From contig JAITIP010000043.1 in the NCBI GenBank assembly GCA_031279415.1, forward strand, positions 1 through 58,438: a stretch of 58,438 nucleotides of DNA, written 5' to 3'. Position numbers and translations under genes: made by a program. This DNA is from Candidatus Endomicrobium procryptotermitis (GTDB lineage: Bacteria > Elusimicrobiota > Endomicrobiia > Endomicrobiales > Endomicrobiaceae). The notes below the pieces were generated by a model. The model was not told the origin of the DNA. It saw only the letters and a program-made list of their open reading frames with translations, and made no database searches. Positions 1-58,438 of this stretch are shown piece by piece. The stretch's first letter is position 1; every line of letters starts with the position of its first letter.

Positions 1-37
1 AAGGCAGGAAGAAACCGAAATCCTTCAGAAACAAAAA

Positions 38-3000
38 ATGGAATCCAGCCAAAAAAAGACTTCATTTTTATCAAAATTTTTTGAGAACGCAAGTTTAACA
101 TTAAATAAGATAATTGCAAGCACCGCGTTTAGAATAGGAACAAAACATCTTGCTGCGGCTTCAGGATTGGCGGTTGTAATGACTGCCGCGGGCACAGTCA
201 CAACTGCTCAAGCAAACGACCTAACAGAAACAGAAGCTTCCTCAACAGCTTTCCAACTGCAATCGCTATTTGATACGGAGCAAGCAGTACAACTTGGCGA
301 ATACGAAAAAGCGTATCTGGAACTTGGAGACTATGAAGTGGATGAAGCAAATCTCATTTCCTCTCTTGAAGCCGCAATATTCCAATTTTCACAGATAAGA
401 GACGCAATAGAGAGAAAAGAAGTCGCTGCAGATAAAGAAATAATACCTTCACTGCTTGAAATACGCCGCATTTTAGATGGTATAGAATGGTATATTGCAG
501 GTTTAAATAATGACCAAAATGGCTTTGCAGATATAACATTTCAGCTCAATCTTTTGGATACAGATGATGAAAAAAATCGTTTTATAAGAGAAAGAATGGA
601 AGTGGGAGCAAGCTTAGAGTATGCTCAGTCGGCTTTTGAAAAATATAGAAATGATCTAACCCGTAGAAAGGAAGATATTGAAGACCGCATAAGATTGGCA
701 GAAAAAGTGAAGGATTTAATTCAGAAAAGGCTAGCCTTCTTGGAAGGCAAACTTAATGAAATGTCCCCTGTTGCTGTAGACACTGAAATTACAAGTGCCG
801 ACATTGCCGACAGTGAACCTGCATCCATTCTCAACTGTGCTGCGTTGTCGTTGGCCAGCATTTTAAGTACCCAGTCAAACCTTACTGAAAAGATACAGGA
901 CATAGCAGTCAGTTTAGTCAGAAAAATGATCGGCGAAGAAATTGACATTGTTGACGGACAGGTTATGTTTCCGATGAGCGTGCTTGCTCAGACCCTTTCC
1001 GAAGAAACTGGAGCCGACTGGAAAGGATATAATGTAACTGTAGAAGAACTGAAAGAAGCTTTATCAGATGAAAATGACAGCATTATTTTACATATATCCA
1101 GAGGGAACGGACATTATATATCAATAATAGCTAAAGGCGAAGGTCAGCTTGAAGTAAATGATAGCGGCTCTGTCACATCAGTAAGCGCAGATGAGCTTGG
1201 GAATTATTTAAGCGCAACTTATGGATGGACTTCAGGAGCAATTTTAACTCCAAAAGCCCTTCCATATGAAAGGGCTGATATTGAAAAGCTCAAAGGCGCA
1301 CAAAGCGTGACAAGTGACAATTATTTCACTAAATATGCAGACGCTGTTTCCAGACTGCAGGAACGCATAAACAGAGATTATCCGCAGATTCAAAACGCAG
1401 CGGCAGTCGCAGAACTTTTAGTTCAGGTGTATGGACCGGAAAATGTGAATAATATACTTAATGGTACGGTGGCAATTGCACATAAAGTCAACACTGGCAT
1501 CAGAATAGTAAGCGGAGTTGCAGTTGGATTGGAACAATTGGGAAACAGTGGTGCGCTTTCTGACGTCTCTCTGATATTTTCAGGACTAGCAATTGCCAAT
1601 GATATTGTAGATTTAGGCAAAGCAAATGAAATGAGTAAGGCTATAACGGATTTCAATGCTTTGAAGGCAAACTACGGAATAAACCCCACAAGTCCGTTGT
1701 CAAAAGTTTTTCCGAAAAAAGGAGATATTATAAAGAATTTACTGATTAAGCATAATTATGACGCCGAGCAAGCTTTTGATAGTATAGTGTTTTCATTTAT
1801 TTTTGAAGACAGCATTCTAGGACAGTATATACCGAGAAACTTTAAACTTTCGCCCGCTCTGCGCGCCGATATTCTTTCTCCCAGCAACCGCCTCTCGGGA
1901 GAAAGTTTAGATAACTGGAAGACCAGAATGATTACAAAATACAGCAAAGATATTATGCTTGATGCTCTTATACAATATAACAGCGGAAGACATAAAGCAA
2001 CGTCTTATGATTATTGGGAAATGGCGGGAATAATTGTAGGTCTTCCGACTGAAATACTTCGCACTCGCACTGATGTGGGCATTACTTCTTCTGGAAGATT
2101 AGGAGGCTCATCAGATACTGACATTTATTATCCCGGAGATAACTTTACTGGAAAACAGGGAGTAATAAATCGGCTTACAGATAATATCAGTCGTATCAGC
2201 GGTTCATATTCCTCATCGGATCTGATGAAGATAGTCAGAGGTCTTAATGCTGATATGCTGCCGGCACAAAGTTTCAGCTTTTACGATGAAGGCAGGTGGA
2301 ACTCTGAGAGAACTACGGTGCAAGGTCTTTTGCCTCAAGCTGCCATTGAAAATGCCGTTTTCAAATCATTCGGAACTTACAAGCTTTCCGGTGGACTGAT
2401 GAAATACATAAACAAATACAGCGGCGAATTTGACAACGCAAGTCTTGCGTCATGGGCAAATAGTGTCGTGAATAAGTACAGAAATGATATATATTTGGAT
2501 ATTATAATACAAAGACTTGAAGTAGGAAAAAAGTTCTCAAATATAGGTTTTACGCAGAGTTTAAAAAATCTTGTCGAAAATTTTAACCCAAAGTCGAGAA
2601 ACTTTCATTTTTATAAAGCAAATGACGCTACAAACGCTATCAAAGCTGCAGATAATTATATCGCTGACAGGGAAGGTCGGGTAAACGAGGATTCGTTAAG
2701 AGAACTGAAAGATTTGCTTAAGAAGAAAATCGGCGAAAATTATAAGAATTATGTAAGCGATGACGATATGAGAAACGAACTTTCGGCAAGCAAAAACGAT
2801 GTTCAAAGGGCTTATTTGAGCATTATTCAGAAGAAGGTTTTTGTTGCTATTGCAATGTCGCCAGATGCGGCAATATCTGGCTGGGGTTACAATGCAAGAG
2901 TTGGCAGAGAAAAAACTGGAGATAGAGATATAGAATGGAAAGAGAAGCCTAGAGGCAGCAACTGGAGTCTCGACAGCTATGCAAAAATAAGAGATTTAGT

Positions 3001-6000
3001 GGTTTTTTCATACTCTTCAATCCCTTCAATTTTGCCTCAGGGATACAGTGTGTCTGATAGCGCTGATTATAAAATGCGCGCTTATTTGGTATCAGAAGAG
3101 TATAAGAACGCAGGAAATATTGATGCAAGGCTAGGAAAACTTGTTCAGAAATTTAAAGAGATTATCGTGCTGGACGCACAGATGTATTTAACCACCCAGC
3201 CGGGCGGAACTAAATCTCAGACGGCGCGTCAGCTTCAAATAGAATTCAATTCAATAAGTGGCAAAAGCAATACCGCTGCCAATTTGGAGCTTGTAAGACA
3301 TATAAAATCATCCGTTTTTCCTGGCAGCACAGGGCAAAGCGATGCCTTATCGGTAGTTAACAGTGTTCGCGAATATATGATTATGCAGTTTGAACTTCCT
3401 GCTAATTATGATTTTTCAGACAAAATAAAAACCACGATGATGAATTACTATGATGAAAATAAAAGCAAGTATTCTGATTTTTCAAATATTCAATGGGTAA
3501 CGAAGTTATTTGAAGTTGCAATAAGCGATATAGCATATGAGGATTTAAACAGATATAAGGAGTCTATAAGCTTGGGGGGATCGGATTATATTCCTATTAT
3601 CTCCCATATTATTCTTTCAGGTGCTACTTTATATACGAGAGAGCTGCGTGATATGTCTCTTACAATTACTGCAGGTCCTAACTCTGCTCCCGGAATGATT
3701 GTTGATAAAATACGCGCCGCTGCCGCTGCACAATCTCAGCCGCATATAACGATTTTTGCTTTGCTACTAAACGCTTCTCCGGAAGAGAGTCTTGATGTTT
3801 ATAGCCAGAGAGATAAGGATGATTTGTTTAAGTGGATAAAGGACACAGAAAAACCTGCGCTTGAAAAAGCTGTTCTTGCAAGAATTCCTGCAAAGTATGC
3901 GATTAAAACTTTGGATATTTTTATTTTGGAAAAAATGTTTACAGACTATCTAAACTCTTCTTTTGGAGAGGACAAAAGGCAGTGGGTTAATAAACATTGG
4001 GCTGAATATGAAACGGAAATAAACGAATATATTGTATCCACAAACAAGACTGCCGCAGATGAACTCATAGGTACCGCTGGTTCAAAAACCGATAGTGAAA
4101 AATATAGAACAAATATGCTTGCTGCCGCGGAAAGATTGTATGAGACGGCAATGGTTCAAAAACAGCCGCTTTTTACAGAACAGGCAGCTGATAAAAAAAT
4201 GTACGAATTCATCATAGTCGTAATGGCCAGAAAGCAGCTTAATATATTCTTACCTGAAGAAGGTTATAAAATCAGCGATAAAGTTATAGAAAAAATGATT
4301 GAAGAGATTAAAGCAAGTTCTGGACTCGGACTTTCGGAAGCCGATATGGTAGAAAGAGTGCTTAACAAGTTCCAAAAAGATATTTTTCTTGACGTTCTAA
4401 TACAATATAAGGACAATACTACCATGAAGTTCGGGGAAAAGATACTTCTTTTTTTCTGGACGTTTACAAACGATCTACCGTTTGGCATAGGAACCATAAG
4501 CAGAGCTATAAATGAATCAACGGCATTGGCGTCTGCAGATAATGAAACTGTTCTTGACCATCTTAAACAAAAGTATTCCAACCGCGGATATAACGCAGAC
4601 AGCGCTCAAAAAAACGACTTGCTAAGAGGGCTGAGTGTTAAGAATACTCCGCTTGTTGTTTTCAGTTCGAGAGAAGAGGAAAAGATTATTGGTTGGGTAA
4701 ACAAAAACGAAGGAAAAATCGCAGTGCAGTTCCTCATCAGCATATTGTTTGAACAATACGGAATCAAAATATCAAATAAATATATCAAAGCACTTGAAGG
4801 AAATTATAAACATATTGTTGACAGCAGCAGGCGCAACTGGATTCATGAGATGATGAAGGATCCAACTATTCGTGTGATATATGTATATATATTGGAAAAA
4901 CTTGCAGACAAAGGAAGTACCGGCAAGAGAGACAGCGATTTTTTCACGAATGCAGATACCGCGAAAAAAGCTCTTGCAGAGAACAATCTTCTTGTAAACA
5001 TCGATGAAGTTGTGGAGATAGTTGAATCTTTTGAGTCCAAACCAGAAGGCACGGATAATGCGCTGACCGAAGCGGATACAATCAGAAGTGCTATGCTTAA
5101 CGAGAGAATTAAAGCATTGAGATTAATGGCTGAAAGTGCTCCGAACGACGAGGTCTTGAGGCAGGCTTTAATAAGCAACAGATATGATGTAATACAGGCT
5201 TTACAGTATCTGCGTTCTCCCGCCGCCAGTGCTGTAACTCCCATCAGCTCTGTAACAACGGCCGCAACCAGAAGAACAAGCCAGTCTGCAAAAGAGGAAA
5301 TGACTTTTGAACAGTTTTGTGCAGGGCTTAATAAAGACCTTGTGGATTACAACAACATATCCGATGGCAATACGCAGGCTTTGATAAAAAAGTATTATGG
5401 TACCGACCAAACCGCTGATAAGAGTTTTGCAAAATCAATGGCCGAACTTACCATTGCCACATATATGCTTAACATGGAGTTTCGCAAAACAACTCCCGAT
5501 GCAGTGGTTATAAGCGTTCTTCAGAAAGCAGTAGGCTCATCATTAAAATCGTTAAGTGTAAGCCCAGTATTTGACGATAATAATAAAGTCGTAATGCCCT
5601 CTGCCACTCCAATAGAGTCTCCTGCAATACCTAAGGAAAAAGTAAAAGCAAACATCAATATGATAACGAATAGTTTTTTTGATTCACTGCGCAGTAGAGG
5701 CCTTCTTGAGAAAAGTGGAATGTCTGAAGAAGAATTAAGGACTGATGTTTCGAAATACATTACAAATCTGTATGCAAGCAATATTTCAAATAAAGCTTTC
5801 ACCGCGCTTGCGACTGCAGATGCAATACTCGGTGAAATGGCAGGACTCGGGTTGGCCAACTATGCTGCGATTACTTCATATGCGATTGAGCTTGAGTCTG
5901 CCATACGTGGCATTGAACGCGGTGCTCCAACACTCAAGCACACCGACCGCGCCAAAATCGCAAGATCACAGTTTGCCATAAACACTGCAAGCGAAGTGCT

Positions 6001-9000
6001 TATGCGTGATAAAAGAAGAATACTAAGGGACCTAGCCGATATACGTATAGTATTTTCACATGCAATGCAGGAACAGAATTATATGGACAGGCTCGGCGAA
6101 AATATCAGTGCATTAGGAAATCTTATACTTGCGGCAAATGCTATTGTTTCAGCTGAAAAAGCCCTTGCCAATGCCAATTCGGAACTCGAGAAGGTGCTTA
6201 AAAACTTCGGCATTGCCAAAACGGAAACGGGTTCATCTGTGATTGCCGAAGAATACCCTCAAATTGCGGCTTTTATGGACAGCTTTGAGAAGCCGATGCA
6301 GATTACATCTTTTGATTTGCTTGTTCAAGATGCCGTCAATTCATCACTAAGACCCACGACGTCAACTAAAACTTCGGATCCCACTGATTACGAAAAAACG
6401 GCTGCAGTAGACAGCATTATAACACAGCTCAAAAAAGACTTTTTTCCTGATAAAAAGTCTTTACCAGGAGAAAAGTCTTTGCCTGGTTATGTCCCCAGTC
6501 CTCATATAGTAAAGATGATTGTCGGCGATTACAGGGGTAATAGAAGCTCTGCAGTAATGCAGAAGTGGGCGACGGATGCCGTTAAGCGTTTGGAGTTAAA
6601 GATATTTACGGACGTCGTATGGCAGCAGATATTGAGAGTTAACAGTGGAGAGAAGTTCGACGCTATAGAAATGATTAGACCTTTAGGCGCGCTGCAGAGT
6701 ATATATGATTCGCTCAGCGACAGCGAAAAGGCAGGCGCTTCAAAAACTGCCAATATAATCCTCTCCGCCGAAGCAAACCTCTCTTATTATGAAGGTTTTT
6801 CATGGGATGAGGTAGATAAGATTGAACGGGATCTTATGAACAATATAAAACCTTATAATAAATCGTTTACGCCTTCAAATGCCATAAGAGCATTTATATG
6901 CGCACAGTATTGGCAAGAATATAAATTACAATGGGACAGGAATAAAAATTTTGATAGAAAAACTTTTTATTCTTCGTGGACAAATAATGCAATGTCTTTT
7001 TACCGTGAGACTTTCAATATTGATGCAATTCAATCAGAGCTTGCCAAACCCAATCCAGATATGTCCATTTTAAAAGAAAGATACAATAATTTATTGGATT
7101 CCGGTGCGGTATCCCGATTTCATACAGAACAAGAAAGGGCTGCCGTGATGGCTAAAGCAGATTCTCTCATTTACGGACGACCTGTTGATCCGATGCTTGA
7201 TACACAAATCCATCAAAATCTTACCGCACAGGACGCTGCTGACATGGTGTATGATATATTTGAACCGAAGTACGGAGAATCTCAGGCAGGGAAAGTAAGA
7301 AGCGCTCTTCTTGACGCTCTTCCATCTCTCAACATAGAGGTTAGATACAATAAAGGTGTAGGAGCTATATCGCTTATGACTACTATAGATAACCGCGGAG
7401 CCGTATACTATGATTTATCTCTTTCCGCAAATGTGGATGAGTTGATTAGTGGTATAAGAACCTCTGAAAGCTTAAGCAAGCTTGAAAAAGACATAGATGC
7501 TTTCAATTATCCTGGTCATACTCTTACAAAAGTTTTAAGTTCAAGGGGAGTTTACTATTATGTTGATGGTGATCCTGATGCAAGAATTTATCTTTACACA
7601 GTGGGGGGCAAACCTGTTATAAGAAATGCCGCCGGTATGATTCCTAAGATAGAAACGGCGGTAGCCCTGTCTAACCTCAAAAGGGAAGTTTCGAGATATT
7701 TTGCCGAAATCGGTATCGGCAGCAATTTGATATATGCCGTTACAAGTGGTGGCATCAAAATAATATCTTACAATGTTGGAGACACTTTAAAGTGGATTTT
7801 ACCTGACGGAACAGTAATAAGTCCTGTGAAAGCAGATGGCAAGACTGTTATGAGTCTAAGAGAGGTCATGGACGCCGTTAATGCCAATTCAGCAGGGAGA
7901 GCGGCGCAAAGAAGCGGTGTAGTAGATACTCCTTTAAACCGCAACTTCACTTTTTACTATGACAGCAAAGGCAATTTTGTAGGAACCAGTCCGGGAGCAG
8001 GGTTAAAAGGCTATGTAGTAGAGCCTTTCAAAAGAGACAGCAGCCCGATGGATGACCACGAATTTGGAAGCGCCATTCAAACTAGAGGAAAGCTTGAGCT
8101 GCTAAGGGAAACGTATGAAAAAAGGCTTAACATAACGCTTATTGACAAATATACGACAATTAACGGCGTTGAAGTATTGTATTGGCAGGTAAACGGACGT
8201 CCAATATACCCTTTCAAAGAGACAAATGGGGTTCTTACCGTTATGACGCCAGCCGATTTTAGTGAAACTGTAAGTTTTTCACAGCAGCTTTTTGATTTGA
8301 AAGCGCTTACTAAAGAGACAAGGCTAGCAAGAGAACTTAAGGATAAAAAGGGAAATATATACTGGGAAGTTACCATCAACGGCGCAAAATATAATATCCA
8401 TCCCATAATAGAAATAACAAAAGAAGATGGCACCAAAACCCGCAGGGTTCTTACAAAACAAGAACTGCTCAATACCATAGCAATTGCTCCTGTGTTGAGA
8501 TCCCTTAAAGCCGGAAATAGCAATGTAAAGGATCTAAAAGACATGTATGATGAATACGGAAGTTTATACTGGCTTGTTAACGGCAATAAGATATATCCCA
8601 TAAAGATAATTCCGGGAAAACAGGCTGCGGTTCTTAGTAATGTAGAGTTGAAAGAGGCTATAAGGCTTGCTCCAGCGCTTGGAAGGCTTAAGAGTGGGAA
8701 TACCCTCACAAGAAATGCAAGAGTCGAATTTGATGAAGATGGGAATCTGGTGTGGAAAGTAAAAATCGGAGAAAAATTTTACAATATATATCCGATTAAA
8801 GTGGTAAGAGGGGTTAATACTGTGCTCACGGCACAGGAGCTTGAAGAGGCTATAAGGCTTGCTCCTGATCTCGCAAGACTGAGGGAATATGCTGCCAGCA
8901 AAGGATACGTTATAAAAGTTGCCAATGATGAAGATGGGAATCTGGTGTGGAAAGTAAAAATTGGAGAAAAATTTTACAATATATATCCTGTTAAAGTGGT

Positions 9001-12000
9001 AAGAGGCGAGAATAAGGTGCTCACGCTGCCTGAGTTTGAAGAGACAATAAGGCTTGCTCCGGAGCTTGGAAGTCTGAGAGCAAGTGTCATCCTCGAAATC
9101 AAAGTCAAACGTGATGCAAATGGGAATCCGATCCGTGATGCAAATGGGAATCTGATATTGGGAGTTGAAATAGATGGTAAATTTCATGAAGTAAAAGATA
9201 TAGATGGTAAATTTTACGAAGTAAAAGATATTAAAGAACTCCATTCGCTCGGAAAACTAGTTGAAATAAATGGTAAATTTTACAAAGTAGAAGAGGGACT
9301 TGACCCAGATGGGAATCTGATATGGAGAGTAACAATAGACGGTAAAGTATATGAGATATATCCAGTTAAAGTGGTAAGAGGCATTAATACTGTGATCAGA
9401 GAAGAGCAGCTTAAAGCCGCCATAAGAAACGCACCGCTATTGTACGAACTGAAGACATCGTTAATAAAGGCTGGAATAAAATTTGTAACAAATAAAGACG
9501 GCGGTATAGATTTTATAGATGATGAAGGATATCTGTATTGGAAATATGAAGTAGACGGAAAATCTTACAAAATATATCCTGTTGACAGAAAGGGTAATGT
9601 TTTAACATTAGAACAAGTGCAAAGGATGATTAGAAACTTTCCCATATTGTCAAAGCTTCAGGATGATGCGCAAGCACTGGGAATAAAATTTGCAACAAAT
9701 AAAGATGGGGGTATAGATTTTTATGATGATGTCGGCGGACTGTATTGGATGATAGAAGGGTATGAAAGACCTGAACTGAGAATTTATCCTGTAAACGAGT
9801 ACGGCGAAGTAATGACTATTGAAGAAATAAAAATTGAGGCTCTTACAGATATTAAAATAAAACAAGCTGCACTCGACGCTGGAGAAAAAGGAGCTTACCT
9901 TATAGTTGAAGATCCTTTAATTATAACAACACAGAAAGAGAAAGATAGGTCTTTGTTAGATTTTATAATGAAAACTAAATTGGTTGACTACAGGACATGG
10001 TTGAGAAGACTTTGGGATAATATTTGCTCATTATTTGGTTATGAAACCGAGTCATATGAAAGATATGATACTGCGTTTAAGGAAACACTTATTGCTGATG
10101 ATGTGAAAGACCTTAGCGAAATCCAGATAATGCAGGCTCTGAGTGCTTTGAAACCAACGGAAGAGACCTGGGAAATAAATGGCAAGGTTATAGGAAAAAT
10201 AGTGGTTACCATTACAGATGTAAGGAAACTCGAAGATGGAACGTTTATCTATATTTATATGAAAGAATATATGGAGGAGGTTGAAGAAGACGGCAAAAAA
10301 ATATACATATCCAAAGGTGAAGAGTATTTTGCTGAGTATAATGGAAAAGTTTATGTAGCGTGGTATACTCCAACCGAACAGGCACGACAGAAAGCAGAAG
10401 CAGCCGTGACATTTAAAGGGATATCAGCACAGGTGGAGGGCATATTAAGCCGCAATAGATATGAAAAGATGGGAGAACTTCTTGCGGCGGTTAATGCCGG
10501 TCGCACATATGAATTGGTGCTTAACAAGAAAGGGGATAGTAGAATCGTGTTCAGCAAGGATGTGCAATCGGATAAAATGTCTGGCCTTGCCATTGAAGGA
10601 GAAATACCATCGGAGGCAGTCCACATATTAAGCCGTAATAGGGAAGAACTTCTTGCGGCAGTTAATGACGGCAAAACATATGAATTGCTGTTCGGTGAGA
10701 ATAGCAAAATCGCATTCCGTAAGGATGAATCGGGTAAGATGATTGCCGCCGTGCAGCAAAATGGGGATATGTATGGAGAATGGAAGCCTATCAGTATAGG
10801 AAACCCTATGGAATTTTCTTTCAGTGGAGGAAGAGGAGGATTTCAGACTTCACTGTTATATTTGAACCAACTCGATGGTGGTGAAGTAGGCGTTGAAGGA
10901 GGCAGCCAGAGAGTATATTATGCCAGAGCATATTCCGTTAATGATATAAATAATGCACCTAATGTTGTATCTGGAATTTCCCAATCCACAGATGGGTCCA
11001 TACAAAGAGTAGAACACATATTGGCAACAGATGGAGGGAAACAACAGCTTCAGCTGTCGCAGTCTTATGGCGATGCTTACGCAATTGAAGCTGCCACAAG
11101 AAAAGCAGTTATTAATGGCACAACTGAAGACATAAAGGCAGGCAGGGACGTAAGAGAATTTACTATTAAACACTCGGAAGTTTATTTGGGAGGACAGATA
11201 AGGCTTATAGATGGTACGCTGGTATCAATTAGCGATAAACAGATAAGGCTTATAGACGCGCTGGTACCAACTACCGATGGGCAGAAGGAACAGGTAAGGC
11301 TTATAGACGGCACGCTGATACCAATTATCAACGGAAATATAACCTTTAAAGATGGCAGGTCAATTAGCAGAGAAAAGGCTGAAAATTTTCTAAGGGCCAA
11401 AGATTTTCTAAAGAAAGAGATGCATATACTTATAGGAGCAGATAGTAAATATTATGACAATGACATGATAACCTTGAGCCATATGGATGGAATAGTAAGC
11501 ATAAGAGATTCCAAAAGTGGGGAAGGATACTCATTTCTTGGAGGAATCAAGGTCAGAGAGGACGGTTTGCGAGAGTATTATGCCAAAACACTTATAGGGC
11601 ATTACAAAACATATGAGTTTGGAGAAATTACTGAAAATGGAATGAGTGCTGGAGACAGTAAGAACATAGAGAATTTGTTTACAAGAGTAAGAAATGAAAA
11701 TATAGGGTTCCCCTATAAACCGTCCGATTTGAGATGGGCGAAATCTCAGGTATTAGATCCCAGCGACCCTACTGGACAAAAAGTTTTATATGAAACATGG
11801 GCTGCATATAATAATTTCAGTAGCCAGCCTGTGGTGAAAATAACTGAAGAAGGATTTATAGATTTTAGTGGTAAATATAACGGTATGCCTCTCGGCTTAA
11901 GGTATGACTTGAAGTCGTCGGACGAAAGCCAGATGCCCGTCAACCTTACTATTCCCGTAGAAGGCGTTGGAACTATGATAATAGACTATCACTCAGGCTC

Positions 12001-15000
12001 TGTGTTTATAGAAGAAAGAGAAGGAGAAGGACAACTGTTGAGCAAATATCATGTTACCATACTTAATTCTTCCAAGCTGTTTCCCAACGTAATAAACGAG
12101 AAGCTTCAGCCTCTTAGCAGCGGGTGGGATTGGAAAGACAGCATAAACCAAAACGACTGGAGACTCATAACCGGCAGTGAAAATATGCAGGCTATGGTGC
12201 AAAACGTAAATAATTTCGGACTTACTGCCCAAAATACCCAGCAGATTTTAAAAGTTACCAGAAAGGAAGAATATTCCTATCAAGATGTTGCGGCTGAAAA
12301 CACGCTTACAGGAGAAGACTATACGGCAGTACAGCTTGCATTTTTAGGGATACCTTCGCATACGATTTCATATCACATAAACGATAATGGAGAGAAAGAC
12401 ATCTATATCAATGAGCGAGGAGAGGAAGTTGGTTTAAGCAAAAGCTCATTCCAAGGGATAGACTGGACTAACGGCAGAATATATGTTAAAGACAACGTAA
12501 ACAGTATCGTGGAATCGGATCAACAACAATCCGCGGGTAACGCTATAAGGGCCAGAACTATAGTCAAGCAGATGGACCTTAGAGGCAATGTAAAGCAGCA
12601 GTTTGACATAGAAAATGGACAATATGTTTCTGGCATCATCGTTCCGGAGCATGACAGATATGGTACGGGACTGCGATCTTATACTCTTACCATAGAGAAG
12701 AATGGCAACGTCTATGTGACAAGCTCGTCAAAATTTAACTCTATCGTGGTGGCAAACGCTCTGGTGTACGAGCAGAACGTAAGAACCGTTTTGTTCGCCC
12801 ATGAAAGGACTCAGATAGAAGACAGGACTCCTAAGGGCTTACCCGATAATATTAAAACAGATGATTTGACCATATTTTCGCTTCAAGGCGAACTATTAGA
12901 CAAAGATGGCAACTTGCTGGAAACGAAAACTGAAAACGGCGATCAGGGAAGGCTTTTTACAGAAAAAGCATATCTATTAAATAATGCCGAAGGAAGAAAT
13001 CTCATAACGCTTTCAAATTTTTTAGTTGATAAAAATGGAGAAATTGTCAAAGTTGAGAATGACAAGGGCACGAACAGTATAGAAACGCTGTTTGGAAATC
13101 CGGCGATAATTTCTTTTGGCGAATATGCGGCAGATGCAATTTCAGAAGAACAAAGACAGCTTATGCTCGGACATCCAAGAACCATAGTAAGCTATGGCTA
13201 TGACGGCTCATTGGACTTTGACGTTTATGGCGCAAAAAATGCTGATGGGAGTTTAAAACCCATCAAAGAAGCCGTAAATGAAAGCGATTTTATCACAAAA
13301 ATGAATGATCTTAAGGTAATAGACACCGACAAAGGCGTTTCCTTAATATATACTTCTTACGGCAATCCTAATTTCAACGTAAATAATTTTATAAAAGGTT
13401 ATATTAACAGAGCGCAGCTGTACCGCAAATATTTCGGTAAATATTCTGACGACCATGCGGAGACAGTAGCTCAATATATTGTTCAAATGTCCGGATTAAA
13501 AGCCGTAGGTTTTAACAGCGACGGATTGAAGTTTTTTGAAGTTTATGATTATGATTTGCTCCATAACATAGCAGGAAACATCAATATCGGTACATATGAA
13601 ATAAATGTTTTAAACAGAATGGGCAGAGCTGAATATGGCTATCTTATAGATAATAGAGATGACAACAAATGGCATGAGTTTATGCAGTCCCTGCGCTCGA
13701 CTGATGCAGCTTCAAGCAGCAGCGAGGAGTTGGTTCAAAAATGCAAAACATTTCTGGAAAATTTATACAAAGTAGACACAGCCATTAAGAATATTCCACT
13801 AGGTGAAGGTGAAAATCTGTCCGATTTAGCCGAAGATCCTGAAAGAAGGGGTTTGATACCGTTTGAGGTAGAAGGCATAAGAATAAGCAGAATCTGGTCT
13901 GATATGGATGCCGGAGTTGAGAGAAAAAAATTATTTGGACTTATACCTATAGGGACTGCAAGTCGCGTAGTCTTCCATAATTATTATGAAGTAAATCATC
14001 TAAATACTGGCGAAGAACCAATAATGCAGAGATACCAGTATAAGTACAATGACAGAGGCGTTCTGGTAGCAAAATATCAAAGCGATATAGTCCATGACTG
14101 GCGTGGAGAATTTAAAAAAATATATGACGACTATAAAATGATGTTGAAAGAACATCCCGTTAAAGCCTTAGCTTTGACGGTAAGCATAGTCGGTCTCATA
14201 GTATATTTTGCCGCAAAAGTAATAAGGGCAAAAAGAGTGGATAATAAGAGGCGCAGGGAAATAATGGGCAGAACTATCGACGGCGGACAGCCGCTGCCTC
14301 CTTCGGGAACTTTAGAAGACAAGGCTTTGCGTCCGGCCGTCAGGGATTCTATGAATAACCCAATAACGAAAGGATTAAACGACAAGGTAATAAAAGTTAT
14401 CAGAGAGCGCTATGCGGATTTAGGATTTAACAAAACTGAAAGCTACAGAGCCATAGAGCGTCAGTTTATTTCGGATTTTCTTAAATATAATCCGCAGTTA
14501 ACCGAAAGATCAAGCGCAGCCGATATTTCCGCGTTTTTAGAAAAACAGGCAGCGGACCAGAAAATGTTTGACGATTACAAATGGTGGGTGCGCAATGTAA
14601 TGGCGGAAGCTCAAGTGTTGAACGAATTTACCAACGAAGACCGCCTGCTGTTTGACTATATTTATATAGCTACAAACAATATGCGCCAAGACGATATGGC
14701 TTTCAGAAATATGCTGTTTTACAAAGCCAAGCAGCTTATAGCCGACGGCAAAGCCAAAATGGTCGGAATTATGATAGACACAGAAGCCAACAGAATGTTA
14801 AACGTGGTTGAAAACGGTTTGACGATAAAACAACAAGTCGAGCAAATGAAAGCTGTACTCGAACTCGATAGAGCAAGAGCAGCGGACGCAAGATTGCTGA
14901 CGAAAAGGCAGATAAAAAAACTTAATAAAGCAATAGCATATTATGAAAAAAATGATGAAGAACTTGACGCTCTTGAAAAAACTTACAGAGCCTCCGGTGC

Positions 15001-18000
15001 GGACGCTCCTAATTTTGCAATGATAGAAGCCAAAATGGACGAGTTGTATGCCAAGTACGGATTCAGAGTATTATTTGGCGTCAAAGGAGCCAGCGGCAGA
15101 GGAAAAATGAGACCTGACGAAACTATAACGTATTATGATTTTGACGCTATGTTTAGAAAGCCCGGCTATGTCGCCAAATACAGTGCTATGGTGGATGATT
15201 TTGTAAGAGAAGGCTATACGACAAATATCAACAATACTCCTACGGGCAAATTGGGTTTTTCGCCTATAATGATGCCTTTTAGGGTGTATATACCTCATTC
15301 AGGAGTCGGCGGAAGCATACCTGCTAAAGTCGCTCATATATTGTTTAGCAGTCCTTTAGGTTTGCTGCAGGCTTTGACAAACCTTAAAGGAATAATAACG
15401 GTTTGGCTTGCAAATCTGGGCGTTACTTTGGGCATTATAGCGGGCATTAACGGAATTTTTACAGGATTTTTTGGCGCGGTGGGACTTACTATACTGGGGT
15501 TTCAAGTATTGCCGTTTCTTTTAGTTGCAGGCGTGGGGGTGGGAATTGCTTTAATTGTCAACCGACTGCTTAACTGGGCAGGCAACAAGCTGCAAAAATA
15601 TAATACGGTTAATGAATATTGGGGAAAAACAATAGACAATTCCCAAGACAGAGGACTTGAAGACAAAAACAGGCAAGACATTAAAAGCGCTAAAAAAGCT
15701 ATGACAAAAAGATGGGTTTTAGTTCTTATTTTCAAAACTGTGTGGGAATCTTTTCTGCTTAATACTGTGGTCAAATCGATAATAGCGACTATGGGAGGCT
15801 CGATAAGCTCTGCGTCGTTGGTTGGCAGCGGCTTAGTGTCTTTTGCAAATCCAATAATGACGGCAATAATAATAGCTCTTCTTGTATTATCTCTTTTTGT
15901 AATATATCACAAAGCGATAAAAAAATTCGTTGAAGCCAAAGCTACGGACATCAATACTGGGGAACAAAGAAACAATATATGGGATAAATGGAGATATTCT
16001 TTAACAAATGCCATAACTGTTTCAGTTTCTATATTAACTCTTGTGCTTGGCGCGTTGCTGTTATATGCCGTTCCGGGATATATGACGGTGGCTCTTTTAA
16101 TTCTTCCTTTTCTATTATTTACATTCTTGGATTTCTTCGGGTTCTGGGAAATATTTAAAGGACTGCATATGTGGTCGCAAAAGAAAAAAGAAGGATATTT
16201 TGCCGGCAAGAGCTGGGATGTCTGGCAGAAAGCTTTCTACGGAAACGATTCATATGCGTCGGTTGAAGGGCGTATAACAAATGCTAAAGCACTGAGTCAG
16301 CTGAGTCATCCAAGTCAAGCTGATTTTGACGCTTTGCGCGACATGCGCGACAGTCAGTTTTTTAAAGAATGGGATATGACTTTTCTTTCTAAAAAGGTCT
16401 CAAGGAAACTTACGCCCAAACAAAAAACAACGGCTTTCGCTTTGTATTTCAATAAAATAATAATGTCTTATTACAGAACGGGAAAAATTTCCGCGCAGGA
16501 ATATGAAAAATACAAATTTGAAATATCCGATTATGCGGGAGGGAATAATTTAGACAGAACAATAACAAAAATGCCTATATTAGATATTCCAAAAAGTTTG
16601 GGCGGCAGAGAAATGTTCTACAGGCTTTTTCAGGAGACAAACATAAGGGCGCGACAGGGTTTAAGAACTCCGGACGTAAAAGACATCAGCGTTTCTGCGG
16701 TTATTCCCACTTACGGGGAATCTGTTACGCATTTGTTAGATAATAATACCGGCGGCGCAACGGAAAAATTAAACAGCGATAAGCTAAATCCGGACGGGCA
16801 CATTTTGCTTACGCATTTGATAGAAGCATACGATGGTGAATGGGCAAATATGCTTTCAAGGCTTGACGAAGGCGTTGATTTCCGCGGGCTCAAAAAAACT
16901 CTTAATGAAGACGATAAGGAAGTATTGGCGCATATGAAAGATATGCTTTATGAAAACGGGAAAGTAAAAAAAGGACAGGAATTAAGAAGAGCTGGCGGCC
17001 ATGAACTTCCCGACTGTTGGATAAAGCAGGAAATAAGCAGATGGGCAGACGAAAAACTACAGCCTCTAAGTCCTACGCAGCTTGGCGTTTTAAATCTCAG
17101 AGAGGCGCTTGATTTTATAATAGAGATAGAATACGCCGACCAAAGAAACGGCCTTTCGGAAACGGACTGGCAGGAAAAAGTGCATTCTGCGGGCGCTCAG
17201 CATTTTGAGATAGTGTCGGGTTATCAGTCTTTCGGAGACGTTTATAAAGACGGGGCGGGAATAAACGACCCCAGATACATAGGGCTTGCTGAAAATTTGA
17301 AATTATACAGAGAAATGATAGTTCCCGTGATGCACAGAATGAAGCATAATAATTCGCAGTATAAACTTCTAAAAGAAAAGGAAATCGGGAAGTTGGCGTC
17401 GGATTATGAAAAAGAACTTATAAATCAAATAGAAAACGAATACGAAAGAAGAAAAGCAATAAAGAAAATGCAGGAAGAATATAATGAATTAATAAAGAAA
17501 GCGCCCGCCGGCAGAACGGAAAAAGACAGAGAACGCATAGAAGAAATTGAAAACGGCGATTTTCCCGATAGTTTAAAAGAATACTTTTTCTATCAAAGAT
17601 TTCTTAGAGCTGTCGGCGCTCAATCAGACCGTTTCTATCAAAGATTTCTTAGAGCTGTCGGCGCTCGTGCTTTCGACGGTTATATGAGCAGTCGTATCTC
17701 CGAAATTGAAAAGATACGCAAAGAACATACCAGCTTAATGGCAAAACCCGAAGCGGACAGAACTGAAGAAGACAATAAACAAATAAAAGAACTTCAAGCA
17801 AAGGATATTATATTTCAATGGGAAAAATTCGACGTTTATCAGCCTGTCGAACTTACGTCGTTCAGGCATCTTAAAGCGCAGGACGTTTCTTTGGCGGCGT
17901 ATAATAAACTGCTTGAAAAAAAGAATAACAATACGGCCCCTACCGAAGAACTTGCTTTGCTTGATGCCGTTGAAGCCGAAATTAAAAAAGAGAAAGCAAA

Positions 18001-21000
18001 ATATGAAAGATGGAAAAAAGAAGGAAAGGAAACGTCTTTGGTAGAGAAGTATAACGACGACCAGATAAAAACTATATTTAACAACGCTGAAAATAAAAAA
18101 ATTACGGTAGTTGTCTTTGACGATACAGGCACGACGGTTTCGCCTGTTCACGGGGTTATCGGCATGGGCAAGGTTGACCATCACACTCATTTGGAAGGCG
18201 ATGTTTCAAAAGAGTTTATACTGCAGCTTGATATGAACCAGAATATTTTTGTGCAGTCTGCGCTTTCCCTGTTTGGAGCTTTGACACCGATGGTTGAAGA
18301 CGAGGAAGTTTATAATGTCAGCCTGCAGGAACAAATACCTACAAAGAGGCTTACAAACGTCGGAGCAAAAGGCGCGTCGGCAGAAGAAGGCTTTAACGCT
18401 TCGCATGCCGATATGAACGAATTGTGGCAGCTGCATATGTACGGGCATCCCAATTTCTTAAGAACAAGATTTATAAAATCGATGTCGGGACAAAGCAAAG
18501 GCTTAGTCAGCGAAGACGCTACGGCGGGGCAGGCTGCTAAAACAAAAGGCGGAAAAACTGTCGCTTTAGGCGGTTATGTAGTTGAGAAAACAAGAGAAGC
18601 AAGAAATACGGAATTTACCGCAATGTTTATAAAGTTTGCAAGCGGCGCCGTAGAAATGACGCAGTCTTCTTATGTCTATGAATACAATAAAGCTCAAAGA
18701 AGAGCTTTCGGTCGTTTCGGAAGCATTTTTGGAGAAGCTACAAATTTTGTAGGCGGATACGGTTTTTATATTAAAGAATGGCTTACCACTTTGACCATAA
18801 CAACTTTCCTGTTTGCAATTTTATTCTTGGGGATTAGCGGATTTTCAGGTTTTGGCTTTGCGTTTATACTTGCGTTAATAGGGCTTGTTATGTCTCAGTC
18901 GGGCGCGGTAATCGGCTTTGTAAAAGATATGTACGCTTTCAATGAAAGTTTAGGCGGAGCTTTTAAGAAACTTGTTATCAACTTTATATATTTTGTCGAT
19001 AAAATCAGAACGCACAGCACCGGCGCCAGTTTTGGTTTGCTGGGGAAAGCCGCTCACGCAAACACTGGAAGAGGAAGCGGAACGGCTTTGATTTCTATTC
19101 TTGCCGAAAGGCATAATGGAGAAACTAGCGACGATGCTATTGCAAACGCTAAAAAAAGCGAAAACGCCGTTATGGCTACGATGAACAGCCATTTTATTCC
19201 GGAAGCTTCAAACATACTTATTATAGCCGCTTCATTTTTATTTTCAGCCAGCATGACTTTCTTCTTGTCAGTCGTGTATATAATTATACCTTTCGGAGTA
19301 ATGCTGGGGCAAAGCGCTTTGCTTCCCGGATTTAATATTTTTCAATATCCCGCGAAAGAAGTTTTTAAAAATATCAAAAACGAGAGTAAAAAATGGATGG
19401 ATATAGTTTTCGGCAAAGAAGTGAAAGAGATAAAAGACGCTGAAGGAAATATAACGGGATACTCCGCAAGACCAAGTATGCCCAGATTCCTTACTTTTCT
19501 CGTAGGAGGCATAATGCTGCTGACGCTTTCGGCCGCAAGCCTTCTTGGATTTGCAATTAAACTTATCGTCAGTGGCATTGATGGTATTGTTAAGTTTGGA
19601 AATATGCTTGGCGCTTCTTTAGCCATATGGAGAAACGGCTGGGGAGGTGGTACTCCCATCCTTGTCATAAGTCCCGCTTTGTTTATTTTTGTACCAATCG
19701 TTCTACTATTTTCTTTCTCAATATATTGGGGTTATAGAAGCCAGAAAAAAATAATTGAACAAAACAAAGATAAAATTTCCAAACTCAAAGGTGAAGTAAT
19801 AGCTGCTGAGATAGAATCGGATAATAATAAAGATAATGATGAGTTAAAAAAACAAGCCGAGGCGAAGAGAAAAGAATATGAAGAATTACTTGGAACTTCT
19901 TATACTGAATCAAAAATAAAATCATTGTTGAACTCTCTTGATAAAGATAAAGAAAATATAAACGCAAAAATGGAAATAGAAAAGTTTTCGAATCTGTATT
20001 TTATGCAGGGACAGTCAATAGCTTCAGTAAATGACAAACTTACGGCTGAAAGGCTTGATGTTTCTGCGTTTAAAAATATGGCGGAAGTATCAGAGATTAT
20101 GAAAACTTATGCGGCGCTTCAGAGAATTTTTGGAACAAAAATAGAGGACGGACTGAGAACAGAGATAGAATTAGGCAGACAACAACCTTCACAAACGGCA
20201 GTCGGTGATATCGAAGCCGAAGCCGAAGCCGAAATTAAAACAGCACAAGTAGTTCAAGAACCATTGGCACCTGCAGAAGAAACGGCAGGGCAGTCTACAC
20301 CGGGAGATTCCGCTGCAGAATCAATATCGGAACCAGTGGAACCTGCGAAGACGAAAATAAAAGCAATCAAAGACTACTTAAGGAAATTGATAGGATTAGT
20401 AGCCGGCAGGATACATCCGGGAGTGCTTATACGGAGATTGACAGATAAAAATATTGTCGAAGTCCAAGACGGACAAAAATTGGACTTGCCGACGACAGTG
20501 CAGCTATTTGTTGAAAATTATGACATATCGGAGGAAACGAGAAAACAAGTTTCGTCAATAAATGAAATAGGCATAAAAGCGGCGATAATACAAAGAGTTG
20601 GTAAAAGAAAGGATATTCCAGAAAATGAATACAAAAGGATCAAGCCGCATACAATCGTTCAGATAAAGTATGGGGAAAGTACGTATGACATAAAAGTAGA
20701 ACATTATATTCCTAATAATCTCACGGATAATATAGAATCTTTCAGGGCAAATTCGGTTATACAAACCGTCGTTTCGCATAATAAACATCTTGAGGAAGAA
20801 ATATCTGACAAAACATTAAAAGAGAAGCTATATAATCGGGCATATATTTTGTCAACAAGATATTTTGCTGCTGACCTAAACGACAATAAGAAGATTGAGA
20901 ATACTAACAAAGATGTGAATGCATTGAATTCTAGTGGAATAGGGATGATAGTTTATAAAGGCGTTTCGCTTGATAATGAAGATGATGAAAAAAGAATTGA

Positions 21001-22537
21001 TACAGGCATTTTGGAGTTGAATGGCGAGGAGATAGCGACATATTATGTGGAAAATAGCTTCAACAAAGGAAAAACGGAAGAATTGAAGGCGGCTATATCC
21101 GCAAGTGAAGATAGAGGAAAAGAATGGCAGATGCCGGGTTATGAGTACGGTCTGATGATAGATACGCAGAAGTCGAAGATATTTGATGATAAAGTAAAGA
21201 CGGAAAATAATATGAAAAAAGAAATATCTAGAAACGTAACGCTTGTAAGAATATCACATGGTGATATGAAAAGGGCGATAGAGAGGATATGGAAAGAAAG
21301 CGAGGGAATACCTCTGACAGAAGATGAATTGAAGGATGTTGTGAGAATAAAGAATATTCTTGACGCAAGCAAAGAAATGAAAAAGATAGCGGATTTAAAT
21401 GCTTCTGATTTGATAAATGAAGATAAAACGGTAAATGAGGAACTTATAAAAAGAGTATATCAGTTGAAATTTAATGGAATATATGCGGATGTGACAGGAC
21501 TGGATGAGGCAAAGGCAGAATATGTAATAAAAGCGATAGCAGAAGCCGCGAAAAAGTATGGTATAGACACGCAGAATTATATAATATTTGATGGAAATAA
21601 TGCGGAGAGAAATAATGAAATGTTATCTGCAAATAAGAAGTTGTTAGAAGCCGAGGGGATAACGGGAGTGATTAGATTTGAGAAGAAATACGGAGAAGAA
21701 GAAAGAAAAGAGATGATAGATAAAAGTGTAAACGAGACAATAGCGATAGAAATGCCAGAGATGACGAAAGGCAAAAGAGAGGGAAAAACTGTGTCTGTTG
21801 CATTTGCTGCGAAGATTAAGAGTGATAAGACAATAGGAAGAAGGGAAAGAGGAGAAAGCAAGAGCGCGGTCGAGAGATATAATGTTGCGCATAAGAGTGG
21901 ATTGAAATCGAATTATATACTGAACATAGAAGCAAAAAACATAGAGAAGTTAAAAGAATATATGACTTCAAAAGAAGAGAAAAATTTTGAAGGAATGCTT
22001 GAAGCGTTGAAAAAAGCAGGGATAGGAGGAGAAAACGTGATGTGTCAATACATATTGCAGAGGGCGAAAGAAAATACAGCTGAGAGTTATGCGGAAGCAA
22101 AGGGGTATTTGAGGGGGAGTGTGGAGAATTATTTGGAGAGAGAATATATAAAGTATATAAAGGTAAAAGGCGAAACATATAAAAAAGTAGGAGTGGGAGA
22201 TAGAAAAGCTATAAGATCTCTGCTGCTGTATCTGTCGATTAATGGAGAAGAGATAAATGAAAGTACGATAAAAGCGATATTTGAGCAACAGAGGGCGTCG
22301 ATGGAAGGAGAAGACAGCAGTATTAGGGAGCTGATGGAAGAAGTAAACGGACTGATAAACGAAATAGTAAAAGATCCATTTAGTGTGTCAGCGGAGAAGA
22401 AAGGAGAAGCAAAGAGAGCGGTTACACTGATAGGTGATTCGATAGCTGGGTTGGTAACAGACACAATGATAGAGAACGCCAAAACCGGTGCAAAAATATC
22501 TGCGTCAGCAGTAAGGCAAATTTTGCAGGCAGCATAG
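38..22537 (+). CDS. Giant multidomain membrane protein with C39-like domain and GT48 (callose/FKS)-like glucan synthase domain
   Basis: The protein has at least 7,499 residues. The frame is open back to base 2 with no stop and no ribosome site precedes the ATG at 38, so it may begin outside the window. Residues about 37-60 form a signal-like hydrophobic stretch ending in TTAQAN. Residues 262-400 look like a C39/papain-like fold: Cys267 in NCAALSLA, His359 in GNGHYISI, Asp375. Residues about 550-2400 are helical with a recurrent [RK]DIxLDxLIQ motif. Residues 2705-3270 hold about eight beta-repeats. A lone membrane helix lies near 4707-4728. From about 5100 there are membrane clusters (5101-5181, 5225-5378, 6248-6568) around a soluble core. 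The core matches GT48 landmarks in order: VSAVIPTYGES (5552), W5669 with REAL, HFEIVSGYQSFGD (5722), DMNQN (6065), YGHP (6135), SEDATAG (6158). This predicts a UDP-glucose-type beta-glucan synthase in the inner membrane. The C-terminal 930 residues are charged, with an acidic Pro-rich linker, and are not recognised. The GT48 call rests on motif order recalled from the family. Confidence 0.8.
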   Translation: MESSQKKTSFLSKFFENASLTLNKIIASTAFRIGTKHLAAASGLAVVMTAAGTVTTAQANDLTETEASSTAFQLQSLFDTEQAVQLGEYEKAYLELGDYEVDEANLISSLEAAIFQFSQIRDAIERKEVAADKEIIPSLLEIRRILDGIEWYIAGLNNDQNGFADITFQLNLLDTDDEKNRFIRERMEVGASLEYAQSAFEKYRNDLTRRKEDIEDRIRLAEKVKDLIQKRLAFLEGKLNEMSPVAVDTEITSADIADSEPASILNCAALSLASILSTQSNLTEKIQDIAVSLVRKMIGEEIDIVDGQVMFPMSVLAQTLSEETGADWKGYNVTVEELKEALSDENDSIILHISRGNGHYISIIAKGEGQLEVNDSGSVTSVSADELGNYLSATYGWTSGAILTPKALPYERADIEKLKGAQSVTSDNYFTKYADAVSRLQERINRDYPQIQNAAAVAELLVQVYGPENVNNILNGTVAIAHKVNTGIRIVSGVAVGLEQLGNSGALSDVSLIFSGLAIANDIVDLGKANEMSKAITDFNALKANYGINPTSPLSKVFPKKGDIIKNLLIKHNYDAEQAFDSIVFSFIFEDSILGQYIPRNFKLSPALRADILSPSNRLSGESLDNWKTRMITKYSKDIMLDALIQYNSGRHKATSYDYWEMAGIIVGLPTEILRTRTDVGITSSGRLGGSSDTDIYYPGDNFTGKQGVINRLTDNISRISGSYSSSDLMKIVRGLNADMLPAQSFSFYDEGRWNSERTTVQGLLPQAAIENAVFKSFGTYKLSGGLMKYINKYSGEFDNASLASWANSVVNKYRNDIYLDIIIQRLEVGKKFSNIGFTQSLKNLVENFNPKSRNFHFYKANDATNAIKAADNYIADREGRVNEDSLRELKDLLKKKIGENYKNYVSDDDMRNELSASKNDVQRAYLSIIQKKVFVAIAMSPDAAISGWGYNARVGREKTGDRDIEWKEKPRGSNWSLDSYAKIRDLVVFSYSSIPSILPQGYSVSDSADYKMRAYLVSEEYKNAGNIDARLGKLVQKFKEIIVLDAQMYLTTQPGGTKSQTARQLQIEFNSISGKSNTAANLELVRHIKSSVFPGSTGQSDALSVVNSVREYMIMQFELPANYDFSDKIKTTMMNYYDENKSKYSDFSNIQWVTKLFEVAISDIAYEDLNRYKESISLGGSDYIPIISHIILSGATLYTRELRDMSLTITAGPNSAPGMIVDKIRAAAAAQSQPHITIFALLLNASPEESLDVYSQRDKDDLFKWIKDTEKPALEKAVLARIPAKYAIKTLDIFILEKMFTDYLNSSFGEDKRQWVNKHWAEYETEINEYIVSTNKTAADELIGTAGSKTDSEKYRTNMLAAAERLYETAMVQKQPLFTEQAADKKMYEFIIVVMARKQLNIFLPEEGYKISDKVIEKMIEEIKASSGLGLSEADMVERVLNKFQKDIFLDVLIQYKDNTTMKFGEKILLFFWTFTNDLPFGIGTISRAINESTALASADNETVLDHLKQKYSNRGYNADSAQKNDLLRGLSVKNTPLVVFSSREEEKIIGWVNKNEGKIAVQFLISILFEQYGIKISNKYIKALEGNYKHIVDSSRRNWIHEMMKDPTIRVIYVYILEKLADKGSTGKRDSDFFTNADTAKKALAENNLLVNIDEVVEIVESFESKPEGTDNALTEADTIRSAMLNERIKALRLMAESAPNDEVLRQALISNRYDVIQALQYLRSPAASAVTPISSVTTAATRRTSQSAKEEMTFEQFCAGLNKDLVDYNNISDGNTQALIKKYYGTDQTADKSFAKSMAELTIATYMLNMEFRKTTPDAVVISVLQKAVGSSLKSLSVSPVFDDNNKVVMPSATPIESPAIPKEKVKANINMITNSFFDSLRSRGLLEKSGMSEEELRTDVSKYITNLYASNISNKAFTALATADAILGEMAGLGLANYAAITSYAIELESAIRGIERGAPTLKHTDRAKIARSQFAINTASEVLMRDKRRILRDLADIRIVFSHAMQEQNYMDRLGENISALGNLILAANAIVSAEKALANANSELEKVLKNFGIAKTETGSSVIAEEYPQIAAFMDSFEKPMQITSFDLLVQDAVNSSLRPTTSTKTSDPTDYEKTAAVDSIITQLKKDFFPDKKSLPGEKSLPGYVPSPHIVKMIVGDYRGNRSSAVMQKWATDAVKRLELKIFTDVVWQQILRVNSGEKFDAIEMIRPLGALQSIYDSLSDSEKAGASKTANIILSAEANLSYYEGFSWDEVDKIERDLMNNIKPYNKSFTPSNAIRAFICAQYWQEYKLQWDRNKNFDRKTFYSSWTNNAMSFYRETFNIDAIQSELAKPNPDMSILKERYNNLLDSGAVSRFHTEQERAAVMAKADSLIYGRPVDPMLDTQIHQNLTAQDAADMVYDIFEPKYGESQAGKVRSALLDALPSLNIEVRYNKGVGAISLMTTIDNRGAVYYDLSLSANVDELISGIRTSESLSKLEKDIDAFNYPGHTLTKVLSSRGVYYYVDGDPDARIYLYTVGGKPVIRNAAGMIPKIETAVALSNLKREVSRYFAEIGIGSNLIYAVTSGGIKIISYNVGDTLKWILPDGTVISPVKADGKTVMSLREVMDAVNANSAGRAAQRSGVVDTPLNRNFTFYYDSKGNFVGTSPGAGLKGYVVEPFKRDSSPMDDHEFGSAIQTRGKLELLRETYEKRLNITLIDKYTTINGVEVLYWQVNGRPIYPFKETNGVLTVMTPADFSETVSFSQQLFDLKALTKETRLARELKDKKGNIYWEVTINGAKYNIHPIIEITKEDGTKTRRVLTKQELLNTIAIAPVLRSLKAGNSNVKDLKDMYDEYGSLYWLVNGNKIYPIKIIPGKQAAVLSNVELKEAIRLAPALGRLKSGNTLTRNARVEFDEDGNLVWKVKIGEKFYNIYPIKVVRGVNTVLTAQELEEAIRLAPDLARLREYAASKGYVIKVANDEDGNLVWKVKIGEKFYNIYPVKVVRGENKVLTLPEFEETIRLAPELGSLRASVILEIKVKRDANGNPIRDANGNLILGVEIDGKFHEVKDIDGKFYEVKDIKELHSLGKLVEINGKFYKVEEGLDPDGNLIWRVTIDGKVYEIYPVKVVRGINTVIREEQLKAAIRNAPLLYELKTSLIKAGIKFVTNKDGGIDFIDDEGYLYWKYEVDGKSYKIYPVDRKGNVLTLEQVQRMIRNFPILSKLQDDAQALGIKFATNKDGGIDFYDDVGGLYWMIEGYERPELRIYPVNEYGEVMTIEEIKIEALTDIKIKQAALDAGEKGAYLIVEDPLIITTQKEKDRSLLDFIMKTKLVDYRTWLRRLWDNICSLFGYETESYERYDTAFKETLIADDVKDLSEIQIMQALSALKPTEETWEINGKVIGKIVVTITDVRKLEDGTFIYIYMKEYMEEVEEDGKKIYISKGEEYFAEYNGKVYVAWYTPTEQARQKAEAAVTFKGISAQVEGILSRNRYEKMGELLAAVNAGRTYELVLNKKGDSRIVFSKDVQSDKMSGLAIEGEIPSEAVHILSRNREELLAAVNDGKTYELLFGENSKIAFRKDESGKMIAAVQQNGDMYGEWKPISIGNPMEFSFSGGRGGFQTSLLYLNQLDGGEVGVEGGSQRVYYARAYSVNDINNAPNVVSGISQSTDGSIQRVEHILATDGGKQQLQLSQSYGDAYAIEAATRKAVINGTTEDIKAGRDVREFTIKHSEVYLGGQIRLIDGTLVSISDKQIRLIDALVPTTDGQKEQVRLIDGTLIPIINGNITFKDGRSISREKAENFLRAKDFLKKEMHILIGADSKYYDNDMITLSHMDGIVSIRDSKSGEGYSFLGGIKVREDGLREYYAKTLIGHYKTYEFGEITENGMSAGDSKNIENLFTRVRNENIGFPYKPSDLRWAKSQVLDPSDPTGQKVLYETWAAYNNFSSQPVVKITEEGFIDFSGKYNGMPLGLRYDLKSSDESQMPVNLTIPVEGVGTMIIDYHSGSVFIEEREGEGQLLSKYHVTILNSSKLFPNVINEKLQPLSSGWDWKDSINQNDWRLITGSENMQAMVQNVNNFGLTAQNTQQILKVTRKEEYSYQDVAAENTLTGEDYTAVQLAFLGIPSHTISYHINDNGEKDIYINERGEEVGLSKSSFQGIDWTNGRIYVKDNVNSIVESDQQQSAGNAIRARTIVKQMDLRGNVKQQFDIENGQYVSGIIVPEHDRYGTGLRSYTLTIEKNGNVYVTSSSKFNSIVVANALVYEQNVRTVLFAHERTQIEDRTPKGLPDNIKTDDLTIFSLQGELLDKDGNLLETKTENGDQGRLFTEKAYLLNNAEGRNLITLSNFLVDKNGEIVKVENDKGTNSIETLFGNPAIISFGEYAADAISEEQRQLMLGHPRTIVSYGYDGSLDFDVYGAKNADGSLKPIKEAVNESDFITKMNDLKVIDTDKGVSLIYTSYGNPNFNVNNFIKGYINRAQLYRKYFGKYSDDHAETVAQYIVQMSGLKAVGFNSDGLKFFEVYDYDLLHNIAGNINIGTYEINVLNRMGRAEYGYLIDNRDDNKWHEFMQSLRSTDAASSSSEELVQKCKTFLENLYKVDTAIKNIPLGEGENLSDLAEDPERRGLIPFEVEGIRISRIWSDMDAGVERKKLFGLIPIGTASRVVFHNYYEVNHLNTGEEPIMQRYQYKYNDRGVLVAKYQSDIVHDWRGEFKKIYDDYKMMLKEHPVKALALTVSIVGLIVYFAAKVIRAKRVDNKRRREIMGRTIDGGQPLPPSGTLEDKALRPAVRDSMNNPITKGLNDKVIKVIRERYADLGFNKTESYRAIERQFISDFLKYNPQLTERSSAADISAFLEKQAADQKMFDDYKWWVRNVMAEAQVLNEFTNEDRLLFDYIYIATNNMRQDDMAFRNMLFYKAKQLIADGKAKMVGIMIDTEANRMLNVVENGLTIKQQVEQMKAVLELDRARAADARLLTKRQIKKLNKAIAYYEKNDEELDALEKTYRASGADAPNFAMIEAKMDELYAKYGFRVLFGVKGASGRGKMRPDETITYYDFDAMFRKPGYVAKYSAMVDDFVREGYTTNINNTPTGKLGFSPIMMPFRVYIPHSGVGGSIPAKVAHILFSSPLGLLQALTNLKGIITVWLANLGVTLGIIAGINGIFTGFFGAVGLTILGFQVLPFLLVAGVGVGIALIVNRLLNWAGNKLQKYNTVNEYWGKTIDNSQDRGLEDKNRQDIKSAKKAMTKRWVLVLIFKTVWESFLLNTVVKSIIATMGGSISSASLVGSGLVSFANPIMTAIIIALLVLSLFVIYHKAIKKFVEAKATDINTGEQRNNIWDKWRYSLTNAITVSVSILTLVLGALLLYAVPGYMTVALLILPFLLFTFLDFFGFWEIFKGLHMWSQKKKEGYFAGKSWDVWQKAFYGNDSYASVEGRITNAKALSQLSHPSQADFDALRDMRDSQFFKEWDMTFLSKKVSRKLTPKQKTTAFALYFNKIIMSYYRTGKISAQEYEKYKFEISDYAGGNNLDRTITKMPILDIPKSLGGREMFYRLFQETNIRARQGLRTPDVKDISVSAVIPTYGESVTHLLDNNTGGATEKLNSDKLNPDGHILLTHLIEAYDGEWANMLSRLDEGVDFRGLKKTLNEDDKEVLAHMKDMLYENGKVKKGQELRRAGGHELPDCWIKQEISRWADEKLQPLSPTQLGVLNLREALDFIIEIEYADQRNGLSETDWQEKVHSAGAQHFEIVSGYQSFGDVYKDGAGINDPRYIGLAENLKLYREMIVPVMHRMKHNNSQYKLLKEKEIGKLASDYEKELINQIENEYERRKAIKKMQEEYNELIKKAPAGRTEKDRERIEEIENGDFPDSLKEYFFYQRFLRAVGAQSDRFYQRFLRAVGARAFDGYMSSRISEIEKIRKEHTSLMAKPEADRTEEDNKQIKELQAKDIIFQWEKFDVYQPVELTSFRHLKAQDVSLAAYNKLLEKKNNNTAPTEELALLDAVEAEIKKEKAKYERWKKEGKETSLVEKYNDDQIKTIFNNAENKKITVVVFDDTGTTVSPVHGVIGMGKVDHHTHLEGDVSKEFILQLDMNQNIFVQSALSLFGALTPMVEDEEVYNVSLQEQIPTKRLTNVGAKGASAEEGFNASHADMNELWQLHMYGHPNFLRTRFIKSMSGQSKGLVSEDATAGQAAKTKGGKTVALGGYVVEKTREARNTEFTAMFIKFASGAVEMTQSSYVYEYNKAQRRAFGRFGSIFGEATNFVGGYGFYIKEWLTTLTITTFLFAILFLGISGFSGFGFAFILALIGLVMSQSGAVIGFVKDMYAFNESLGGAFKKLVINFIYFVDKIRTHSTGASFGLLGKAAHANTGRGSGTALISILAERHNGETSDDAIANAKKSENAVMATMNSHFIPEASNILIIAASFLFSASMTFFLSVVYIIIPFGVMLGQSALLPGFNIFQYPAKEVFKNIKNESKKWMDIVFGKEVKEIKDAEGNITGYSARPSMPRFLTFLVGGIMLLTLSAASLLGFAIKLIVSGIDGIVKFGNMLGASLAIWRNGWGGGTPILVISPALFIFVPIVLLFSFSIYWGYRSQKKIIEQNKDKISKLKGEVIAAEIESDNNKDNDELKKQAEAKRKEYEELLGTSYTESKIKSLLNSLDKDKENINAKMEIEKFSNLYFMQGQSIASVNDKLTAERLDVSAFKNMAEVSEIMKTYAALQRIFGTKIEDGLRTEIELGRQQPSQTAVGDIEAEAEAEIKTAQVVQEPLAPAEETAGQSTPGDSAAESISEPVEPAKTKIKAIKDYLRKLIGLVAGRIHPGVLIRRLTDKNIVEVQDGQKLDLPTTVQLFVENYDISEETRKQVSSINEIGIKAAIIQRVGKRKDIPENEYKRIKPHTIVQIKYGESTYDIKVEHYIPNNLTDNIESFRANSVIQTVVSHNKHLEEEISDKTLKEKLYNRAYILSTRYFAADLNDNKKIENTNKDVNALNSSGIGMIVYKGVSLDNEDDEKRIDTGILELNGEEIATYYVENSFNKGKTEELKAAISASEDRGKEWQMPGYEYGLMIDTQKSKIFDDKVKTENNMKKEISRNVTLVRISHGDMKRAIERIWKESEGIPLTEDELKDVVRIKNILDASKEMKKIADLNASDLINEDKTVNEELIKRVYQLKFNGIYADVTGLDEAKAEYVIKAIAEAAKKYGIDTQNYIIFDGNNAERNNEMLSANKKLLEAEGITGVIRFEKKYGEEERKEMIDKSVNETIAIEMPEMTKGKREGKTVSVAFAAKIKSDKTIGRRERGESKSAVERYNVAHKSGLKSNYILNIEAKNIEKLKEYMTSKEEKNFEGMLEALKKAGIGGENVMCQYILQRAKENTAESYAEAKGYLRGSVENYLEREYIKYIKVKGETYKKVGVGDRKAIRSLLLYLSINGEEINESTIKAIFEQQRASMEGEDSSIRELMEEVNGLINEIVKDPFSVSAEKKGEAKRAVTLIGDSIAGLVTDTMIENAKTGAKISASAVRQILQAA
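8150..9840 (+). repeat. Tandem beta-repeat array inside the giant protein (about 8 units)
   Basis: Roughly eight units of 55-75 residues follow the pattern D-G-[NY]-L-x-W-x-[VY]-x-[IV]-[GD]-[EG]-K-x-Y-x-I-Y-P-[IV]-[KD], then a short helix ending in [AF]P-x-L-x-x-L. Units 4 and 5 (about 8720 and 8920) are almost identical at DNA level, which implies recent unit duplication. Around 9105-9300 shorter internal repeats (DANGN twice, IDGKF three times) show slippage-like growth. Function unknown; such arrays often form extended surface or spacer structures. Confidence 0.85.
10430..10750 (+). repeat. Two-copy internal repeat (about 55 residues) in the giant protein
   Basis: Two consecutive segments share the order ILSRNR, ELLAAVN, [GD]G[RK]TYEL, then I[VA]F[SR]KD and SxKM. 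The first copy begins near 10440 and the second near 10625. This is a separate family from the 8.1-9.8 kb array. Confidence 0.8.
11190..11335 (+). repeat. Three-copy short repeat (QIRLID-type) in the giant protein
   Basis: The hexapeptide [QV]RLID followed by G/A-T-L-[VI] and a turn occurs three times in succession, beginning near 11196, 11240 and 11295. The DNA copies (aggcttatagac/t) are nearly identical, indicating recent expansion. Confidence 0.8.
17587..17666 (+). repeat. 45-bp in-frame direct duplication within the GT48-like domain
   Basis: A 35-bp stretch beginning tttctatcaaag recurs exactly 45 bp later (17587 and 17632). It encodes FYQRFLRAVGA twice with a 15-residue period. The duplication lies between the IVSGYQ and DMNQ landmarks and preserves the frame. 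Confidence 0.95.
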
Positions 22538-22568
22538 TGCTGGCAGCTGTAAATAAATAACAAATAAG

Positions 22569-22610
22569 CCCGCCGATTTATAGTTTATAAAATCGGCGGG
22601 TTCATTTATT
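22569..22610 (+). terminator. Rho-independent terminator of the giant gene
   Basis: An 11-bp perfect stem (cccgccgattt, complement at 22590-22600) with a 10-nt loop is followed by a T-rich tract, 30 bp after the stop codon of the giant gene. Confidence 0.85.
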
Positions 22611-22736
22611 TAAAAATGCACAATGTTGCTGCACAGGTTTTTATATCATGCATCTGAATCAAAATGATGAATTAGTTGCAATGAGGAAGTTTTATTATAC
22701 AGGTTGTTGAAAAGGAATTATATAGCGCATAAAATT

Positions 22737-22780
22737 AGAGAGGAGAATGACAGGGGTTAAGTCACTCTCCTCTCTTTTTC
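22737..22780. terminator. Second hairpin in the convergent intergenic region, probably bidirectional terminator
   Basis: A 15-bp stem (agagaggagaatgac with its near-complement at 22761-22775, one mismatch) with a 9-nt loop and ttttt on the + strand side. It lies between the converging giant gene and porin gene. The interval 22611-22736 holds nothing else recognisable. Confidence 0.7.
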
Positions 22781-22847
22781 CGATATATCGTACTGCAGTA
22801 CTGCTTTTAGTTATCACAGATTGGATTTATATTTTTTATGAAACCGA

Positions 22848-24035
22848 TTAGAAACCGATTTGTGTTCTGATACCGTAAACAAAAACGTTATCTTCGGCAG
22901 TGTTGCCGCCATAAGTATTGCTTAAATACTGCAATGAAGGCGTTATTATGACATGTTCATTTATTGCAAAAGCATAATAAACTTCCGTATTTATCTCGCT
23001 GCCGTCTTTCTCAAGAAAGCCTGCATCGTAAATGTCTCTTGACGTATTGGCATAACCACATGCAATGCCTAAAAGATCATTGTCTCTTGACCATGATACG
23101 CCCGAAAACTGTACTCCTATGCTTGCGGCAATTGAAGAAGGTGCATAAAAGAAATCATAATCATCGTTAACTCCATCTCCATCGGTATCTATTTCATATA
23201 ACACACTAATTGATGGATCTCTGTAACCGAATCTTGCAAAAATGCCTATGGTTTCGGTTATTTTCTGGTCTGCGCTTATTCCAAAACCTGAAACACCCTC
23301 TTGAAATTCATTTTTGTTAACATTTGAATATGCTAAATTAGCGTCATTATTATTCCAATAAAATATTCTGTAATTTCCAGTTTCATTCGGCTTAAACGCC
23401 AGCTGTACTGCGTTAAAACCTTTGGTATCAAAATGAGATAAATCGCTGTTTGTTTCAAGGTAAGAATAAGAAAACTCTATCTGTTCTATCGGAGAGTAAG
23501 TTACATTTATCCCGAATTTAAAATAATCTACAGGATATACTACCAAAGGATTTAGAACAAAAGCATAATTTAAAAACTGTGACGTTTCGTCATTGGCATA
23601 TGCATTTTGGTCAAAATAAAGAGCTGGATTTAATCTTCCTATAGTTATAGAGAGTTTTTCGTCAAAAAGTGATTGTTTATACCACAATTCAGCCACGGTC
23701 AAAGTATTTTGGGTGTTCCATACATCGCCGTTAATGCCGTTGGTATATGACCACACTCCAAGACCGTCTCCCTGACCCGCTATAAGATGGGAGAAAATAT
23801 GTGCGCCGTTTCCTAAATCTTTTCCTATGGTCAAGTCAAACGAATATGCTAAATCGTTTTGGACTTTACCATCTTCACGTGAATTGACTTTCGGAGTTCC
23901 CTGTAAAATTATTGTTCCGTAAGCGCTTATTTCAAGTCCTAACTTGTCTGCTACGCTGTCTTCCTGAGCTATGGCTATGTTTCCGCCTGCAATAACCAAA
24001 GCGGCTGTCAATGCTGCTAAAAGTTTTATATTCAT
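22848..24035 (-). CDS. OprB-like outer-membrane (carbohydrate) porin
   Basis: This 395-residue protein starts at the ATG preceded by AGAGGA; the longer frame to 24062 lacks a ribosome site. It has an N-terminal signal peptide (MNIKLLAALTAALVIAGG, cleavage after IAIA). The rest alternates aromatic and polar residues as in an outer-membrane beta-barrel and ends in phenylalanine (RTQIGF), the usual barrel-assembly signal. The segment with ITPSLQYLSNTYGG resembles the C-terminal OprB consensus (TPxLQY). It would allow small solutes, probably sugars, to cross the outer membrane. It lies downstream of nifH in the same direction but is separated by a structured 190-nt leader, so it is probably a separate unit. 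The substrate cannot be read from sequence. Confidence 0.75.
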   Translation of the reverse strand: MNIKLLAALTAALVIAGGNIAIAQEDSVADKLGLEISAYGTIILQGTPKVNSREDGKVQNDLAYSFDLTIGKDLGNGAHIFSHLIAGQGDGLGVWSYTNGINGDVWNTQNTLTVAELWYKQSLFDEKLSITIGRLNPALYFDQNAYANDETSQFLNYAFVLNPLVVYPVDYFKFGINVTYSPIEQIEFSYSYLETNSDLSHFDTKGFNAVQLAFKPNETGNYRIFYWNNNDANLAYSNVNKNEFQEGVSGFGISADQKITETIGIFARFGYRDPSISVLYEIDTDGDGVNDDYDFFYAPSSIAASIGVQFSGVSWSRDNDLLGIACGYANTSRDIYDAGFLEKDGSEINTEVYYAFAINEHVIITPSLQYLSNTYGGNTAEDNVFVYGIRTQIGF

Positions 24036-24086
24036 TTTTTTATCCTCTTGAATTAGCGTCAAAAAACGCCATTTGATTTTTTCTTC

Positions 24087-24210
24087 AAGAGGTTGTATAC
24101 TCTAATCTTACCGGAGAAAGAGCACAACCTCTTTTTCTGTGAGCCGCTAAATGCTGTAACATTTAGCGGTTTTTCTTTTTTAACTATATTGTCTGCAAGC
24201 CGTGCGGCTT
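24087..24210. other. Structured nifH-porin intergenic region with two strong hairpins and a third small one
   Basis: Three inverted repeats are packed here: aagaggttgt (24087-24096) with its complement at 24124-24133; ccgctaaatg (24144-24153) with catttagcgg (24160-24169); and aagccgtgcggctt at 24197-24210. The T-runs follow the hairpins on the + strand, opposite to both flanking genes. They could be + strand terminators of antisense transcription, or folded leader RNA of the porin mRNA. Confidence 0.6.
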
Positions 24211-24227
24211 TTTAATATTGGCGTTTT

Positions 24228-25103
24228 TTATATTCCGGCTCTTGCACCTTCTATAGTTCCAGTTTCAAGAGCCAGCAGATGGTCAGCCCATTTTGCTGCC
24301 CAATCTCTGAGTTGTGAAACCGTAAGCGGCTGCGGAGCTTTTGACACTTCATGAGCCGCTATTTTTTTTGCAAGACTCAAATATACTTGCGACTGAGCGG
24401 AATCGGGAGCTGCTTCTATGGTTGTTTTGCCCTGAAGTTCGCTTTGCGTAACCGTTACCGAACGCGGAACGTATTCTACAACCTGCGTTTCTGTCTGCTT
24501 TACGAAATCGTCTATAATATCTTTTGCATAAGGCTTATTGATTGAATTTGCTATAACTCCTCCAAGCAAAGCGCCGCCTGCATTTGAATACTTTTTTATT
24601 CCGTTAAACAAATTGTTTGCCGCGTATATCGCCATAAAATCCGATGATGAAACCGTAAAAACGTGTTCCGCTATTCCTTCTCTTATAGGAACGGCAAAAC
24701 CGCCGCATACAACGTCTCCCAAAACGTCAAATATCACATAATCCAAATCAAGTTCTTCAAAAACATGCTGCTGTTTAAAAAGTGAAACTGCGGTAGTTAT
24801 TCCTCTTCCGGCACAGCCAACGCCTGGCGCTGGCCCGCCAGCTTCAACGCAAAATATTCCATTATATCCTTTAAATATTACATCCTGTGCTTTGACATTG
24901 GGTTTTTCCCTTAACGTGTCAAGAACAGTAGGTATATATTTGCCTTCGCGAAGAGTATTTGTAGAATCGCTTTTTGGATCGCAGCCAAACTGCATTACCT
25001 TATATCCAAGCGTTGATAATGCCGCGCTTATATTGGATGTGGTAGTTGATTTCCCTATACCCCCTTTTCCGTAAATCGCAATCTGTTTAATCTTTTTAGA
25101 CAT
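24228..25103 (-). CDS. nifH: Nitrogenase iron protein-like reductase (NifH family)
   Basis: The protein (291 aa) matches full-length NifH. The P-loop GKGGIGKST starts at residue 12, and switch I has CDPKSDSTN. The [4Fe-4S] ligands are Cys97 in GVGCAGRG and Cys133 in DVVCGGF; Arg100 sits where NifH is ADP-ribosylated. It would be the ATP-dependent electron donor for the NifDK-like catalytic protein encoded 9 kb away. The ribosome site is AAAAGGGG, like the other nif-like genes here. It is cotranscribed with a NifX-like gene 45 bp upstream from a near-consensus promoter at 25545-25573. No P-II (nifI) genes follow, unlike many archaeal-type nif operons. Whether it serves N2 fixation or a group IV/VI activity cannot be settled by motif alone. 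Confidence 0.93.
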
Positions 25104-25148
25104 TTTACAAAACCCCTTTTTTGAAAGTCATTTGTTCTTTGTTTAGCA

Positions 25149-25502
25149 TTATATTTGACGCATTCGCGAACTGCAAAAATGTGTTTTTCCCAACGCTTCT
25201 TTAATCGTTCCAAAAAATTCTATCGGAATTATTCCTTCTTCTTCCAACTCCGCTTTTATCCAAATGCCTATTCTTGCGACTATCACATAACTGCAATCGT
25301 ATAAAAGTTTTATGATATTTTCCAAATTTTCCGCCGTATGCCCGTTTTGGCCGCACATTCGGTCGGACTTTCTTATTTCCACTTGTTCATATTTTTTTGT
25401 CTGATTATCCATATCTATTATCCTGAACGCTTTACATTTTCCAAAATGCGTATCGATAAATTCTCCATCGCTCGACGCTAAAGCTATTCTTATTTTTTCC
25501 AT
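25149..25502 (-). CDS. NifX/NafY-like cofactor-binding protein
   Basis: This is a 117-residue protein of the dinitrogenase iron-molybdenum cofactor biosynthesis family (NifX / NifB C-terminal domain). Diagnostic features are the opening beta-strand IRIALASSDG, the DTHFGKCKAF segment and DCSYVIVARIG. The ATG at 25502 was chosen because AGGA lies just upstream; the 8 extra residues of the longer frame lack one. It probably carries or chaperones a NifB-derived Fe-S cluster to the NifDK-like protein. It is the first gene after the promoter and precedes nifH by 45 bp. A second, diverged NifX-like gene lies at 29522-29866. Confidence 0.8.
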   Translation of the reverse strand: MEKIRIALASSDGEFIDTHFGKCKAFRIIDMDNQTKKYEQVEIRKSDRMCGQNGHTAENLENIIKLLYDCSYVIVARIGIWIKAELEEEGIIPIEFFGTIKEALGKTHFCSSRMRQI

Positions 25503-25520
25503 TTTACGACTTTTCCTATT

Positions 25521-25531
25521 AAACATATATG
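25521..25531. promoter_or_regulatory. Putative operator copy 1 (AAACATATATG), downstream of the nifX-nifH -10 box
   Basis: The 11-mer aaacatatatg begins 14 bp downstream of the -10 box, where a repressor would block initiation. The same 11-mer occurs at 25576 and 31317, and its 10-bp core on the other strand at 46564 and 46632. Confidence 0.6.
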
Positions 25532-25544
25532 AAATATTTAGAAA

Positions 25545-25573
25545 AGTATAATAAATTTTTTTTACAATGTCAA
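25545..25573 (-). promoter_or_regulatory. Sigma70-type promoter of the nifX-nifH unit
   Basis: On the minus strand TTGACA (25568-25573) and TATACT (25545-25550) are separated by 17 bp. The start codon follows after about 40 nt. Identical AAACATATATG sites (written on the + strand) flank it. Confidence 0.85.
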
Positions 25574-25575
25574 TA

Positions 25576-25586
25576 AAACATATATG
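25576..25586. promoter_or_regulatory. Putative operator copy 2 (AAACATATATG), just upstream of the nifX-nifH -35 box
   Basis: An exact copy of the 11-mer lies 2 bp beyond the -35 hexamer, so the promoter is bracketed by two identical sites. Confidence 0.6.
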
Positions 25587-25606
25587 GTTTGAAATTACAT
25601 ATTTTT

Positions 25607-25808
25607 TTAAATTCTTTTATTGAGTTTTTTTACCGCTATTCTTCCGGCAGTTTGAACCAACTGCACGATTATTACAATCAATATTACTGTAAATAACATC
25701 ACCGAAAGTTTGTAGCGGTAATAGCCTATTCTTATGGCAAAATTATCTATTCCGCCGTTGCAGCCGTCGAAAAAGACAGGAAGCTTATTGTAAGTATAAC
25801 GGCGCTTC
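25607..25808 (-). pseudogene. metI: metI remnant (methionine ABC transporter permease, C-terminal part)
   Basis: Reading the minus strand to the stop at 25607 gives DNFAIRIGYYRYKLSVM followed by hydrophobic LFTVILIVIIVQLVQ. This matches the C-terminus of MetI (GDLAIRYGYQRF...). Upstream the frame shifts near the GCNGG region, and a second frame carries a further MetI-like hydrophobic stretch (SAVILTISFLSFSTAATA). The N-terminal half is gone and the sequence runs directly into the metQ remnant. Confidence 0.75.
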
Positions 25809-26302
25809 TTACAAGTCCCGAGCGCGCCTCGCGGTATAAAACTTTCCGAATAATTTGAAAACGGTATCAGTGAGGATTACAATTTTTGCGCCTTCAGGCA
25901 AATCTTTAATATTTTTATAATTTAAAGAAAATAACCCCGACCTGTCGGTAAAAACCGAAAAAGCCGGCACAATATGTCCTTTATGCGTTCTGTTAAATTC
26001 CGTAAGTGCGGTCGTATGCTGATGATAATTTGCAAACACTTCGCTGCGTTCTAAACTCTCGTTTAACTGCACACCGCTGATAATTCTGTAATCCAGTTTA
26101 TAGCCCAGTTTTTCTACCTCTTTTGCCCAAGCTTTTGCTGTATCTTCATAGACTTTCAAATTCGTTACGGCAAGTTTTATAATTTTGTCATAGTTCTTAT
26201 CTTTTGCGTAAGACGGCTCAAAAAACGCTGTTCCTGAAATCAGAATGGCTGACAAGACGCAAAGCGGGTGCAATTAAATATAAACGATTCTATTTTATTC
26301 AT
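25809..26302 (-). pseudogene. metQ: metQ remnant (NlpA/MetQ methionine-binding protein), frameshifted and truncated
   Basis: The readable part shows MetQ signatures in order: IKLAVT, AKAWAKEVEKLGYKLDYR, ANYHQHTTALTEFN, and LFSLNYKNIKDLPEGA. There are two lesions. The ATG at 26300-26302 opens MNKIESFIF, but the signal-peptide continuation lies in the next frame. The protein also ends at about half the usual 270 residues and joins metI sequence through a deletion. The transporter cannot be functional. It sits between nifB and the nifX-nifH promoter, among sulfur-amino-acid genes. Confidence 0.8.
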
Positions 26303-26343
26303 TTTGTTTTCTCTGTTATTTTTTAAGCGGTAAAACTATGATA

Positions 26344-26400
26344 AGGCAAACATTTTATCCATCTAATGTTTTATAAATTCGTAAGTTAAAATGTTTGCCT
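26344..26400. repeat. 14-bp perfect inverted repeat upstream of metQ remnant
   Basis: aggcaaacatttta (26344-26357) is perfectly complementary to 26387-26400, with a 29-nt loop. It lies in the 220-bp gap between nifB and the metQ remnant and has no T-run on either side. It may be an attenuator or regulatory leader of the former met operon. The rest of 26401-26523 shows nothing recognisable. Confidence 0.6.
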
Positions 26401-26523
26401 GCTGCATTCGATTTTGATTGGATTTGTTAATGTGCGATAAGAAGATATGCACAAACGTGTATGCGTCTGCGATAGTTTTGAAAATATTGTTGCTGAGATT
26501 TTTCAGATATTTTTTTGCATATT

Positions 26524-27414
26524 TTATCCATGCGAAAAAGTTTCCATCTGTCTGTCATAAAGTTTTGATGACAAATCGGTTTTGCCAGGAATTCCACAGG
26601 CATCTGCGCGGCAGTGTTTGCAATGATAAAAAACTTCCATAAAATCGTGCGCGGCTTTTCTGGCTTTTGCCAAATCGCCGCAGTCCGGCGCTTTAAAATC
26701 TTTAAATTCGCCCTGCGGTATGAGTGGAATAATATTGTAAATATTTGCGCCGGCTGCTTTTACGGTTTTTGAAATTTCCGCTATGTGTTCGCCGTTTATT
26801 TCAGGTATTAACACGGTGTTTACTTTTACCGCTGCACCTAGTGCGCTTATTTTTTCTATCCCTTCAAGCTGGCTGCCTATTAAAATTTCCGCTGCGGTAA
26901 TACCCGTAAGTTTTACGCCGTTATAAAATATATGAGAAACTATTTTATCGAGTATTATGGGGTTTACCGCATTAACCGTGACAGTAACGCTTCTCACTCC
27001 CGCATCGTGCAGATCCTGTGCTTTTTGCGCAAGAAGCAGTCCATTTGTACTTATACATTTTATAAGTTCCGGGTGTTCTTTGTTTACCAACTCAAAAGCT
27101 TTTAACGCATTTTCTGTGGCAAGAGTATCTCCGGGTCCGGCTATTCCTACAACCGTGATATCTGGACACAACTCAAGAGCTTTATTTACTATGCCGAGCG
27201 CTTCTTCGGGTTTTAAAATTTCTCCCGTAACGCCCGGTCTTTCTTCAGTTTTATTCAAAGTACGGCTGCAAAACCTGCACTGTATATTGCATGAAGGACT
27301 TACCGGAAGATGAAGCCTTCCATACTTATTATGTGCCGCCGCGCCAAAACACGGATGCAGCCGGCTTATTTTTAAGTCCTGAGTATTATTTTTAATTTCT
27401 TTACCTAGCGGCAT
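26524..27414 (-). CDS. nifB: NifB, radical SAM Fe-S carbide cluster (NifB-co) synthase
   Basis: The 296-residue protein has the complete core NifB architecture without the C-terminal NifX domain. HPCFGAAAHNKYGRLHLP (Cys22) is followed by the radical SAM motif CNIQCRFC (Cys42, Cys46, Cys49) and ERPGVTGEILKPEEA. The C-terminus has the NifB hallmark CKHCRADACG. It makes the 8Fe precursor cluster (L-cluster) used by nitrogenases and by methylthio-alkane reductases. It is the fifth gene of a unit that starts at 31302 and is separated from cysK by 22 bp. The presence of NifB argues against chlorophyllide or F430-type (CfbCD) reductases, which need no such cofactor. Confidence 0.93.
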   Translation of the reverse strand: MPLGKEIKNNTQDLKISRLHPCFGAAAHNKYGRLHLPVSPSCNIQCRFCSRTLNKTEERPGVTGEILKPEEALGIVNKALELCPDITVVGIAGPGDTLATENALKAFELVNKEHPELIKCISTNGLLLAQKAQDLHDAGVRSVTVTVNAVNPIILDKIVSHIFYNGVKLTGITAAEILIGSQLEGIEKISALGAAVKVNTVLIPEINGEHIAEISKTVKAAGANIYNIIPLIPQGEFKDFKAPDCGDLAKARKAAHDFMEVFYHCKHCRADACGIPGKTDLSSKLYDRQMETFSHG

Positions 27415-27436
27415 ATTTTTTTTCCTTTAATAATCG

Positions 27437-28354
27437 TTAAGTGATTTCATAAATGTTTTTTGACAAATATCTGTCGCCGCGGTCAAAAAAAATTACAACT
27501 ATATTTCCGCTTTTTATTTTTTCCGCGGTTTTTCTTGCGGCCGTTAAGGCGGCACCTGTTGACGTTCCCGCCAAAACTCCCTCTTTTGCCGCCAACTTTC
27601 TTATTTCGGCAAAAGCTTCAGTGTCGGCCACTTTTATAACCTCATCGATAAGCGATATGTCGAAAGCTTTCGGCATAAAAGTGTTTCCTATGCCTTCAAT
27701 CGCGTAGCAGCCTGCTTCGCCGCCGCCCATTGTCGAGCCGTATGGATCGGCAAGCACGCCTTTTACGTTTTTATTTTTTGATTTTAAATATCTTAAAACT
27801 CCGCTTATGGTTCCACCGCTTCCGGCGCCGGAAACCAGATAATCTATTTTTCCGTCTAAATCTTCGTAAATTTCTTTTCCGGTGGTTTCATAATGCACTT
27901 GCGGATTTGCCGGATTTTTAAACTGGTCGAGGCATACCGCATTTTTATTGTTTTTTACTATTTCTTCCGCTTTGTCAAAAGCGCCCTGCATTCCTCTTTC
28001 ATACGGGGTATTTACTATTTCAGCTCCGAGTGCGCGCATTATAGCCTGTTTTTCAAGTGAAAATTTCATCGGGACAGTAAAAATAACTCTGTATCCTTTT
28101 CCTATAGCGGCCAAAGCTATTCCTATCCCCGCGTTTCCGGCAGTCGTTTCGACTATAATGCTTCCCGGTTTTAAAAAACCGTTTCTTTCGGCAGCCGAAA
28201 TGACTGCCGTTCCCATTCGGTCTTTTACGCTTCCTCCGGGATTTAAAAGCTCAAGCTTGGCAAAAACGTTTACACTTTTTGGAAAATCCATATTGTTTAA
28301 TTTTAATACCGGCGTATTGCCGATTAATTCTCTTATATCATTATAATATTTCAT
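27437..28354 (-). CDS. cysK: Cysteine synthase (O-acetylserine sulfhydrylase)
   Basis: The 305-residue fold-II PLP enzyme has the PLP lysine Lys44 in NPGGSVKDR and the substrate loop TAGNAGIGIA (usually TSGNTG). Its phosphate-binding loop is GAGSGGTISG. It converts O-acetylserine and sulfide to cysteine in the cytoplasm. It is embedded between trans-sulfuration and nifB genes with gaps of 14 and 22 bp, so it is transcribed with them. The TAGNAG variant resembles CysM or cystathionine beta-synthase-like members, so other sulfur donors are possible. Confidence 0.88.
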   Translation of the reverse strand: MKYYNDIRELIGNTPVLKLNNMDFPKSVNVFAKLELLNPGGSVKDRMGTAVISAAERNGFLKPGSIIVETTAGNAGIGIALAAIGKGYRVIFTVPMKFSLEKQAIMRALGAEIVNTPYERGMQGAFDKAEEIVKNNKNAVCLDQFKNPANPQVHYETTGKEIYEDLDGKIDYLVSGAGSGGTISGVLRYLKSKNKNVKGVLADPYGSTMGGGEAGCYAIEGIGNTFMPKAFDISLIDEVIKVADTEAFAEIRKLAAKEGVLAGTSTGAALTAARKTAEKIKSGNIVVIFFDRGDRYLSKNIYEIT

Positions 28355-28368
28355 ATTTCGTTCCCGCG

Positions 28369-29529
28369 TTAAATTCTGCTTTTCAAAAATGCCTGTTTCA
28401 AATCTTCAACTACATCCTTTTTATCTTCTATTCCTACTGACAGTCGTATAAGATTGTCGGTTATGCCTATTTCCTCTCTTATTTCTTTAGGGATGCTTGC
28501 ATGCGTCATGCTTGCCGGGTGGCATATAAGAGATTCTACTCCGCCGAGACTTTCGGCAAAAGCTATAGTTTTAAGATTTTTTACAAAATCGTTTAGGTTG
28601 TGTTCTTTTGACAGAAGAAAAGAAACCATGCCGCCTGCACCCGCCGCCTGTCTGTTATGAATTTCGTATCCTTGAAAATCTTTGAAACCCGGGAAAAACA
28701 CTTTTTCAGCACTTCCAGAACTTTTTAAAAAATCCGCGGCGTATTGTGCGTTTTCAATATGTCTGTCAATTCTCACGCCAAGCGTCTTTATGCCGCGCAT
28801 TAAAAGCCACGAATCAAAAGGCTCAAGTATAGAACCTGCGGCATTTTGGAAAAATTTAAGCCTTTCTGACAACTCTTTGTCTTTTACTACGGCAAGCCCT
28901 GAAATAACGTCGCTGTGGCCTCCGAGATATTTCGTTGCACTGTGTATGATAATGTCAGCTCCCAAAAGAAGCGGTTTTTGAAGATATGGCGTCATAAAAG
29001 TATTATCGACTATCGTGAGTACGCCGTACTTTTTTGCTATTTCGGCAGCCGCTTTAATATCGGTTATGGTTAGAAGCGGATTTGCCGGCGTTTCGATTAC
29101 CGCACCTTTGACATTTTTGTCTTCTTTAAGTTTTTCTTCGAAAATTTTTAAATCGGTAGTGTCCACTATTTCGTATGAAACGCCAAAATTTTTAAATATT
29201 TTGTCCAAAATTCTAAACGTCCCGCCGTACACGTTTTGCGAAATAAGAAATTTATCGCCGCTTTTAAAAAGCATGATTACTGTAGTCAATGCGGCAAGAC
29301 CTGAGGCAAAAGCAAAACCTTCGACGCCTTCTTCAAGTTCTGCTATAAGCGCTTCGAGAGCTTTTCTCGTCGGGTTTCCTGAACGCCCGTACTCGTAGCC
29401 CGCTTTGGTTTTTCCGAGTTCCGTCTGCCTGAAAGTAGTCGTCTGATAAATCGGTATGCTTACAGCTCCTGTAGTTTCATCTTCGCTTATTCCGCCGTGA
29501 ATCAATAACGTATTTATGTTTTTAGCCAT
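28369..29529 (-). CDS. Trans-sulfuration PLP enzyme (cystathionine gamma-lyase/beta-lyase/gamma-synthase family)
   Basis: The 386-residue protein belongs to the Cys/Met metabolism PLP family. Motifs are YEYGRSGNPTR, the PLP-stacking QNVYGGTFR, and the PLP lysine Lys200 in HSATKYLGGHSD. The C-terminal SLGGVESLICHPASMTHAS is typical of cystathionine beta/gamma-lyase and gamma-synthase. It interconverts cysteine, homocysteine and cystathionine or releases sulfide. Its start overlaps the end of the NifX-like gene by 8 bp, implying translational coupling, which ties the sulfur enzyme to the nitrogenase-like system. The exact reaction is not resolvable by eye. Confidence 0.88.
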   Translation of the reverse strand: MAKNINTLLIHGGISEDETTGAVSIPIYQTTTFRQTELGKTKAGYEYGRSGNPTRKALEALIAELEEGVEGFAFASGLAALTTVIMLFKSGDKFLISQNVYGGTFRILDKIFKNFGVSYEIVDTTDLKIFEEKLKEDKNVKGAVIETPANPLLTITDIKAAAEIAKKYGVLTIVDNTFMTPYLQKPLLLGADIIIHSATKYLGGHSDVISGLAVVKDKELSERLKFFQNAAGSILEPFDSWLLMRGIKTLGVRIDRHIENAQYAADFLKSSGSAEKVFFPGFKDFQGYEIHNRQAAGAGGMVSFLLSKEHNLNDFVKNLKTIAFAESLGGVESLICHPASMTHASIPKEIREEIGITDNLIRLSVGIEDKKDVVEDLKQAFLKSRI

Positions 29530-29866
29530 TTGTTTTTTCCTTTTTGTTTTCTTCTATTATTGAATCTAGAACTTCAATTATTTTTGCATTTATTTCAAAT
29601 ACTCTTAAATTCTTTTTTATCATGTATTCCGCTGCGCTTTGTCCTATTTTTGCCGAGAAAACTGCATCGCAGTCTTTCAGCAGTTCATATACTTTTGCAA
29701 AATTTTCATCATTGTGACATCGTTCGGCATTTCGTTCGAACCTTCTTTTTTCAGATAAAACGACGTTGTCTCCATTGATTTCATAAATATAAAACATGTC
29801 CGCCATTCCAAAATGCTGGTCAACTTCTGTTCCATATAAAGACGCAAATGCAACTTTCTTAAACAT
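29522..29866 (-). CDS. Second NifX/NafY-like cofactor-binding protein
   Basis: The protein is 114 residues. The family features are KVAFASLYGTEVDQHFGMAD and LKDCDAVFSAKIGQ. The ATG at 29866 was chosen because AAGGGG precedes it by 6 nt; the longer frame to 30037 only reads through a dispersed repeat. It is diverged from the 25149-25502 paralogue but shares the DxHFG core. It overlaps the following PLP gene by 8 bp. A role in holding or delivering the NifB product is inferred. Confidence 0.78.
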   Translation of the reverse strand: MFKKVAFASLYGTEVDQHFGMADMFYIYEINGDNVVLSEKRRFERNAERCHNDENFAKVYELLKDCDAVFSAKIGQSAAEYMIKKNLRVFEINAKIIEVLDSIIEENKKEKTNG

Positions 29867-29916
29867 AAAACCCCTTTTTATTCTTTTGTTTTTTTGCTTT
29901 GAGCATCCTATTTCAA

Positions 29917-30037
29917 TTATTAACCCTATACACCGCAGCTTGCTGCGGGGAACATAGTTGTCATTACCGCGAAAATGGGAATACAAGTTTAAAAATGGAT
30001 TCTGGCTTGGAGGCCGCAATGACAACTGATACTGCAC
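29917..30037. repeat. MITE-like dispersed repeat, copy A
   Basis: This 121-bp unit opens with ttattaaccctata and ends with aatgacaactgatac[t/c]gcac, like copy B at 32980-33156. Near its ends agttgtcatt and aatgacaact form inverted repeats, and the interior has the CCGC...GGGAAT and TGGAT...CTTGGA motifs. It lies between two genes of one operon, so it is probably transcribed as a folded spacer. No transposase is present. Confidence 0.65.
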
Positions 30038-30111
30038 AGCAAACTGCGCGGATGTTCGTTACGGTTTTGTTTTGGCAAAACCACTCTTTTGCCTTTTTTC
30101 GTAATAGTGGT

Positions 30112-31302
30112 TTAAATTCCGCTTTTGACGATGGCTTGTTCTATGTCTTTGATAATATCTTCTGCGTCTTCTATTCCCGCGCTGAAACGAAAAAAACCAT
30201 TATGGAATTCAGGAGGATAAAGATACTGCCTTTCGTCATTTTTTCCCAGATAAACTATAAGGCTTGTGTCATGCCCTAAAGATACCGCAGAGGTTATGAC
30301 ATGCAGGTTGCTTACGAATTTATTATGCACATCGTGGTCCGCTTTTAAAGCAAAAGACAAAAGGCCGCCAAATCCCGGACTCATTTGTGCCGCGGCGATT
30401 TTGTTTCCTCTGTGGCTTTTTAATCCCGGATAAGAAACGAAGCTTACTGATGGATGATTTTCAATAAACTGTGCGATTTTTAAAGCATTTTCGTTGTGTT
30501 GTTTCATTCTCAAAGGAAAAGTTGACGCTCCTCTCATGATAAGCCAAGCGTTAAAAGGGCTTATCGTTGCGCCAAGATTTACCTGCGACTGCTTGCGTAT
30601 AATATCCAAATATTCTTTTCTGCCGCTGATGCTTCCGCCCATAGCGTCGCCGTGTCCGTTGATATATTTTGTAAGGCTTTCTATGGAAAAATCTGCGCCC
30701 AATTCCAGCGGTCTTTGATTATATGGGGAAGCTAAAGTATTGTCCACGGAAAGCAAAGAGTTGTTTTTATGAGCTATTTTTGCAATGGCTTTTATATCGG
30801 AAATGGAAAGCGTCGGATTTCCGGGCGTTTCGATGTGTATAAGTTTGGTATTAGGTTTTACTGCAGCGTGTACGGCCTCCAAATCTGATGTGTCTATGAT
30901 GGAAGTTTCAATTTTAAATTTATTGTTGAATAATTCATTTAACAGTCTGTAAACCGCTATATATGTTATGCTTGAAAAAATGACATGATCGCCGCTTGTT
31001 AAAAGGGAAAAAAACAATCCTGACAAAGCCCCTGCGCCGCTTGCAAAAACTATGGTGTCTTCGGCATTTTCAAAAGCCGAAATTTTTTCCTGCAGATACT
31101 GCTGATTTGCGCCGCCGTTTCGGGTATATAAATTTTGTCCCGCATCGCTCCAGTTTATATCTGTCGGGTCATACGGAAGTTCATAACTGTTTGCCATAGT
31201 AATGGGACGCTTCACAGCTTTTGTATCTTTGTCAACATCATTGCCCGCATGTACCGCTCTTGTATGAATCCCGAATTCTTTACCATAATTTTTTATAGTC
31301 AT
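30112..31302 (-). CDS. Cys/Met metabolism PLP enzyme (methionine gamma-lyase / O-acyl-homoserine sulfhydrylase-like)
   Basis: The 396-residue member of the trans-sulfuration PLP family has its PLP lysine at Lys212 in ESLTKYINGHGDAMGG, the NGHGD variant seen in methionine gamma-lyases and sulfhydrylases. The usual YTRxxNPT is altered to YTRNGGANQQYL, and the stacking tyrosine loop reads SITYIAVYR. The substrate pocket therefore probably differs from that of the two family relatives in this window. It is the first gene after a consensus promoter with an AAACATATATG site, so it leads the unit PLP enzyme - nifX - PLP enzyme - cysK - nifB. Substrate is uncertain; a carbon-sulfur lyase or sulfhydrylase role is inferred. 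Confidence 0.8.
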   Translation of the reverse strand: MTIKNYGKEFGIHTRAVHAGNDVDKDTKAVKRPITMANSYELPYDPTDINWSDAGQNLYTRNGGANQQYLQEKISAFENAEDTIVFASGAGALSGLFFSLLTSGDHVIFSSITYIAVYRLLNELFNNKFKIETSIIDTSDLEAVHAAVKPNTKLIHIETPGNPTLSISDIKAIAKIAHKNNSLLSVDNTLASPYNQRPLELGADFSIESLTKYINGHGDAMGGSISGRKEYLDIIRKQSQVNLGATISPFNAWLIMRGASTFPLRMKQHNENALKIAQFIENHPSVSFVSYPGLKSHRGNKIAAAQMSPGFGGLLSFALKADHDVHNKFVSNLHVITSAVSLGHDTSLIVYLGKNDERQYLYPPEFHNGFFRFSAGIEDAEDIIKDIEQAIVKSGI

Positions 31303-31316
31303 ATAAATACCTTAGT

Positions 31317-31328
31317 AAACATATATGT
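31317..31328. promoter_or_regulatory. Putative operator copy 3 (AAACATATATG within palindrome ACATATATGT)
   Basis: The 11-mer is identical to those at 25521 and 25576 and lies 10 bp downstream of the -10 box. It includes the 10-bp perfect palindrome acatatatgt (31319-31328). Confidence 0.6.
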
Positions 31329-31337
31329 AATATTTAA

Positions 31338-31366
31338 ATAATATGATATTATTAATTTATTGTCAA
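31338..31366 (-). promoter_or_regulatory. Sigma70-type promoter of the PLP-nifX-cysK-nifB unit
   Basis: On the minus strand TTGACA (31361-31366) and TATTAT (31338-31343) are separated by exactly 17 bp, about 35 bp before the start codon. Confidence 0.85.
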
Positions 31367-31379
31367 GTAAATGAATATC

Positions 31380-31673
31380 CCAAATTCAACTTGCTAATGC
31401 AACACTTACTGTTGTTTGTGAAAGCAAACCTCTATTGCTTGTTGTTAAGTTTTTAAAGACAAAGGAAGTCGTTGCCGCAGGCAGTGTCGTTTTTTATTGA
31501 AAAGAAAGCCGTCTGTGTGGATAATAAAAATTCAAGGAAGCAGAACATAACAAAATAGCAGTAGTGCTAAACAAAGGAATAGCGATTAATGGAATTGCGT
31601 GGTGAAGGGGCAATAAGCCGTGAAAACAAAAACAGATCCCAAGAGTTGTATAATGCAGTTAAAAAAAACTAAA
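31380..31673. other. Gene-poor gap, possible decayed sequence
   Basis: No convincing gene is seen. A 27-codon + strand frame (31589-31672) begins MELRGEGAISRENKNRSQ after AAAGGAAT, but it is too short to judge. Other fragments are broken by stops. Confidence 0.4.
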
Positions 31674-32967
31674 TTAATAAGGCAATAGAATAGGTAAAGA
31701 AAAAATAAATGAATGGTGTAAGAAGTGAAATAAGACACGTTTTTCCCAGCCTATATGCCATGTCATCAAAGCGCTCCAAACAGTATGTCTAAATGCATCA
31801 TTCTCACTATCTTCACTATTCTTGCCAAATCTATCAGTTTTTACTTTCCAAGCTCTTGCACCATCCAAGAAAAAATAAAATATCGTTTCCTTATTATCTT
31901 TAAGGTTATCATAAAATGACTTAAAGTCACCTGTATTATCTTTTCCTGATACTAAAACACCAATGTTGTATAAAGTAAAAAACAATTTATCCAATTCGCT
32001 CAGAATCTCATCTTCATACTTTTCATGTTCTTCAAAAAACTTTGGGAAATCAAATTCTATAGGCAGTATCGGATGGAAAGGGTCTAAAAACGCCGTACAG
32101 TCTATTGCTATCGGATATTGATTAATATTAATAAATATTATTTTTGTACTGGAATAATCTGAACTTAAAGTTTGGGTAAAAACATCATAGCCGTCAGCTT
32201 TGATAGGAGCGGTATTGTCTATAAGTTTTGCTTTTACGGCAATGTTTTCGATATTTTTTACATACTCTTCATAGGTATGGGCGTTGCCCTTTACCAGAGC
32301 AACAGCATCTTTGACTTGATTGTACAAAGACACCTGCGTTTTTGCAAACTTCGTCAGCTGAGACTTTACTTCAGACTTAATTAAATTGTTCACTTTCATA
32401 TAAGACATAGTGTCCATTTTCAAAAGAAAAGCCTGCTGATGTGTCGGAAGGTCTTCAAATTTAACATTATTTTGCAAATTCCATAACAGATGCTGTTTAT
32501 TGACAGCTTCTATTTCTTTTCCAGAATTGGTATATGTCATAATTTCTTTATAAAGGGGTATATCAGGAGATTTTTTCCTAAGCACAAACTGTTCTTTTCC
32601 CGCAGGAGCGCCTCTGCCATGATTTAAACAATACGAGTTGAAGTTTAATGTAGTTTTACTTTCGGCAGGGACTGTAAAAGAAATTTCTTTTCTATTAAAC
32701 TTAATGCTTTCAAAGATTTTCATTTGTTTGCCTAAAAGTTCAAGGCGGTTTAAAATATCTTCATATTTGCTTTCGGGAATATCTTTATCCGATAAGATTT
32801 TATTGAGCGTTTTAATTTCTTCAAGAAATTGTTTATGACTACTCCTGCAATGCCGGCGTTTTCTCCGGTGCGAGCCTGTTAGGTAAAAAAACCAATTTTG
32901 TCGAACATGAATTTAAAAATAAACAGACACAAAGAAGTAAAGAAAATATTTTACCGATTTTTTTCAT
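31674..32967 (-). pseudogene. Frameshifted lipoprotein gene with a DUF6973-like C-terminal motif
   Basis: An ATG at 32967 opens a lipoprotein signal peptide (MKKIGKIFSLLLCVCLFLNSC, lipobox Cys). This frame stops at 32839 after 42 residues. The next frame then continues without a stop (SSHKQFLEEIKTLNKIL...) into the 349-residue frame that begins at 32723. A single 1-nt shift near 32840 rejoins the two. The distal end has NDAFRHTVWSALMTW, resembling the DAFRHAYWNAL motif of DUF6973-type proteins, and stops soon after, so the C-terminus may also be lost. Function unknown; an envelope lipoprotein in origin. A sequencing error would be the alternative explanation for the shift. Confidence 0.7.
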
Positions 32968-32979
32968 TTTAACCTCTTA

Positions 32980-33156
32980 TTATTAACCCTATAGCCGCGG
33001 GCTTGCCACAGGTCACCTCTTAGCTGTCATTCCCGCAGGTCTTTAGCGGGAATCCAAGTGATGCACAGCGTCATCACTGAGAGTTGTAATCTTGGATCCA
33101 AGCTGAAAGGTAAAACAGATTACGACTAGGGATAGTAATGACAACTGATACCGCAC
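32980..33156. repeat. MITE-like dispersed repeat, copy B
   Basis: This 177-bp relative of copy A has the same left end (ttattaaccctata) and right end (aatgacaactgataccgcac). The inner tgtcattcccgc...gcgggaat forms a hairpin. It starts 13 bp upstream of the broken lipoprotein gene. Confidence 0.65.
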
Positions 33157-33480
33157 GCTGAGGTTCATTTTTAGTTTATACCCTCCCATAAAAATTTTAA
33201 AATTCCCTTTTTATAAGATTGCCCTTTGCACAAAATGCTTTGTCCTTAATAAGGTTTGACGTTATCAAGTATTCGTTTATCTCATAAAAATAAGATTTAT
33301 AGAGACATCATATTATAAATTATTCAAATTATCAAACGTCTGTATGCCTGTTCATCAGGCAAAACACATGAAAGGAAAAGATAACTAATAAAAAGTTGGA
33401 ATATTTTTACAAAATTGATATTTGCATAGAAAAAGGAAATATAAAAACGCTTTTATAATTATCGCAATTTTATTGATATA
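33157..33480. other. Gap with no recognisable gene
   Basis: AT-rich sequence. Around 33410-33455 fragments such as KIDICIEKGNIKTLL on the + strand could be the decayed start of the nucleotidyltransferase relic that follows; otherwise nothing is seen. Confidence 0.4.
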
Positions 33481-33582
33481 AATAAAATTTTTGGGAAGCA
33501 AATCGATATAGTTACCACTAAAGGAATTGACAATAGCTTTAAAAAATCAATAAAAAAGGATTTGATTGAAATTTATGGTTGA
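33481..33582 (+). pseudogene. MNT-type nucleotidyltransferase antitoxin remnant (C-terminus)
   Basis: The + strand frame reads KIFGKQIDIVTTKGIDNSFK followed by a C-terminal KKDLIEIYG and stop. This matches the C-terminal end of minimal nucleotidyltransferases (LGRKVDLVT...L...I..EA..IYE). Upstream frames are broken, so the catalytic GSxxxG part is missing. It overlaps the next HEPN relic by 8 bp, as in intact MNT/HEPN modules. Confidence 0.6.
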
Positions 33583-33706
33583 TTTTTCAAAGGATATAGC
33601 CATAATAAAAAATATAATAAAACATTGCAAAAATATAGCTTTTTCGCAAAAGCGTTTCGGCAATGATATAAAATATTTTTCAAAAGATGCAGAACAAAAG
33701 ATTTAG
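33575..33706 (+). pseudogene. HEPN (DUF86) toxin remnant
   Basis: The frame gives 43 residues: MVDFSKDIAIIKNIIKHCKN, then SQKRFGNDIKYFSKDAEQ and a premature stop. The pattern matches the N-terminus of HEPN/DUF86 proteins, which are about 110-140 residues. The RxxxxH active site expected further on is absent. Confidence 0.6.
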
Positions 33707-33822
33707 CCGATATTGAAATGTTGACAGAAAAATAAATTTATGAAAAACATGGACAGGTTTTAAAAAAGGGAATAAATATATTTTTTTCTGTGCAAGAAGC
33801 TAATCGCTTAAGTCAGAGAACA

Positions 33823-33866
33823 GAACCTCCATGCGGTTTGATTTGCGGAGGTTCCGTTTTGTTTTG
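33823..33866 (+). terminator. Hairpin with T-rich tail, + strand terminator
   Basis: gaacctcc (33823-33830) pairs with ggaggttc (33847-33854), followed by cgttttgttttg. The orientation fits the + strand MNT/HEPN relic. It also lies just past the nifK stop and could act weakly on that strand. Confidence 0.6.
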
Positions 33867-33883
33867 TTATTTGAACTTTGTCA

Positions 33884-35218
33884 TTATGCGTATGCTGCAA
33901 GAGCGGCATTATAGATGTCTTCGATTAATCTCAAGCCGCCTTTGTAGCCTATATAAGGCGTCGTAAGGATAAGTCTGTATGTCGAAGGGTGTCCTATGGA
34001 TATAAAATCAAACTGTTTTTCTTTAGCCAGCTCTTTGTCCCAAGCGCCGCCTAAAAGCGCGCCGCGTCCGTTATGATTTGCTTTGCGTATAATTTCCTGT
34101 GCTGTTCCACCGTCAGGCTCAAAATATATTTCTATTTTCTTTTTATTGGAAATCGTCGAAGCTATATCCAAGATTTTTTGATGTTGTTCTTCGGGAGTTT
34201 GTTCCATAATAAAAAGTTCTTTTGGGACAAGTCCTACTTCGTGAAGCAGAAATTTTGCAGCTCCCAAAACGTATCCGCTATCGCTTAAAATATGGAAATA
34301 GTTTGGCAGTCCGTATCTGAATTCGAGTAAAAAAGTTGCCAGATTGTCTATTTCTTCGTAAAATGCTTTTTCTTCGCGTAGAATGAAATCATTTGCTTTT
34401 TGTTCGTCAAGTTCTGTGCCTGCCTGCAAAGAGTAGGCAAGCAGTTCTTTTAAAAATTTTGTCGTTTCATTTGAACCTATCGGGAAGTATGGAAATTGAA
34501 AATAAGGCTGATTGTATTTAGATTTTAAATTTTCGGTTATTTCCGCGCCGTACCAAGGCGAAATCAAAATGTTAAACAATGCATGCGGAATTGTTTTCCA
34601 TTCGGCTATGCCTTTAGAATAAGGTCCGAACAAAATATTTGCTTTTAAGCCTATGCCTTCAATCAGCCGTTTTATTTCTTCGAGATTTCCTTTCCAAAAC
34701 GGGTCTTGGTACGGAAGTGAAGCAAAAACATTGACAAGTTTTTTTTGTTTCTGCACAGTTTTATCATAGACTTTGTCTATATATTGGTCTACTATGGCGT
34801 TTACTACAAGGCTGTGCGATTGATAGTTCGTATATTTAAAACCTGCGGTGTCAACATAAACGACAGGCTTTCCATCGTCGGCAAATTCTTTTACTACGGA
34901 GTTCACATCATCGCCGACTATTGCAGAAGTGCAGCCTGTAAGCACCACCTGCAGCTGCGTATCAAGAACTTTATATGTATTGTTAATAATCTTTTTAAGT
35001 TTTTCCTCGCCGCCAAAAACGACCTCACTTTCGGTAAAATTAGAGCAGGGCGAAGTGCTTCCCCCTGCATAACCTGTTGACCTTTCAAAAAATCCCTGAA
35101 CCATAGTTCCACAACCCGGCCCGGAATGAAGTATTGGCACGGCTTTAGGTATTGCCACTACAGTCTGCATTCCTCCTATAGCACACATAAATCTTTGCTG
35201 TTCAATAAGTTTTGACAT
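33884..35218 (-). CDS. nifK: NifK-like beta subunit of a nitrogenase-like reductase
   Basis: The 444-residue protein is a compact NifK/VnfK-type oxidoreductase without the long NifK N-terminal extension. P-cluster ligand positions are present: Cys12 in RFMCAIGG, Cys36 in HSGPGCG, Cys96 in LTGCTSAIVGDDV. The C-terminal FISIGHPSTYRLILTTPYIGYKGG resembles the NifK end (GFP...R..L...P..GY.G). It would pair with a NifD-like protein to form the alpha2beta2 catalytic component. The upstream NifD paralogue (35537-37012) is separated by an unusual 318-nt spacer. The ribosome site AAAAGGGG matches the other nif-like genes. The substrate is not known. Confidence 0.87.
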   Translation of the reverse strand: MSKLIEQQRFMCAIGGMQTVVAIPKAVPILHSGPGCGTMVQGFFERSTGYAGGSTSPCSNFTESEVVFGGEEKLKKIINNTYKVLDTQLQVVLTGCTSAIVGDDVNSVVKEFADDGKPVVYVDTAGFKYTNYQSHSLVVNAIVDQYIDKVYDKTVQKQKKLVNVFASLPYQDPFWKGNLEEIKRLIEGIGLKANILFGPYSKGIAEWKTIPHALFNILISPWYGAEITENLKSKYNQPYFQFPYFPIGSNETTKFLKELLAYSLQAGTELDEQKANDFILREEKAFYEEIDNLATFLLEFRYGLPNYFHILSDSGYVLGAAKFLLHEVGLVPKELFIMEQTPEEQHQKILDIASTISNKKKIEIYFEPDGGTAQEIIRKANHNGRGALLGGAWDKELAKEKQFDFISIGHPSTYRLILTTPYIGYKGGLRLIEDIYNAALAAYA

Positions 35219-35536
35219 TTTTTGTTACCCCTTTTTATGTTTCAATGATAAGAACCGCATCAATAGTCCTTATGCTTTATTTTTGCTTAGATACATGCCC
35301 AGCAATCCTGCAGACAGCAGTCCTTGCAGAGAGACGGAAAATTAGAATGGCAGCAACAGATTCTGCGATTTTGCACAGAATGGCAAACGAGGCTGTTGTC
35401 AACTTTCTTTCCTGCATGCCATCTCAACCCTGCTAGGACAAAACCTTAGCAGACGGAAATTCTTAGTATCATCTATAGCAGTTATCTATGTGTCCAATTT
35501 TTACTTTGGTATTACCTAATTTCTCAGCTTATGTCT
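35219..35536 (-). other. 318-nt intercistronic spacer between nifD-like and nifK genes, with stem-loop
   Basis: No gene or promoter of good quality is seen. On the minus strand ctgctaagg and cctagcag (both within about 35427-35452) form a stem with one bulge. The element agacggaaa recurs at about 35333 and 35451. A 46-codon minus-strand frame starting MQERKLTTASFAILCKIAES is possible but has no clear ribosome site. The spacer could be an RNA stability or attenuation element, or an insertion scar. Confidence 0.45.
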
Positions 35537-37012
35537 TTACTCTTGCCCCAAAAAATAATATGGATTTGTCTGTTCGAACCACCATTTCGAGTATGGATTA
35601 ATTGTATGTTTTTCCAGATTTTTTACAAACTCGTCGTTTTCTATGGTTTCGAAAATCCTTTTTCCGTAATTGACTATTCCTTCATATCCCATGGCAAAAT
35701 GTTCGTCTTCTATTAACAGCGAAGGTATTCCGAGTTTTGCTCCCCACAGAGTAAGTCCTCCGTGTCTTGCAAGCAGTATGTCCGGACGAACTCTGTTTAA
35801 AATGTTTACCAGCTCAAACTCCTGTTTATTGCAGACATTGTAATTGGGAATATCGCCGTGATTGTTTACTGTATTTTGCAGCACATCGCAGGCAACACTT
35901 TCATTGTCATAAATCGGGTCATGATGAAACATTGCCGCTCCTATAGGTTCTATGCCGAGCTCTTTTAAAATCGCAAGCAGCGAATGCCCGTGAGCCGCTC
36001 CCGTAGTGACGTAGGCAGTTTTACCTTTAAGTTTTTCTTTTATTTTTTCAAGTTCTGGTACCCATCTTTCTTTTTCCTCTTTTATAAATTGTTCGGACTC
36101 TTTTTCTTTTCCAGTTATTTTGCCTAAAGCGCGAAACCAGTTGTCCGTCTGTTTTATGCCGTAAGGCGGAGCCACTCTGATTTCAGGAACTCCGTACTCC
36201 TGTTCCAGAGCTGCGGCAAAATAAGAACCAAGCGTCGGACATATTTGAACCGTAGCTATTGCCTGTGACGAGGTTCCGATACTTTTTACTGTAGAGTACG
36301 GCGTAAGATAATTCGGCCGCAATCCCAGCCGCTTAAACCATTGAGTAAAAACGTCCGAACCCCAGAAGTTTATAATGTTTACCAAATCGTTTTGCTTTGT
36401 ATCTGTTTTTTTGATAAGTTTTCTGGCTATCGCGTGATAACCAGCATCAAAGCCCGAAGTCCATATTTTAGAACGGAACCCTTCGCAAAAAATCGGCACT
36501 ACTGGTATGCCTATTTTTCGTTCGGTTTCGTCGGCTATTCCTGCTACGTCATCTCCGATAATGCCCGAAGCACAAGTGGTAATTATAAAAATTACGTTTG
36601 GTTTTATTCTTTCGTACACTTCTTTTATTGAAGCGGCCAGTTTGACATTACCTCCGTAAACCGTGTCCGATTCTTCCATATTAGTAGTAAAAATACGCCT
36701 GTTGCCATGACTTTCAATATTGTTTCTTACGTCTGAGTTAACTTTATAAGTAAAAGAAAACATAGTAAGACAGCCCGTACAGCCTACAGGACCATGACTG
36801 ATAACTACGCCGTCCTGAATTAAAGAAACCGTACAAGCTGCAATCATCGTGGAACAGCCGTTGCATTGGCTGAAACTTCTTTTTTTATCTTCAAGCGTCC
36901 CATTTCTTGCCTGCGTTACAAGCTCTTCTGCTGTCCCGCCAAAACCTGTAATAGATCCCAGACGGTTTTCTCTTACCTGCACTTCCGCAGCGTTTAAATT
37001 TATTTTGCTCAT
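35537..37012 (-). CDS. nifD: NifD-like alpha subunit (paralogue 2, adjacent to nifK)
   Basis: The 491-residue protein has NifD-type cluster ligands: QCNGC (Cys50/Cys53), HGPVGC (Cys78) and TTCASGIIGDDV (Cys147) for the P-cluster. Cys258 in VQICPTLGSY, followed by LEQEYGIP, aligns with the cofactor ligand Cys275 of Azotobacter NifD. The position of cofactor His442 is not clearly aligned; RHGGLTLWGAKLGIP and DEHFAMGYEG lie in that region. Being next to nifK, it is the best candidate alpha subunit. NifE also retains a cysteine there, so a scaffold role for one of the two paralogues cannot be excluded. It is closely related to the protein at 38268-39758. Confidence 0.87.
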   Translation of the reverse strand: MSKINLNAAEVQVRENRLGSITGFGGTAEELVTQARNGTLEDKKRSFSQCNGCSTMIAACTVSLIQDGVVISHGPVGCTGCLTMFSFTYKVNSDVRNNIESHGNRRIFTTNMEESDTVYGGNVKLAASIKEVYERIKPNVIFIITTCASGIIGDDVAGIADETERKIGIPVVPIFCEGFRSKIWTSGFDAGYHAIARKLIKKTDTKQNDLVNIINFWGSDVFTQWFKRLGLRPNYLTPYSTVKSIGTSSQAIATVQICPTLGSYFAAALEQEYGVPEIRVAPPYGIKQTDNWFRALGKITGKEKESEQFIKEEKERWVPELEKIKEKLKGKTAYVTTGAAHGHSLLAILKELGIEPIGAAMFHHDPIYDNESVACDVLQNTVNNHGDIPNYNVCNKQEFELVNILNRVRPDILLARHGGLTLWGAKLGIPSLLIEDEHFAMGYEGIVNYGKRIFETIENDEFVKNLEKHTINPYSKWWFEQTNPYYFLGQE

Positions 37013-37078
37013 AAAACACCTCTTGTATGCCGTCGGTTATTTTATTTAATATTCCTTGTCATGTTTACCAACCTTACA

Positions 37079-38125
37079 TCAATGAATATCATCATAATAG
37101 ATTTTATTTACAAACTCTTCGACATCCAAATCTGCCGGCAAGTATCCGAGGGCTTTTATTTCGGTTACGTAAAATCTTATGTCGTCTTTCGTAGAATGCT
37201 GTTTTTTACCGTTATGATGATGAGCATCATAAGTGTATGAAACCAACAAATCTTTTATAATTTCATTTTGGTCTGTGGAAATATATTTTTTGTCTATATC
37301 TATTTTGGCTGCTTCTTCAGGATTTGCAGCTATATAGTCCGCGCCCTTTCTGTAAGCTTTTACGAGACCTCTTATCAATTCCGGCTTTTCATTAATCAGC
37401 TTTGTCGGAGCGTAGAGGAAACAGCAGTATGCATCGTTTAAAACTGGGTCGGTAGCCTGATCCGACAAAAGTTTATATCCCTCTTTTTTTACCGCCAAAA
37501 TTGCAAAAGGATCCCATGAGACAAAAGCATCAAGCTTATTTTTTTCATATACAAGATTATACGTGTCCGGCGGGAAAACAAGCCATTCCACGTCTTTCAC
37601 CGGATCGATTCCATATTTTTTGAAAATAATGCTGGCGTATATATGGTCCGCGCTTCCGACGGCTTCGGAAAGTCCGATGTTTAACTTTCTTCCCTTAACT
37701 TTTTTTAAGTCGCTTACGGTATTGTACGGAGAGTTAGGTGCAGTAAGAAGTTTAACACAGCCTTTATGCGTCCCTGCCACTACTTTAATATCCAGTCCCT
37801 GATATATGCTTATAAAATATCCAAAAGCTTCTGTAGCTACTGGAAATTCGTTTTTTTGCAGTCCGGCTTTTGTAACTTCAGCGTCGCCAGCCACAAGTTC
37901 CACATCTATACCTTCATCGGCAAAAAACCCTTTTTCATATGCGATAAAAATCGGGGAATCACATGCAGCACTCGAAATTTCAGCTATCGCCCTTATTTTT
38001 GCTTTCCCTAGAGGAAATTTTTTTTTGTATGCTTCTGCTTCAGTCTTACTCTGACATGATGACAACGCGCTTATGCTTAAACACAGAACAAATGCCAAAA
38101 ATGTTCTTATTATTTTATTATTCAT
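37079..38125 (-). CDS. ABC transporter substrate-binding lipoprotein, NMT1/SsuA-like (paralogue 2)
   Basis: The 348-residue protein has a lipoprotein signal with Cys24 in SALSSCQSK. FIAYEKGFFADEGIDVELV and the DAFVSWDPFAILA segment place it in the NitT/TauT (NMT1/THI5, SsuA) periplasmic-binding family. It shares with its paralogue at 42677-43711 a Cys-Cys pair (YCCFLYAP), a conserved tail and a His-rich stretch (YTYDAHHHNGKKQH). It lies between the two nifD-like genes, so it is part of the same unit. The ligand is unknown; sulfonates, nitrate and pyrimidines are typical of the family. It has no private permease and presumably shares the one at 41608-42603. Confidence 0.82.
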   Translation of the reverse strand: MNNKIIRTFLAFVLCLSISALSSCQSKTEAEAYKKKFPLGKAKIRAIAEISSAACDSPIFIAYEKGFFADEGIDVELVAGDAEVTKAGLQKNEFPVATEAFGYFISIYQGLDIKVVAGTHKGCVKLLTAPNSPYNTVSDLKKVKGRKLNIGLSEAVGSADHIYASIIFKKYGIDPVKDVEWLVFPPDTYNLVYEKNKLDAFVSWDPFAILAVKKEGYKLLSDQATDPVLNDAYCCFLYAPTKLINEKPELIRGLVKAYRKGADYIAANPEEAAKIDIDKKYISTDQNEIIKDLLVSYTYDAHHHNGKKQHSTKDDIRFYVTEIKALGYLPADLDVEEFVNKIYYDDIH

Positions 38126-38147
38126 TATTATTATCCTTTGTTTTTAT

Positions 38148-38212
38148 TATTGAAAATATGTGCTGCGCAATTACACAAAAATGCAAAGCTTCGCATTCGG
38201 ATATTTTCAATA
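38148..38212 (-). promoter_or_regulatory. Stable hairpin in the leader of the second binding-protein gene
   Basis: A 12-bp perfect inverted repeat (tattgaaaatat at 38148, complement at 38201-38212) encloses a further aatgc/gcatt stem. It ends about 23 nt upstream of the start codon. No T-run follows. It may protect or uncouple this message from the upstream nifD-like gene. Confidence 0.6.
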
Positions 38213-38267
38213 TTAAAGAATTTAATAATTTTTGACATGTTTTCCTTTTTTACGTTCTTCATTATCC

Positions 38268-39758
38268 TCATTTGGTATTATCGGTATCTTTGTTATTTCC
38301 CAAAAACAAGTATGGATTCTGTTGAAACCACCATTTTGAGTACGGATTGTGAACGTGTTTTTCCAGATTTTTTACAAACTCGTCATTTTCGATTGTTTCT
38401 AAAATTCTTGTGCCGTATTTCACTATTCCTTCATATCCCATTCCATAATGTTCATCGCCTATCAAAAGCGATGGTATGCCGAGTTTTGCACCCCATAAAG
38501 TCATTCCGCCGTGACGCGCCAAAAGAATGTCGGGCTTTATTCTATTTAATATATTTACAAGCTCAAATTCCTGCTTATTGCATACGTTATAATTTTCTAT
38601 GTCGCCGTAATCGTTTACGATATTCTGCAAAGTGTCGGACGATTCGGCTTCATTGTCGTATAACGGGTCGTGATGAAAGATAGCCGCACCTTTAGTCTGC
38701 ATGCCTAACTCTTTTAACAGTGCAAGCAGCGAATGTCCATGCGAAGCTCCTGCAGTAACATATGCTGTTTTACCTTTGAGGCTGACTCTTATTTTTTCGA
38801 TTTCCGGAATCCATTTTTCTTTTTGCTCTTTAAGAAAAATTTCTGCTTCTTTTTCTTTTTCGGTCATTTTTCCGAGTTCCCTAAACCATCTGTCCGTCTG
38901 TTCAATCCCATATGGAGGGGAAATTCTTATCTCCGGAATTCCGTACTCCTGTTCAAGCGCAGCCGCAAGATAAGAACCGAGCGTCGAACATATTTGTATG
39001 GTAGCTCTTGCTTGCGAAGATTCTCCGATTTGCGCTACCGTCGAGTACGGTGTAAGATAATGTGCGCGCAGCCCGAGTTTTTCAAACCATTTTGCAAAAA
39101 TATCCGAACCCCAGAAATTTACTATATTTATCAAGTCAGGCTGTTTTCTATCTGTTTTTTTAATCAGTTTTCTTGCTATGCCGTGATAGCCTGCGTCAAA
39201 GCCAGAAGTCCATATTTTGGAACGGAACCCTTCGCAAAAAATAGCGATTACGGGAATGCCGAGTTCTGCTTCAGCTTCGTCCGCTATTCCACCGACATCG
39301 TCGCCGATTATCCCTGCCGCACATGTAGTGATTATAAAAATGGCGTTCGGTTTTACGCGGCTGTAAACTTCCCTGATTGCCGAAGCGAGTTTTTGATTTC
39401 CGCCGTAAACCGTGTCGGACTCTTCCATATTGGTGCTGAAAATTCTTCTCTGCATAGGATTTTTAATGCCTCTTAAATATCCGTTTACCCTGTAGGTAAA
39501 TGCATATTCCTGAAGACATCCGGCGCAGCCGACGGGTCCATGACTTATGGTTACTGCATCCTGAATCAAAATTGTCGTACATGCTGCATTTGACGTTGAA
39601 CAGCCGAGGCACTGGCTAAAAGATCTATTTTTATCCTCTAAAATTCCTTTTCTGGCACTGTTTACAAGCTCTTTTGCCGTTCCTTCAAACCCCGTGATGG
39701 ACCCAAGCCTATTTTCGCGCACTTGTACTTCCGCAGCTTTTAAATTAACTTTTGACAT
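38268..39758 (-). CDS. nifD: NifD-like protein (paralogue 1)
   Basis: The 496-residue protein has the same ligand set as paralogue 2: QCLGC (Cys50/Cys53), HGPVGC (Cys78), TTCAAGIIGDDV (Cys146) and the cofactor-type cysteine Cys257 in IQICSTLGSY before LEQEYGIP. The two paralogues share most motifs word for word, for example GFRSKIWTSGFDAGYH, so they arose by duplication. It could be an alternative alpha subunit for NifK or, less likely, a NifE-like scaffold. It follows the alpha/beta hydrolase gene and precedes the second binding-protein gene. A hairpin abuts its ribosome site. Confidence 0.85.
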   Translation of the reverse strand: MSKVNLKAAEVQVRENRLGSITGFEGTAKELVNSARKGILEDKNRSFSQCLGCSTSNAACTTILIQDAVTISHGPVGCAGCLQEYAFTYRVNGYLRGIKNPMQRRIFSTNMEESDTVYGGNQKLASAIREVYSRVKPNAIFIITTCAAGIIGDDVGGIADEAEAELGIPVIAIFCEGFRSKIWTSGFDAGYHGIARKLIKKTDRKQPDLINIVNFWGSDIFAKWFEKLGLRAHYLTPYSTVAQIGESSQARATIQICSTLGSYLAAALEQEYGIPEIRISPPYGIEQTDRWFRELGKMTEKEKEAEIFLKEQKEKWIPEIEKIRVSLKGKTAYVTAGASHGHSLLALLKELGMQTKGAAIFHHDPLYDNEAESSDTLQNIVNDYGDIENYNVCNKQEFELVNILNRIKPDILLARHGGMTLWGAKLGIPSLLIGDEHYGMGYEGIVKYGTRILETIENDEFVKNLEKHVHNPYSKWWFQQNPYLFLGNNKDTDNTK

Positions 39759-39767
39759 CTTAATCCC

Positions 39768-39808
39768 CTTTTAATTGTAGATTTTCTTTTGTAATTTACA
39801 ATTAAAAG
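39768..39808 (-). promoter_or_regulatory. Inverted repeat abutting the ribosome site of nifD paralogue 1
   Basis: cttttaattgta (39768-39779) is perfectly complementary to 39797-39808, giving a 12-bp stem with a 17-nt loop. On the mRNA the 3' arm runs into the AAAAGGGG ribosome site, about 10 nt before the start codon. This position suggests control of translation. Confidence 0.6.
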
Positions 39809-39879
39809 CTGTTAGTTAATATCCATTTCCTAAAACCCCTTTTGTTAAATATGACCCAATACCAGCGCGTCTTAAATTT

Positions 39880-40797
39880 TTATTTGGCCGTCTTAATAAA
39901 ATTTGCAATATCGCCGGCGACTTCTTCACCGAGTCTGTTTTCCCAATGCGTGTTGTGGCTTGCACCTTCTTTTTTTATAAATACTATATAATCCGAACCA
40001 AGATTTTCTATGAGATTAAGCTGGTCTTTAATCGTAAAGAAAGTATCCTGTGTTCCCCAGATAATTGCCGTTGGAACTTTTATTTTGGAAAGATTTTCTC
40101 TATTTACGACAATTCCGTTAAAAGCGTTTACCCATGCGTAAAGCGGAAGCTTTTTTGCGTTTTCAAAAGTTTTTTTGATAAAAACAGGATCATAATTCGA
40201 AGATGCAGTCCAATCCACAAGAAAATCGTCGGAAAACGATTTTAGTTTGTTTATTCCCGGAAATTTTTCATCGCCTTCAAGCAGCCAAGCCAGAGTTTCA
40301 TTTCCTTCCAAAGATGCTGTGGAACCTATTAAAATAAGTGAAGAAACTTTATCGGGATTTGCAGCCGCAAGGCTCTGCGCTACGAAACTTCCCAAAGAAT
40401 GTCCTGCTATATGCGCTTTTTTTATTTCAAGTTTGTCCAGCAAAGCGTTTATGTCTGCTGCATGCTGCTGCGTTGTATAAAAACCTTTTTTTGGTTTATC
40501 GCTTTTGCCATGTCCGCGCAGTTCGGGAACTATTACGTAAAATCCGGATTTTTCCAAAATCGGTGCAGCCTGTGAAAAAGAAAGATAAGTGTCTGTCACA
40601 CCGTGAATTAAAACTACGGGCGTATTTTTTTTATCTCCCAAAGTTACGTATGCTATATTTATTCCGGTGTTTAATTTCGCAAAATTGTACTGCGGTTCAT
40701 AAATTGCAGCGTTGTCCTGCGCATACGCATTGGTAAATACGGTAAAAAAAAGTATTGCCGAAAAAATGGCTGATGTTAATAATTTTAATATTTTCAT
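39880..40797 (-). CDS. Exported alpha/beta-hydrolase
   Basis: The 305-residue protein has a signal peptide (MKILKLLTSAIFSAILFFTV, cleavage after AYA) and an alpha/beta-hydrolase fold. The triad is Ser134 in AGHSLGS, Asp251 in WGTQDTF and His281 in GASHNTHW; the oxyanion segment is IHGVTDTY. It probably hydrolyses an ester, thioester or amide in the periplasm. It lies between the transporter genes and a nifD-like gene in the same direction. Together with the exported cyclase upstream it suggests that the transported compound is first processed outside the cytoplasm. The substrate is unknown. Confidence 0.82.
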   Translation of the reverse strand: MKILKLLTSAIFSAILFFTVFTNAYAQDNAAIYEPQYNFAKLNTGINIAYVTLGDKKNTPVVLIHGVTDTYLSFSQAAPILEKSGFYVIVPELRGHGKSDKPKKGFYTTQQHAADINALLDKLEIKKAHIAGHSLGSFVAQSLAAANPDKVSSLILIGSTASLEGNETLAWLLEGDEKFPGINKLKSFSDDFLVDWTASSNYDPVFIKKTFENAKKLPLYAWVNAFNGIVVNRENLSKIKVPTAIIWGTQDTFFTIKDQLNLIENLGSDYIVFIKKEGASHNTHWENRLGEEVAGDIANFIKTAK

Positions 40798-40828
40798 TGT
40801 TTTATCCTTTTTATTTTTTTTATCTGTA

Positions 40829-41611
40829 TCAAATGCTGTATTCCGGTTCAGGAATAATGGAAGCCAGATGCAGCTCTTCGAGAATAATTTTTCTCAAAGA
40901 TATAAACGCGTCGTTGTTTCTATCCCTGTGGTCGCCCAATTTTACGTCTATGATTTTTCTTATTTTTCCGGGCCTTGATGTCATGATGACTATTCTTTGG
41001 CTGAGTGCTATGGCTTCATCAACGTCATGCGTTACGAAAGCCATAGTAGTTTTCATGGTCTTCCATATTTTTATAAGAAGCGTCTGCATTTCTATGCGTT
41101 TAAAGGCATCTAAAGCAGCAAGCGGCTCATCAAGAAGAAGAATTTTCGGCTCGTTTATCAGCGCTCTTATAATCGCAACGCGCTGCGCCATCCCTCCTGA
41201 AATTTCATGTGGGTATGACTTTTCAAAACCGTCCAGCCCTATCATTTTTATATATTCGCCGATTTTATCTTTGTTTTCTTTGTACACTCCGCGCGCTTTC
41301 AGCCCTATGGCGGCGTTTTCTTCTACAGTTTTCCAAGGAAAAAGCGTGGGCTGCTGAAAAATGTATCCGCGTTCATGGTCGGGTTTTTCGATTACGTTTC
41401 CCTGAATGCTCAACCTTCCGGACTGAGGTCCGTCAAGTCCGGCAATGAGACGCAATAAGGTAGTTTTTCCGCAGCCGGATGGTCCTATGAAAGAGATAAA
41501 CTCGCCTGAATAAAGTTCAAGACTTACGTTTCTGAGAGCATATACTTTATGCCCGAAAGAATCTCTGTATATGCGGTTTACGTCTTTAATCGTTATTATG
41601 GATTCGCTCAT
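40829..41611 (-). CDS. ABC transporter ATPase, NitT/TauT (SsuB-like)
   Basis: The 260-residue ATPase has Walker A GPSGCGKTT (43-51), the signature SGGMAQR (138-144) and Walker B ILLLDEP (157-163). The family-typical YIFQQPTLFPWKTVEENA places it with SsuB/TauB/NrtD. It overlaps the permease gene by 4 bp (ATGA), so the two are translationally coupled. It powers uptake of the compound bound by the two lipoproteins. Confidence 0.9.
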   Translation of the reverse strand: MSESIITIKDVNRIYRDSFGHKVYALRNVSLELYSGEFISFIGPSGCGKTTLLRLIAGLDGPQSGRLSIQGNVIEKPDHERGYIFQQPTLFPWKTVEENAAIGLKARGVYKENKDKIGEYIKMIGLDGFEKSYPHEISGGMAQRVAIIRALINEPKILLLDEPLAALDAFKRIEMQTLLIKIWKTMKTTMAFVTHDVDEAIALSQRIVIMTSRPGKIRKIIDVKLGDHRDRNNDAFISLRKIILEELHLASIIPEPEYSI

Positions 41612-42603
41612 TTTAAAATACCTTTCTGCCAGCGCAGCAAATAATTTCTAACTATTCCTATGGCAGCTAAAATTATGGAAAAGGAAACGGCCATAATTAT
41701 TATCGCGGCGTACACTTTGGAATAAACTGACCATCCTTTAGCCCAATTTATATACCAGCCGAGTCCCGCTTTTGCGCCTATCATCTCCGAAACGACCAAT
41801 GTTGCAAAACATAAACTCGTAGCCGTAAGAATTCCCATAAAAATATTTGGTACGGCGTTCGGAATAGCTATGTGAAACAATAAATATTTTTCACTAGCGC
41901 CTAAAGTTTTTGCAACTTCGAAATAACTTTTCGGCGTTGACGATATTCCACCCGCCGTCATGAAAGAAACCATAAACCACGAAGCTATGAAAATAAGAAA
42001 TACCCCGCTTGAAAAACTGTTTGGAAAAACCGCAATCGCAATCGGTATCCACGCTACTGCCGGAATCACTCCGCTGATTTTTATTACCGGAGAAAGCCAG
42101 TAATCCCACTGGCAAAACCATCCGATTAAAATTCCGGTAAATATTCCCGAAATGCTGCCGACTATAAGACCCACAAAAAACAGACGCGTGGAAAACAATG
42201 CGCTTATCAAAAGCATTTTATAATCTTTCACCATAACGTCCGTTATCTGAAGCGGTCCCGGAAAAAAAGGGAGTGGAAAAATTCCGCTCTTTGCCGTCAA
42301 AAAATCCCATACGGCAAGCGCTATTCCGGTCGCAAATATGAACTGCGCATTATGCAGCAATTTTCTTCTTAAAGTAATAAACTTTGAGGAAACGATGTAT
42401 AAAATCGTAAGCGACACGATCATAATTGTCAAAAATATTCTGTAAGGCGCAGGATTTACAGTTTGTTTGAAAGGCATGAAATAATCAAACGCCAAAGCCG
42501 CGGCAAACGATAAAACCGCAAACAAAAACCAAAACTTGGATTGAGGTTTCCAAAATATGCTGTTGTCAAAATAAGGTATGTCTTTTTTAAATTTTTTCTT
42601 CAA
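41608..42603 (-). CDS. ABC transporter permease, NitT/TauT (SsuC-like)
   Basis: The 331-residue polytopic protein has an extra N-terminal pair of membrane helices (AVLSFAAALAFDYF, FLTIMIVSLTILYIV) before a standard permease domain. The EAA-type loop is EVAKTLGASEKYLLFHIAIP. It is somewhat longer than usual (about 260) because of these helices. It forms the inner-membrane channel with the ATPase encoded just downstream. Confidence 0.88.
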   Translation of the reverse strand: MKKKFKKDIPYFDNSIFWKPQSKFWFLFAVLSFAAALAFDYFMPFKQTVNPAPYRIFLTIMIVSLTILYIVSSKFITLRRKLLHNAQFIFATGIALAVWDFLTAKSGIFPLPFFPGPLQITDVMVKDYKMLLISALFSTRLFFVGLIVGSISGIFTGILIGWFCQWDYWLSPVIKISGVIPAVAWIPIAIAVFPNSFSSGVFLIFIASWFMVSFMTAGGISSTPKSYFEVAKTLGASEKYLLFHIAIPNAVPNIFMGILTATSLCFATLVVSEMIGAKAGLGWYINWAKGWSVYSKVYAAIIIMAVSFSIILAAIGIVRNYLLRWQKGILK

Positions 42604-42676
42604 AATAAACCACCGACGGCAAATAATGATTTGTTTGCCACCAGCCTAATTAAATTTAAGCCGGCATTTCTGTTTT

Positions 42677-43711
42677 TTAATGCGAACTGCCGTGTTTTTT
42701 AATGCCCGCAAGCTCAAAAACGTCTACATAAGTGTCATCTATGAATTTTTTGGTATTGAGATCTTTGGGCAGATACCCCGTTTTCTTTAATTCGTCTGTA
42801 AAATAATACGCATCTTGTTTTGTAGTATCCTCATTGTTTATGACATTATGTTTATGTCCGTACTTGTAACTTATAAGCAGTTCGGCTACAAGTGCAGGAT
42901 CGTCGCCCGGCAGATAATCTTTTTCGACAGCGATTTTTGCAGCTTCTTCGGGATTGTCAGCTACCCAATCGGAGGCTTTTTGTAAAGCGGTAAGAATTGC
43001 GGCTATACGTTTTGGCTGTTCCCTGATTTGTTTTCCAGAAGCGTAGAGGAAACAGCAGTATTTGCCTGCAAAAAGCGGATCGGTTGATATATCCGTTATT
43101 ACGCGGTATCCGGCCTTTTCGGCAAGCGTCGCATACGGATCCCACAATGCTACCACATCAAGATCACCTTTATCAGCTACAGAAATAATTTGGTCCAAAG
43201 GATACGGAAGCCATTGCACGCCTGTAGTTGGATCTATATTTGCATTTGCCAAAACAACGCTTGTTACCGCCATGGGCGTTCCGCCGATCTCATCGACTCC
43301 TATTCTTTTACCTTTAAAATCTTTTGCGCTTTTAATCGGAGAATTCTTCGGTACCAATACTTTTATACAGCCTTGATGCAGTCCTCCTATAATCTTTATG
43401 TCCAGACCTTCGTTTACTGATGGGAAAAACTGGAAATCTCCATTTGCTATCGGGTATTTTCCGCTTGCAAGACCGGCTTTATTGGTTTCAAAAGTTCCGC
43501 TTACAAGTACCGCATTTATCCCTTCATCGGCAAAAAAGCCTTTTTCATAAGCTATATAGAAAGGCGTTCCGCAGGCACCGCCGCCCAAAGCTTCAATTTC
43601 TATGGTCCCGTGAGGGAACCTTGAATCCGCTTTTTTTGCGCATGCCGTAAAAACTCCGAAAAATACCGCGATACAAACACTAAGTATTGCCGCAAATTTA
43701 AACATTTTCAT
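42677..43711 (-). CDS. ABC transporter substrate-binding lipoprotein, NMT1/SsuA-like (paralogue 1)
   Basis: The 344-residue protein has a lipoprotein signal with Cys24 in GVFTACAKK. PFYIAYEKGFFADEGINAVLV and LDVVALWDPYATLA place it in the same periplasmic-binding family as the protein at 37079-38125. Both carry a Cys-Cys pair (YCCFLYAS) and a His-containing stretch (YKYGHKHN). It is encoded directly before permease and ATPase. A 26-bp perfect palindrome sits 35 bp upstream of its start codon, so this transporter block may have its own control. Confidence 0.85.
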   Translation of the reverse strand: MKMFKFAAILSVCIAVFFGVFTACAKKADSRFPHGTIEIEALGGGACGTPFYIAYEKGFFADEGINAVLVSGTFETNKAGLASGKYPIANGDFQFFPSVNEGLDIKIIGGLHQGCIKVLVPKNSPIKSAKDFKGKRIGVDEIGGTPMAVTSVVLANANIDPTTGVQWLPYPLDQIISVADKGDLDVVALWDPYATLAEKAGYRVITDISTDPLFAGKYCCFLYASGKQIREQPKRIAAILTALQKASDWVADNPEEAAKIAVEKDYLPGDDPALVAELLISYKYGHKHNVINNEDTTKQDAYYFTDELKKTGYLPKDLNTKKFIDDTYVDVFELAGIKKHGSSH

Positions 43712-43745
43712 TCTTTCTCTCCTTTATGTTTATGATTTAATCCGG

Positions 43746-43771
43746 CATATAACGGAAATTTCCGTTATATG
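43746..43771. promoter_or_regulatory. 26-bp perfect palindrome, probable operator upstream of the transporter genes
   Basis: The half-site catataacggaaa is followed immediately by its exact reverse complement. With no spacer and no T-run it is a better protein-binding site than a terminator. On the minus strand it follows a weak promoter-like pair (TTGGTC, 17 bp, TAAACG). It differs from the AAACATATATG motif, although both contain CATAT. Confidence 0.65.
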
Positions 43772-43881
43772 TCGTTTATCTTTGTAAAAAATCTAGACCA
43801 ACTTCCTGCCTTTCACTAAGTTTCTAAACTTCTGATTTTATAATCATTCATGAAGTCTGCCTGCTGCAAGGCTGGAAATGT

Positions 43882-44703
43882 TTACTTTTTCGGCGTTATG
43901 GCAAAAACTCTGCTTGTAAAACCCGTACCGTTTTTAATATTTGGAAAAGTGACAAAAACGATTGAACCCGTAGGCGGAACTTTATCTAAATTTCTTAAAA
44001 GTTCGACGTTAAGTCTGTCATTTTGTAAAACGTATCTCTCTTTTACAAAACCCAGTTTTTCTCCTGCGACCGCCGAATCAGTGTCAGGCGTTTCATGGCC
44101 TATTACCGCCACATTTCTATCTTTTATAAGGTACTGCAAAGCTTCCAGCGACCAACCCGGATAATGCGAAACACCTTTTTTATCTTTATTTTCATATTCC
44201 GCTGCACTGCGTTTTGACCAATCGCTTCTGAAAGCCACAAAAGAACCTTCGGGAATTAATCCATAGCGTTTTTCAAAATCCAAAATGTCTTGTTTTGAAA
44301 GTTCGTAATCCGGATTTTTTGATGCTTCTTTTGATTTGTCTATTATGATAAGTTTATAAGCAAGTTCTTTCACATCGGTATAATCGCTTGCCAGCTTATG
44401 CCCTTTGGCAAAATGGCCGGGAAAATCAGTATGAGTGCCATATTGACCCGGCAGTGTGTAAAGTGAGGACTCAAACCAATCATCCGTATTTTCAAAAGTG
44501 TATTTTGCTGTCACAAGCAAAGGATCAAATCCGTGCCAGTGTGGAGTCTCAGGACTTACTTCAAAACTTAAATCCACCCAGTTATAATCGGATTTAAGCG
44601 AATCGAGTTCCTGCCATAAATTTTTGTTTGTTTGAGCGTACGACTGCGTCAAAACTATTGCCGCTATTGCCGCAGCGGCAGCTAATGATTTTAATATTTT
44701 CAT
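43882..44703 (-). CDS. Exported cyclase/kynurenine-formamidase-family metal hydrolase
   Basis: The 273-residue protein has a signal peptide (cleavage after SYA) and the cyclase-family (PF04199-type) metal motif GTHTDFPGH: His91, Asp93, His97. Further family signs are WVDLSFEVSPETP and VAFRSDWSKR. Family members hydrolyse cyclic amides or N-formyl compounds. It follows the MetY-like gene and precedes the transporter, suggesting it trims the substrate in the periplasm before uptake. Most family members act in the cytoplasm, so an exported one is notable. Confidence 0.82.
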   Translation of the reverse strand: MKILKSLAAAAAIAAIVLTQSYAQTNKNLWQELDSLKSDYNWVDLSFEVSPETPHWHGFDPLLVTAKYTFENTDDWFESSLYTLPGQYGTHTDFPGHFAKGHKLASDYTDVKELAYKLIIIDKSKEASKNPDYELSKQDILDFEKRYGLIPEGSFVAFRSDWSKRSAAEYENKDKKGVSHYPGWSLEALQYLIKDRNVAVIGHETPDTDSAVAGEKLGFVKERYVLQNDRLNVELLRNLDKVPPTGSIVFVTFPNIKNGTGFTSRVFAITPKK

Positions 44704-44857
44704 TTTTTATTCTCCTGCAGGTCCGCAAACTATTTTGCGTTTTTTTGATTGTTAAAATTATCCATTATTTATTTTTGCGCTATTTAAAATGAGCGTCGCA
44801 TTCGAAAAATACCTGTTTTATTAAATTCTATTTTGTGCATTTTATTTGTCCTTTACT

Positions 44858-46165
44858 TTAATATTGTGCCGTTTTTTGAAAAGCCTGTTCCAAATCCGCA
44901 ATTAAATCGTCAGGATCTTCAAGACCGATAGAAAGTCGTATAAGATTTAGCGGAATTTTTGCAAGAGCCAAATCGTCATCGGTAAGTTCTCCATGTGTAA
45001 CTTTAAACGGATCTATGATAAGCGATTTTGCATCTCCCAGATTTGCCAGATAAGTAAATATTTTTAAAGTGTCTATAAATTTCTGGCCGCGTTCCTGTCC
45101 GCCTTTTATTTCAAAAGACAAAATGGAACCCGCTCCTTTAGGAAAATATTTTTTTGCAAGTGCGTTATATGGGCTTGATTGAAGCGTTGGATGGTTAAGT
45201 TTTTCAACATATGGGCTTTTTTCAAGATATTTAAGTATCTTTTTTGTGTTTGCTATGTGTTTTTCTATTCTTTCCGAAAGGGTTTCTATGCCTATTAAAA
45301 CAAGATAAGCATCAAAAGGGCTTAAGGCTGAACCGAAATAATTCAAATAGTCCATTCTTGCTTTTCCGACAAAAGCTATATCACCGAAAACTTCGAGATA
45401 TGAGCGGCTGCTGCCTCCGGCATCTCTGAGCGTATAATGCTTCTTATGAAACTGGGGGAATTTTTCTTTACTCCATTTAAATTTTCCGCCATCTACTATA
45501 AGCCCTGCTATAACATTTCCATGTCCGCTTAAAGCTTTTGTCGCGGAATAGATGACAATGTCTGCTCCATGCTCGAAAGGATTAAATAAATAAGGGGTAG
45601 CTACAGTATTATCTACTATTAAAGGGATGTTGTGTTTATGCGCAAGTTCCGCCAAAGCGGAAATATCGACAAGTGTACTGTTGGGATTACTTATGGATTC
45701 CACAAAAACAGCTTTTGTATTAGGTTTTATTTCTTTTTCCAATTCTTGAATGTTTTCTATATTTTTTGAAAAATCGAATTCAATTCCAAAACGCGGAAGA
45801 ATCGATTTATAACTGTCGAAAGTACCGCCGTAAAGATATGGGCTTGTAAGTATTCTTCCGCCGTTTTCCGCAAGAGTAAATAATGTATAAGTTATGGCCG
45901 CCATTCCAGAAGATAAAGCAAGAGCGGCGGGCGCACCGTCTAAAGCTGCTGCTCTTTTTTCAAGAACGTCAACAGTCGGATTATTGATTCTCGTGTAAAG
46001 CCAGGCATCTTGCTGATATGTTACTATTCTGTTTGCTCTTTCTGTACCGCCTAAATCATAAGAAGTCGTCTGATAAATAGGCACGGAAACGGCATAATTG
46101 TGATCTTTCGGATTATAGCCGGCCCTTATTTTTAAAGTATCAAATTTCTGTTTATTTTCTGACAT
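44858..46165 (-). CDS. metY: O-acetylhomoserine sulfhydrylase (MetY family)
   Basis: The 435-residue PLP enzyme has the MetY length and signatures: PIYQTTSYDLGGTERA, LYTRINNPTVDVLEKR, LALSSGMAA, YLYGGTFDSYK and PLP lysine Lys210 in YSATKALSGHGN. It condenses O-acetylhomoserine with sulfide to homocysteine, or with methanethiol to methionine. The latter reaction follows methylthio-alkane reductase in Rhodospirillum. It is the first large gene of the second nif-like unit, behind a 59-residue small protein and the promoter at 46585-46613. Confidence 0.88.
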   Translation of the reverse strand: MSENKQKFDTLKIRAGYNPKDHNYAVSVPIYQTTSYDLGGTERANRIVTYQQDAWLYTRINNPTVDVLEKRAAALDGAPAALALSSGMAAITYTLFTLAENGGRILTSPYLYGGTFDSYKSILPRFGIEFDFSKNIENIQELEKEIKPNTKAVFVESISNPNSTLVDISALAELAHKHNIPLIVDNTVATPYLFNPFEHGADIVIYSATKALSGHGNVIAGLIVDGGKFKWSKEKFPQFHKKHYTLRDAGGSSRSYLEVFGDIAFVGKARMDYLNYFGSALSPFDAYLVLIGIETLSERIEKHIANTKKILKYLEKSPYVEKLNHPTLQSSPYNALAKKYFPKGAGSILSFEIKGGQERGQKFIDTLKIFTYLANLGDAKSLIIDPFKVTHGELTDDDLALAKIPLNLIRLSIGLEDPDDLIADLEQAFQKTAQY

Positions 46166-46209
46166 TTTATATTCCCCTATTTTTTATTTAATGTGCCTTT
46201 GATATGCTT

Positions 46210-46389
46210 TTATTTAAACAATTCAAGCGAAGCGAAAACTCTCAGACAATCATCTATTAAGATTCCTATATCGCCAGAATAAATTGAACTTATATCATAA
46301 TTTCTTTCGATTTTTTTATAATTTTCTTTTTTAATGCTTATTGCATAGTTTCTTAAAACTTCATAATATGTCGTTTTTATATTTTCCAT
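46210..46389 (-). CDS. Small hypothetical protein (59 aa) leading the metY operon
   Basis: The frame reads MENIKTTYYEVLRNYAISIK and ends with IDDCLRVFASLELFK. An AGAGG ribosome site precedes the ATG by 6 nt. It sits between the operon promoter and metY, 45 bp before the metY start. No family is recognised. It is soluble, rich in Tyr, Ile and Lys, with one cysteine near the end. It could be a small regulator or accessory subunit. Confidence 0.6.
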   Translation of the reverse strand: MENIKTTYYEVLRNYAISIKKENYKKIERNYDISSIYSGDIGILIDDCLRVFASLELFK

Positions 46390-46563
46390 TTTATACCTCT
46401 TTCGCGGACTGAATCCGGCGGTTCTTTACCTCTGTGATTACAAAAATAAACTAATGTTAAAAAAAGAAAGTACTATCCGCGCATTCGTCTACATGAATGC
46501 ATGAGGTTTTGTGAGAAGTGTATAGAGATGGAGTTTAATGTGTTAAAATTATTCATATTAATT

Positions 46564-46573
46564 ATATATGTTT
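46564..46573. promoter_or_regulatory. Putative operator copy 4 (AAACATATAT on the minus strand)
   Basis: The 10-bp core of the operator motif, inverted relative to copies 1-3, lies 11 bp downstream of the -10 box. Confidence 0.55.
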
Positions 46574-46584
46574 TATTTTAAATA

Positions 46585-46613
46585 ATTTTAAAAAATATTT
46601 ATTATTCTGTCAA
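46585..46613 (-). promoter_or_regulatory. Sigma70-type promoter of the metY/transporter/nifDK unit
   Basis: On the minus strand TTGACA (46608-46613) and TAAAAT (46585-46590) are separated by 17 bp, the same layout as the promoters at 25545 and 31338. The leader to the 59-aa gene is about 190 nt. Confidence 0.8.
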
Positions 46614-46631
46614 GTATTATTTTTTTAATAT

Positions 46632-46658
46632 ATATATGTTTTATAAAAAATATATGTA
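46632..46658. promoter_or_regulatory. Putative operator copies 5 and 6, upstream of the metY-unit promoter
   Basis: The 10-bp core AAACATATAT (minus strand, 46632-46641) and a shorter atatatgta (46650-46658) lie 18 and 36 bp beyond the -35 box. Confidence 0.5.
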
Positions 46659-46689
46659 AAAAAATAGATATAAAATTATTTGTCGTGGT

Positions 46690-46917
46690 ATTTAGATTTT
46701 AAACAATTGCTTTTTTGCTATATAATAGATGTATAGATTTATCAATAATTATTGATAATAGCTGTTTTTGAGGATATAAAATTGACATATAAGCTTGTGG
46801 TATATAAATCCGACAGATGATGGGATTGATTATTGAGGCAGGGATAAATCATAAAGCTGCAAAATTGAAAGATTACATGATATTTTGAACTTTCAGAACA
46901 ATTTCAAGAAGACTCCT
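46690..46917 (+). other. Gene-free gap with an orphan + strand promoter-like box and a 20-bp palindrome
   Basis: TATAAT (46721-46726) is followed by the perfect 20-bp palindrome ttatcaataa/ttattgataa (46739-46758) and then GAGGATATAAA. A TTG-started frame MTYKLVVYKSDR stops at once; a shifted frame continues GLIIEAGINHKAAKLKDY. This could be the remnant of a divergently transcribed gene. Otherwise nothing is seen before the glycosyltransferase end at 46918. Confidence 0.45.
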
Positions 46918-47880
46918 TTAATTTTCCATTTTATTAAACAAGGCGTCTTTAATACCAAGTAAAATATATTTATATTTTTTTATTTTATCTTTTTCAAAAA
47001 GAGCAATTTTTATTGCACCGCCCATGGTCGCCCCGAACATTACTCTAAGCGCCCTATAAGGATAAGTAAACATAAATTTTTTAAAAAAATATATGCCATT
47101 TCTTGCTATATAATACCTTCTGAATGGAGGCTGGTTTGTTATGTGAAATCCAAATTTTTTTTGAGAGCTGCCAAATTCATGAATAATGTAAACATTTTGC
47201 GCTTCATAATTTTTAAAACCCGCTTTTAAAACTCTATAATAAAATTCTATGTCAACGTAATCAATAAAAAGTTTTTCGCAAAATCCGCCCGCTTTTTCAA
47301 ATACGGACATTTTAATAAAATTCCCAGAATTTATCATTAAATTGTTTTCTTTAAATATTTTATCTCTATGGTAAAAGCGAGGTTTTTGCACAGTCTTTGA
47401 ATTGTCTTTTTCCATGGACTGAGCGCTGTTAAATTTCTTTAAGCCGCAATCTGCTTCCACAAGTATTTTTTCATTGTCGGTTTCTAGTTTTGTAAATTGT
47501 CTCTCAACGTATTTGCATCCCAAAACGCCGGCTTTGTCTTTTTCTCCGTCTGGGAGTTTTCCATAATTTCTCTTCATATTCTTTACGGTTTCGGGCGGAA
47601 GCTGGCTGTCTTGGTCTAATGTCAAAAGCCAATAGTAATTTTTTTCTTTGGCGTATTTAACGCCTTGATTTAGTGCCCATGCAATGCCTAAATTTTTATG
47701 ACTTAAAACAAGCTGCACTTTGTCGTTGCCGTCTGAAAGAATTTTTAATTTTGCAATTATGTCTGCATCGGAAGTCGCATTATCTACAATGATAACAAAA
47801 TCGACTTGTTCTTTGACGGATTCGTAGCACCTAAAAACTTTATCTGAATTAAAAGAAACTATTACCGCACAGGTTTTCAT
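46918..47880 (-). CDS. Family 2 glycosyltransferase (rhamnosyltransferase-like)
   Basis: The 320-residue GT-A enzyme has VIVSFNSDKVFRCYESVKEQ and IIVDNATSDAD at the N-terminus. The metal-binding region is LLTLDQDSQLP, and DYVDIEFYYRVLKAGFKNYE lies in the acceptor half. The pattern resembles WbbL/RfbF-type rhamnosyltransferases. It would add a sugar to LPS or another surface glycan at the inner membrane. It follows two other glycosyltransferase genes in one direction, 10 bp after the previous. Confidence 0.82.
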   Translation of the reverse strand: MKTCAVIVSFNSDKVFRCYESVKEQVDFVIIVDNATSDADIIAKLKILSDGNDKVQLVLSHKNLGIAWALNQGVKYAKEKNYYWLLTLDQDSQLPPETVKNMKRNYGKLPDGEKDKAGVLGCKYVERQFTKLETDNEKILVEADCGLKKFNSAQSMEKDNSKTVQKPRFYHRDKIFKENNLMINSGNFIKMSVFEKAGGFCEKLFIDYVDIEFYYRVLKAGFKNYEAQNVYIIHEFGSSQKKFGFHITNQPPFRRYYIARNGIYFFKKFMFTYPYRALRVMFGATMGGAIKIALFEKDKIKKYKYILLGIKDALFNKMEN

Positions 47881-47890
47881 TTTTCAATCC

Positions 47891-48715
47891 TTATCTTTTA
47901 CGCATTATTTTTGGGAAAAAGAGTCCTATTTTAATAAGAATTCTAATAAATATAAAAAAGTACAATGCGTAGAGCTTTAGAAGAATAAATTCTTTTAAAG
48001 AAAGAGAGCTTTTAAACCTATTAAAAATTTCGGAATAAAATTTTCTTGATTGTTTTATAAAGTCCAGTTTATTTTTGTAAAAAGTAAAAGAGGCATTAGA
48101 AGAGTGCATTCTATATTTGAATAAGGGTATATCTAAATATTTTATTTTTCCAACTTTAGCAGCACATATTGCAAGCCACCAGTCGTGATATTGGGTATGT
48201 TGTGGAAAAGGCAGGGCATATCGCAAGAGTTCTTTCTTTAACATTACAGAGCAGCCTGTAACGGAATTTGTTCTTAAATAATCGGCAAAAGTTGTGTTTT
48301 GAAGAAATTTTTTTACTTTTGATGTTGATGTATTTGACATAATATTATCATTGTCGTCAATCAAATAAGCGTCCGAATGAATTAAAACGGTATCGCCGAT
48401 TTCTTTTACAAGAGTTTCTATTTTTTCGGGAAGCCATATGTCGTCCTGGTCGCATAAAGCTATGTAATCGCCTTTTGCTTCGGATATAACTTTCTCAAAA
48501 GTTTTTACGAAACCTATATTTTGCTCATTTTGTAATATTATCACGGATGGATATGATTTTAATATTGAAAGAGTTGAATCTATGGAACAATCGTCACAGG
48601 CTATAATTTCAATATTCTCATAAGTCTGTGACAATAGGGAATCAAGCTGCTTTCTCAAAAAAATTTGTCCGTTATATGCTGCAATAACTATTGAGACTAA
48701 AGGCAGAGCGGTCAC
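47891..48715 (-). CDS. Family 2 glycosyltransferase
   Basis: The 274-residue GT-A enzyme has VSIVIAAYNGQIFLRKQLDS, IIACDDCSIDSTLSIL and the metal-binding IALCDQDDIWLPEK. YRMHSSNAS and a hydrophobic tail (LYFFIFIRILIKIG) follow. It overlaps the heptosyltransferase gene upstream by 4 bp. Acceptor and donor are unknown; the LPS or O-antigen pathway is inferred from context. Confidence 0.83.
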   Translation of the reverse strand: MTALPLVSIVIAAYNGQIFLRKQLDSLLSQTYENIEIIACDDCSIDSTLSILKSYPSVIILQNEQNIGFVKTFEKVISEAKGDYIALCDQDDIWLPEKIETLVKEIGDTVLIHSDAYLIDDNDNIMSNTSTSKVKKFLQNTTFADYLRTNSVTGCSVMLKKELLRYALPFPQHTQYHDWWLAICAAKVGKIKYLDIPLFKYRMHSSNASFTFYKNKLDFIKQSRKFYSEIFNRFKSSLSLKEFILLKLYALYFFIFIRILIKIGLFFPKIMRKR

Positions 48716-49800
48716 TTTTCCTCCAATAGTTCTATGGCTTTATTTGCAATATCATAAGGATTAATATTTATAAGACATATCGGATTGTCAGGACAAGGAC
48801 ATTTAAAGCCTTCTGCCTCACGCTTAAAATTGCATGGTGAACATATTTCTTTACTATAAAAAGAGTAAGCTTTTGACGATACAGGTCCAGAATTATCAGG
48901 AAGACCTCGTCCATATAGAGATATAATTTTTATATTTTCAACTGCAGCAAGATGGACAATGCCGGTATCTACAGATATAAGCAAATCTGAATTTCCTAAT
49001 ATCTCTTTAAGTTCATATAAATTAGTTTTTCCGCATAAATTTACTATATGATAATTAACAGAACCTGCAATTTTTATTGCATATTCATTATTTTTATCGG
49101 TTCCTACAAAATAAATTGAAGGTTTAATATGTTTTAAAATGGCATTAATTGTATTTACAGCATTATCGAAAGGAAATTTGTTATAGCCGCCCTCTCCTTC
49201 AAAACAAAAAATTATTTTTTTATTTTTATCTTTTTTTACTGTTTCAACGGTATTTGATTTTATATGGCTTGTATTTGGCAGCATGGGAAGTTCAATATTA
49301 TTTGTATTTATTATGCTTCTTATAATTGTCTGGTATCTTTCTGACATATGAATTCTATCGGAATCTTTGTTCATTTTTACAGTATGAGTTAAATATTTTA
49401 GTATTGGGAAAGGATTGTCGTATCCGCACCATCTTGTTGCAGGACCTGCAATAGTTTTTATTCTTAAAATATTTGCAGCGAGGGCTAAAAAAGGCGAACT
49501 GTCAAGAAATATGCATATATCAAAAGAAAGAAGTTTTAATTTTATGAAATTTTTAATAAACCAAATGGCTTCGTATATCCTTCTTGTCAACCATTTACTG
49601 TCTACAGAAAATAAATTATTGTTGTAAATAATATTATCTATCGCGGGATTGTTTTCAATATATGGTTTAAATCTTTTTTGTGCTATAACATAAACGATTA
49701 AATTTTCTGCATTCTTTTTTAGAAGATTTAACGCTGAAGTTGCGAGAATGAAATCTCCAAGATTTGCATTTAATATGACTAATATTTTTCTTTCTTTCAT
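48712..49800 (-). CDS. Family 9 glycosyltransferase (ADP-heptose:LPS heptosyltransferase-like)
   Basis: The 362-residue protein has the GT9 layout: N-terminal KILVILNANLGDFILATSALNLLKK, the middle FCFEGEGGYNKFPFDNAV, and the C-terminal SDLLISVDTGIVHLAAVENIK, where D-T/S-G-x-x-H is the family hallmark. It builds LPS inner core or a similar envelope glycan. It is the first gene of a three-gene glycosyltransferase unit. A hairpin (ccttgat/atcaagg, about 49820-49849) lies upstream of its start. Confidence 0.84.
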   Translation of the reverse strand: MKERKILVILNANLGDFILATSALNLLKKNAENLIVYVIAQKRFKPYIENNPAIDNIIYNNNLFSVDSKWLTRRIYEAIWFIKNFIKLKLLSFDICIFLDSSPFLALAANILRIKTIAGPATRWCGYDNPFPILKYLTHTVKMNKDSDRIHMSERYQTIIRSIINTNNIELPMLPNTSHIKSNTVETVKKDKNKKIIFCFEGEGGYNKFPFDNAVNTINAILKHIKPSIYFVGTDKNNEYAIKIAGSVNYHIVNLCGKTNLYELKEILGNSDLLISVDTGIVHLAAVENIKIISLYGRGLPDNSGPVSSKAYSFYSKEICSPCNFKREAEGFKCPCPDNPICLININPYDIANKAIELLEEK

Positions 49801-49989
49801 TGTTATTTTTTGGAATTATCCCTTGATGTCTTGCTCTGTCATATCAAGGCAACAATTATATTCTGTAAATGATTAAACGGCAATAGAGTGTCCCTAAAAA
49901 TCACTAATTGTTATGTCATCAACATTTTAAGCAGGTTGATGGCTGGCAGATGGTACTAATGCTCAATAATATCTCAAGTGATAATTCTG

Positions 49990-50676
49990 TTATTTTTTAA
50001 TTACTATGGTAAAACCATTTCCTATTTTATCGTCTTTATCTTGGAAATCGATTACGTTTAAATTTAAATATCTGCATAACTCCAAAACATCTTCTGTAAT
50101 CCACACATTGTAATGTGTTCTTGTAAGGGGATCTTTACATTCATGTCTTTTAATAAGTTCATTAAGCGAGGTTCTTTGTCTTGGTTTGTCAAAAGTTCTT
50201 TCTTTATGAGGAATTATCATAAAAACATAGCCATTTGGTTTTATTACTCTAATCCATTCATTAAGAGTTTTTATTGGATCCCACATATGTTCCAAAACAT
50301 GTGAAGTTAAAACGAAATCAAATATATTGTCTTTAAACGGAAGATTATCGCCTTCTGCGATAATATCTACCTTCACAATTTCTCCGTATTTATGTTGGAT
50401 AGGGTTTACGTCGCAATCAATATTTATTGTATTTAGAAAAAAATCATTGTAAGAAGACCCGCCTATTTCAATACCTCTGAGTCCTTTTAAATATTTATTT
50501 GCCAGTGCGGAACTTCTACTGCAACCTTCAGGTAGAAATAAAATACTTTTTATGTTTTTTACTTTAATTAAATATTTTACCGTTTCTTTACAGAAACAGC
50601 TTAAACAACGTTTGATTTTTGTAAATAATCTGTTGAGTTTTTCTTTTTGTAAAACCATTTTCAGTTTCATAGGCAA
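49990..50676 (-). CDS. Class I SAM-dependent methyltransferase
   Basis: The 228-residue Methyltransf_11-type protein has a degenerate motif I (LRGIEIGGSSYNDF). The acidic and post-I motifs are INIDCDVNP and DNIFDFVLTSHVLEHMWDP, followed by IRVIKPNGYVFMIIPH. Such methyltransferases often lie in O-antigen and surface-glycan clusters. The neighbouring glycosyltransferases agree with that. The gap 49801-49989 holds no gene. Confidence 0.75.
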   Translation of the reverse strand: MPMKLKMVLQKEKLNRLFTKIKRCLSCFCKETVKYLIKVKNIKSILFLPEGCSRSSALANKYLKGLRGIEIGGSSYNDFFLNTINIDCDVNPIQHKYGEIVKVDIIAEGDNLPFKDNIFDFVLTSHVLEHMWDPIKTLNEWIRVIKPNGYVFMIIPHKERTFDKPRQRTSLNELIKRHECKDPLTRTHYNVWITEDVLELCRYLNLNVIDFQDKDDKIGNGFTIVIKK

Positions 50677-50939
50677 TAATATATAAAAAAATAATTTCTT
50701 AATTTGGGGTTCTTACTGCAAATATATATCGGAATATTTTTTATATCTTTAAATAATTTTATTAATAATGACATAACATGCCCTTTAAAATATTTTTCTC
50801 TGTTATATATGGGATGCATATAGAAAAGCTCAAATTGTTGCATTATATTGTTATTACGAATTTTTAATACTTCAGAAAGGCATATAAATAATATTCTACA
50901 AAATAAAAAATATATAACAAAATAAAAAACATACGCCAA
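50667..50939 (-). CDS. Short hydrophobic hypothetical protein (90 aa), doubtful
   Basis: The frame begins MAYVFYFVIYFLFCRILFIC, a membrane-like segment, and continues with a basic tail. It overlaps the methyltransferase start by 10 bp. Composition is very AT-rich and no family is recognised. It may be a fragment of a former surface-glycan gene. Confidence 0.3.
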   Translation of the reverse strand: MAYVFYFVIYFLFCRILFICLSEVLKIRNNNIMQQFELFYMHPIYNREKYFKGHVMSLLIKLFKDIKNIPIYICSKNPKLRNYFFIYYCL

Positions 50940-50979
50940 AAAATCAATTTGTATTTTTTTATCTTTTAAAAATTATTTG

Positions 50980-52080
50980 TCAAGTTATACCGTTGTCTAT
51001 AATTCCGCCGCCGAGAACTATGTCATCTTGATAAAAAACGACGCTCTGTCCAGAAGTTACGGACATCTGAGGTTCTTTAAAATCTATGCGTACGTTAGAT
51101 AATATTTTACCATCGGCGCTTTTGATAGGAATTGCCGCTGCTTTTGCCGCATTGTGCTGCTGGCGGATTTTGGCAAAAACTGTTATAGGCTTTTGCAGTG
51201 TGGGAATGGATCCCCATGAAACTTTCCGTGCTATAAGCGTCGATGAATACAAATCTTTTTTTGCACCTACTATTATAATATTTTGTTTTGCCAGTATCTT
51301 TATGACATATAAAGGTTCTTTAGTTCCTCCGGAAAGCCCAAGTCCTTTTCTTTTACCTATAGTATAATTCCATATTCCATTGTGTTTGCCTAAAACTTTT
51401 CCATTTTTATCGACAATATCGCCCTGATTTGTTTTAAACTGCAATATATCATTGTAATCGCCGCAGTAAAAATCCTGACTATCAGGCTTTTCGGCTGCCG
51501 GCAGATTTATATCTTTTGCTATTTTTCTGACATCTTCTTTCATATAAGAGCTGAGCGGAAAAAGCGTTTGTGATAATATTTTTTGCGGCAGACGGTAAAG
51601 AAAATATGTCTGATCTTTATTTTTATCTTTTGGCTTTTTAAGCTGATACATTTTTAAATCTTTGTTAAAAATTATATCGGCGTAATGTCCCGTTGCGAAT
51701 TTGTCAAAAGACATTCCAGCCCTTTTTGCGGCTGCAGGAAGAACGCCGAACTTGATATGTGCATTGCACCACACGCAAGGGTTAGGCGTACGGCCTTCTT
51801 TATATTCATTTTTAAAATTGTCAAGCACTATGCGTTTGTATTCATTACGGCAGTCTATTATTTCTACGGGTATTTTAAGAAAGTCGGCTATTTTTTTTAC
51901 CGTTTCGATATCTTCTTCTTCTGGACCAAAGCACGCATCAGCGACTTTTATTTTTGGCGGCGGTACGGAATTATCCCATATTGACATCATCGCGCCGGTA
52001 ATTTCATGTCCCTGCTTTTTTAATAAATAAGCAGCCACCGCAGAATCTACTCCGCCGCTTAATCCAACTAAAATTTTCAT
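50980..52080 (-). CDS. mnmA: tRNA-specific 2-thiouridylase MnmA
   Basis: The 366-residue protein has the PP-loop GLSGGVDSA (6-14). The catalytic cysteine pair is Cys102 (NPCVWCN) and Cys206 (DFYCGDY). FATGHYADI and IGKRKGLGLSGG are MnmA signatures. It installs the 2-thio group on wobble uridine-34 of Lys, Glu and Gln tRNAs using persulfide sulfur. A housekeeping gene, separated by about 40 bp from hydE upstream. Confidence 0.93.
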   Translation of the reverse strand: MKILVGLSGGVDSAVAAYLLKKQGHEITGAMMSIWDNSVPPPKIKVADACFGPEEEDIETVKKIADFLKIPVEIIDCRNEYKRIVLDNFKNEYKEGRTPNPCVWCNAHIKFGVLPAAAKRAGMSFDKFATGHYADIIFNKDLKMYQLKKPKDKNKDQTYFLYRLPQKILSQTLFPLSSYMKEDVRKIAKDINLPAAEKPDSQDFYCGDYNDILQFKTNQGDIVDKNGKVLGKHNGIWNYTIGKRKGLGLSGGTKEPLYVIKILAKQNIIIVGAKKDLYSSTLIARKVSWGSIPTLQKPITVFAKIRQQHNAAKAAAIPIKSADGKILSNVRIDFKEPQMSVTSGQSVVFYQDDIVLGGGIIDNGIT

Positions 52081-52118
52081 TTTGTTCCTTTCAGCAAAAG
52101 TTTATTAAAAAAAATGAT

Positions 52119-53189
52119 TTATGCCATATATTTATGAAATCCTTCATGTTCGGAAATCGTTCTTCCTATGGACCTAATTTTGTTTGTTATGCAAAATCTG
52201 CAATAAGCAGGAGATTCCGAGATGCATACTTTTCCGGGATATATTTCATAAAATTTTCTATAATCGCCTTCCGTTGCATTTGGCATCACAACATTTGCTC
52301 CGCTTTGCAAAGCTATTATGCGGCCGTTACAGTTTATGGTTTCCATCGCGGTAGTCGCTGGAATGTTTATATCCGGCATTAAAAGTCGCAAAATCGCCAT
52401 TACTTTGAGCGATAATTTAAAATTATTTTTTTTATTTACTTCGATTTTTTGTTTTTCTTCTCTGTAATTTTCATATACTGGCGTGTATGGATTATAGATA
52501 AAAGGACCTATTCCTGCCATATCCACGGGTATAGATTTAAGATATAAAATATCTTTTGCAATGCTTTCAACTGTTTGGCCGGGAAGCCCGACTATAATTC
52601 CTGAACCCGTTTCATAGCCGAGAGATTTAATATTTTCAAGGCATTTCATTCTGTTTTTCAAGCTCATTCCTGGATCATATTTTACATACAATTCTTCGTC
52701 GGTAGTTTCTATTCTCAAAAGGTATCTGTCGGCACCAGCTCTGCGAAACGCTTTATATTCTTCATAAGTTTTTTCGCCTATGCTTAAGGTAAGTGCAATA
52801 CCAAGCTTTTTTATCGCGGAAATAATTTTGACCATTTTTTCAGCGGTGTAATATGGGTCTTCTCCCGACTGTAATACTACGGTTTTATATCCATAGCCTT
52901 TCGCTTTTTGTGCAAGTTTTATTATATCGGATGGTTCTATGCGGTATCTGTTCAAACGAGCATTATCCCTTCGAAGCCCGCAATAGACGCAGTTTTCTTT
53001 ACAATAATTTGAAAATTCTATTAAAGCGCGCAGATGTACTTCTCCACCGAGGTATTTTTCACGTATCCTATCTGCAGTCTCAAAAAGCAAAGAAGCGTCT
53101 GCAGCATTTAGCAGTTTTACTATTTCTTTTTCATTTAGCGCATGACTTTCTTCGGCTCTGTTTATAATTTTTATGCATTCTTCTTTCAT
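52119..53189 (-). CDS. hydE: [FeFe]-hydrogenase maturase HydE
   Basis: The 356-residue radical SAM protein has the cluster motif CKENCVYC (Cys63, Cys67, Cys70). EVHLRALIEFSNYC precedes it and RLNRYRIEPSDII follows. DMAGIGPFIYNPYTPVY and LMPDINIPATTAMETIN are HydE traits that separate it from BioB and PylB. It helps build the diiron subcluster of [FeFe]-hydrogenases, implying that the organism makes or uses H2. No hydF, hydG or hydrogenase gene lies in the window. Confidence 0.9.
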   Translation of the reverse strand: MKEECIKIINRAEESHALNEKEIVKLLNAADASLLFETADRIREKYLGGEVHLRALIEFSNYCKENCVYCGLRRDNARLNRYRIEPSDIIKLAQKAKGYGYKTVVLQSGEDPYYTAEKMVKIISAIKKLGIALTLSIGEKTYEEYKAFRRAGADRYLLRIETTDEELYVKYDPGMSLKNRMKCLENIKSLGYETGSGIIVGLPGQTVESIAKDILYLKSIPVDMAGIGPFIYNPYTPVYENYREEKQKIEVNKKNNFKLSLKVMAILRLLMPDINIPATTAMETINCNGRIIALQSGANVVMPNATEGDYRKFYEIYPGKVCISESPAYCRFCITNKIRSIGRTISEHEGFHKYMA

Positions 53190-53250
53190 AATTTAAATAT
53201 TTTATCATATTTATGGATAACTAAAGAGGTTTATTTTTTTGTCATTAGGG

Positions 53251-53279
53251 TTGCAGTCGAAATATAAAAATTGTATTAT
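53251..53279 (+). promoter_or_regulatory. Promoter P1 for the exported toroid protein
   Basis: TTGCAG (53251-53256), 17 bp, TATTAT (53274-53279). A transcript would start about 70 nt upstream of the start codon. Confidence 0.6.
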
Positions 53280-53320
53280 ACGAGAGTTATTTTATTTAAA
53301 TAAAGGTTTAATTAATGCTG

Positions 53321-53349
53321 TTGACAAAAACATCACGAGAGGCTATTAA
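53321..53349 (+). promoter_or_regulatory. Promoter P2, predicted to give a leaderless transcript
   Basis: TTGACA (53321-53326), 17 bp, TATTAA (53344-53349). The start codon at 53358 is only 8 nt after the -10 box, and no ribosome site lies near the ATG. Confidence 0.5.
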
Positions 53350-53357
53350 GATACAGT

Positions 53358-54830
53358 ATGAAAATTAATTTCAAGATAATTTTACAAATATTTTTCTTAT
53401 TTTTTACAATCACTGAAACTTACGCAGGAGATATCGTAAACAATAAATACAGAGAACAATTTCTTTCTGAAGGCGCAAAAAAGGCCTATTACAAAATCCA
53501 AGCCAATGTTACGAAATTCTTTGACAGACAGACCTCAAGCCTAAATGGTCTTGTGGAAAGTTTCAGAGGAACCTCTATTTATAGTTATGACATTTTTACA
53601 AATGTTTTTGCTTATGGAAAAAAAGGCACTTTAGATGCACAGGCTTTTACATACGACGGCGCAATTGCCGCATTGGCTTATCTTGTTTGTGACCAGCCTC
53701 AAAAAGCCGCCAATATTCTCAAAGTCTATCAGACTGAATTTTATTGTGTTAAAAATGAAAGATACGGGCTTTTCAATAGTTATAGGATGGACAAAGAAAG
53801 CACAAAATGGGGACTTCCCATTGGGATAGACGGAGACAGAATGCATGTGGGACCAACTGTATGGGTAGCTATTGCTGCCATACAGTATACGGCTGTTACT
53901 GGAAAACCTGATTTTCTTCCTTTCATAATCGATATCTGCAAATGGACGGAGCATGTTGAACATTATAGGCTCAAAAGCGGCCACCGCGGCGCCGTTTCCA
54001 TGGGATACGGCTGGGGACCGAATTGGGCAAAAGTTTATTCTACGGAAAATGTAGTCGATCATTACGCTCTTTTAAAAATGATAAAAGAATTATATGAATT
54101 AAAAAATGACGATATAAGAGAAATTTTTTACAAAAAGAAATATTTTCTGCAAAATATAAATAGAGAAATTTTTGCTATCGAAAGATGGCTTATGGAAGTA
54201 GTTTATGATGGCAGCAAGAAAAAAACTTTCAACATGGGAGCAAATGAAGATGGCGTTGATACTACAGATGCTTTGGATACAGTTTCATGGTCGATTCCTG
54301 CCATTACCCCTCAGCGACTTTTTGAAATGGGTGTAAATCCATACCATTTGATGCAGTTTGCCGATAAGGAATATCTTGTGGAAGACGTTCTTATGCCGGA
54401 TGGTGTGAAAATAAAAGGTTATGATTTTACGAATTACGCCGGTAGAAAGAAAGATTATAAGATGGTGTGGTTTGAAGGAACTGGTTTTCATATAGTGGCA
54501 ATGCAGGTTATGTCAAAATTTTCAAGACAGCACAGAGATATTAAAAAAGCTGAATATTTTAGACAAAAAGCGATGTATTTTCTGAATGAAATGACAAAAG
54601 CGTCGGTTGTCTGTACACTTATAGACGGCTCCCTGCCTTATACTTCTAAGAGGCCTAAAGAAAAAGAAATTTTAACCACTTTTCATTGGGAATGGGAAAT
54701 TCCAAGAGGAAAAAAAGGGCAATGGGTTCCATCTGTTTCTTCAACCGGCTGGTATATTATTGCCCTTTCAGCCTTTGACCCACTGAGTTTTGATAAAGAA
54801 AATGTGGATTATAAACTATTTAAAAAATAA
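53358..54830 (+). CDS. Exported (alpha/alpha)-toroid, glycosidase-like protein
   Basis: The 490-residue protein has a signal peptide (cleavage after TYA). Recurrent features of (alpha/alpha)6 toroid carbohydrate enzymes are visible: TYDGAIAALAYLV, VGPTVWVAIAAIQY, STENVVDHYALLKM, ALDTVSWSIPAI, WFEGTGFHIVAMQ and VSSTGWYIIALSAFDP. Acidic residues in STENVVDHY and WFEGTG are candidate catalytic groups. It probably binds or cuts a surface or dietary glycan in the periplasm or outside the cell. I cannot assign a GH family. Confidence 0.6.
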   Translation: MKINFKIILQIFFLFFTITETYAGDIVNNKYREQFLSEGAKKAYYKIQANVTKFFDRQTSSLNGLVESFRGTSIYSYDIFTNVFAYGKKGTLDAQAFTYDGAIAALAYLVCDQPQKAANILKVYQTEFYCVKNERYGLFNSYRMDKESTKWGLPIGIDGDRMHVGPTVWVAIAAIQYTAVTGKPDFLPFIIDICKWTEHVEHYRLKSGHRGAVSMGYGWGPNWAKVYSTENVVDHYALLKMIKELYELKNDDIREIFYKKKYFLQNINREIFAIERWLMEVVYDGSKKKTFNMGANEDGVDTTDALDTVSWSIPAITPQRLFEMGVNPYHLMQFADKEYLVEDVLMPDGVKIKGYDFTNYAGRKKDYKMVWFEGTGFHIVAMQVMSKFSRQHRDIKKAEYFRQKAMYFLNEMTKASVVCTLIDGSLPYTSKRPKEKEILTTFHWEWEIPRGKKGQWVPSVSSTGWYIIALSAFDPLSFDKENVDYKLFKK

Positions 54831-55272
54831 ATATTTTGTATTTACTTAATGCTTGCTGTGATGTCATGTGATGTCATTAGTTTTTATAAATAAAATTTCC
54901 CAGTTCATTTCCCGAATTTACTTTTATTTCACAATTAAATGATTGACATTTAATGCAGTTTTTAGTTTATTATATAAGCAAGATATTGTCGTTAGAGTAA
55001 ATATTGACAAAAATAATACTATATGTATATGTATAATTACAAAATAGTTATATTTAAAGCAAATTTTTTTATACTATGGAATTCAATGTAAAGGCTTTTG
55101 GATATGCATCCGCAGCGAATGCGAAAAAAGTTATTGATTTTAGAATAAGGGAAAACGGCAGTTTAAATTTAGTAAAAAATTAAAAAAGGAGGAATAAGTA
55201 AAAAAATTGTCATTGTTGTATTTTATAGGTTGGTTCTGTTAAATGGCTATATGCCATAACAAGGAGGAGTAA
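54831..55272 (+). promoter_or_regulatory. Long upstream region and leader of the exported 279-aa protein
   Basis: TTGACA (55004-55009) with TATATG 16 bp further (55026-55031) is a likely promoter, giving a leader of more than 200 nt. It contains a 35-codon frame (55076-55183, MEFNVKAFGYASAANAKK) without ribosome site. A perfect GGAGG (about 55188) is not followed by a usable start codon; the one at about 55262 serves the gene. atggc/gccat around 55243 forms a small hairpin. Confidence 0.5.
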
Positions 55273-56112
55273 ATGCGTAAATTATTTAGTTTTTTAGCAG
55301 CGGCAGCAGTAGTATCAACATTAGCAGTGTCGGCTTTTGCAGCTTCAACGACGACCATATTTAGGGCTGAAATTTCATTTGCAAGCACTAATACGAATTT
55401 TGGTTTTACTCTTAAACAGATGGCAGGACTTGTCCCTGCTGTCGGAGATATTAGCACTACTACAGTCCATTGGGTAAATGCTTTTAAGGAGTTGAAGCCT
55501 GGAAATGGCGATGGAATAACTTATTCAGGGTCTGTTCCTCAGACATGGTTTTCAAACTCTAAAGTATATGCAGAAATTGATTTAGGCGACGGGCTTGCGC
55601 CTAATACTACCGTAATTTTTTACACCGACAATAAGAGTGGTACTGAGTCTGCGACGGGTTATAAGTATGTATCAGGCACTTCATCTAATACAGCATCTCC
55701 TCTTATTGCAATGAAATCCACCAGTGCTGTTAGCGCCCCCGGTCTTGAATTAGCATATAAAATTCTTCATTCATCAATGGCATCAGTTGCGATGAGCACT
55801 GCAGCGGCCGACACAAAGGCATATAGTGCTATCACATCTATTGATGAGTTGAAACTTTTAGATGCTTATGGAACTTATTGGGTGCAAGATACCTCTAAAC
55901 CAGGTTATAGTAAAGCTGCAAAAGAATTAGAAATAGCCAATGATAAGGGTATAAGAGTTGGCGAAGAAAACGGTGTTCTTCATAATGTAGATGTAGGTAA
56001 TGCATTTCCAGGAGCAAAAATTTACATGTTTTTTTCACTTTCAGCTTTCAATGCACAAACGGCTCACAGATATGGTACTGAAACTTTAACAGTTGAAACT
56101 ATTACTGAATAA
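55273..56112 (+). CDS. Exported protein of unknown function (possible major surface protein)
   Basis: The 279-residue protein has a clear signal peptide (MRKLFSFLAAAAVVSTLAVS, cleavage at AFA) and an ideal ribosome site (AAGGAGGAG). The mature part is rich in Thr, Ser, Ala and beta-type sequence, with no cysteine seen. Its mature start TTTIFRAEISFA resembles QTMLFRAEVSFE of the protein beginning at 57378. Strong translation signals and its own terminator suggest abundant expression, perhaps as a cell-surface or fibre subunit. No family recognised. Confidence 0.7.
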   Translation: MRKLFSFLAAAAVVSTLAVSAFAASTTTIFRAEISFASTNTNFGFTLKQMAGLVPAVGDISTTTVHWVNAFKELKPGNGDGITYSGSVPQTWFSNSKVYAEIDLGDGLAPNTTVIFYTDNKSGTESATGYKYVSGTSSNTASPLIAMKSTSAVSAPGLELAYKILHSSMASVAMSTAAADTKAYSAITSIDELKLLDAYGTYWVQDTSKPGYSKAAKELEIANDKGIRVGEENGVLHNVDVGNAFPGAKIYMFFSLSAFNAQTAHRYGTETLTVETITE

Positions 56113-56126
56113 TTAGTTCATTTTAG

Positions 56127-56176
56127 CCCCTGTGCTTATATTGCTTTAAACATTGATATAGGCGCAGGGGTGTTTT
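56127..56176 (+). terminator. Rho-independent terminator after the exported 279-aa protein
   Basis: A 15-bp stem with two G-U pairs (cccctgtgcttatat from 56127, complement ending at 56170) is followed by tgtttt. It lies about 15 bp past the stop codon. Confidence 0.8.
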
Positions 56177-56193
56177 AAAGGTTAGATAAGGCT

Positions 56194-56955
56194 TTGCTAA
56201 AAAAAATAGCAGTTTTTTTATTTATTTTATCAGTATTTCATGTGACTTCTATGGCATCTTTATCGGTTTCTCCATCGAGGGTTGACATTCGCGCAGGAAT
56301 AAACGAATCTATTAAAGCTTCGTTTATGGTTACAAACAATTATGAAGGAAATGTTAATATTGAAGTTTTAACGAATGACTGGAACAGTTATAAAGGAAAT
56401 AATATAAATGTAAATTCATGGCTTAATATAGAGACAAAAAAATTTGTCTTGGCTAAAGGTGAAAGTAAAGAGGTCTTCTATACGATTATCACAAACCAAG
56501 ACATGCAGGGGTCTGTTTCAGGGCAAGTTACTTTTTCACTGAAACCACCAGGAAATGATGGGATTACCATAAAAATGAGTTTTCCTATTTATATTATTAT
56601 TAAAGGGACCGAACAAGTTGATTTTAATGTTGAAAAAATAATAAATGTGGCTAAAAAAAATAATGGCATTACTGCATCTTTTTCTATGCAAAATAATGGA
56701 AACGTGCATGTGCGTCCTCAAGGAAAATTTAATATTTATAATAAAAAAGATAAACTTGTTGCAAGCTCAGTTATACCTGAAAGAGTTCCCGTGTATGCAA
56801 ATACATCAAGATCCGGCTTTTATGCAGAGATTCCTGATATTACAAATTTGAAAGCTGGGAAATATATTGCAGAGATATTGGTTGAGACTCAAGGGCAGTC
56901 ATCTTCTAAAAAAATTGAGTTTAGAATAAAAAAAGACAGAACAATTGTACAGTAA
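56194..56955 (+). CDS. Periplasmic pilus-chaperone-like Ig-fold protein
   Basis: The 253-residue frame starts at TTG (56194), preceded by TAAGG; no ATG lies nearby. A signal peptide (LKKIAVFLFILSVFHVTSMA) leads to SLSVSPSRVDIRAGINESI and FMVTNNYEGNVNIEVL, like the first domain of PapD-type and related Ig-fold envelope chaperones. A second beta-domain ends with KAGKYIAEILVETQGQ. It could assist assembly of the neighbouring exported proteins or act as a structural surface protein. Confidence 0.6.
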   Translation: MLKKIAVFLFILSVFHVTSMASLSVSPSRVDIRAGINESIKASFMVTNNYEGNVNIEVLTNDWNSYKGNNINVNSWLNIETKKFVLAKGESKEVFYTIITNQDMQGSVSGQVTFSLKPPGNDGITIKMSFPIYIIIKGTEQVDFNVEKIINVAKKNNGITASFSMQNNGNVHVRPQGKFNIYNKKDKLVASSVIPERVPVYANTSRSGFYAEIPDITNLKAGKYIAEILVETQGQSSSKKIEFRIKKDRTIVQ

Positions 56956-57377
56956 AGCTAGTGATATAAATAATTGTTCTTTGTTAATGCAGAGAGTTTG
57001 CCGTCAATATATCATGGTATTCGTTTGCTGTTTTTAGAAATGGCCGGGCTGCTTCGCAGCAGTACAGAGAATTGTATAGATTATGCTCTTTGCCGCACAG
57101 TAGAAATTGTTGCATGGATAAATAAGTCGTCAGCAGTCAAACCTGAGGACTGCTCAGGATACAGAATAAGTCATCTTTTTCTTCCGGCGGGACAGATTTC
57201 GACGGCGATTATTAACTATTATGGATTTTTTTATTATTATATTATGAAGGCAACAATGGCTATTTGCGGCATTTTAGATACTTAGGATAGAAAAATAAAG
57301 TTGTACAGTGCGGCGGATTTCAGCAATACTTTACAGAGACACATAGAAAACAAGTTCTATTATTATAGGATTATTTA
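56956..57377. other. Gap of about 420 bp without a convincing gene
   Basis: A 103-codon + strand frame (56974-57285) exists but has no ribosome site, no signal peptide and no recognisable fold. An AGGA (about 57367) precedes the next start codon. Nothing else is seen. Confidence 0.5.
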
Positions 57378-58438
57378 ATGAATAAAAAAATGTCCTTTAT
57401 TATTTTAATATTATTTTTTATTTTTTGTTCTCTTGCTTTTTCTCAACAGACAATGCTTTTCAGAGCTGAAGTATCTTTTGAAGAGATAGCTCATAATACT
57501 CCTGTCGTTATAACCATTTTTCATTCAGATATAGATAGAGTTTCTGTAAATATGCGTACGCTCGTTGCTACTGGTACGGTTGTTTTGGCACAGGATTCCG
57601 TTGGACTTTCAAATAATCAAGGAGACGGCATCATCATACAGTATTATACGGATGACAACAGTATTGTTAAGGCTTCAAGTGTTACTTATAAAAAAACAGA
57701 TGAACATTTATATAGTTTTGTGACGTCTCCGATAGTTATAGATACTAATTCGGAATATATCTATTATAGGATTTCTGCAAAAGCTAGTGACGGAACAATG
57801 GGCAGCTACCCATCGAGCAATTCATATATAGAAGCTAATGTTAAACAGATAGAAACGCAGGCTATAGGCACTTCTGGTGGCATTTTAACACTTCAAAGCG
57901 GAGATCAGACAAGAGGAAATACCGTGCAGTATTTTTTGCAGGGCGCTCTTCTTTCTACCACAAATTACAGAATAAAAGAATTATATACAAGCGAAACGCT
58001 TCCCTTCATAGGAGGGCTGCGTCCTATAATAGCTTATGAATTTACGCCAGCTGACATTATTGTCAACAGTCAGGCTCTCATGCCTTCTATAACTTTATAT
58101 TATGGTGATTTGGTGTCGGATTATAACAATATCGAAGTCAGATGGCTTAATGGTACAAGATGGGAAAATGTTAGTTTTACAAATAATTTTGAAATGCGTA
58201 CTGTTACGGTAAATCTTGCTTTGACAAATACAAAGCTTGGATATTACGCTGTATTTGATAAAGTCGCTTTGTCTGACAGTGATTATCGTCCAGTGTACAA
58301 AGTTTTTCGTCTTGGTGAGGAGCTTGAATTCAGGAATTTGGGTACAGGTGATACGGTTACAATATTTGATATTAACGGTCGTGAGATAGCAAGGCTTACG
58401 TCGAAGCCGTTTAAGTGGAATGGGAGAAAGAGCAGTGG
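57378..58438 (+). CDS. Exported protein with FlgD-like C-terminal Ig domain (partial, runs off the window)
   Basis: From the ATG at 57378 (AGGA about 8 nt upstream) the frame is open to the end of the window, at least 353 residues. A signal peptide (MNKKMSFIILILFFIFCSLA) is followed by QQTMLFRAEVSFEEIAHNTP, whose start resembles that of the 279-aa protein at 55273. Several beta-rich segments follow. Near the window end TVTIFDINGREIARL and FKWNGRKSS match the start of FlgD-like/CHU-type Ig domains that cap secreted proteins in several anaerobic phyla. It is probably a large surface or secreted protein; function unknown. Confidence 0.75.
   Translation, partial: MNKKMSFIILILFFIFCSLAFSQQTMLFRAEVSFEEIAHNTPVVITIFHSDIDRVSVNMRTLVATGTVVLAQDSVGLSNNQGDGIIIQYYTDDNSIVKASSVTYKKTDEHLYSFVTSPIVIDTNSEYIYYRISAKASDGTMGSYPSSNSYIEANVKQIETQAIGTSGGILTLQSGDQTRGNTVQYFLQGALLSTTNYRIKELYTSETLPFIGGLRPIIAYEFTPADIIVNSQALMPSITLYYGDLVSDYNNIEVRWLNGTRWENVSFTNNFEMRTVTVNLALTNTKLGYYAVFDKVALSDSDYRPVYKVFRLGEELEFRNLGTGDTVTIFDINGREIARLTSKPFKWNGRKSS

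Follow-up and report, generated by a model that had tools for sequence, protein, structure and literature searches.

Enzymes of glycosyltransferase family 48 (GT48) are the target of the echinocandin drugs and make callose in eukaryotes, and to our knowledge they have been described from eukaryotes only. A long reading frame from Candidatus Endomicrobium procryptotermitis (Elusimicrobiota), in which FKS1-like motifs had been recognized by eye, raises the question of whether a bacterium also encodes a member of this family and, if so, what that member might do. No bacterial GT48 member was named in the literature that we searched. The window referred to below is the whole stretch of DNA analysed, 58,438 nucleotides of contig JAITIP010000043.1.

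Layout of the giant reading frame

The first part of the window (nt 2-22537, forward strand) is a single open frame of 7,511 residues plus a stop codon, with no internal stop. The frame is open at its 5' end, and the missing N terminus is probably encoded at the end of contig C4, which closes with a frame that matches the N terminus. All of the motifs quoted in the original prediction were recovered from this one frame, each where it had been placed, and alignment of the core with FKS1 upheld the claim that they occur in the same order (Table 1). The polytopic clusters said to flank a soluble core were likewise found in hydropathy profiles, with six hydrophobic segments before the core, a soluble stretch running to about residue 6260, and at least four segments after it. 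The core contains an insert of some 130 residues that is missing from its nearest relatives in the alignment, and the C-terminal module terminates in a conserved IL.AA tail. No domain was convincingly identified in the remainder of the protein with Pfam or NCBIfam, and an impression of a papain/C39-like domain near residues 280 to 400 was unsupported on checking. Genes for an OprB porin and a NifH-like protein are located on the same contig and represent bacterial surroundings.

Table 1. Features of the giant reading frame in the window
Feature	Nucleotides	Residues	Strand	Basis or comment
Giant open reading frame	2..22537		+	Open at 5' contig end; window start is contig start in the genome
Single predicted transmembrane (TM) segment, followed by soluble stretch of ~390 residues	14168..14224	4723-4741	+	Hydropathy
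Six predicted TM segments before soluble core	15392..16144	5131-5381	+	Hydropathy; FKS1 topology from PMC12715860
Predicted GT48 catalytic core	16646..18805	5549-6268	+	Profile matches and alignment
PTYGES	16706	5569	+	Read in giant frame
Glu equivalent to FKS1 E851, within PTYGES	16718..16720		+	Alignment
WADEKLQPLSPTQLGVLNLREAL		about 5680-5703	+	Read in giant frame
HFEIVSGYQSFGD	17201	5734	+	Read in giant frame
Core insert of ~130 residues	17438..17830	~5813-5943	+	Gap between aligned segments
GMGKVDHHTH	18161	6054	+	Read in giant frame
Lys equivalent to FKS1 K1082, within GMGK	18170..18172		+	Alignment
LQLDMNQN	18221	6074	+	Read in giant frame
D-M-N equivalent to FKS1 D1102-A-N1104 (DxN)	18230..18238		+	Alignment; motif role from PMC12715860
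MYGHPNFL	18437	6146	+	Read in giant frame
YGHP equivalent to FKS1 1193-1196	18440..18451		+	PDB search and alignment
SEDATAG	18509	6170	+	Read in giant frame
Glu-Asp equivalent to FKS1 E1221-D1222 (catalytic ED)	18512..18517		+	Alignment
GGYV	18569	6190	+	Read in giant frame
K-T-R-E equivalent to FKS1 KGRD 1246-1249	18587..18598		+	Alignment
C-terminal TM block	18785..19726	~6262-6575	+	Hydropathy: four segments by peak picking, ~six by eye
TGR in C-terminal TM block	19064-19072		+	Matches TGR of FKS1
C-terminal module common with paralogous giant protein on contig C13	20360..22534		+	31% identity, E = 6e-82

Relationship to the GT48 family

Sequence and profile comparisons indicate that the region is almost certainly a genuine bacterial relative of GT48, in the sense of homology to that family. 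Scanned alone with hmmscan, the window domain matched PF02364 (Glucan_synthase, GT48) at an E value of 4.1e-9 and 35.6 bits, 1.6 bits below the curated cut-off of 37.2 bits; the second family, Glyco_trans_2_3 (GT2, PF13632), was far behind at an E value of 0.0037. This profile search had been set beforehand as the test capable of refuting the prediction, and PF02364 emerged as the best family, with no other membrane family matching better. PF02364 was not listed when the protein was scanned in pieces of 2,500 residues, but it did appear with shorter pieces and with relatives: it matched seven of the eight scanned members of the window clade (best E value, 4.8e-12) and reached 47.7 bits, above the cut-off, in the same-genus relative G136. 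A scan of 199 genomes of the phylum with this profile returned four matches above the cut-off, including those in G031 (217 bits; E = 1.8e-64, the best obtained), G026 (112 bits), and G058 (95 bits), and all four sit in stop-free frames of 3,691 to 9,048 residues; the cut-off was exceeded in none of 14 control genomes.

The domain from G031 (L055) scored 229.5 bits against PF02364 by hmmscan and retrieved yeast FKS1 by plain phmmer at an E value of 6.5e-35 over FKS1 residues 811 to 1319, with a second aligned stretch that takes in the TGR motif. The plant callose synthases (GSL/CalS) belong to the same Pfam family as the window domain, and L055 presumably shares with them wording such as YRxQPLARTVRG. 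Sister-genome sequences matched PF02364 with E values down to 1e-67, and L071, a domain whose genome (G258) belongs to a separate family within the phylum, gave a GT48 match at 3.3e-26. Searches with the window domain found the sequences of G026 (1.2e-21), G058 (1.0e-14), G031 (1.8e-12), and G258 (1.8e-8), and a profile of the window clade matched one built from L055, L057, and L056 at 4e-67 over 866 columns; with bridge sequences left out, the window-clade profile matched FKS1 at 6.1e-7. When a profile of 16 bacterial cores was run against all PDB chains, FKS1 and GSC2 (PDB 7xe4, 7yuy, 9pe1, and 9wzs) were retrieved at 2.9e-37 to 1.4e-36, and the next match stood at 0.12. The window domain as a single query also placed FKS1 at the top of the PDB matches, yet at an E value of only 0.3, and a profile of the paralogue clade alone (A1) did not find FKS1 in the PDB, although it matched the L055 group at 5e-51. 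AlphaFold2 models obtained from three sequences had mean pLDDT values of 34.5 and 31.8, too low to interpret.

It is very unlikely that the domain is a GT2-type, cellulose-synthase-like enzyme that merely resembles GT48. Bacterial GT2 synthases such as BcsA cellulose synthase and curdlan synthase are likewise processive membrane enzymes with a GT-A-type core, and PF13632 also matches weakly, at 0.004 in the window and 8.5e-8 in L071; in both sequences, however, PF02364 is the better match, a DxN motif occupies the place of the GT2 DxD, and the profile of bacterial cores retrieved no GT2 chain among its PDB matches up to an E value of 1, with FKS1/GSC2 at 3e-37. Solved structures of GT2 synthases are present in the PDB. 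The assignment to GT48 originally proposed is thus sustained by the PF02364 match, by a PDB profile match confined to FKS1/GSC2, and by the invariance of the catalytic residues considered below.

Catalytic residues, donor sugar, and product

In FKS1, E1221 and D1222 form an essential ED pair, D1102-A1103-N1104 (DAN) takes the place of DxD, and Y849, E851, K1082, and N1085 are probable contacts of UDP-Glc (PMC12715860). We aligned FKS1 with 18 bacterial sequences, that of the window included, and found the equivalents of E851, K1082, D1102, N1104, E1221, and D1222 to be identical in all 18, as were those of W942, Q948, G1081, E1155, F1176, Y1193, G1194, K1246, K1261, and G1265. The motifs YGHP and KxRE/D, together with a TGR behind the core, are further features common to FKS1 and the window domain. 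Y849 is kept in the window and is variable among its relatives; at the position of N1085, the window and most of its relatives have His, and L055, L056, and L070 have Asn. Identity to FKS1 is about 20% for the window domain, as for most bacterial members, and 29% for L055, and the window protein departs from FKS1 in the change of N1085 to His, the core insert, a length of more than 7,500 residues, and its bacterial host. FKS1 has six TM helices, a cytosolic GT domain, and 11 further TM helices (PMC12715860); the six predicted helices ahead of the window core correspond in number and order to TM1-6, whereas four to about six helices follow the core in the window, compared with eleven in FKS1, and about eleven follow it in the C13 paralogue and in G026, these bacterial counts resting on hydropathy.

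Comparison of the window domain with L064 gave a dN of 0.14 and a dS of 0.98 (dN/dS, about 0.14), and the domain is under purifying selection. Since the catalytic residues are conserved in bacterial sequences with pairwise identities as low as approximately 17 to 30%, a working enzyme is favoured, and the family matches, the invariant residues, and the dN/dS ratio together make an active processive glycan synthase the most likely reading; we regard activity of the bacterial domain as likely. Loss of catalysis, with the GT48-derived domain acting in the giant protein as a membrane scaffold or channel, is improbable: the divergence of the family, most members of which have about 20% identity to FKS1, and a host protein of otherwise unknown function would suit such a role, but catalytic residues unchanged throughout the 18 sequences, certain of which share no more than 17 to 25% identity with one another, and the low dN/dS ratio would not.

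All eukaryotic GT48 enzymes known to us make 1,3-beta-glucan. For the plant enzymes, this is documented (PMC3797821). The chances that the bacterial domain would also produce 1,3-beta-glucan appear to be about even, and such a glucan may, as in the original prediction, have an envelope or storage role. Canonical GalU did not exceed the cut-off in any of eight carriers tested (the window's own genome and seven others), and GalT was not found in the own genome with PF01087, an indirect argument against an ordinary supply of UDP-glucose; the GalU cut-off is strict, with only 5 of 14 control genomes passing, and a divergent UDP-glucose pyrophosphorylase is therefore possible. PF01704 (UDP-glucose pyrophosphorylase) was uninformative as a further marker, since it had no match in any control genome either. 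The absence of GalU above the cut-off from the carriers and the change of N1085 to His leave room for a donor other than UDP-glucose. A GT48-family synthase of unchanged fold and chemistry could use a different donor (dTDP-, CDP-, or another NDP-sugar) or form a different linkage and thereby make another polymer, a possibility to be taken seriously even though we consider it unlikely. It gains from the GalU result, set against the presence in the own genome of RfbA-like (glucose-1-phosphate thymidylyltransferase type) and RfbF-like nucleotidyltransferase genes identified by eye, and from the altered N1085 and variable Y849; it loses from the constancy of the residues most closely tied to FKS1 catalysis, from the product of the eukaryotic enzymes, and from the capacity of the strict GalU cut-off to miss divergent enzymes.

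Giant-protein hosts and a proposed mechanism

The search for homologues in other Elusimicrobia that was suggested with the original prediction was fruitful, with a GT48 domain in 16 of 341 Elusimicrobiota genomes; 14 of these belong to the same family as the window, one to a second family of that order, and one to a distantly related family. The domain was absent from the listed members of genus g2, which belongs to the same family and has smaller genomes (0.6 to 1.4 Mb), and searches of phage, plasmid, and viral collections recovered no relative of L055. Eukaryotic contamination or misassembly might be suspected of a family described in the literature from fungi, plants, and algae, but it is extremely improbable in view of stop-free frames of up to 10,988 residues, which lie on contigs of up to 258 kb in numerous independent genomes from a single bacterial family, with bacterial genes adjoining. 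Maximum-likelihood analysis of the core placed FKS1 within the set of bacterial rows, in a group that also holds L055 and L057 (support, 89/82); this tree lacks a root and contains long branches, and FKS1 is its sole eukaryotic row, so we claim no direction of descent from it.

Complete frames of relatives encode 8,368 to 10,988 residues. Four relatives were compared in detail (the C13 paralogue from the window's own genome, G000, and the proteins of G014, G136, and G026), and hydropathy showed in each a hydrophobic anchor at the N terminus and a bundle of 10 to 11 segments near residues 1800 to 2400, with the GT48 unit located thousands of residues behind the bundle. A SecA-like ATPase precedes the bundle: an alignment of the four proteins matched SecA in the PDB at 4.9e-19, and Pfam matches were obtained for the C13 paralogue (PF07517, 4.1e-6), G026 (PF21090, 5.6e-5), and G014 (DEAD, 0.0014). 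In the window itself the gene is truncated and does not include this region. Should the SecA-like region and the GT core both face the cytosol, hydropathy would place the long middle region outside the cytoplasm. Giant proteins of similar length and with many helices are known from the same kind of bacteria, the Omnitrophota and Elusimicrobiota (PMC10066038 and PMC11573180; West-Roberts et al. 2023, cited in PMC12057145), and the excerpts of PMC10066038, PMC11573180, and PMC12057145 consulted here term their functions unknown, adhesive, or degradative and mention neither GT48 nor glucan synthase.

We suggest as the likely explanation of the locus that an FKS1-like GT48 synthase has been built into a giant membrane protein; the activity, donor, linkage, topology, and purpose of the domain we infer by analogy. 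A synthase-plus-channel unit would be made up of six helices, a GT-A-type catalytic domain on the cytosolic side, and a further block of helices. An activated sugar, most likely UDP-glucose, would be bound by the cytosolic core and transferred with inversion to the growing chain; the ED pair would serve as the catalytic residues, and DxN would replace DxD. The chain, most likely 1,3-beta-glucan, would then be pushed out through the flanking helices of the protein itself. The thousands of residues upstream of the synthase would lie outside the cytoplasm, so that the extracellular part of the same protein would be next to the emerging polymer and could be coated or anchored by it.

With a bacterial branch in which the catalytic site is intact, the possible origins of GT48 would become wider, further systems would be available in which to study FKS1 chemistry, and an enzymatic function would be assigned to giant proteins, the roles of which have been called poorly understood; those roles would thereby become directly testable by enzyme assay. 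More speculatively, and with considerable doubt, giant proteins that also carry a SecA-like ATPase and a 10- to 11-helix bundle may be the working context of a bacterial GT48 lineage whose diversity is no less than its distance from FKS1. A single polypeptide would then combine a motor for translocation, an extracellular region of great length, and a synthase that also exports its glycan, and the 1,3-beta-glucan synthases of eukaryotes may have arisen from bacterial enzymes of this kind, not the other way round.

With regard to the SecA-like part itself, canonical SecA is encoded by a gene separate from that of the giant protein, and the Walker A motif of the C13 copy looks degenerate (GKGKQ).

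Modules shared among the giant proteins

In four giant proteins that also bear GT48, one of them encoded by the organism's own genome, the N-terminal third contains a SecA-like ATPase region and, after it, a helix bundle (see the table). A profile of the SecA-like region matched SecA in a profile search of the PDB (E=4.9e-19), and canonical secA lies at a separate location. The giant-protein N-terminal module (about aa 45-600) is present in about a dozen copies in the own genome, within frames of about 700 to 11,000 aa. Several giant proteins, namely, those of the window and of loci L066, L074, L085, and L087, have in common a C-terminal module whose end is a conserved IL.AA tail, perhaps a sorting or docking signal.

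Features of the loci in the table
Feature	Location	Remark
SecA-like ATPase region, then 10-11-helix bundle	L081:12374-17326	own-genome contig C13
Same	L072:10307-15259
Same	L075:12295-17247
Same	L077:7845-12797
N-terminal module copies	C4, C13, C18, C19, C20, C21, C36, C37, C41, C46	own-genome contigs
C-terminal module, IL.AA tail at end	window 20360-22534
Core segments aligning twice	G146:C11:12590-15307 and G152:C156	L062, L063
GT48 core	L071:4752-6077 (G258)	in 3,066-aa frame
Neighbors of giant gene	window 22848-25103 and 33887-37012 (-)	OprB carbohydrate porin, NifH-like protein and others (last section)

Variation in and around the GT48 core

The L071 core, carried by G258, a genome of a distantly related family in the phylum, matched PF02364 (E=3.3e-26) and, over the cut-off, the GT2 profile PF13632 (E=8.5e-8); judged by these matches, it may link GT48 to GT2. 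In two relatives, L062 and L063, short core segments align two times and in scrambled order; judging from the alignments, it looks as though pieces of the core recur within the insert region. In one giant protein, the L056 (G026) frame, residues 2547-2703 lie downstream of the GT48 unit and match the TIM barrel of glycoside hydrolase family 2 (PF02836; E=2.7e-6, over the cut-off).

Genes adjoining the giant gene

Beyond the porin and the NifH-like protein, the neighbors include two nitrogenase-component-1-like proteins, Cys/Met PLP enzymes, and an NMT1-like binding protein, and together they look like a nitrogenase-paralogue cluster.
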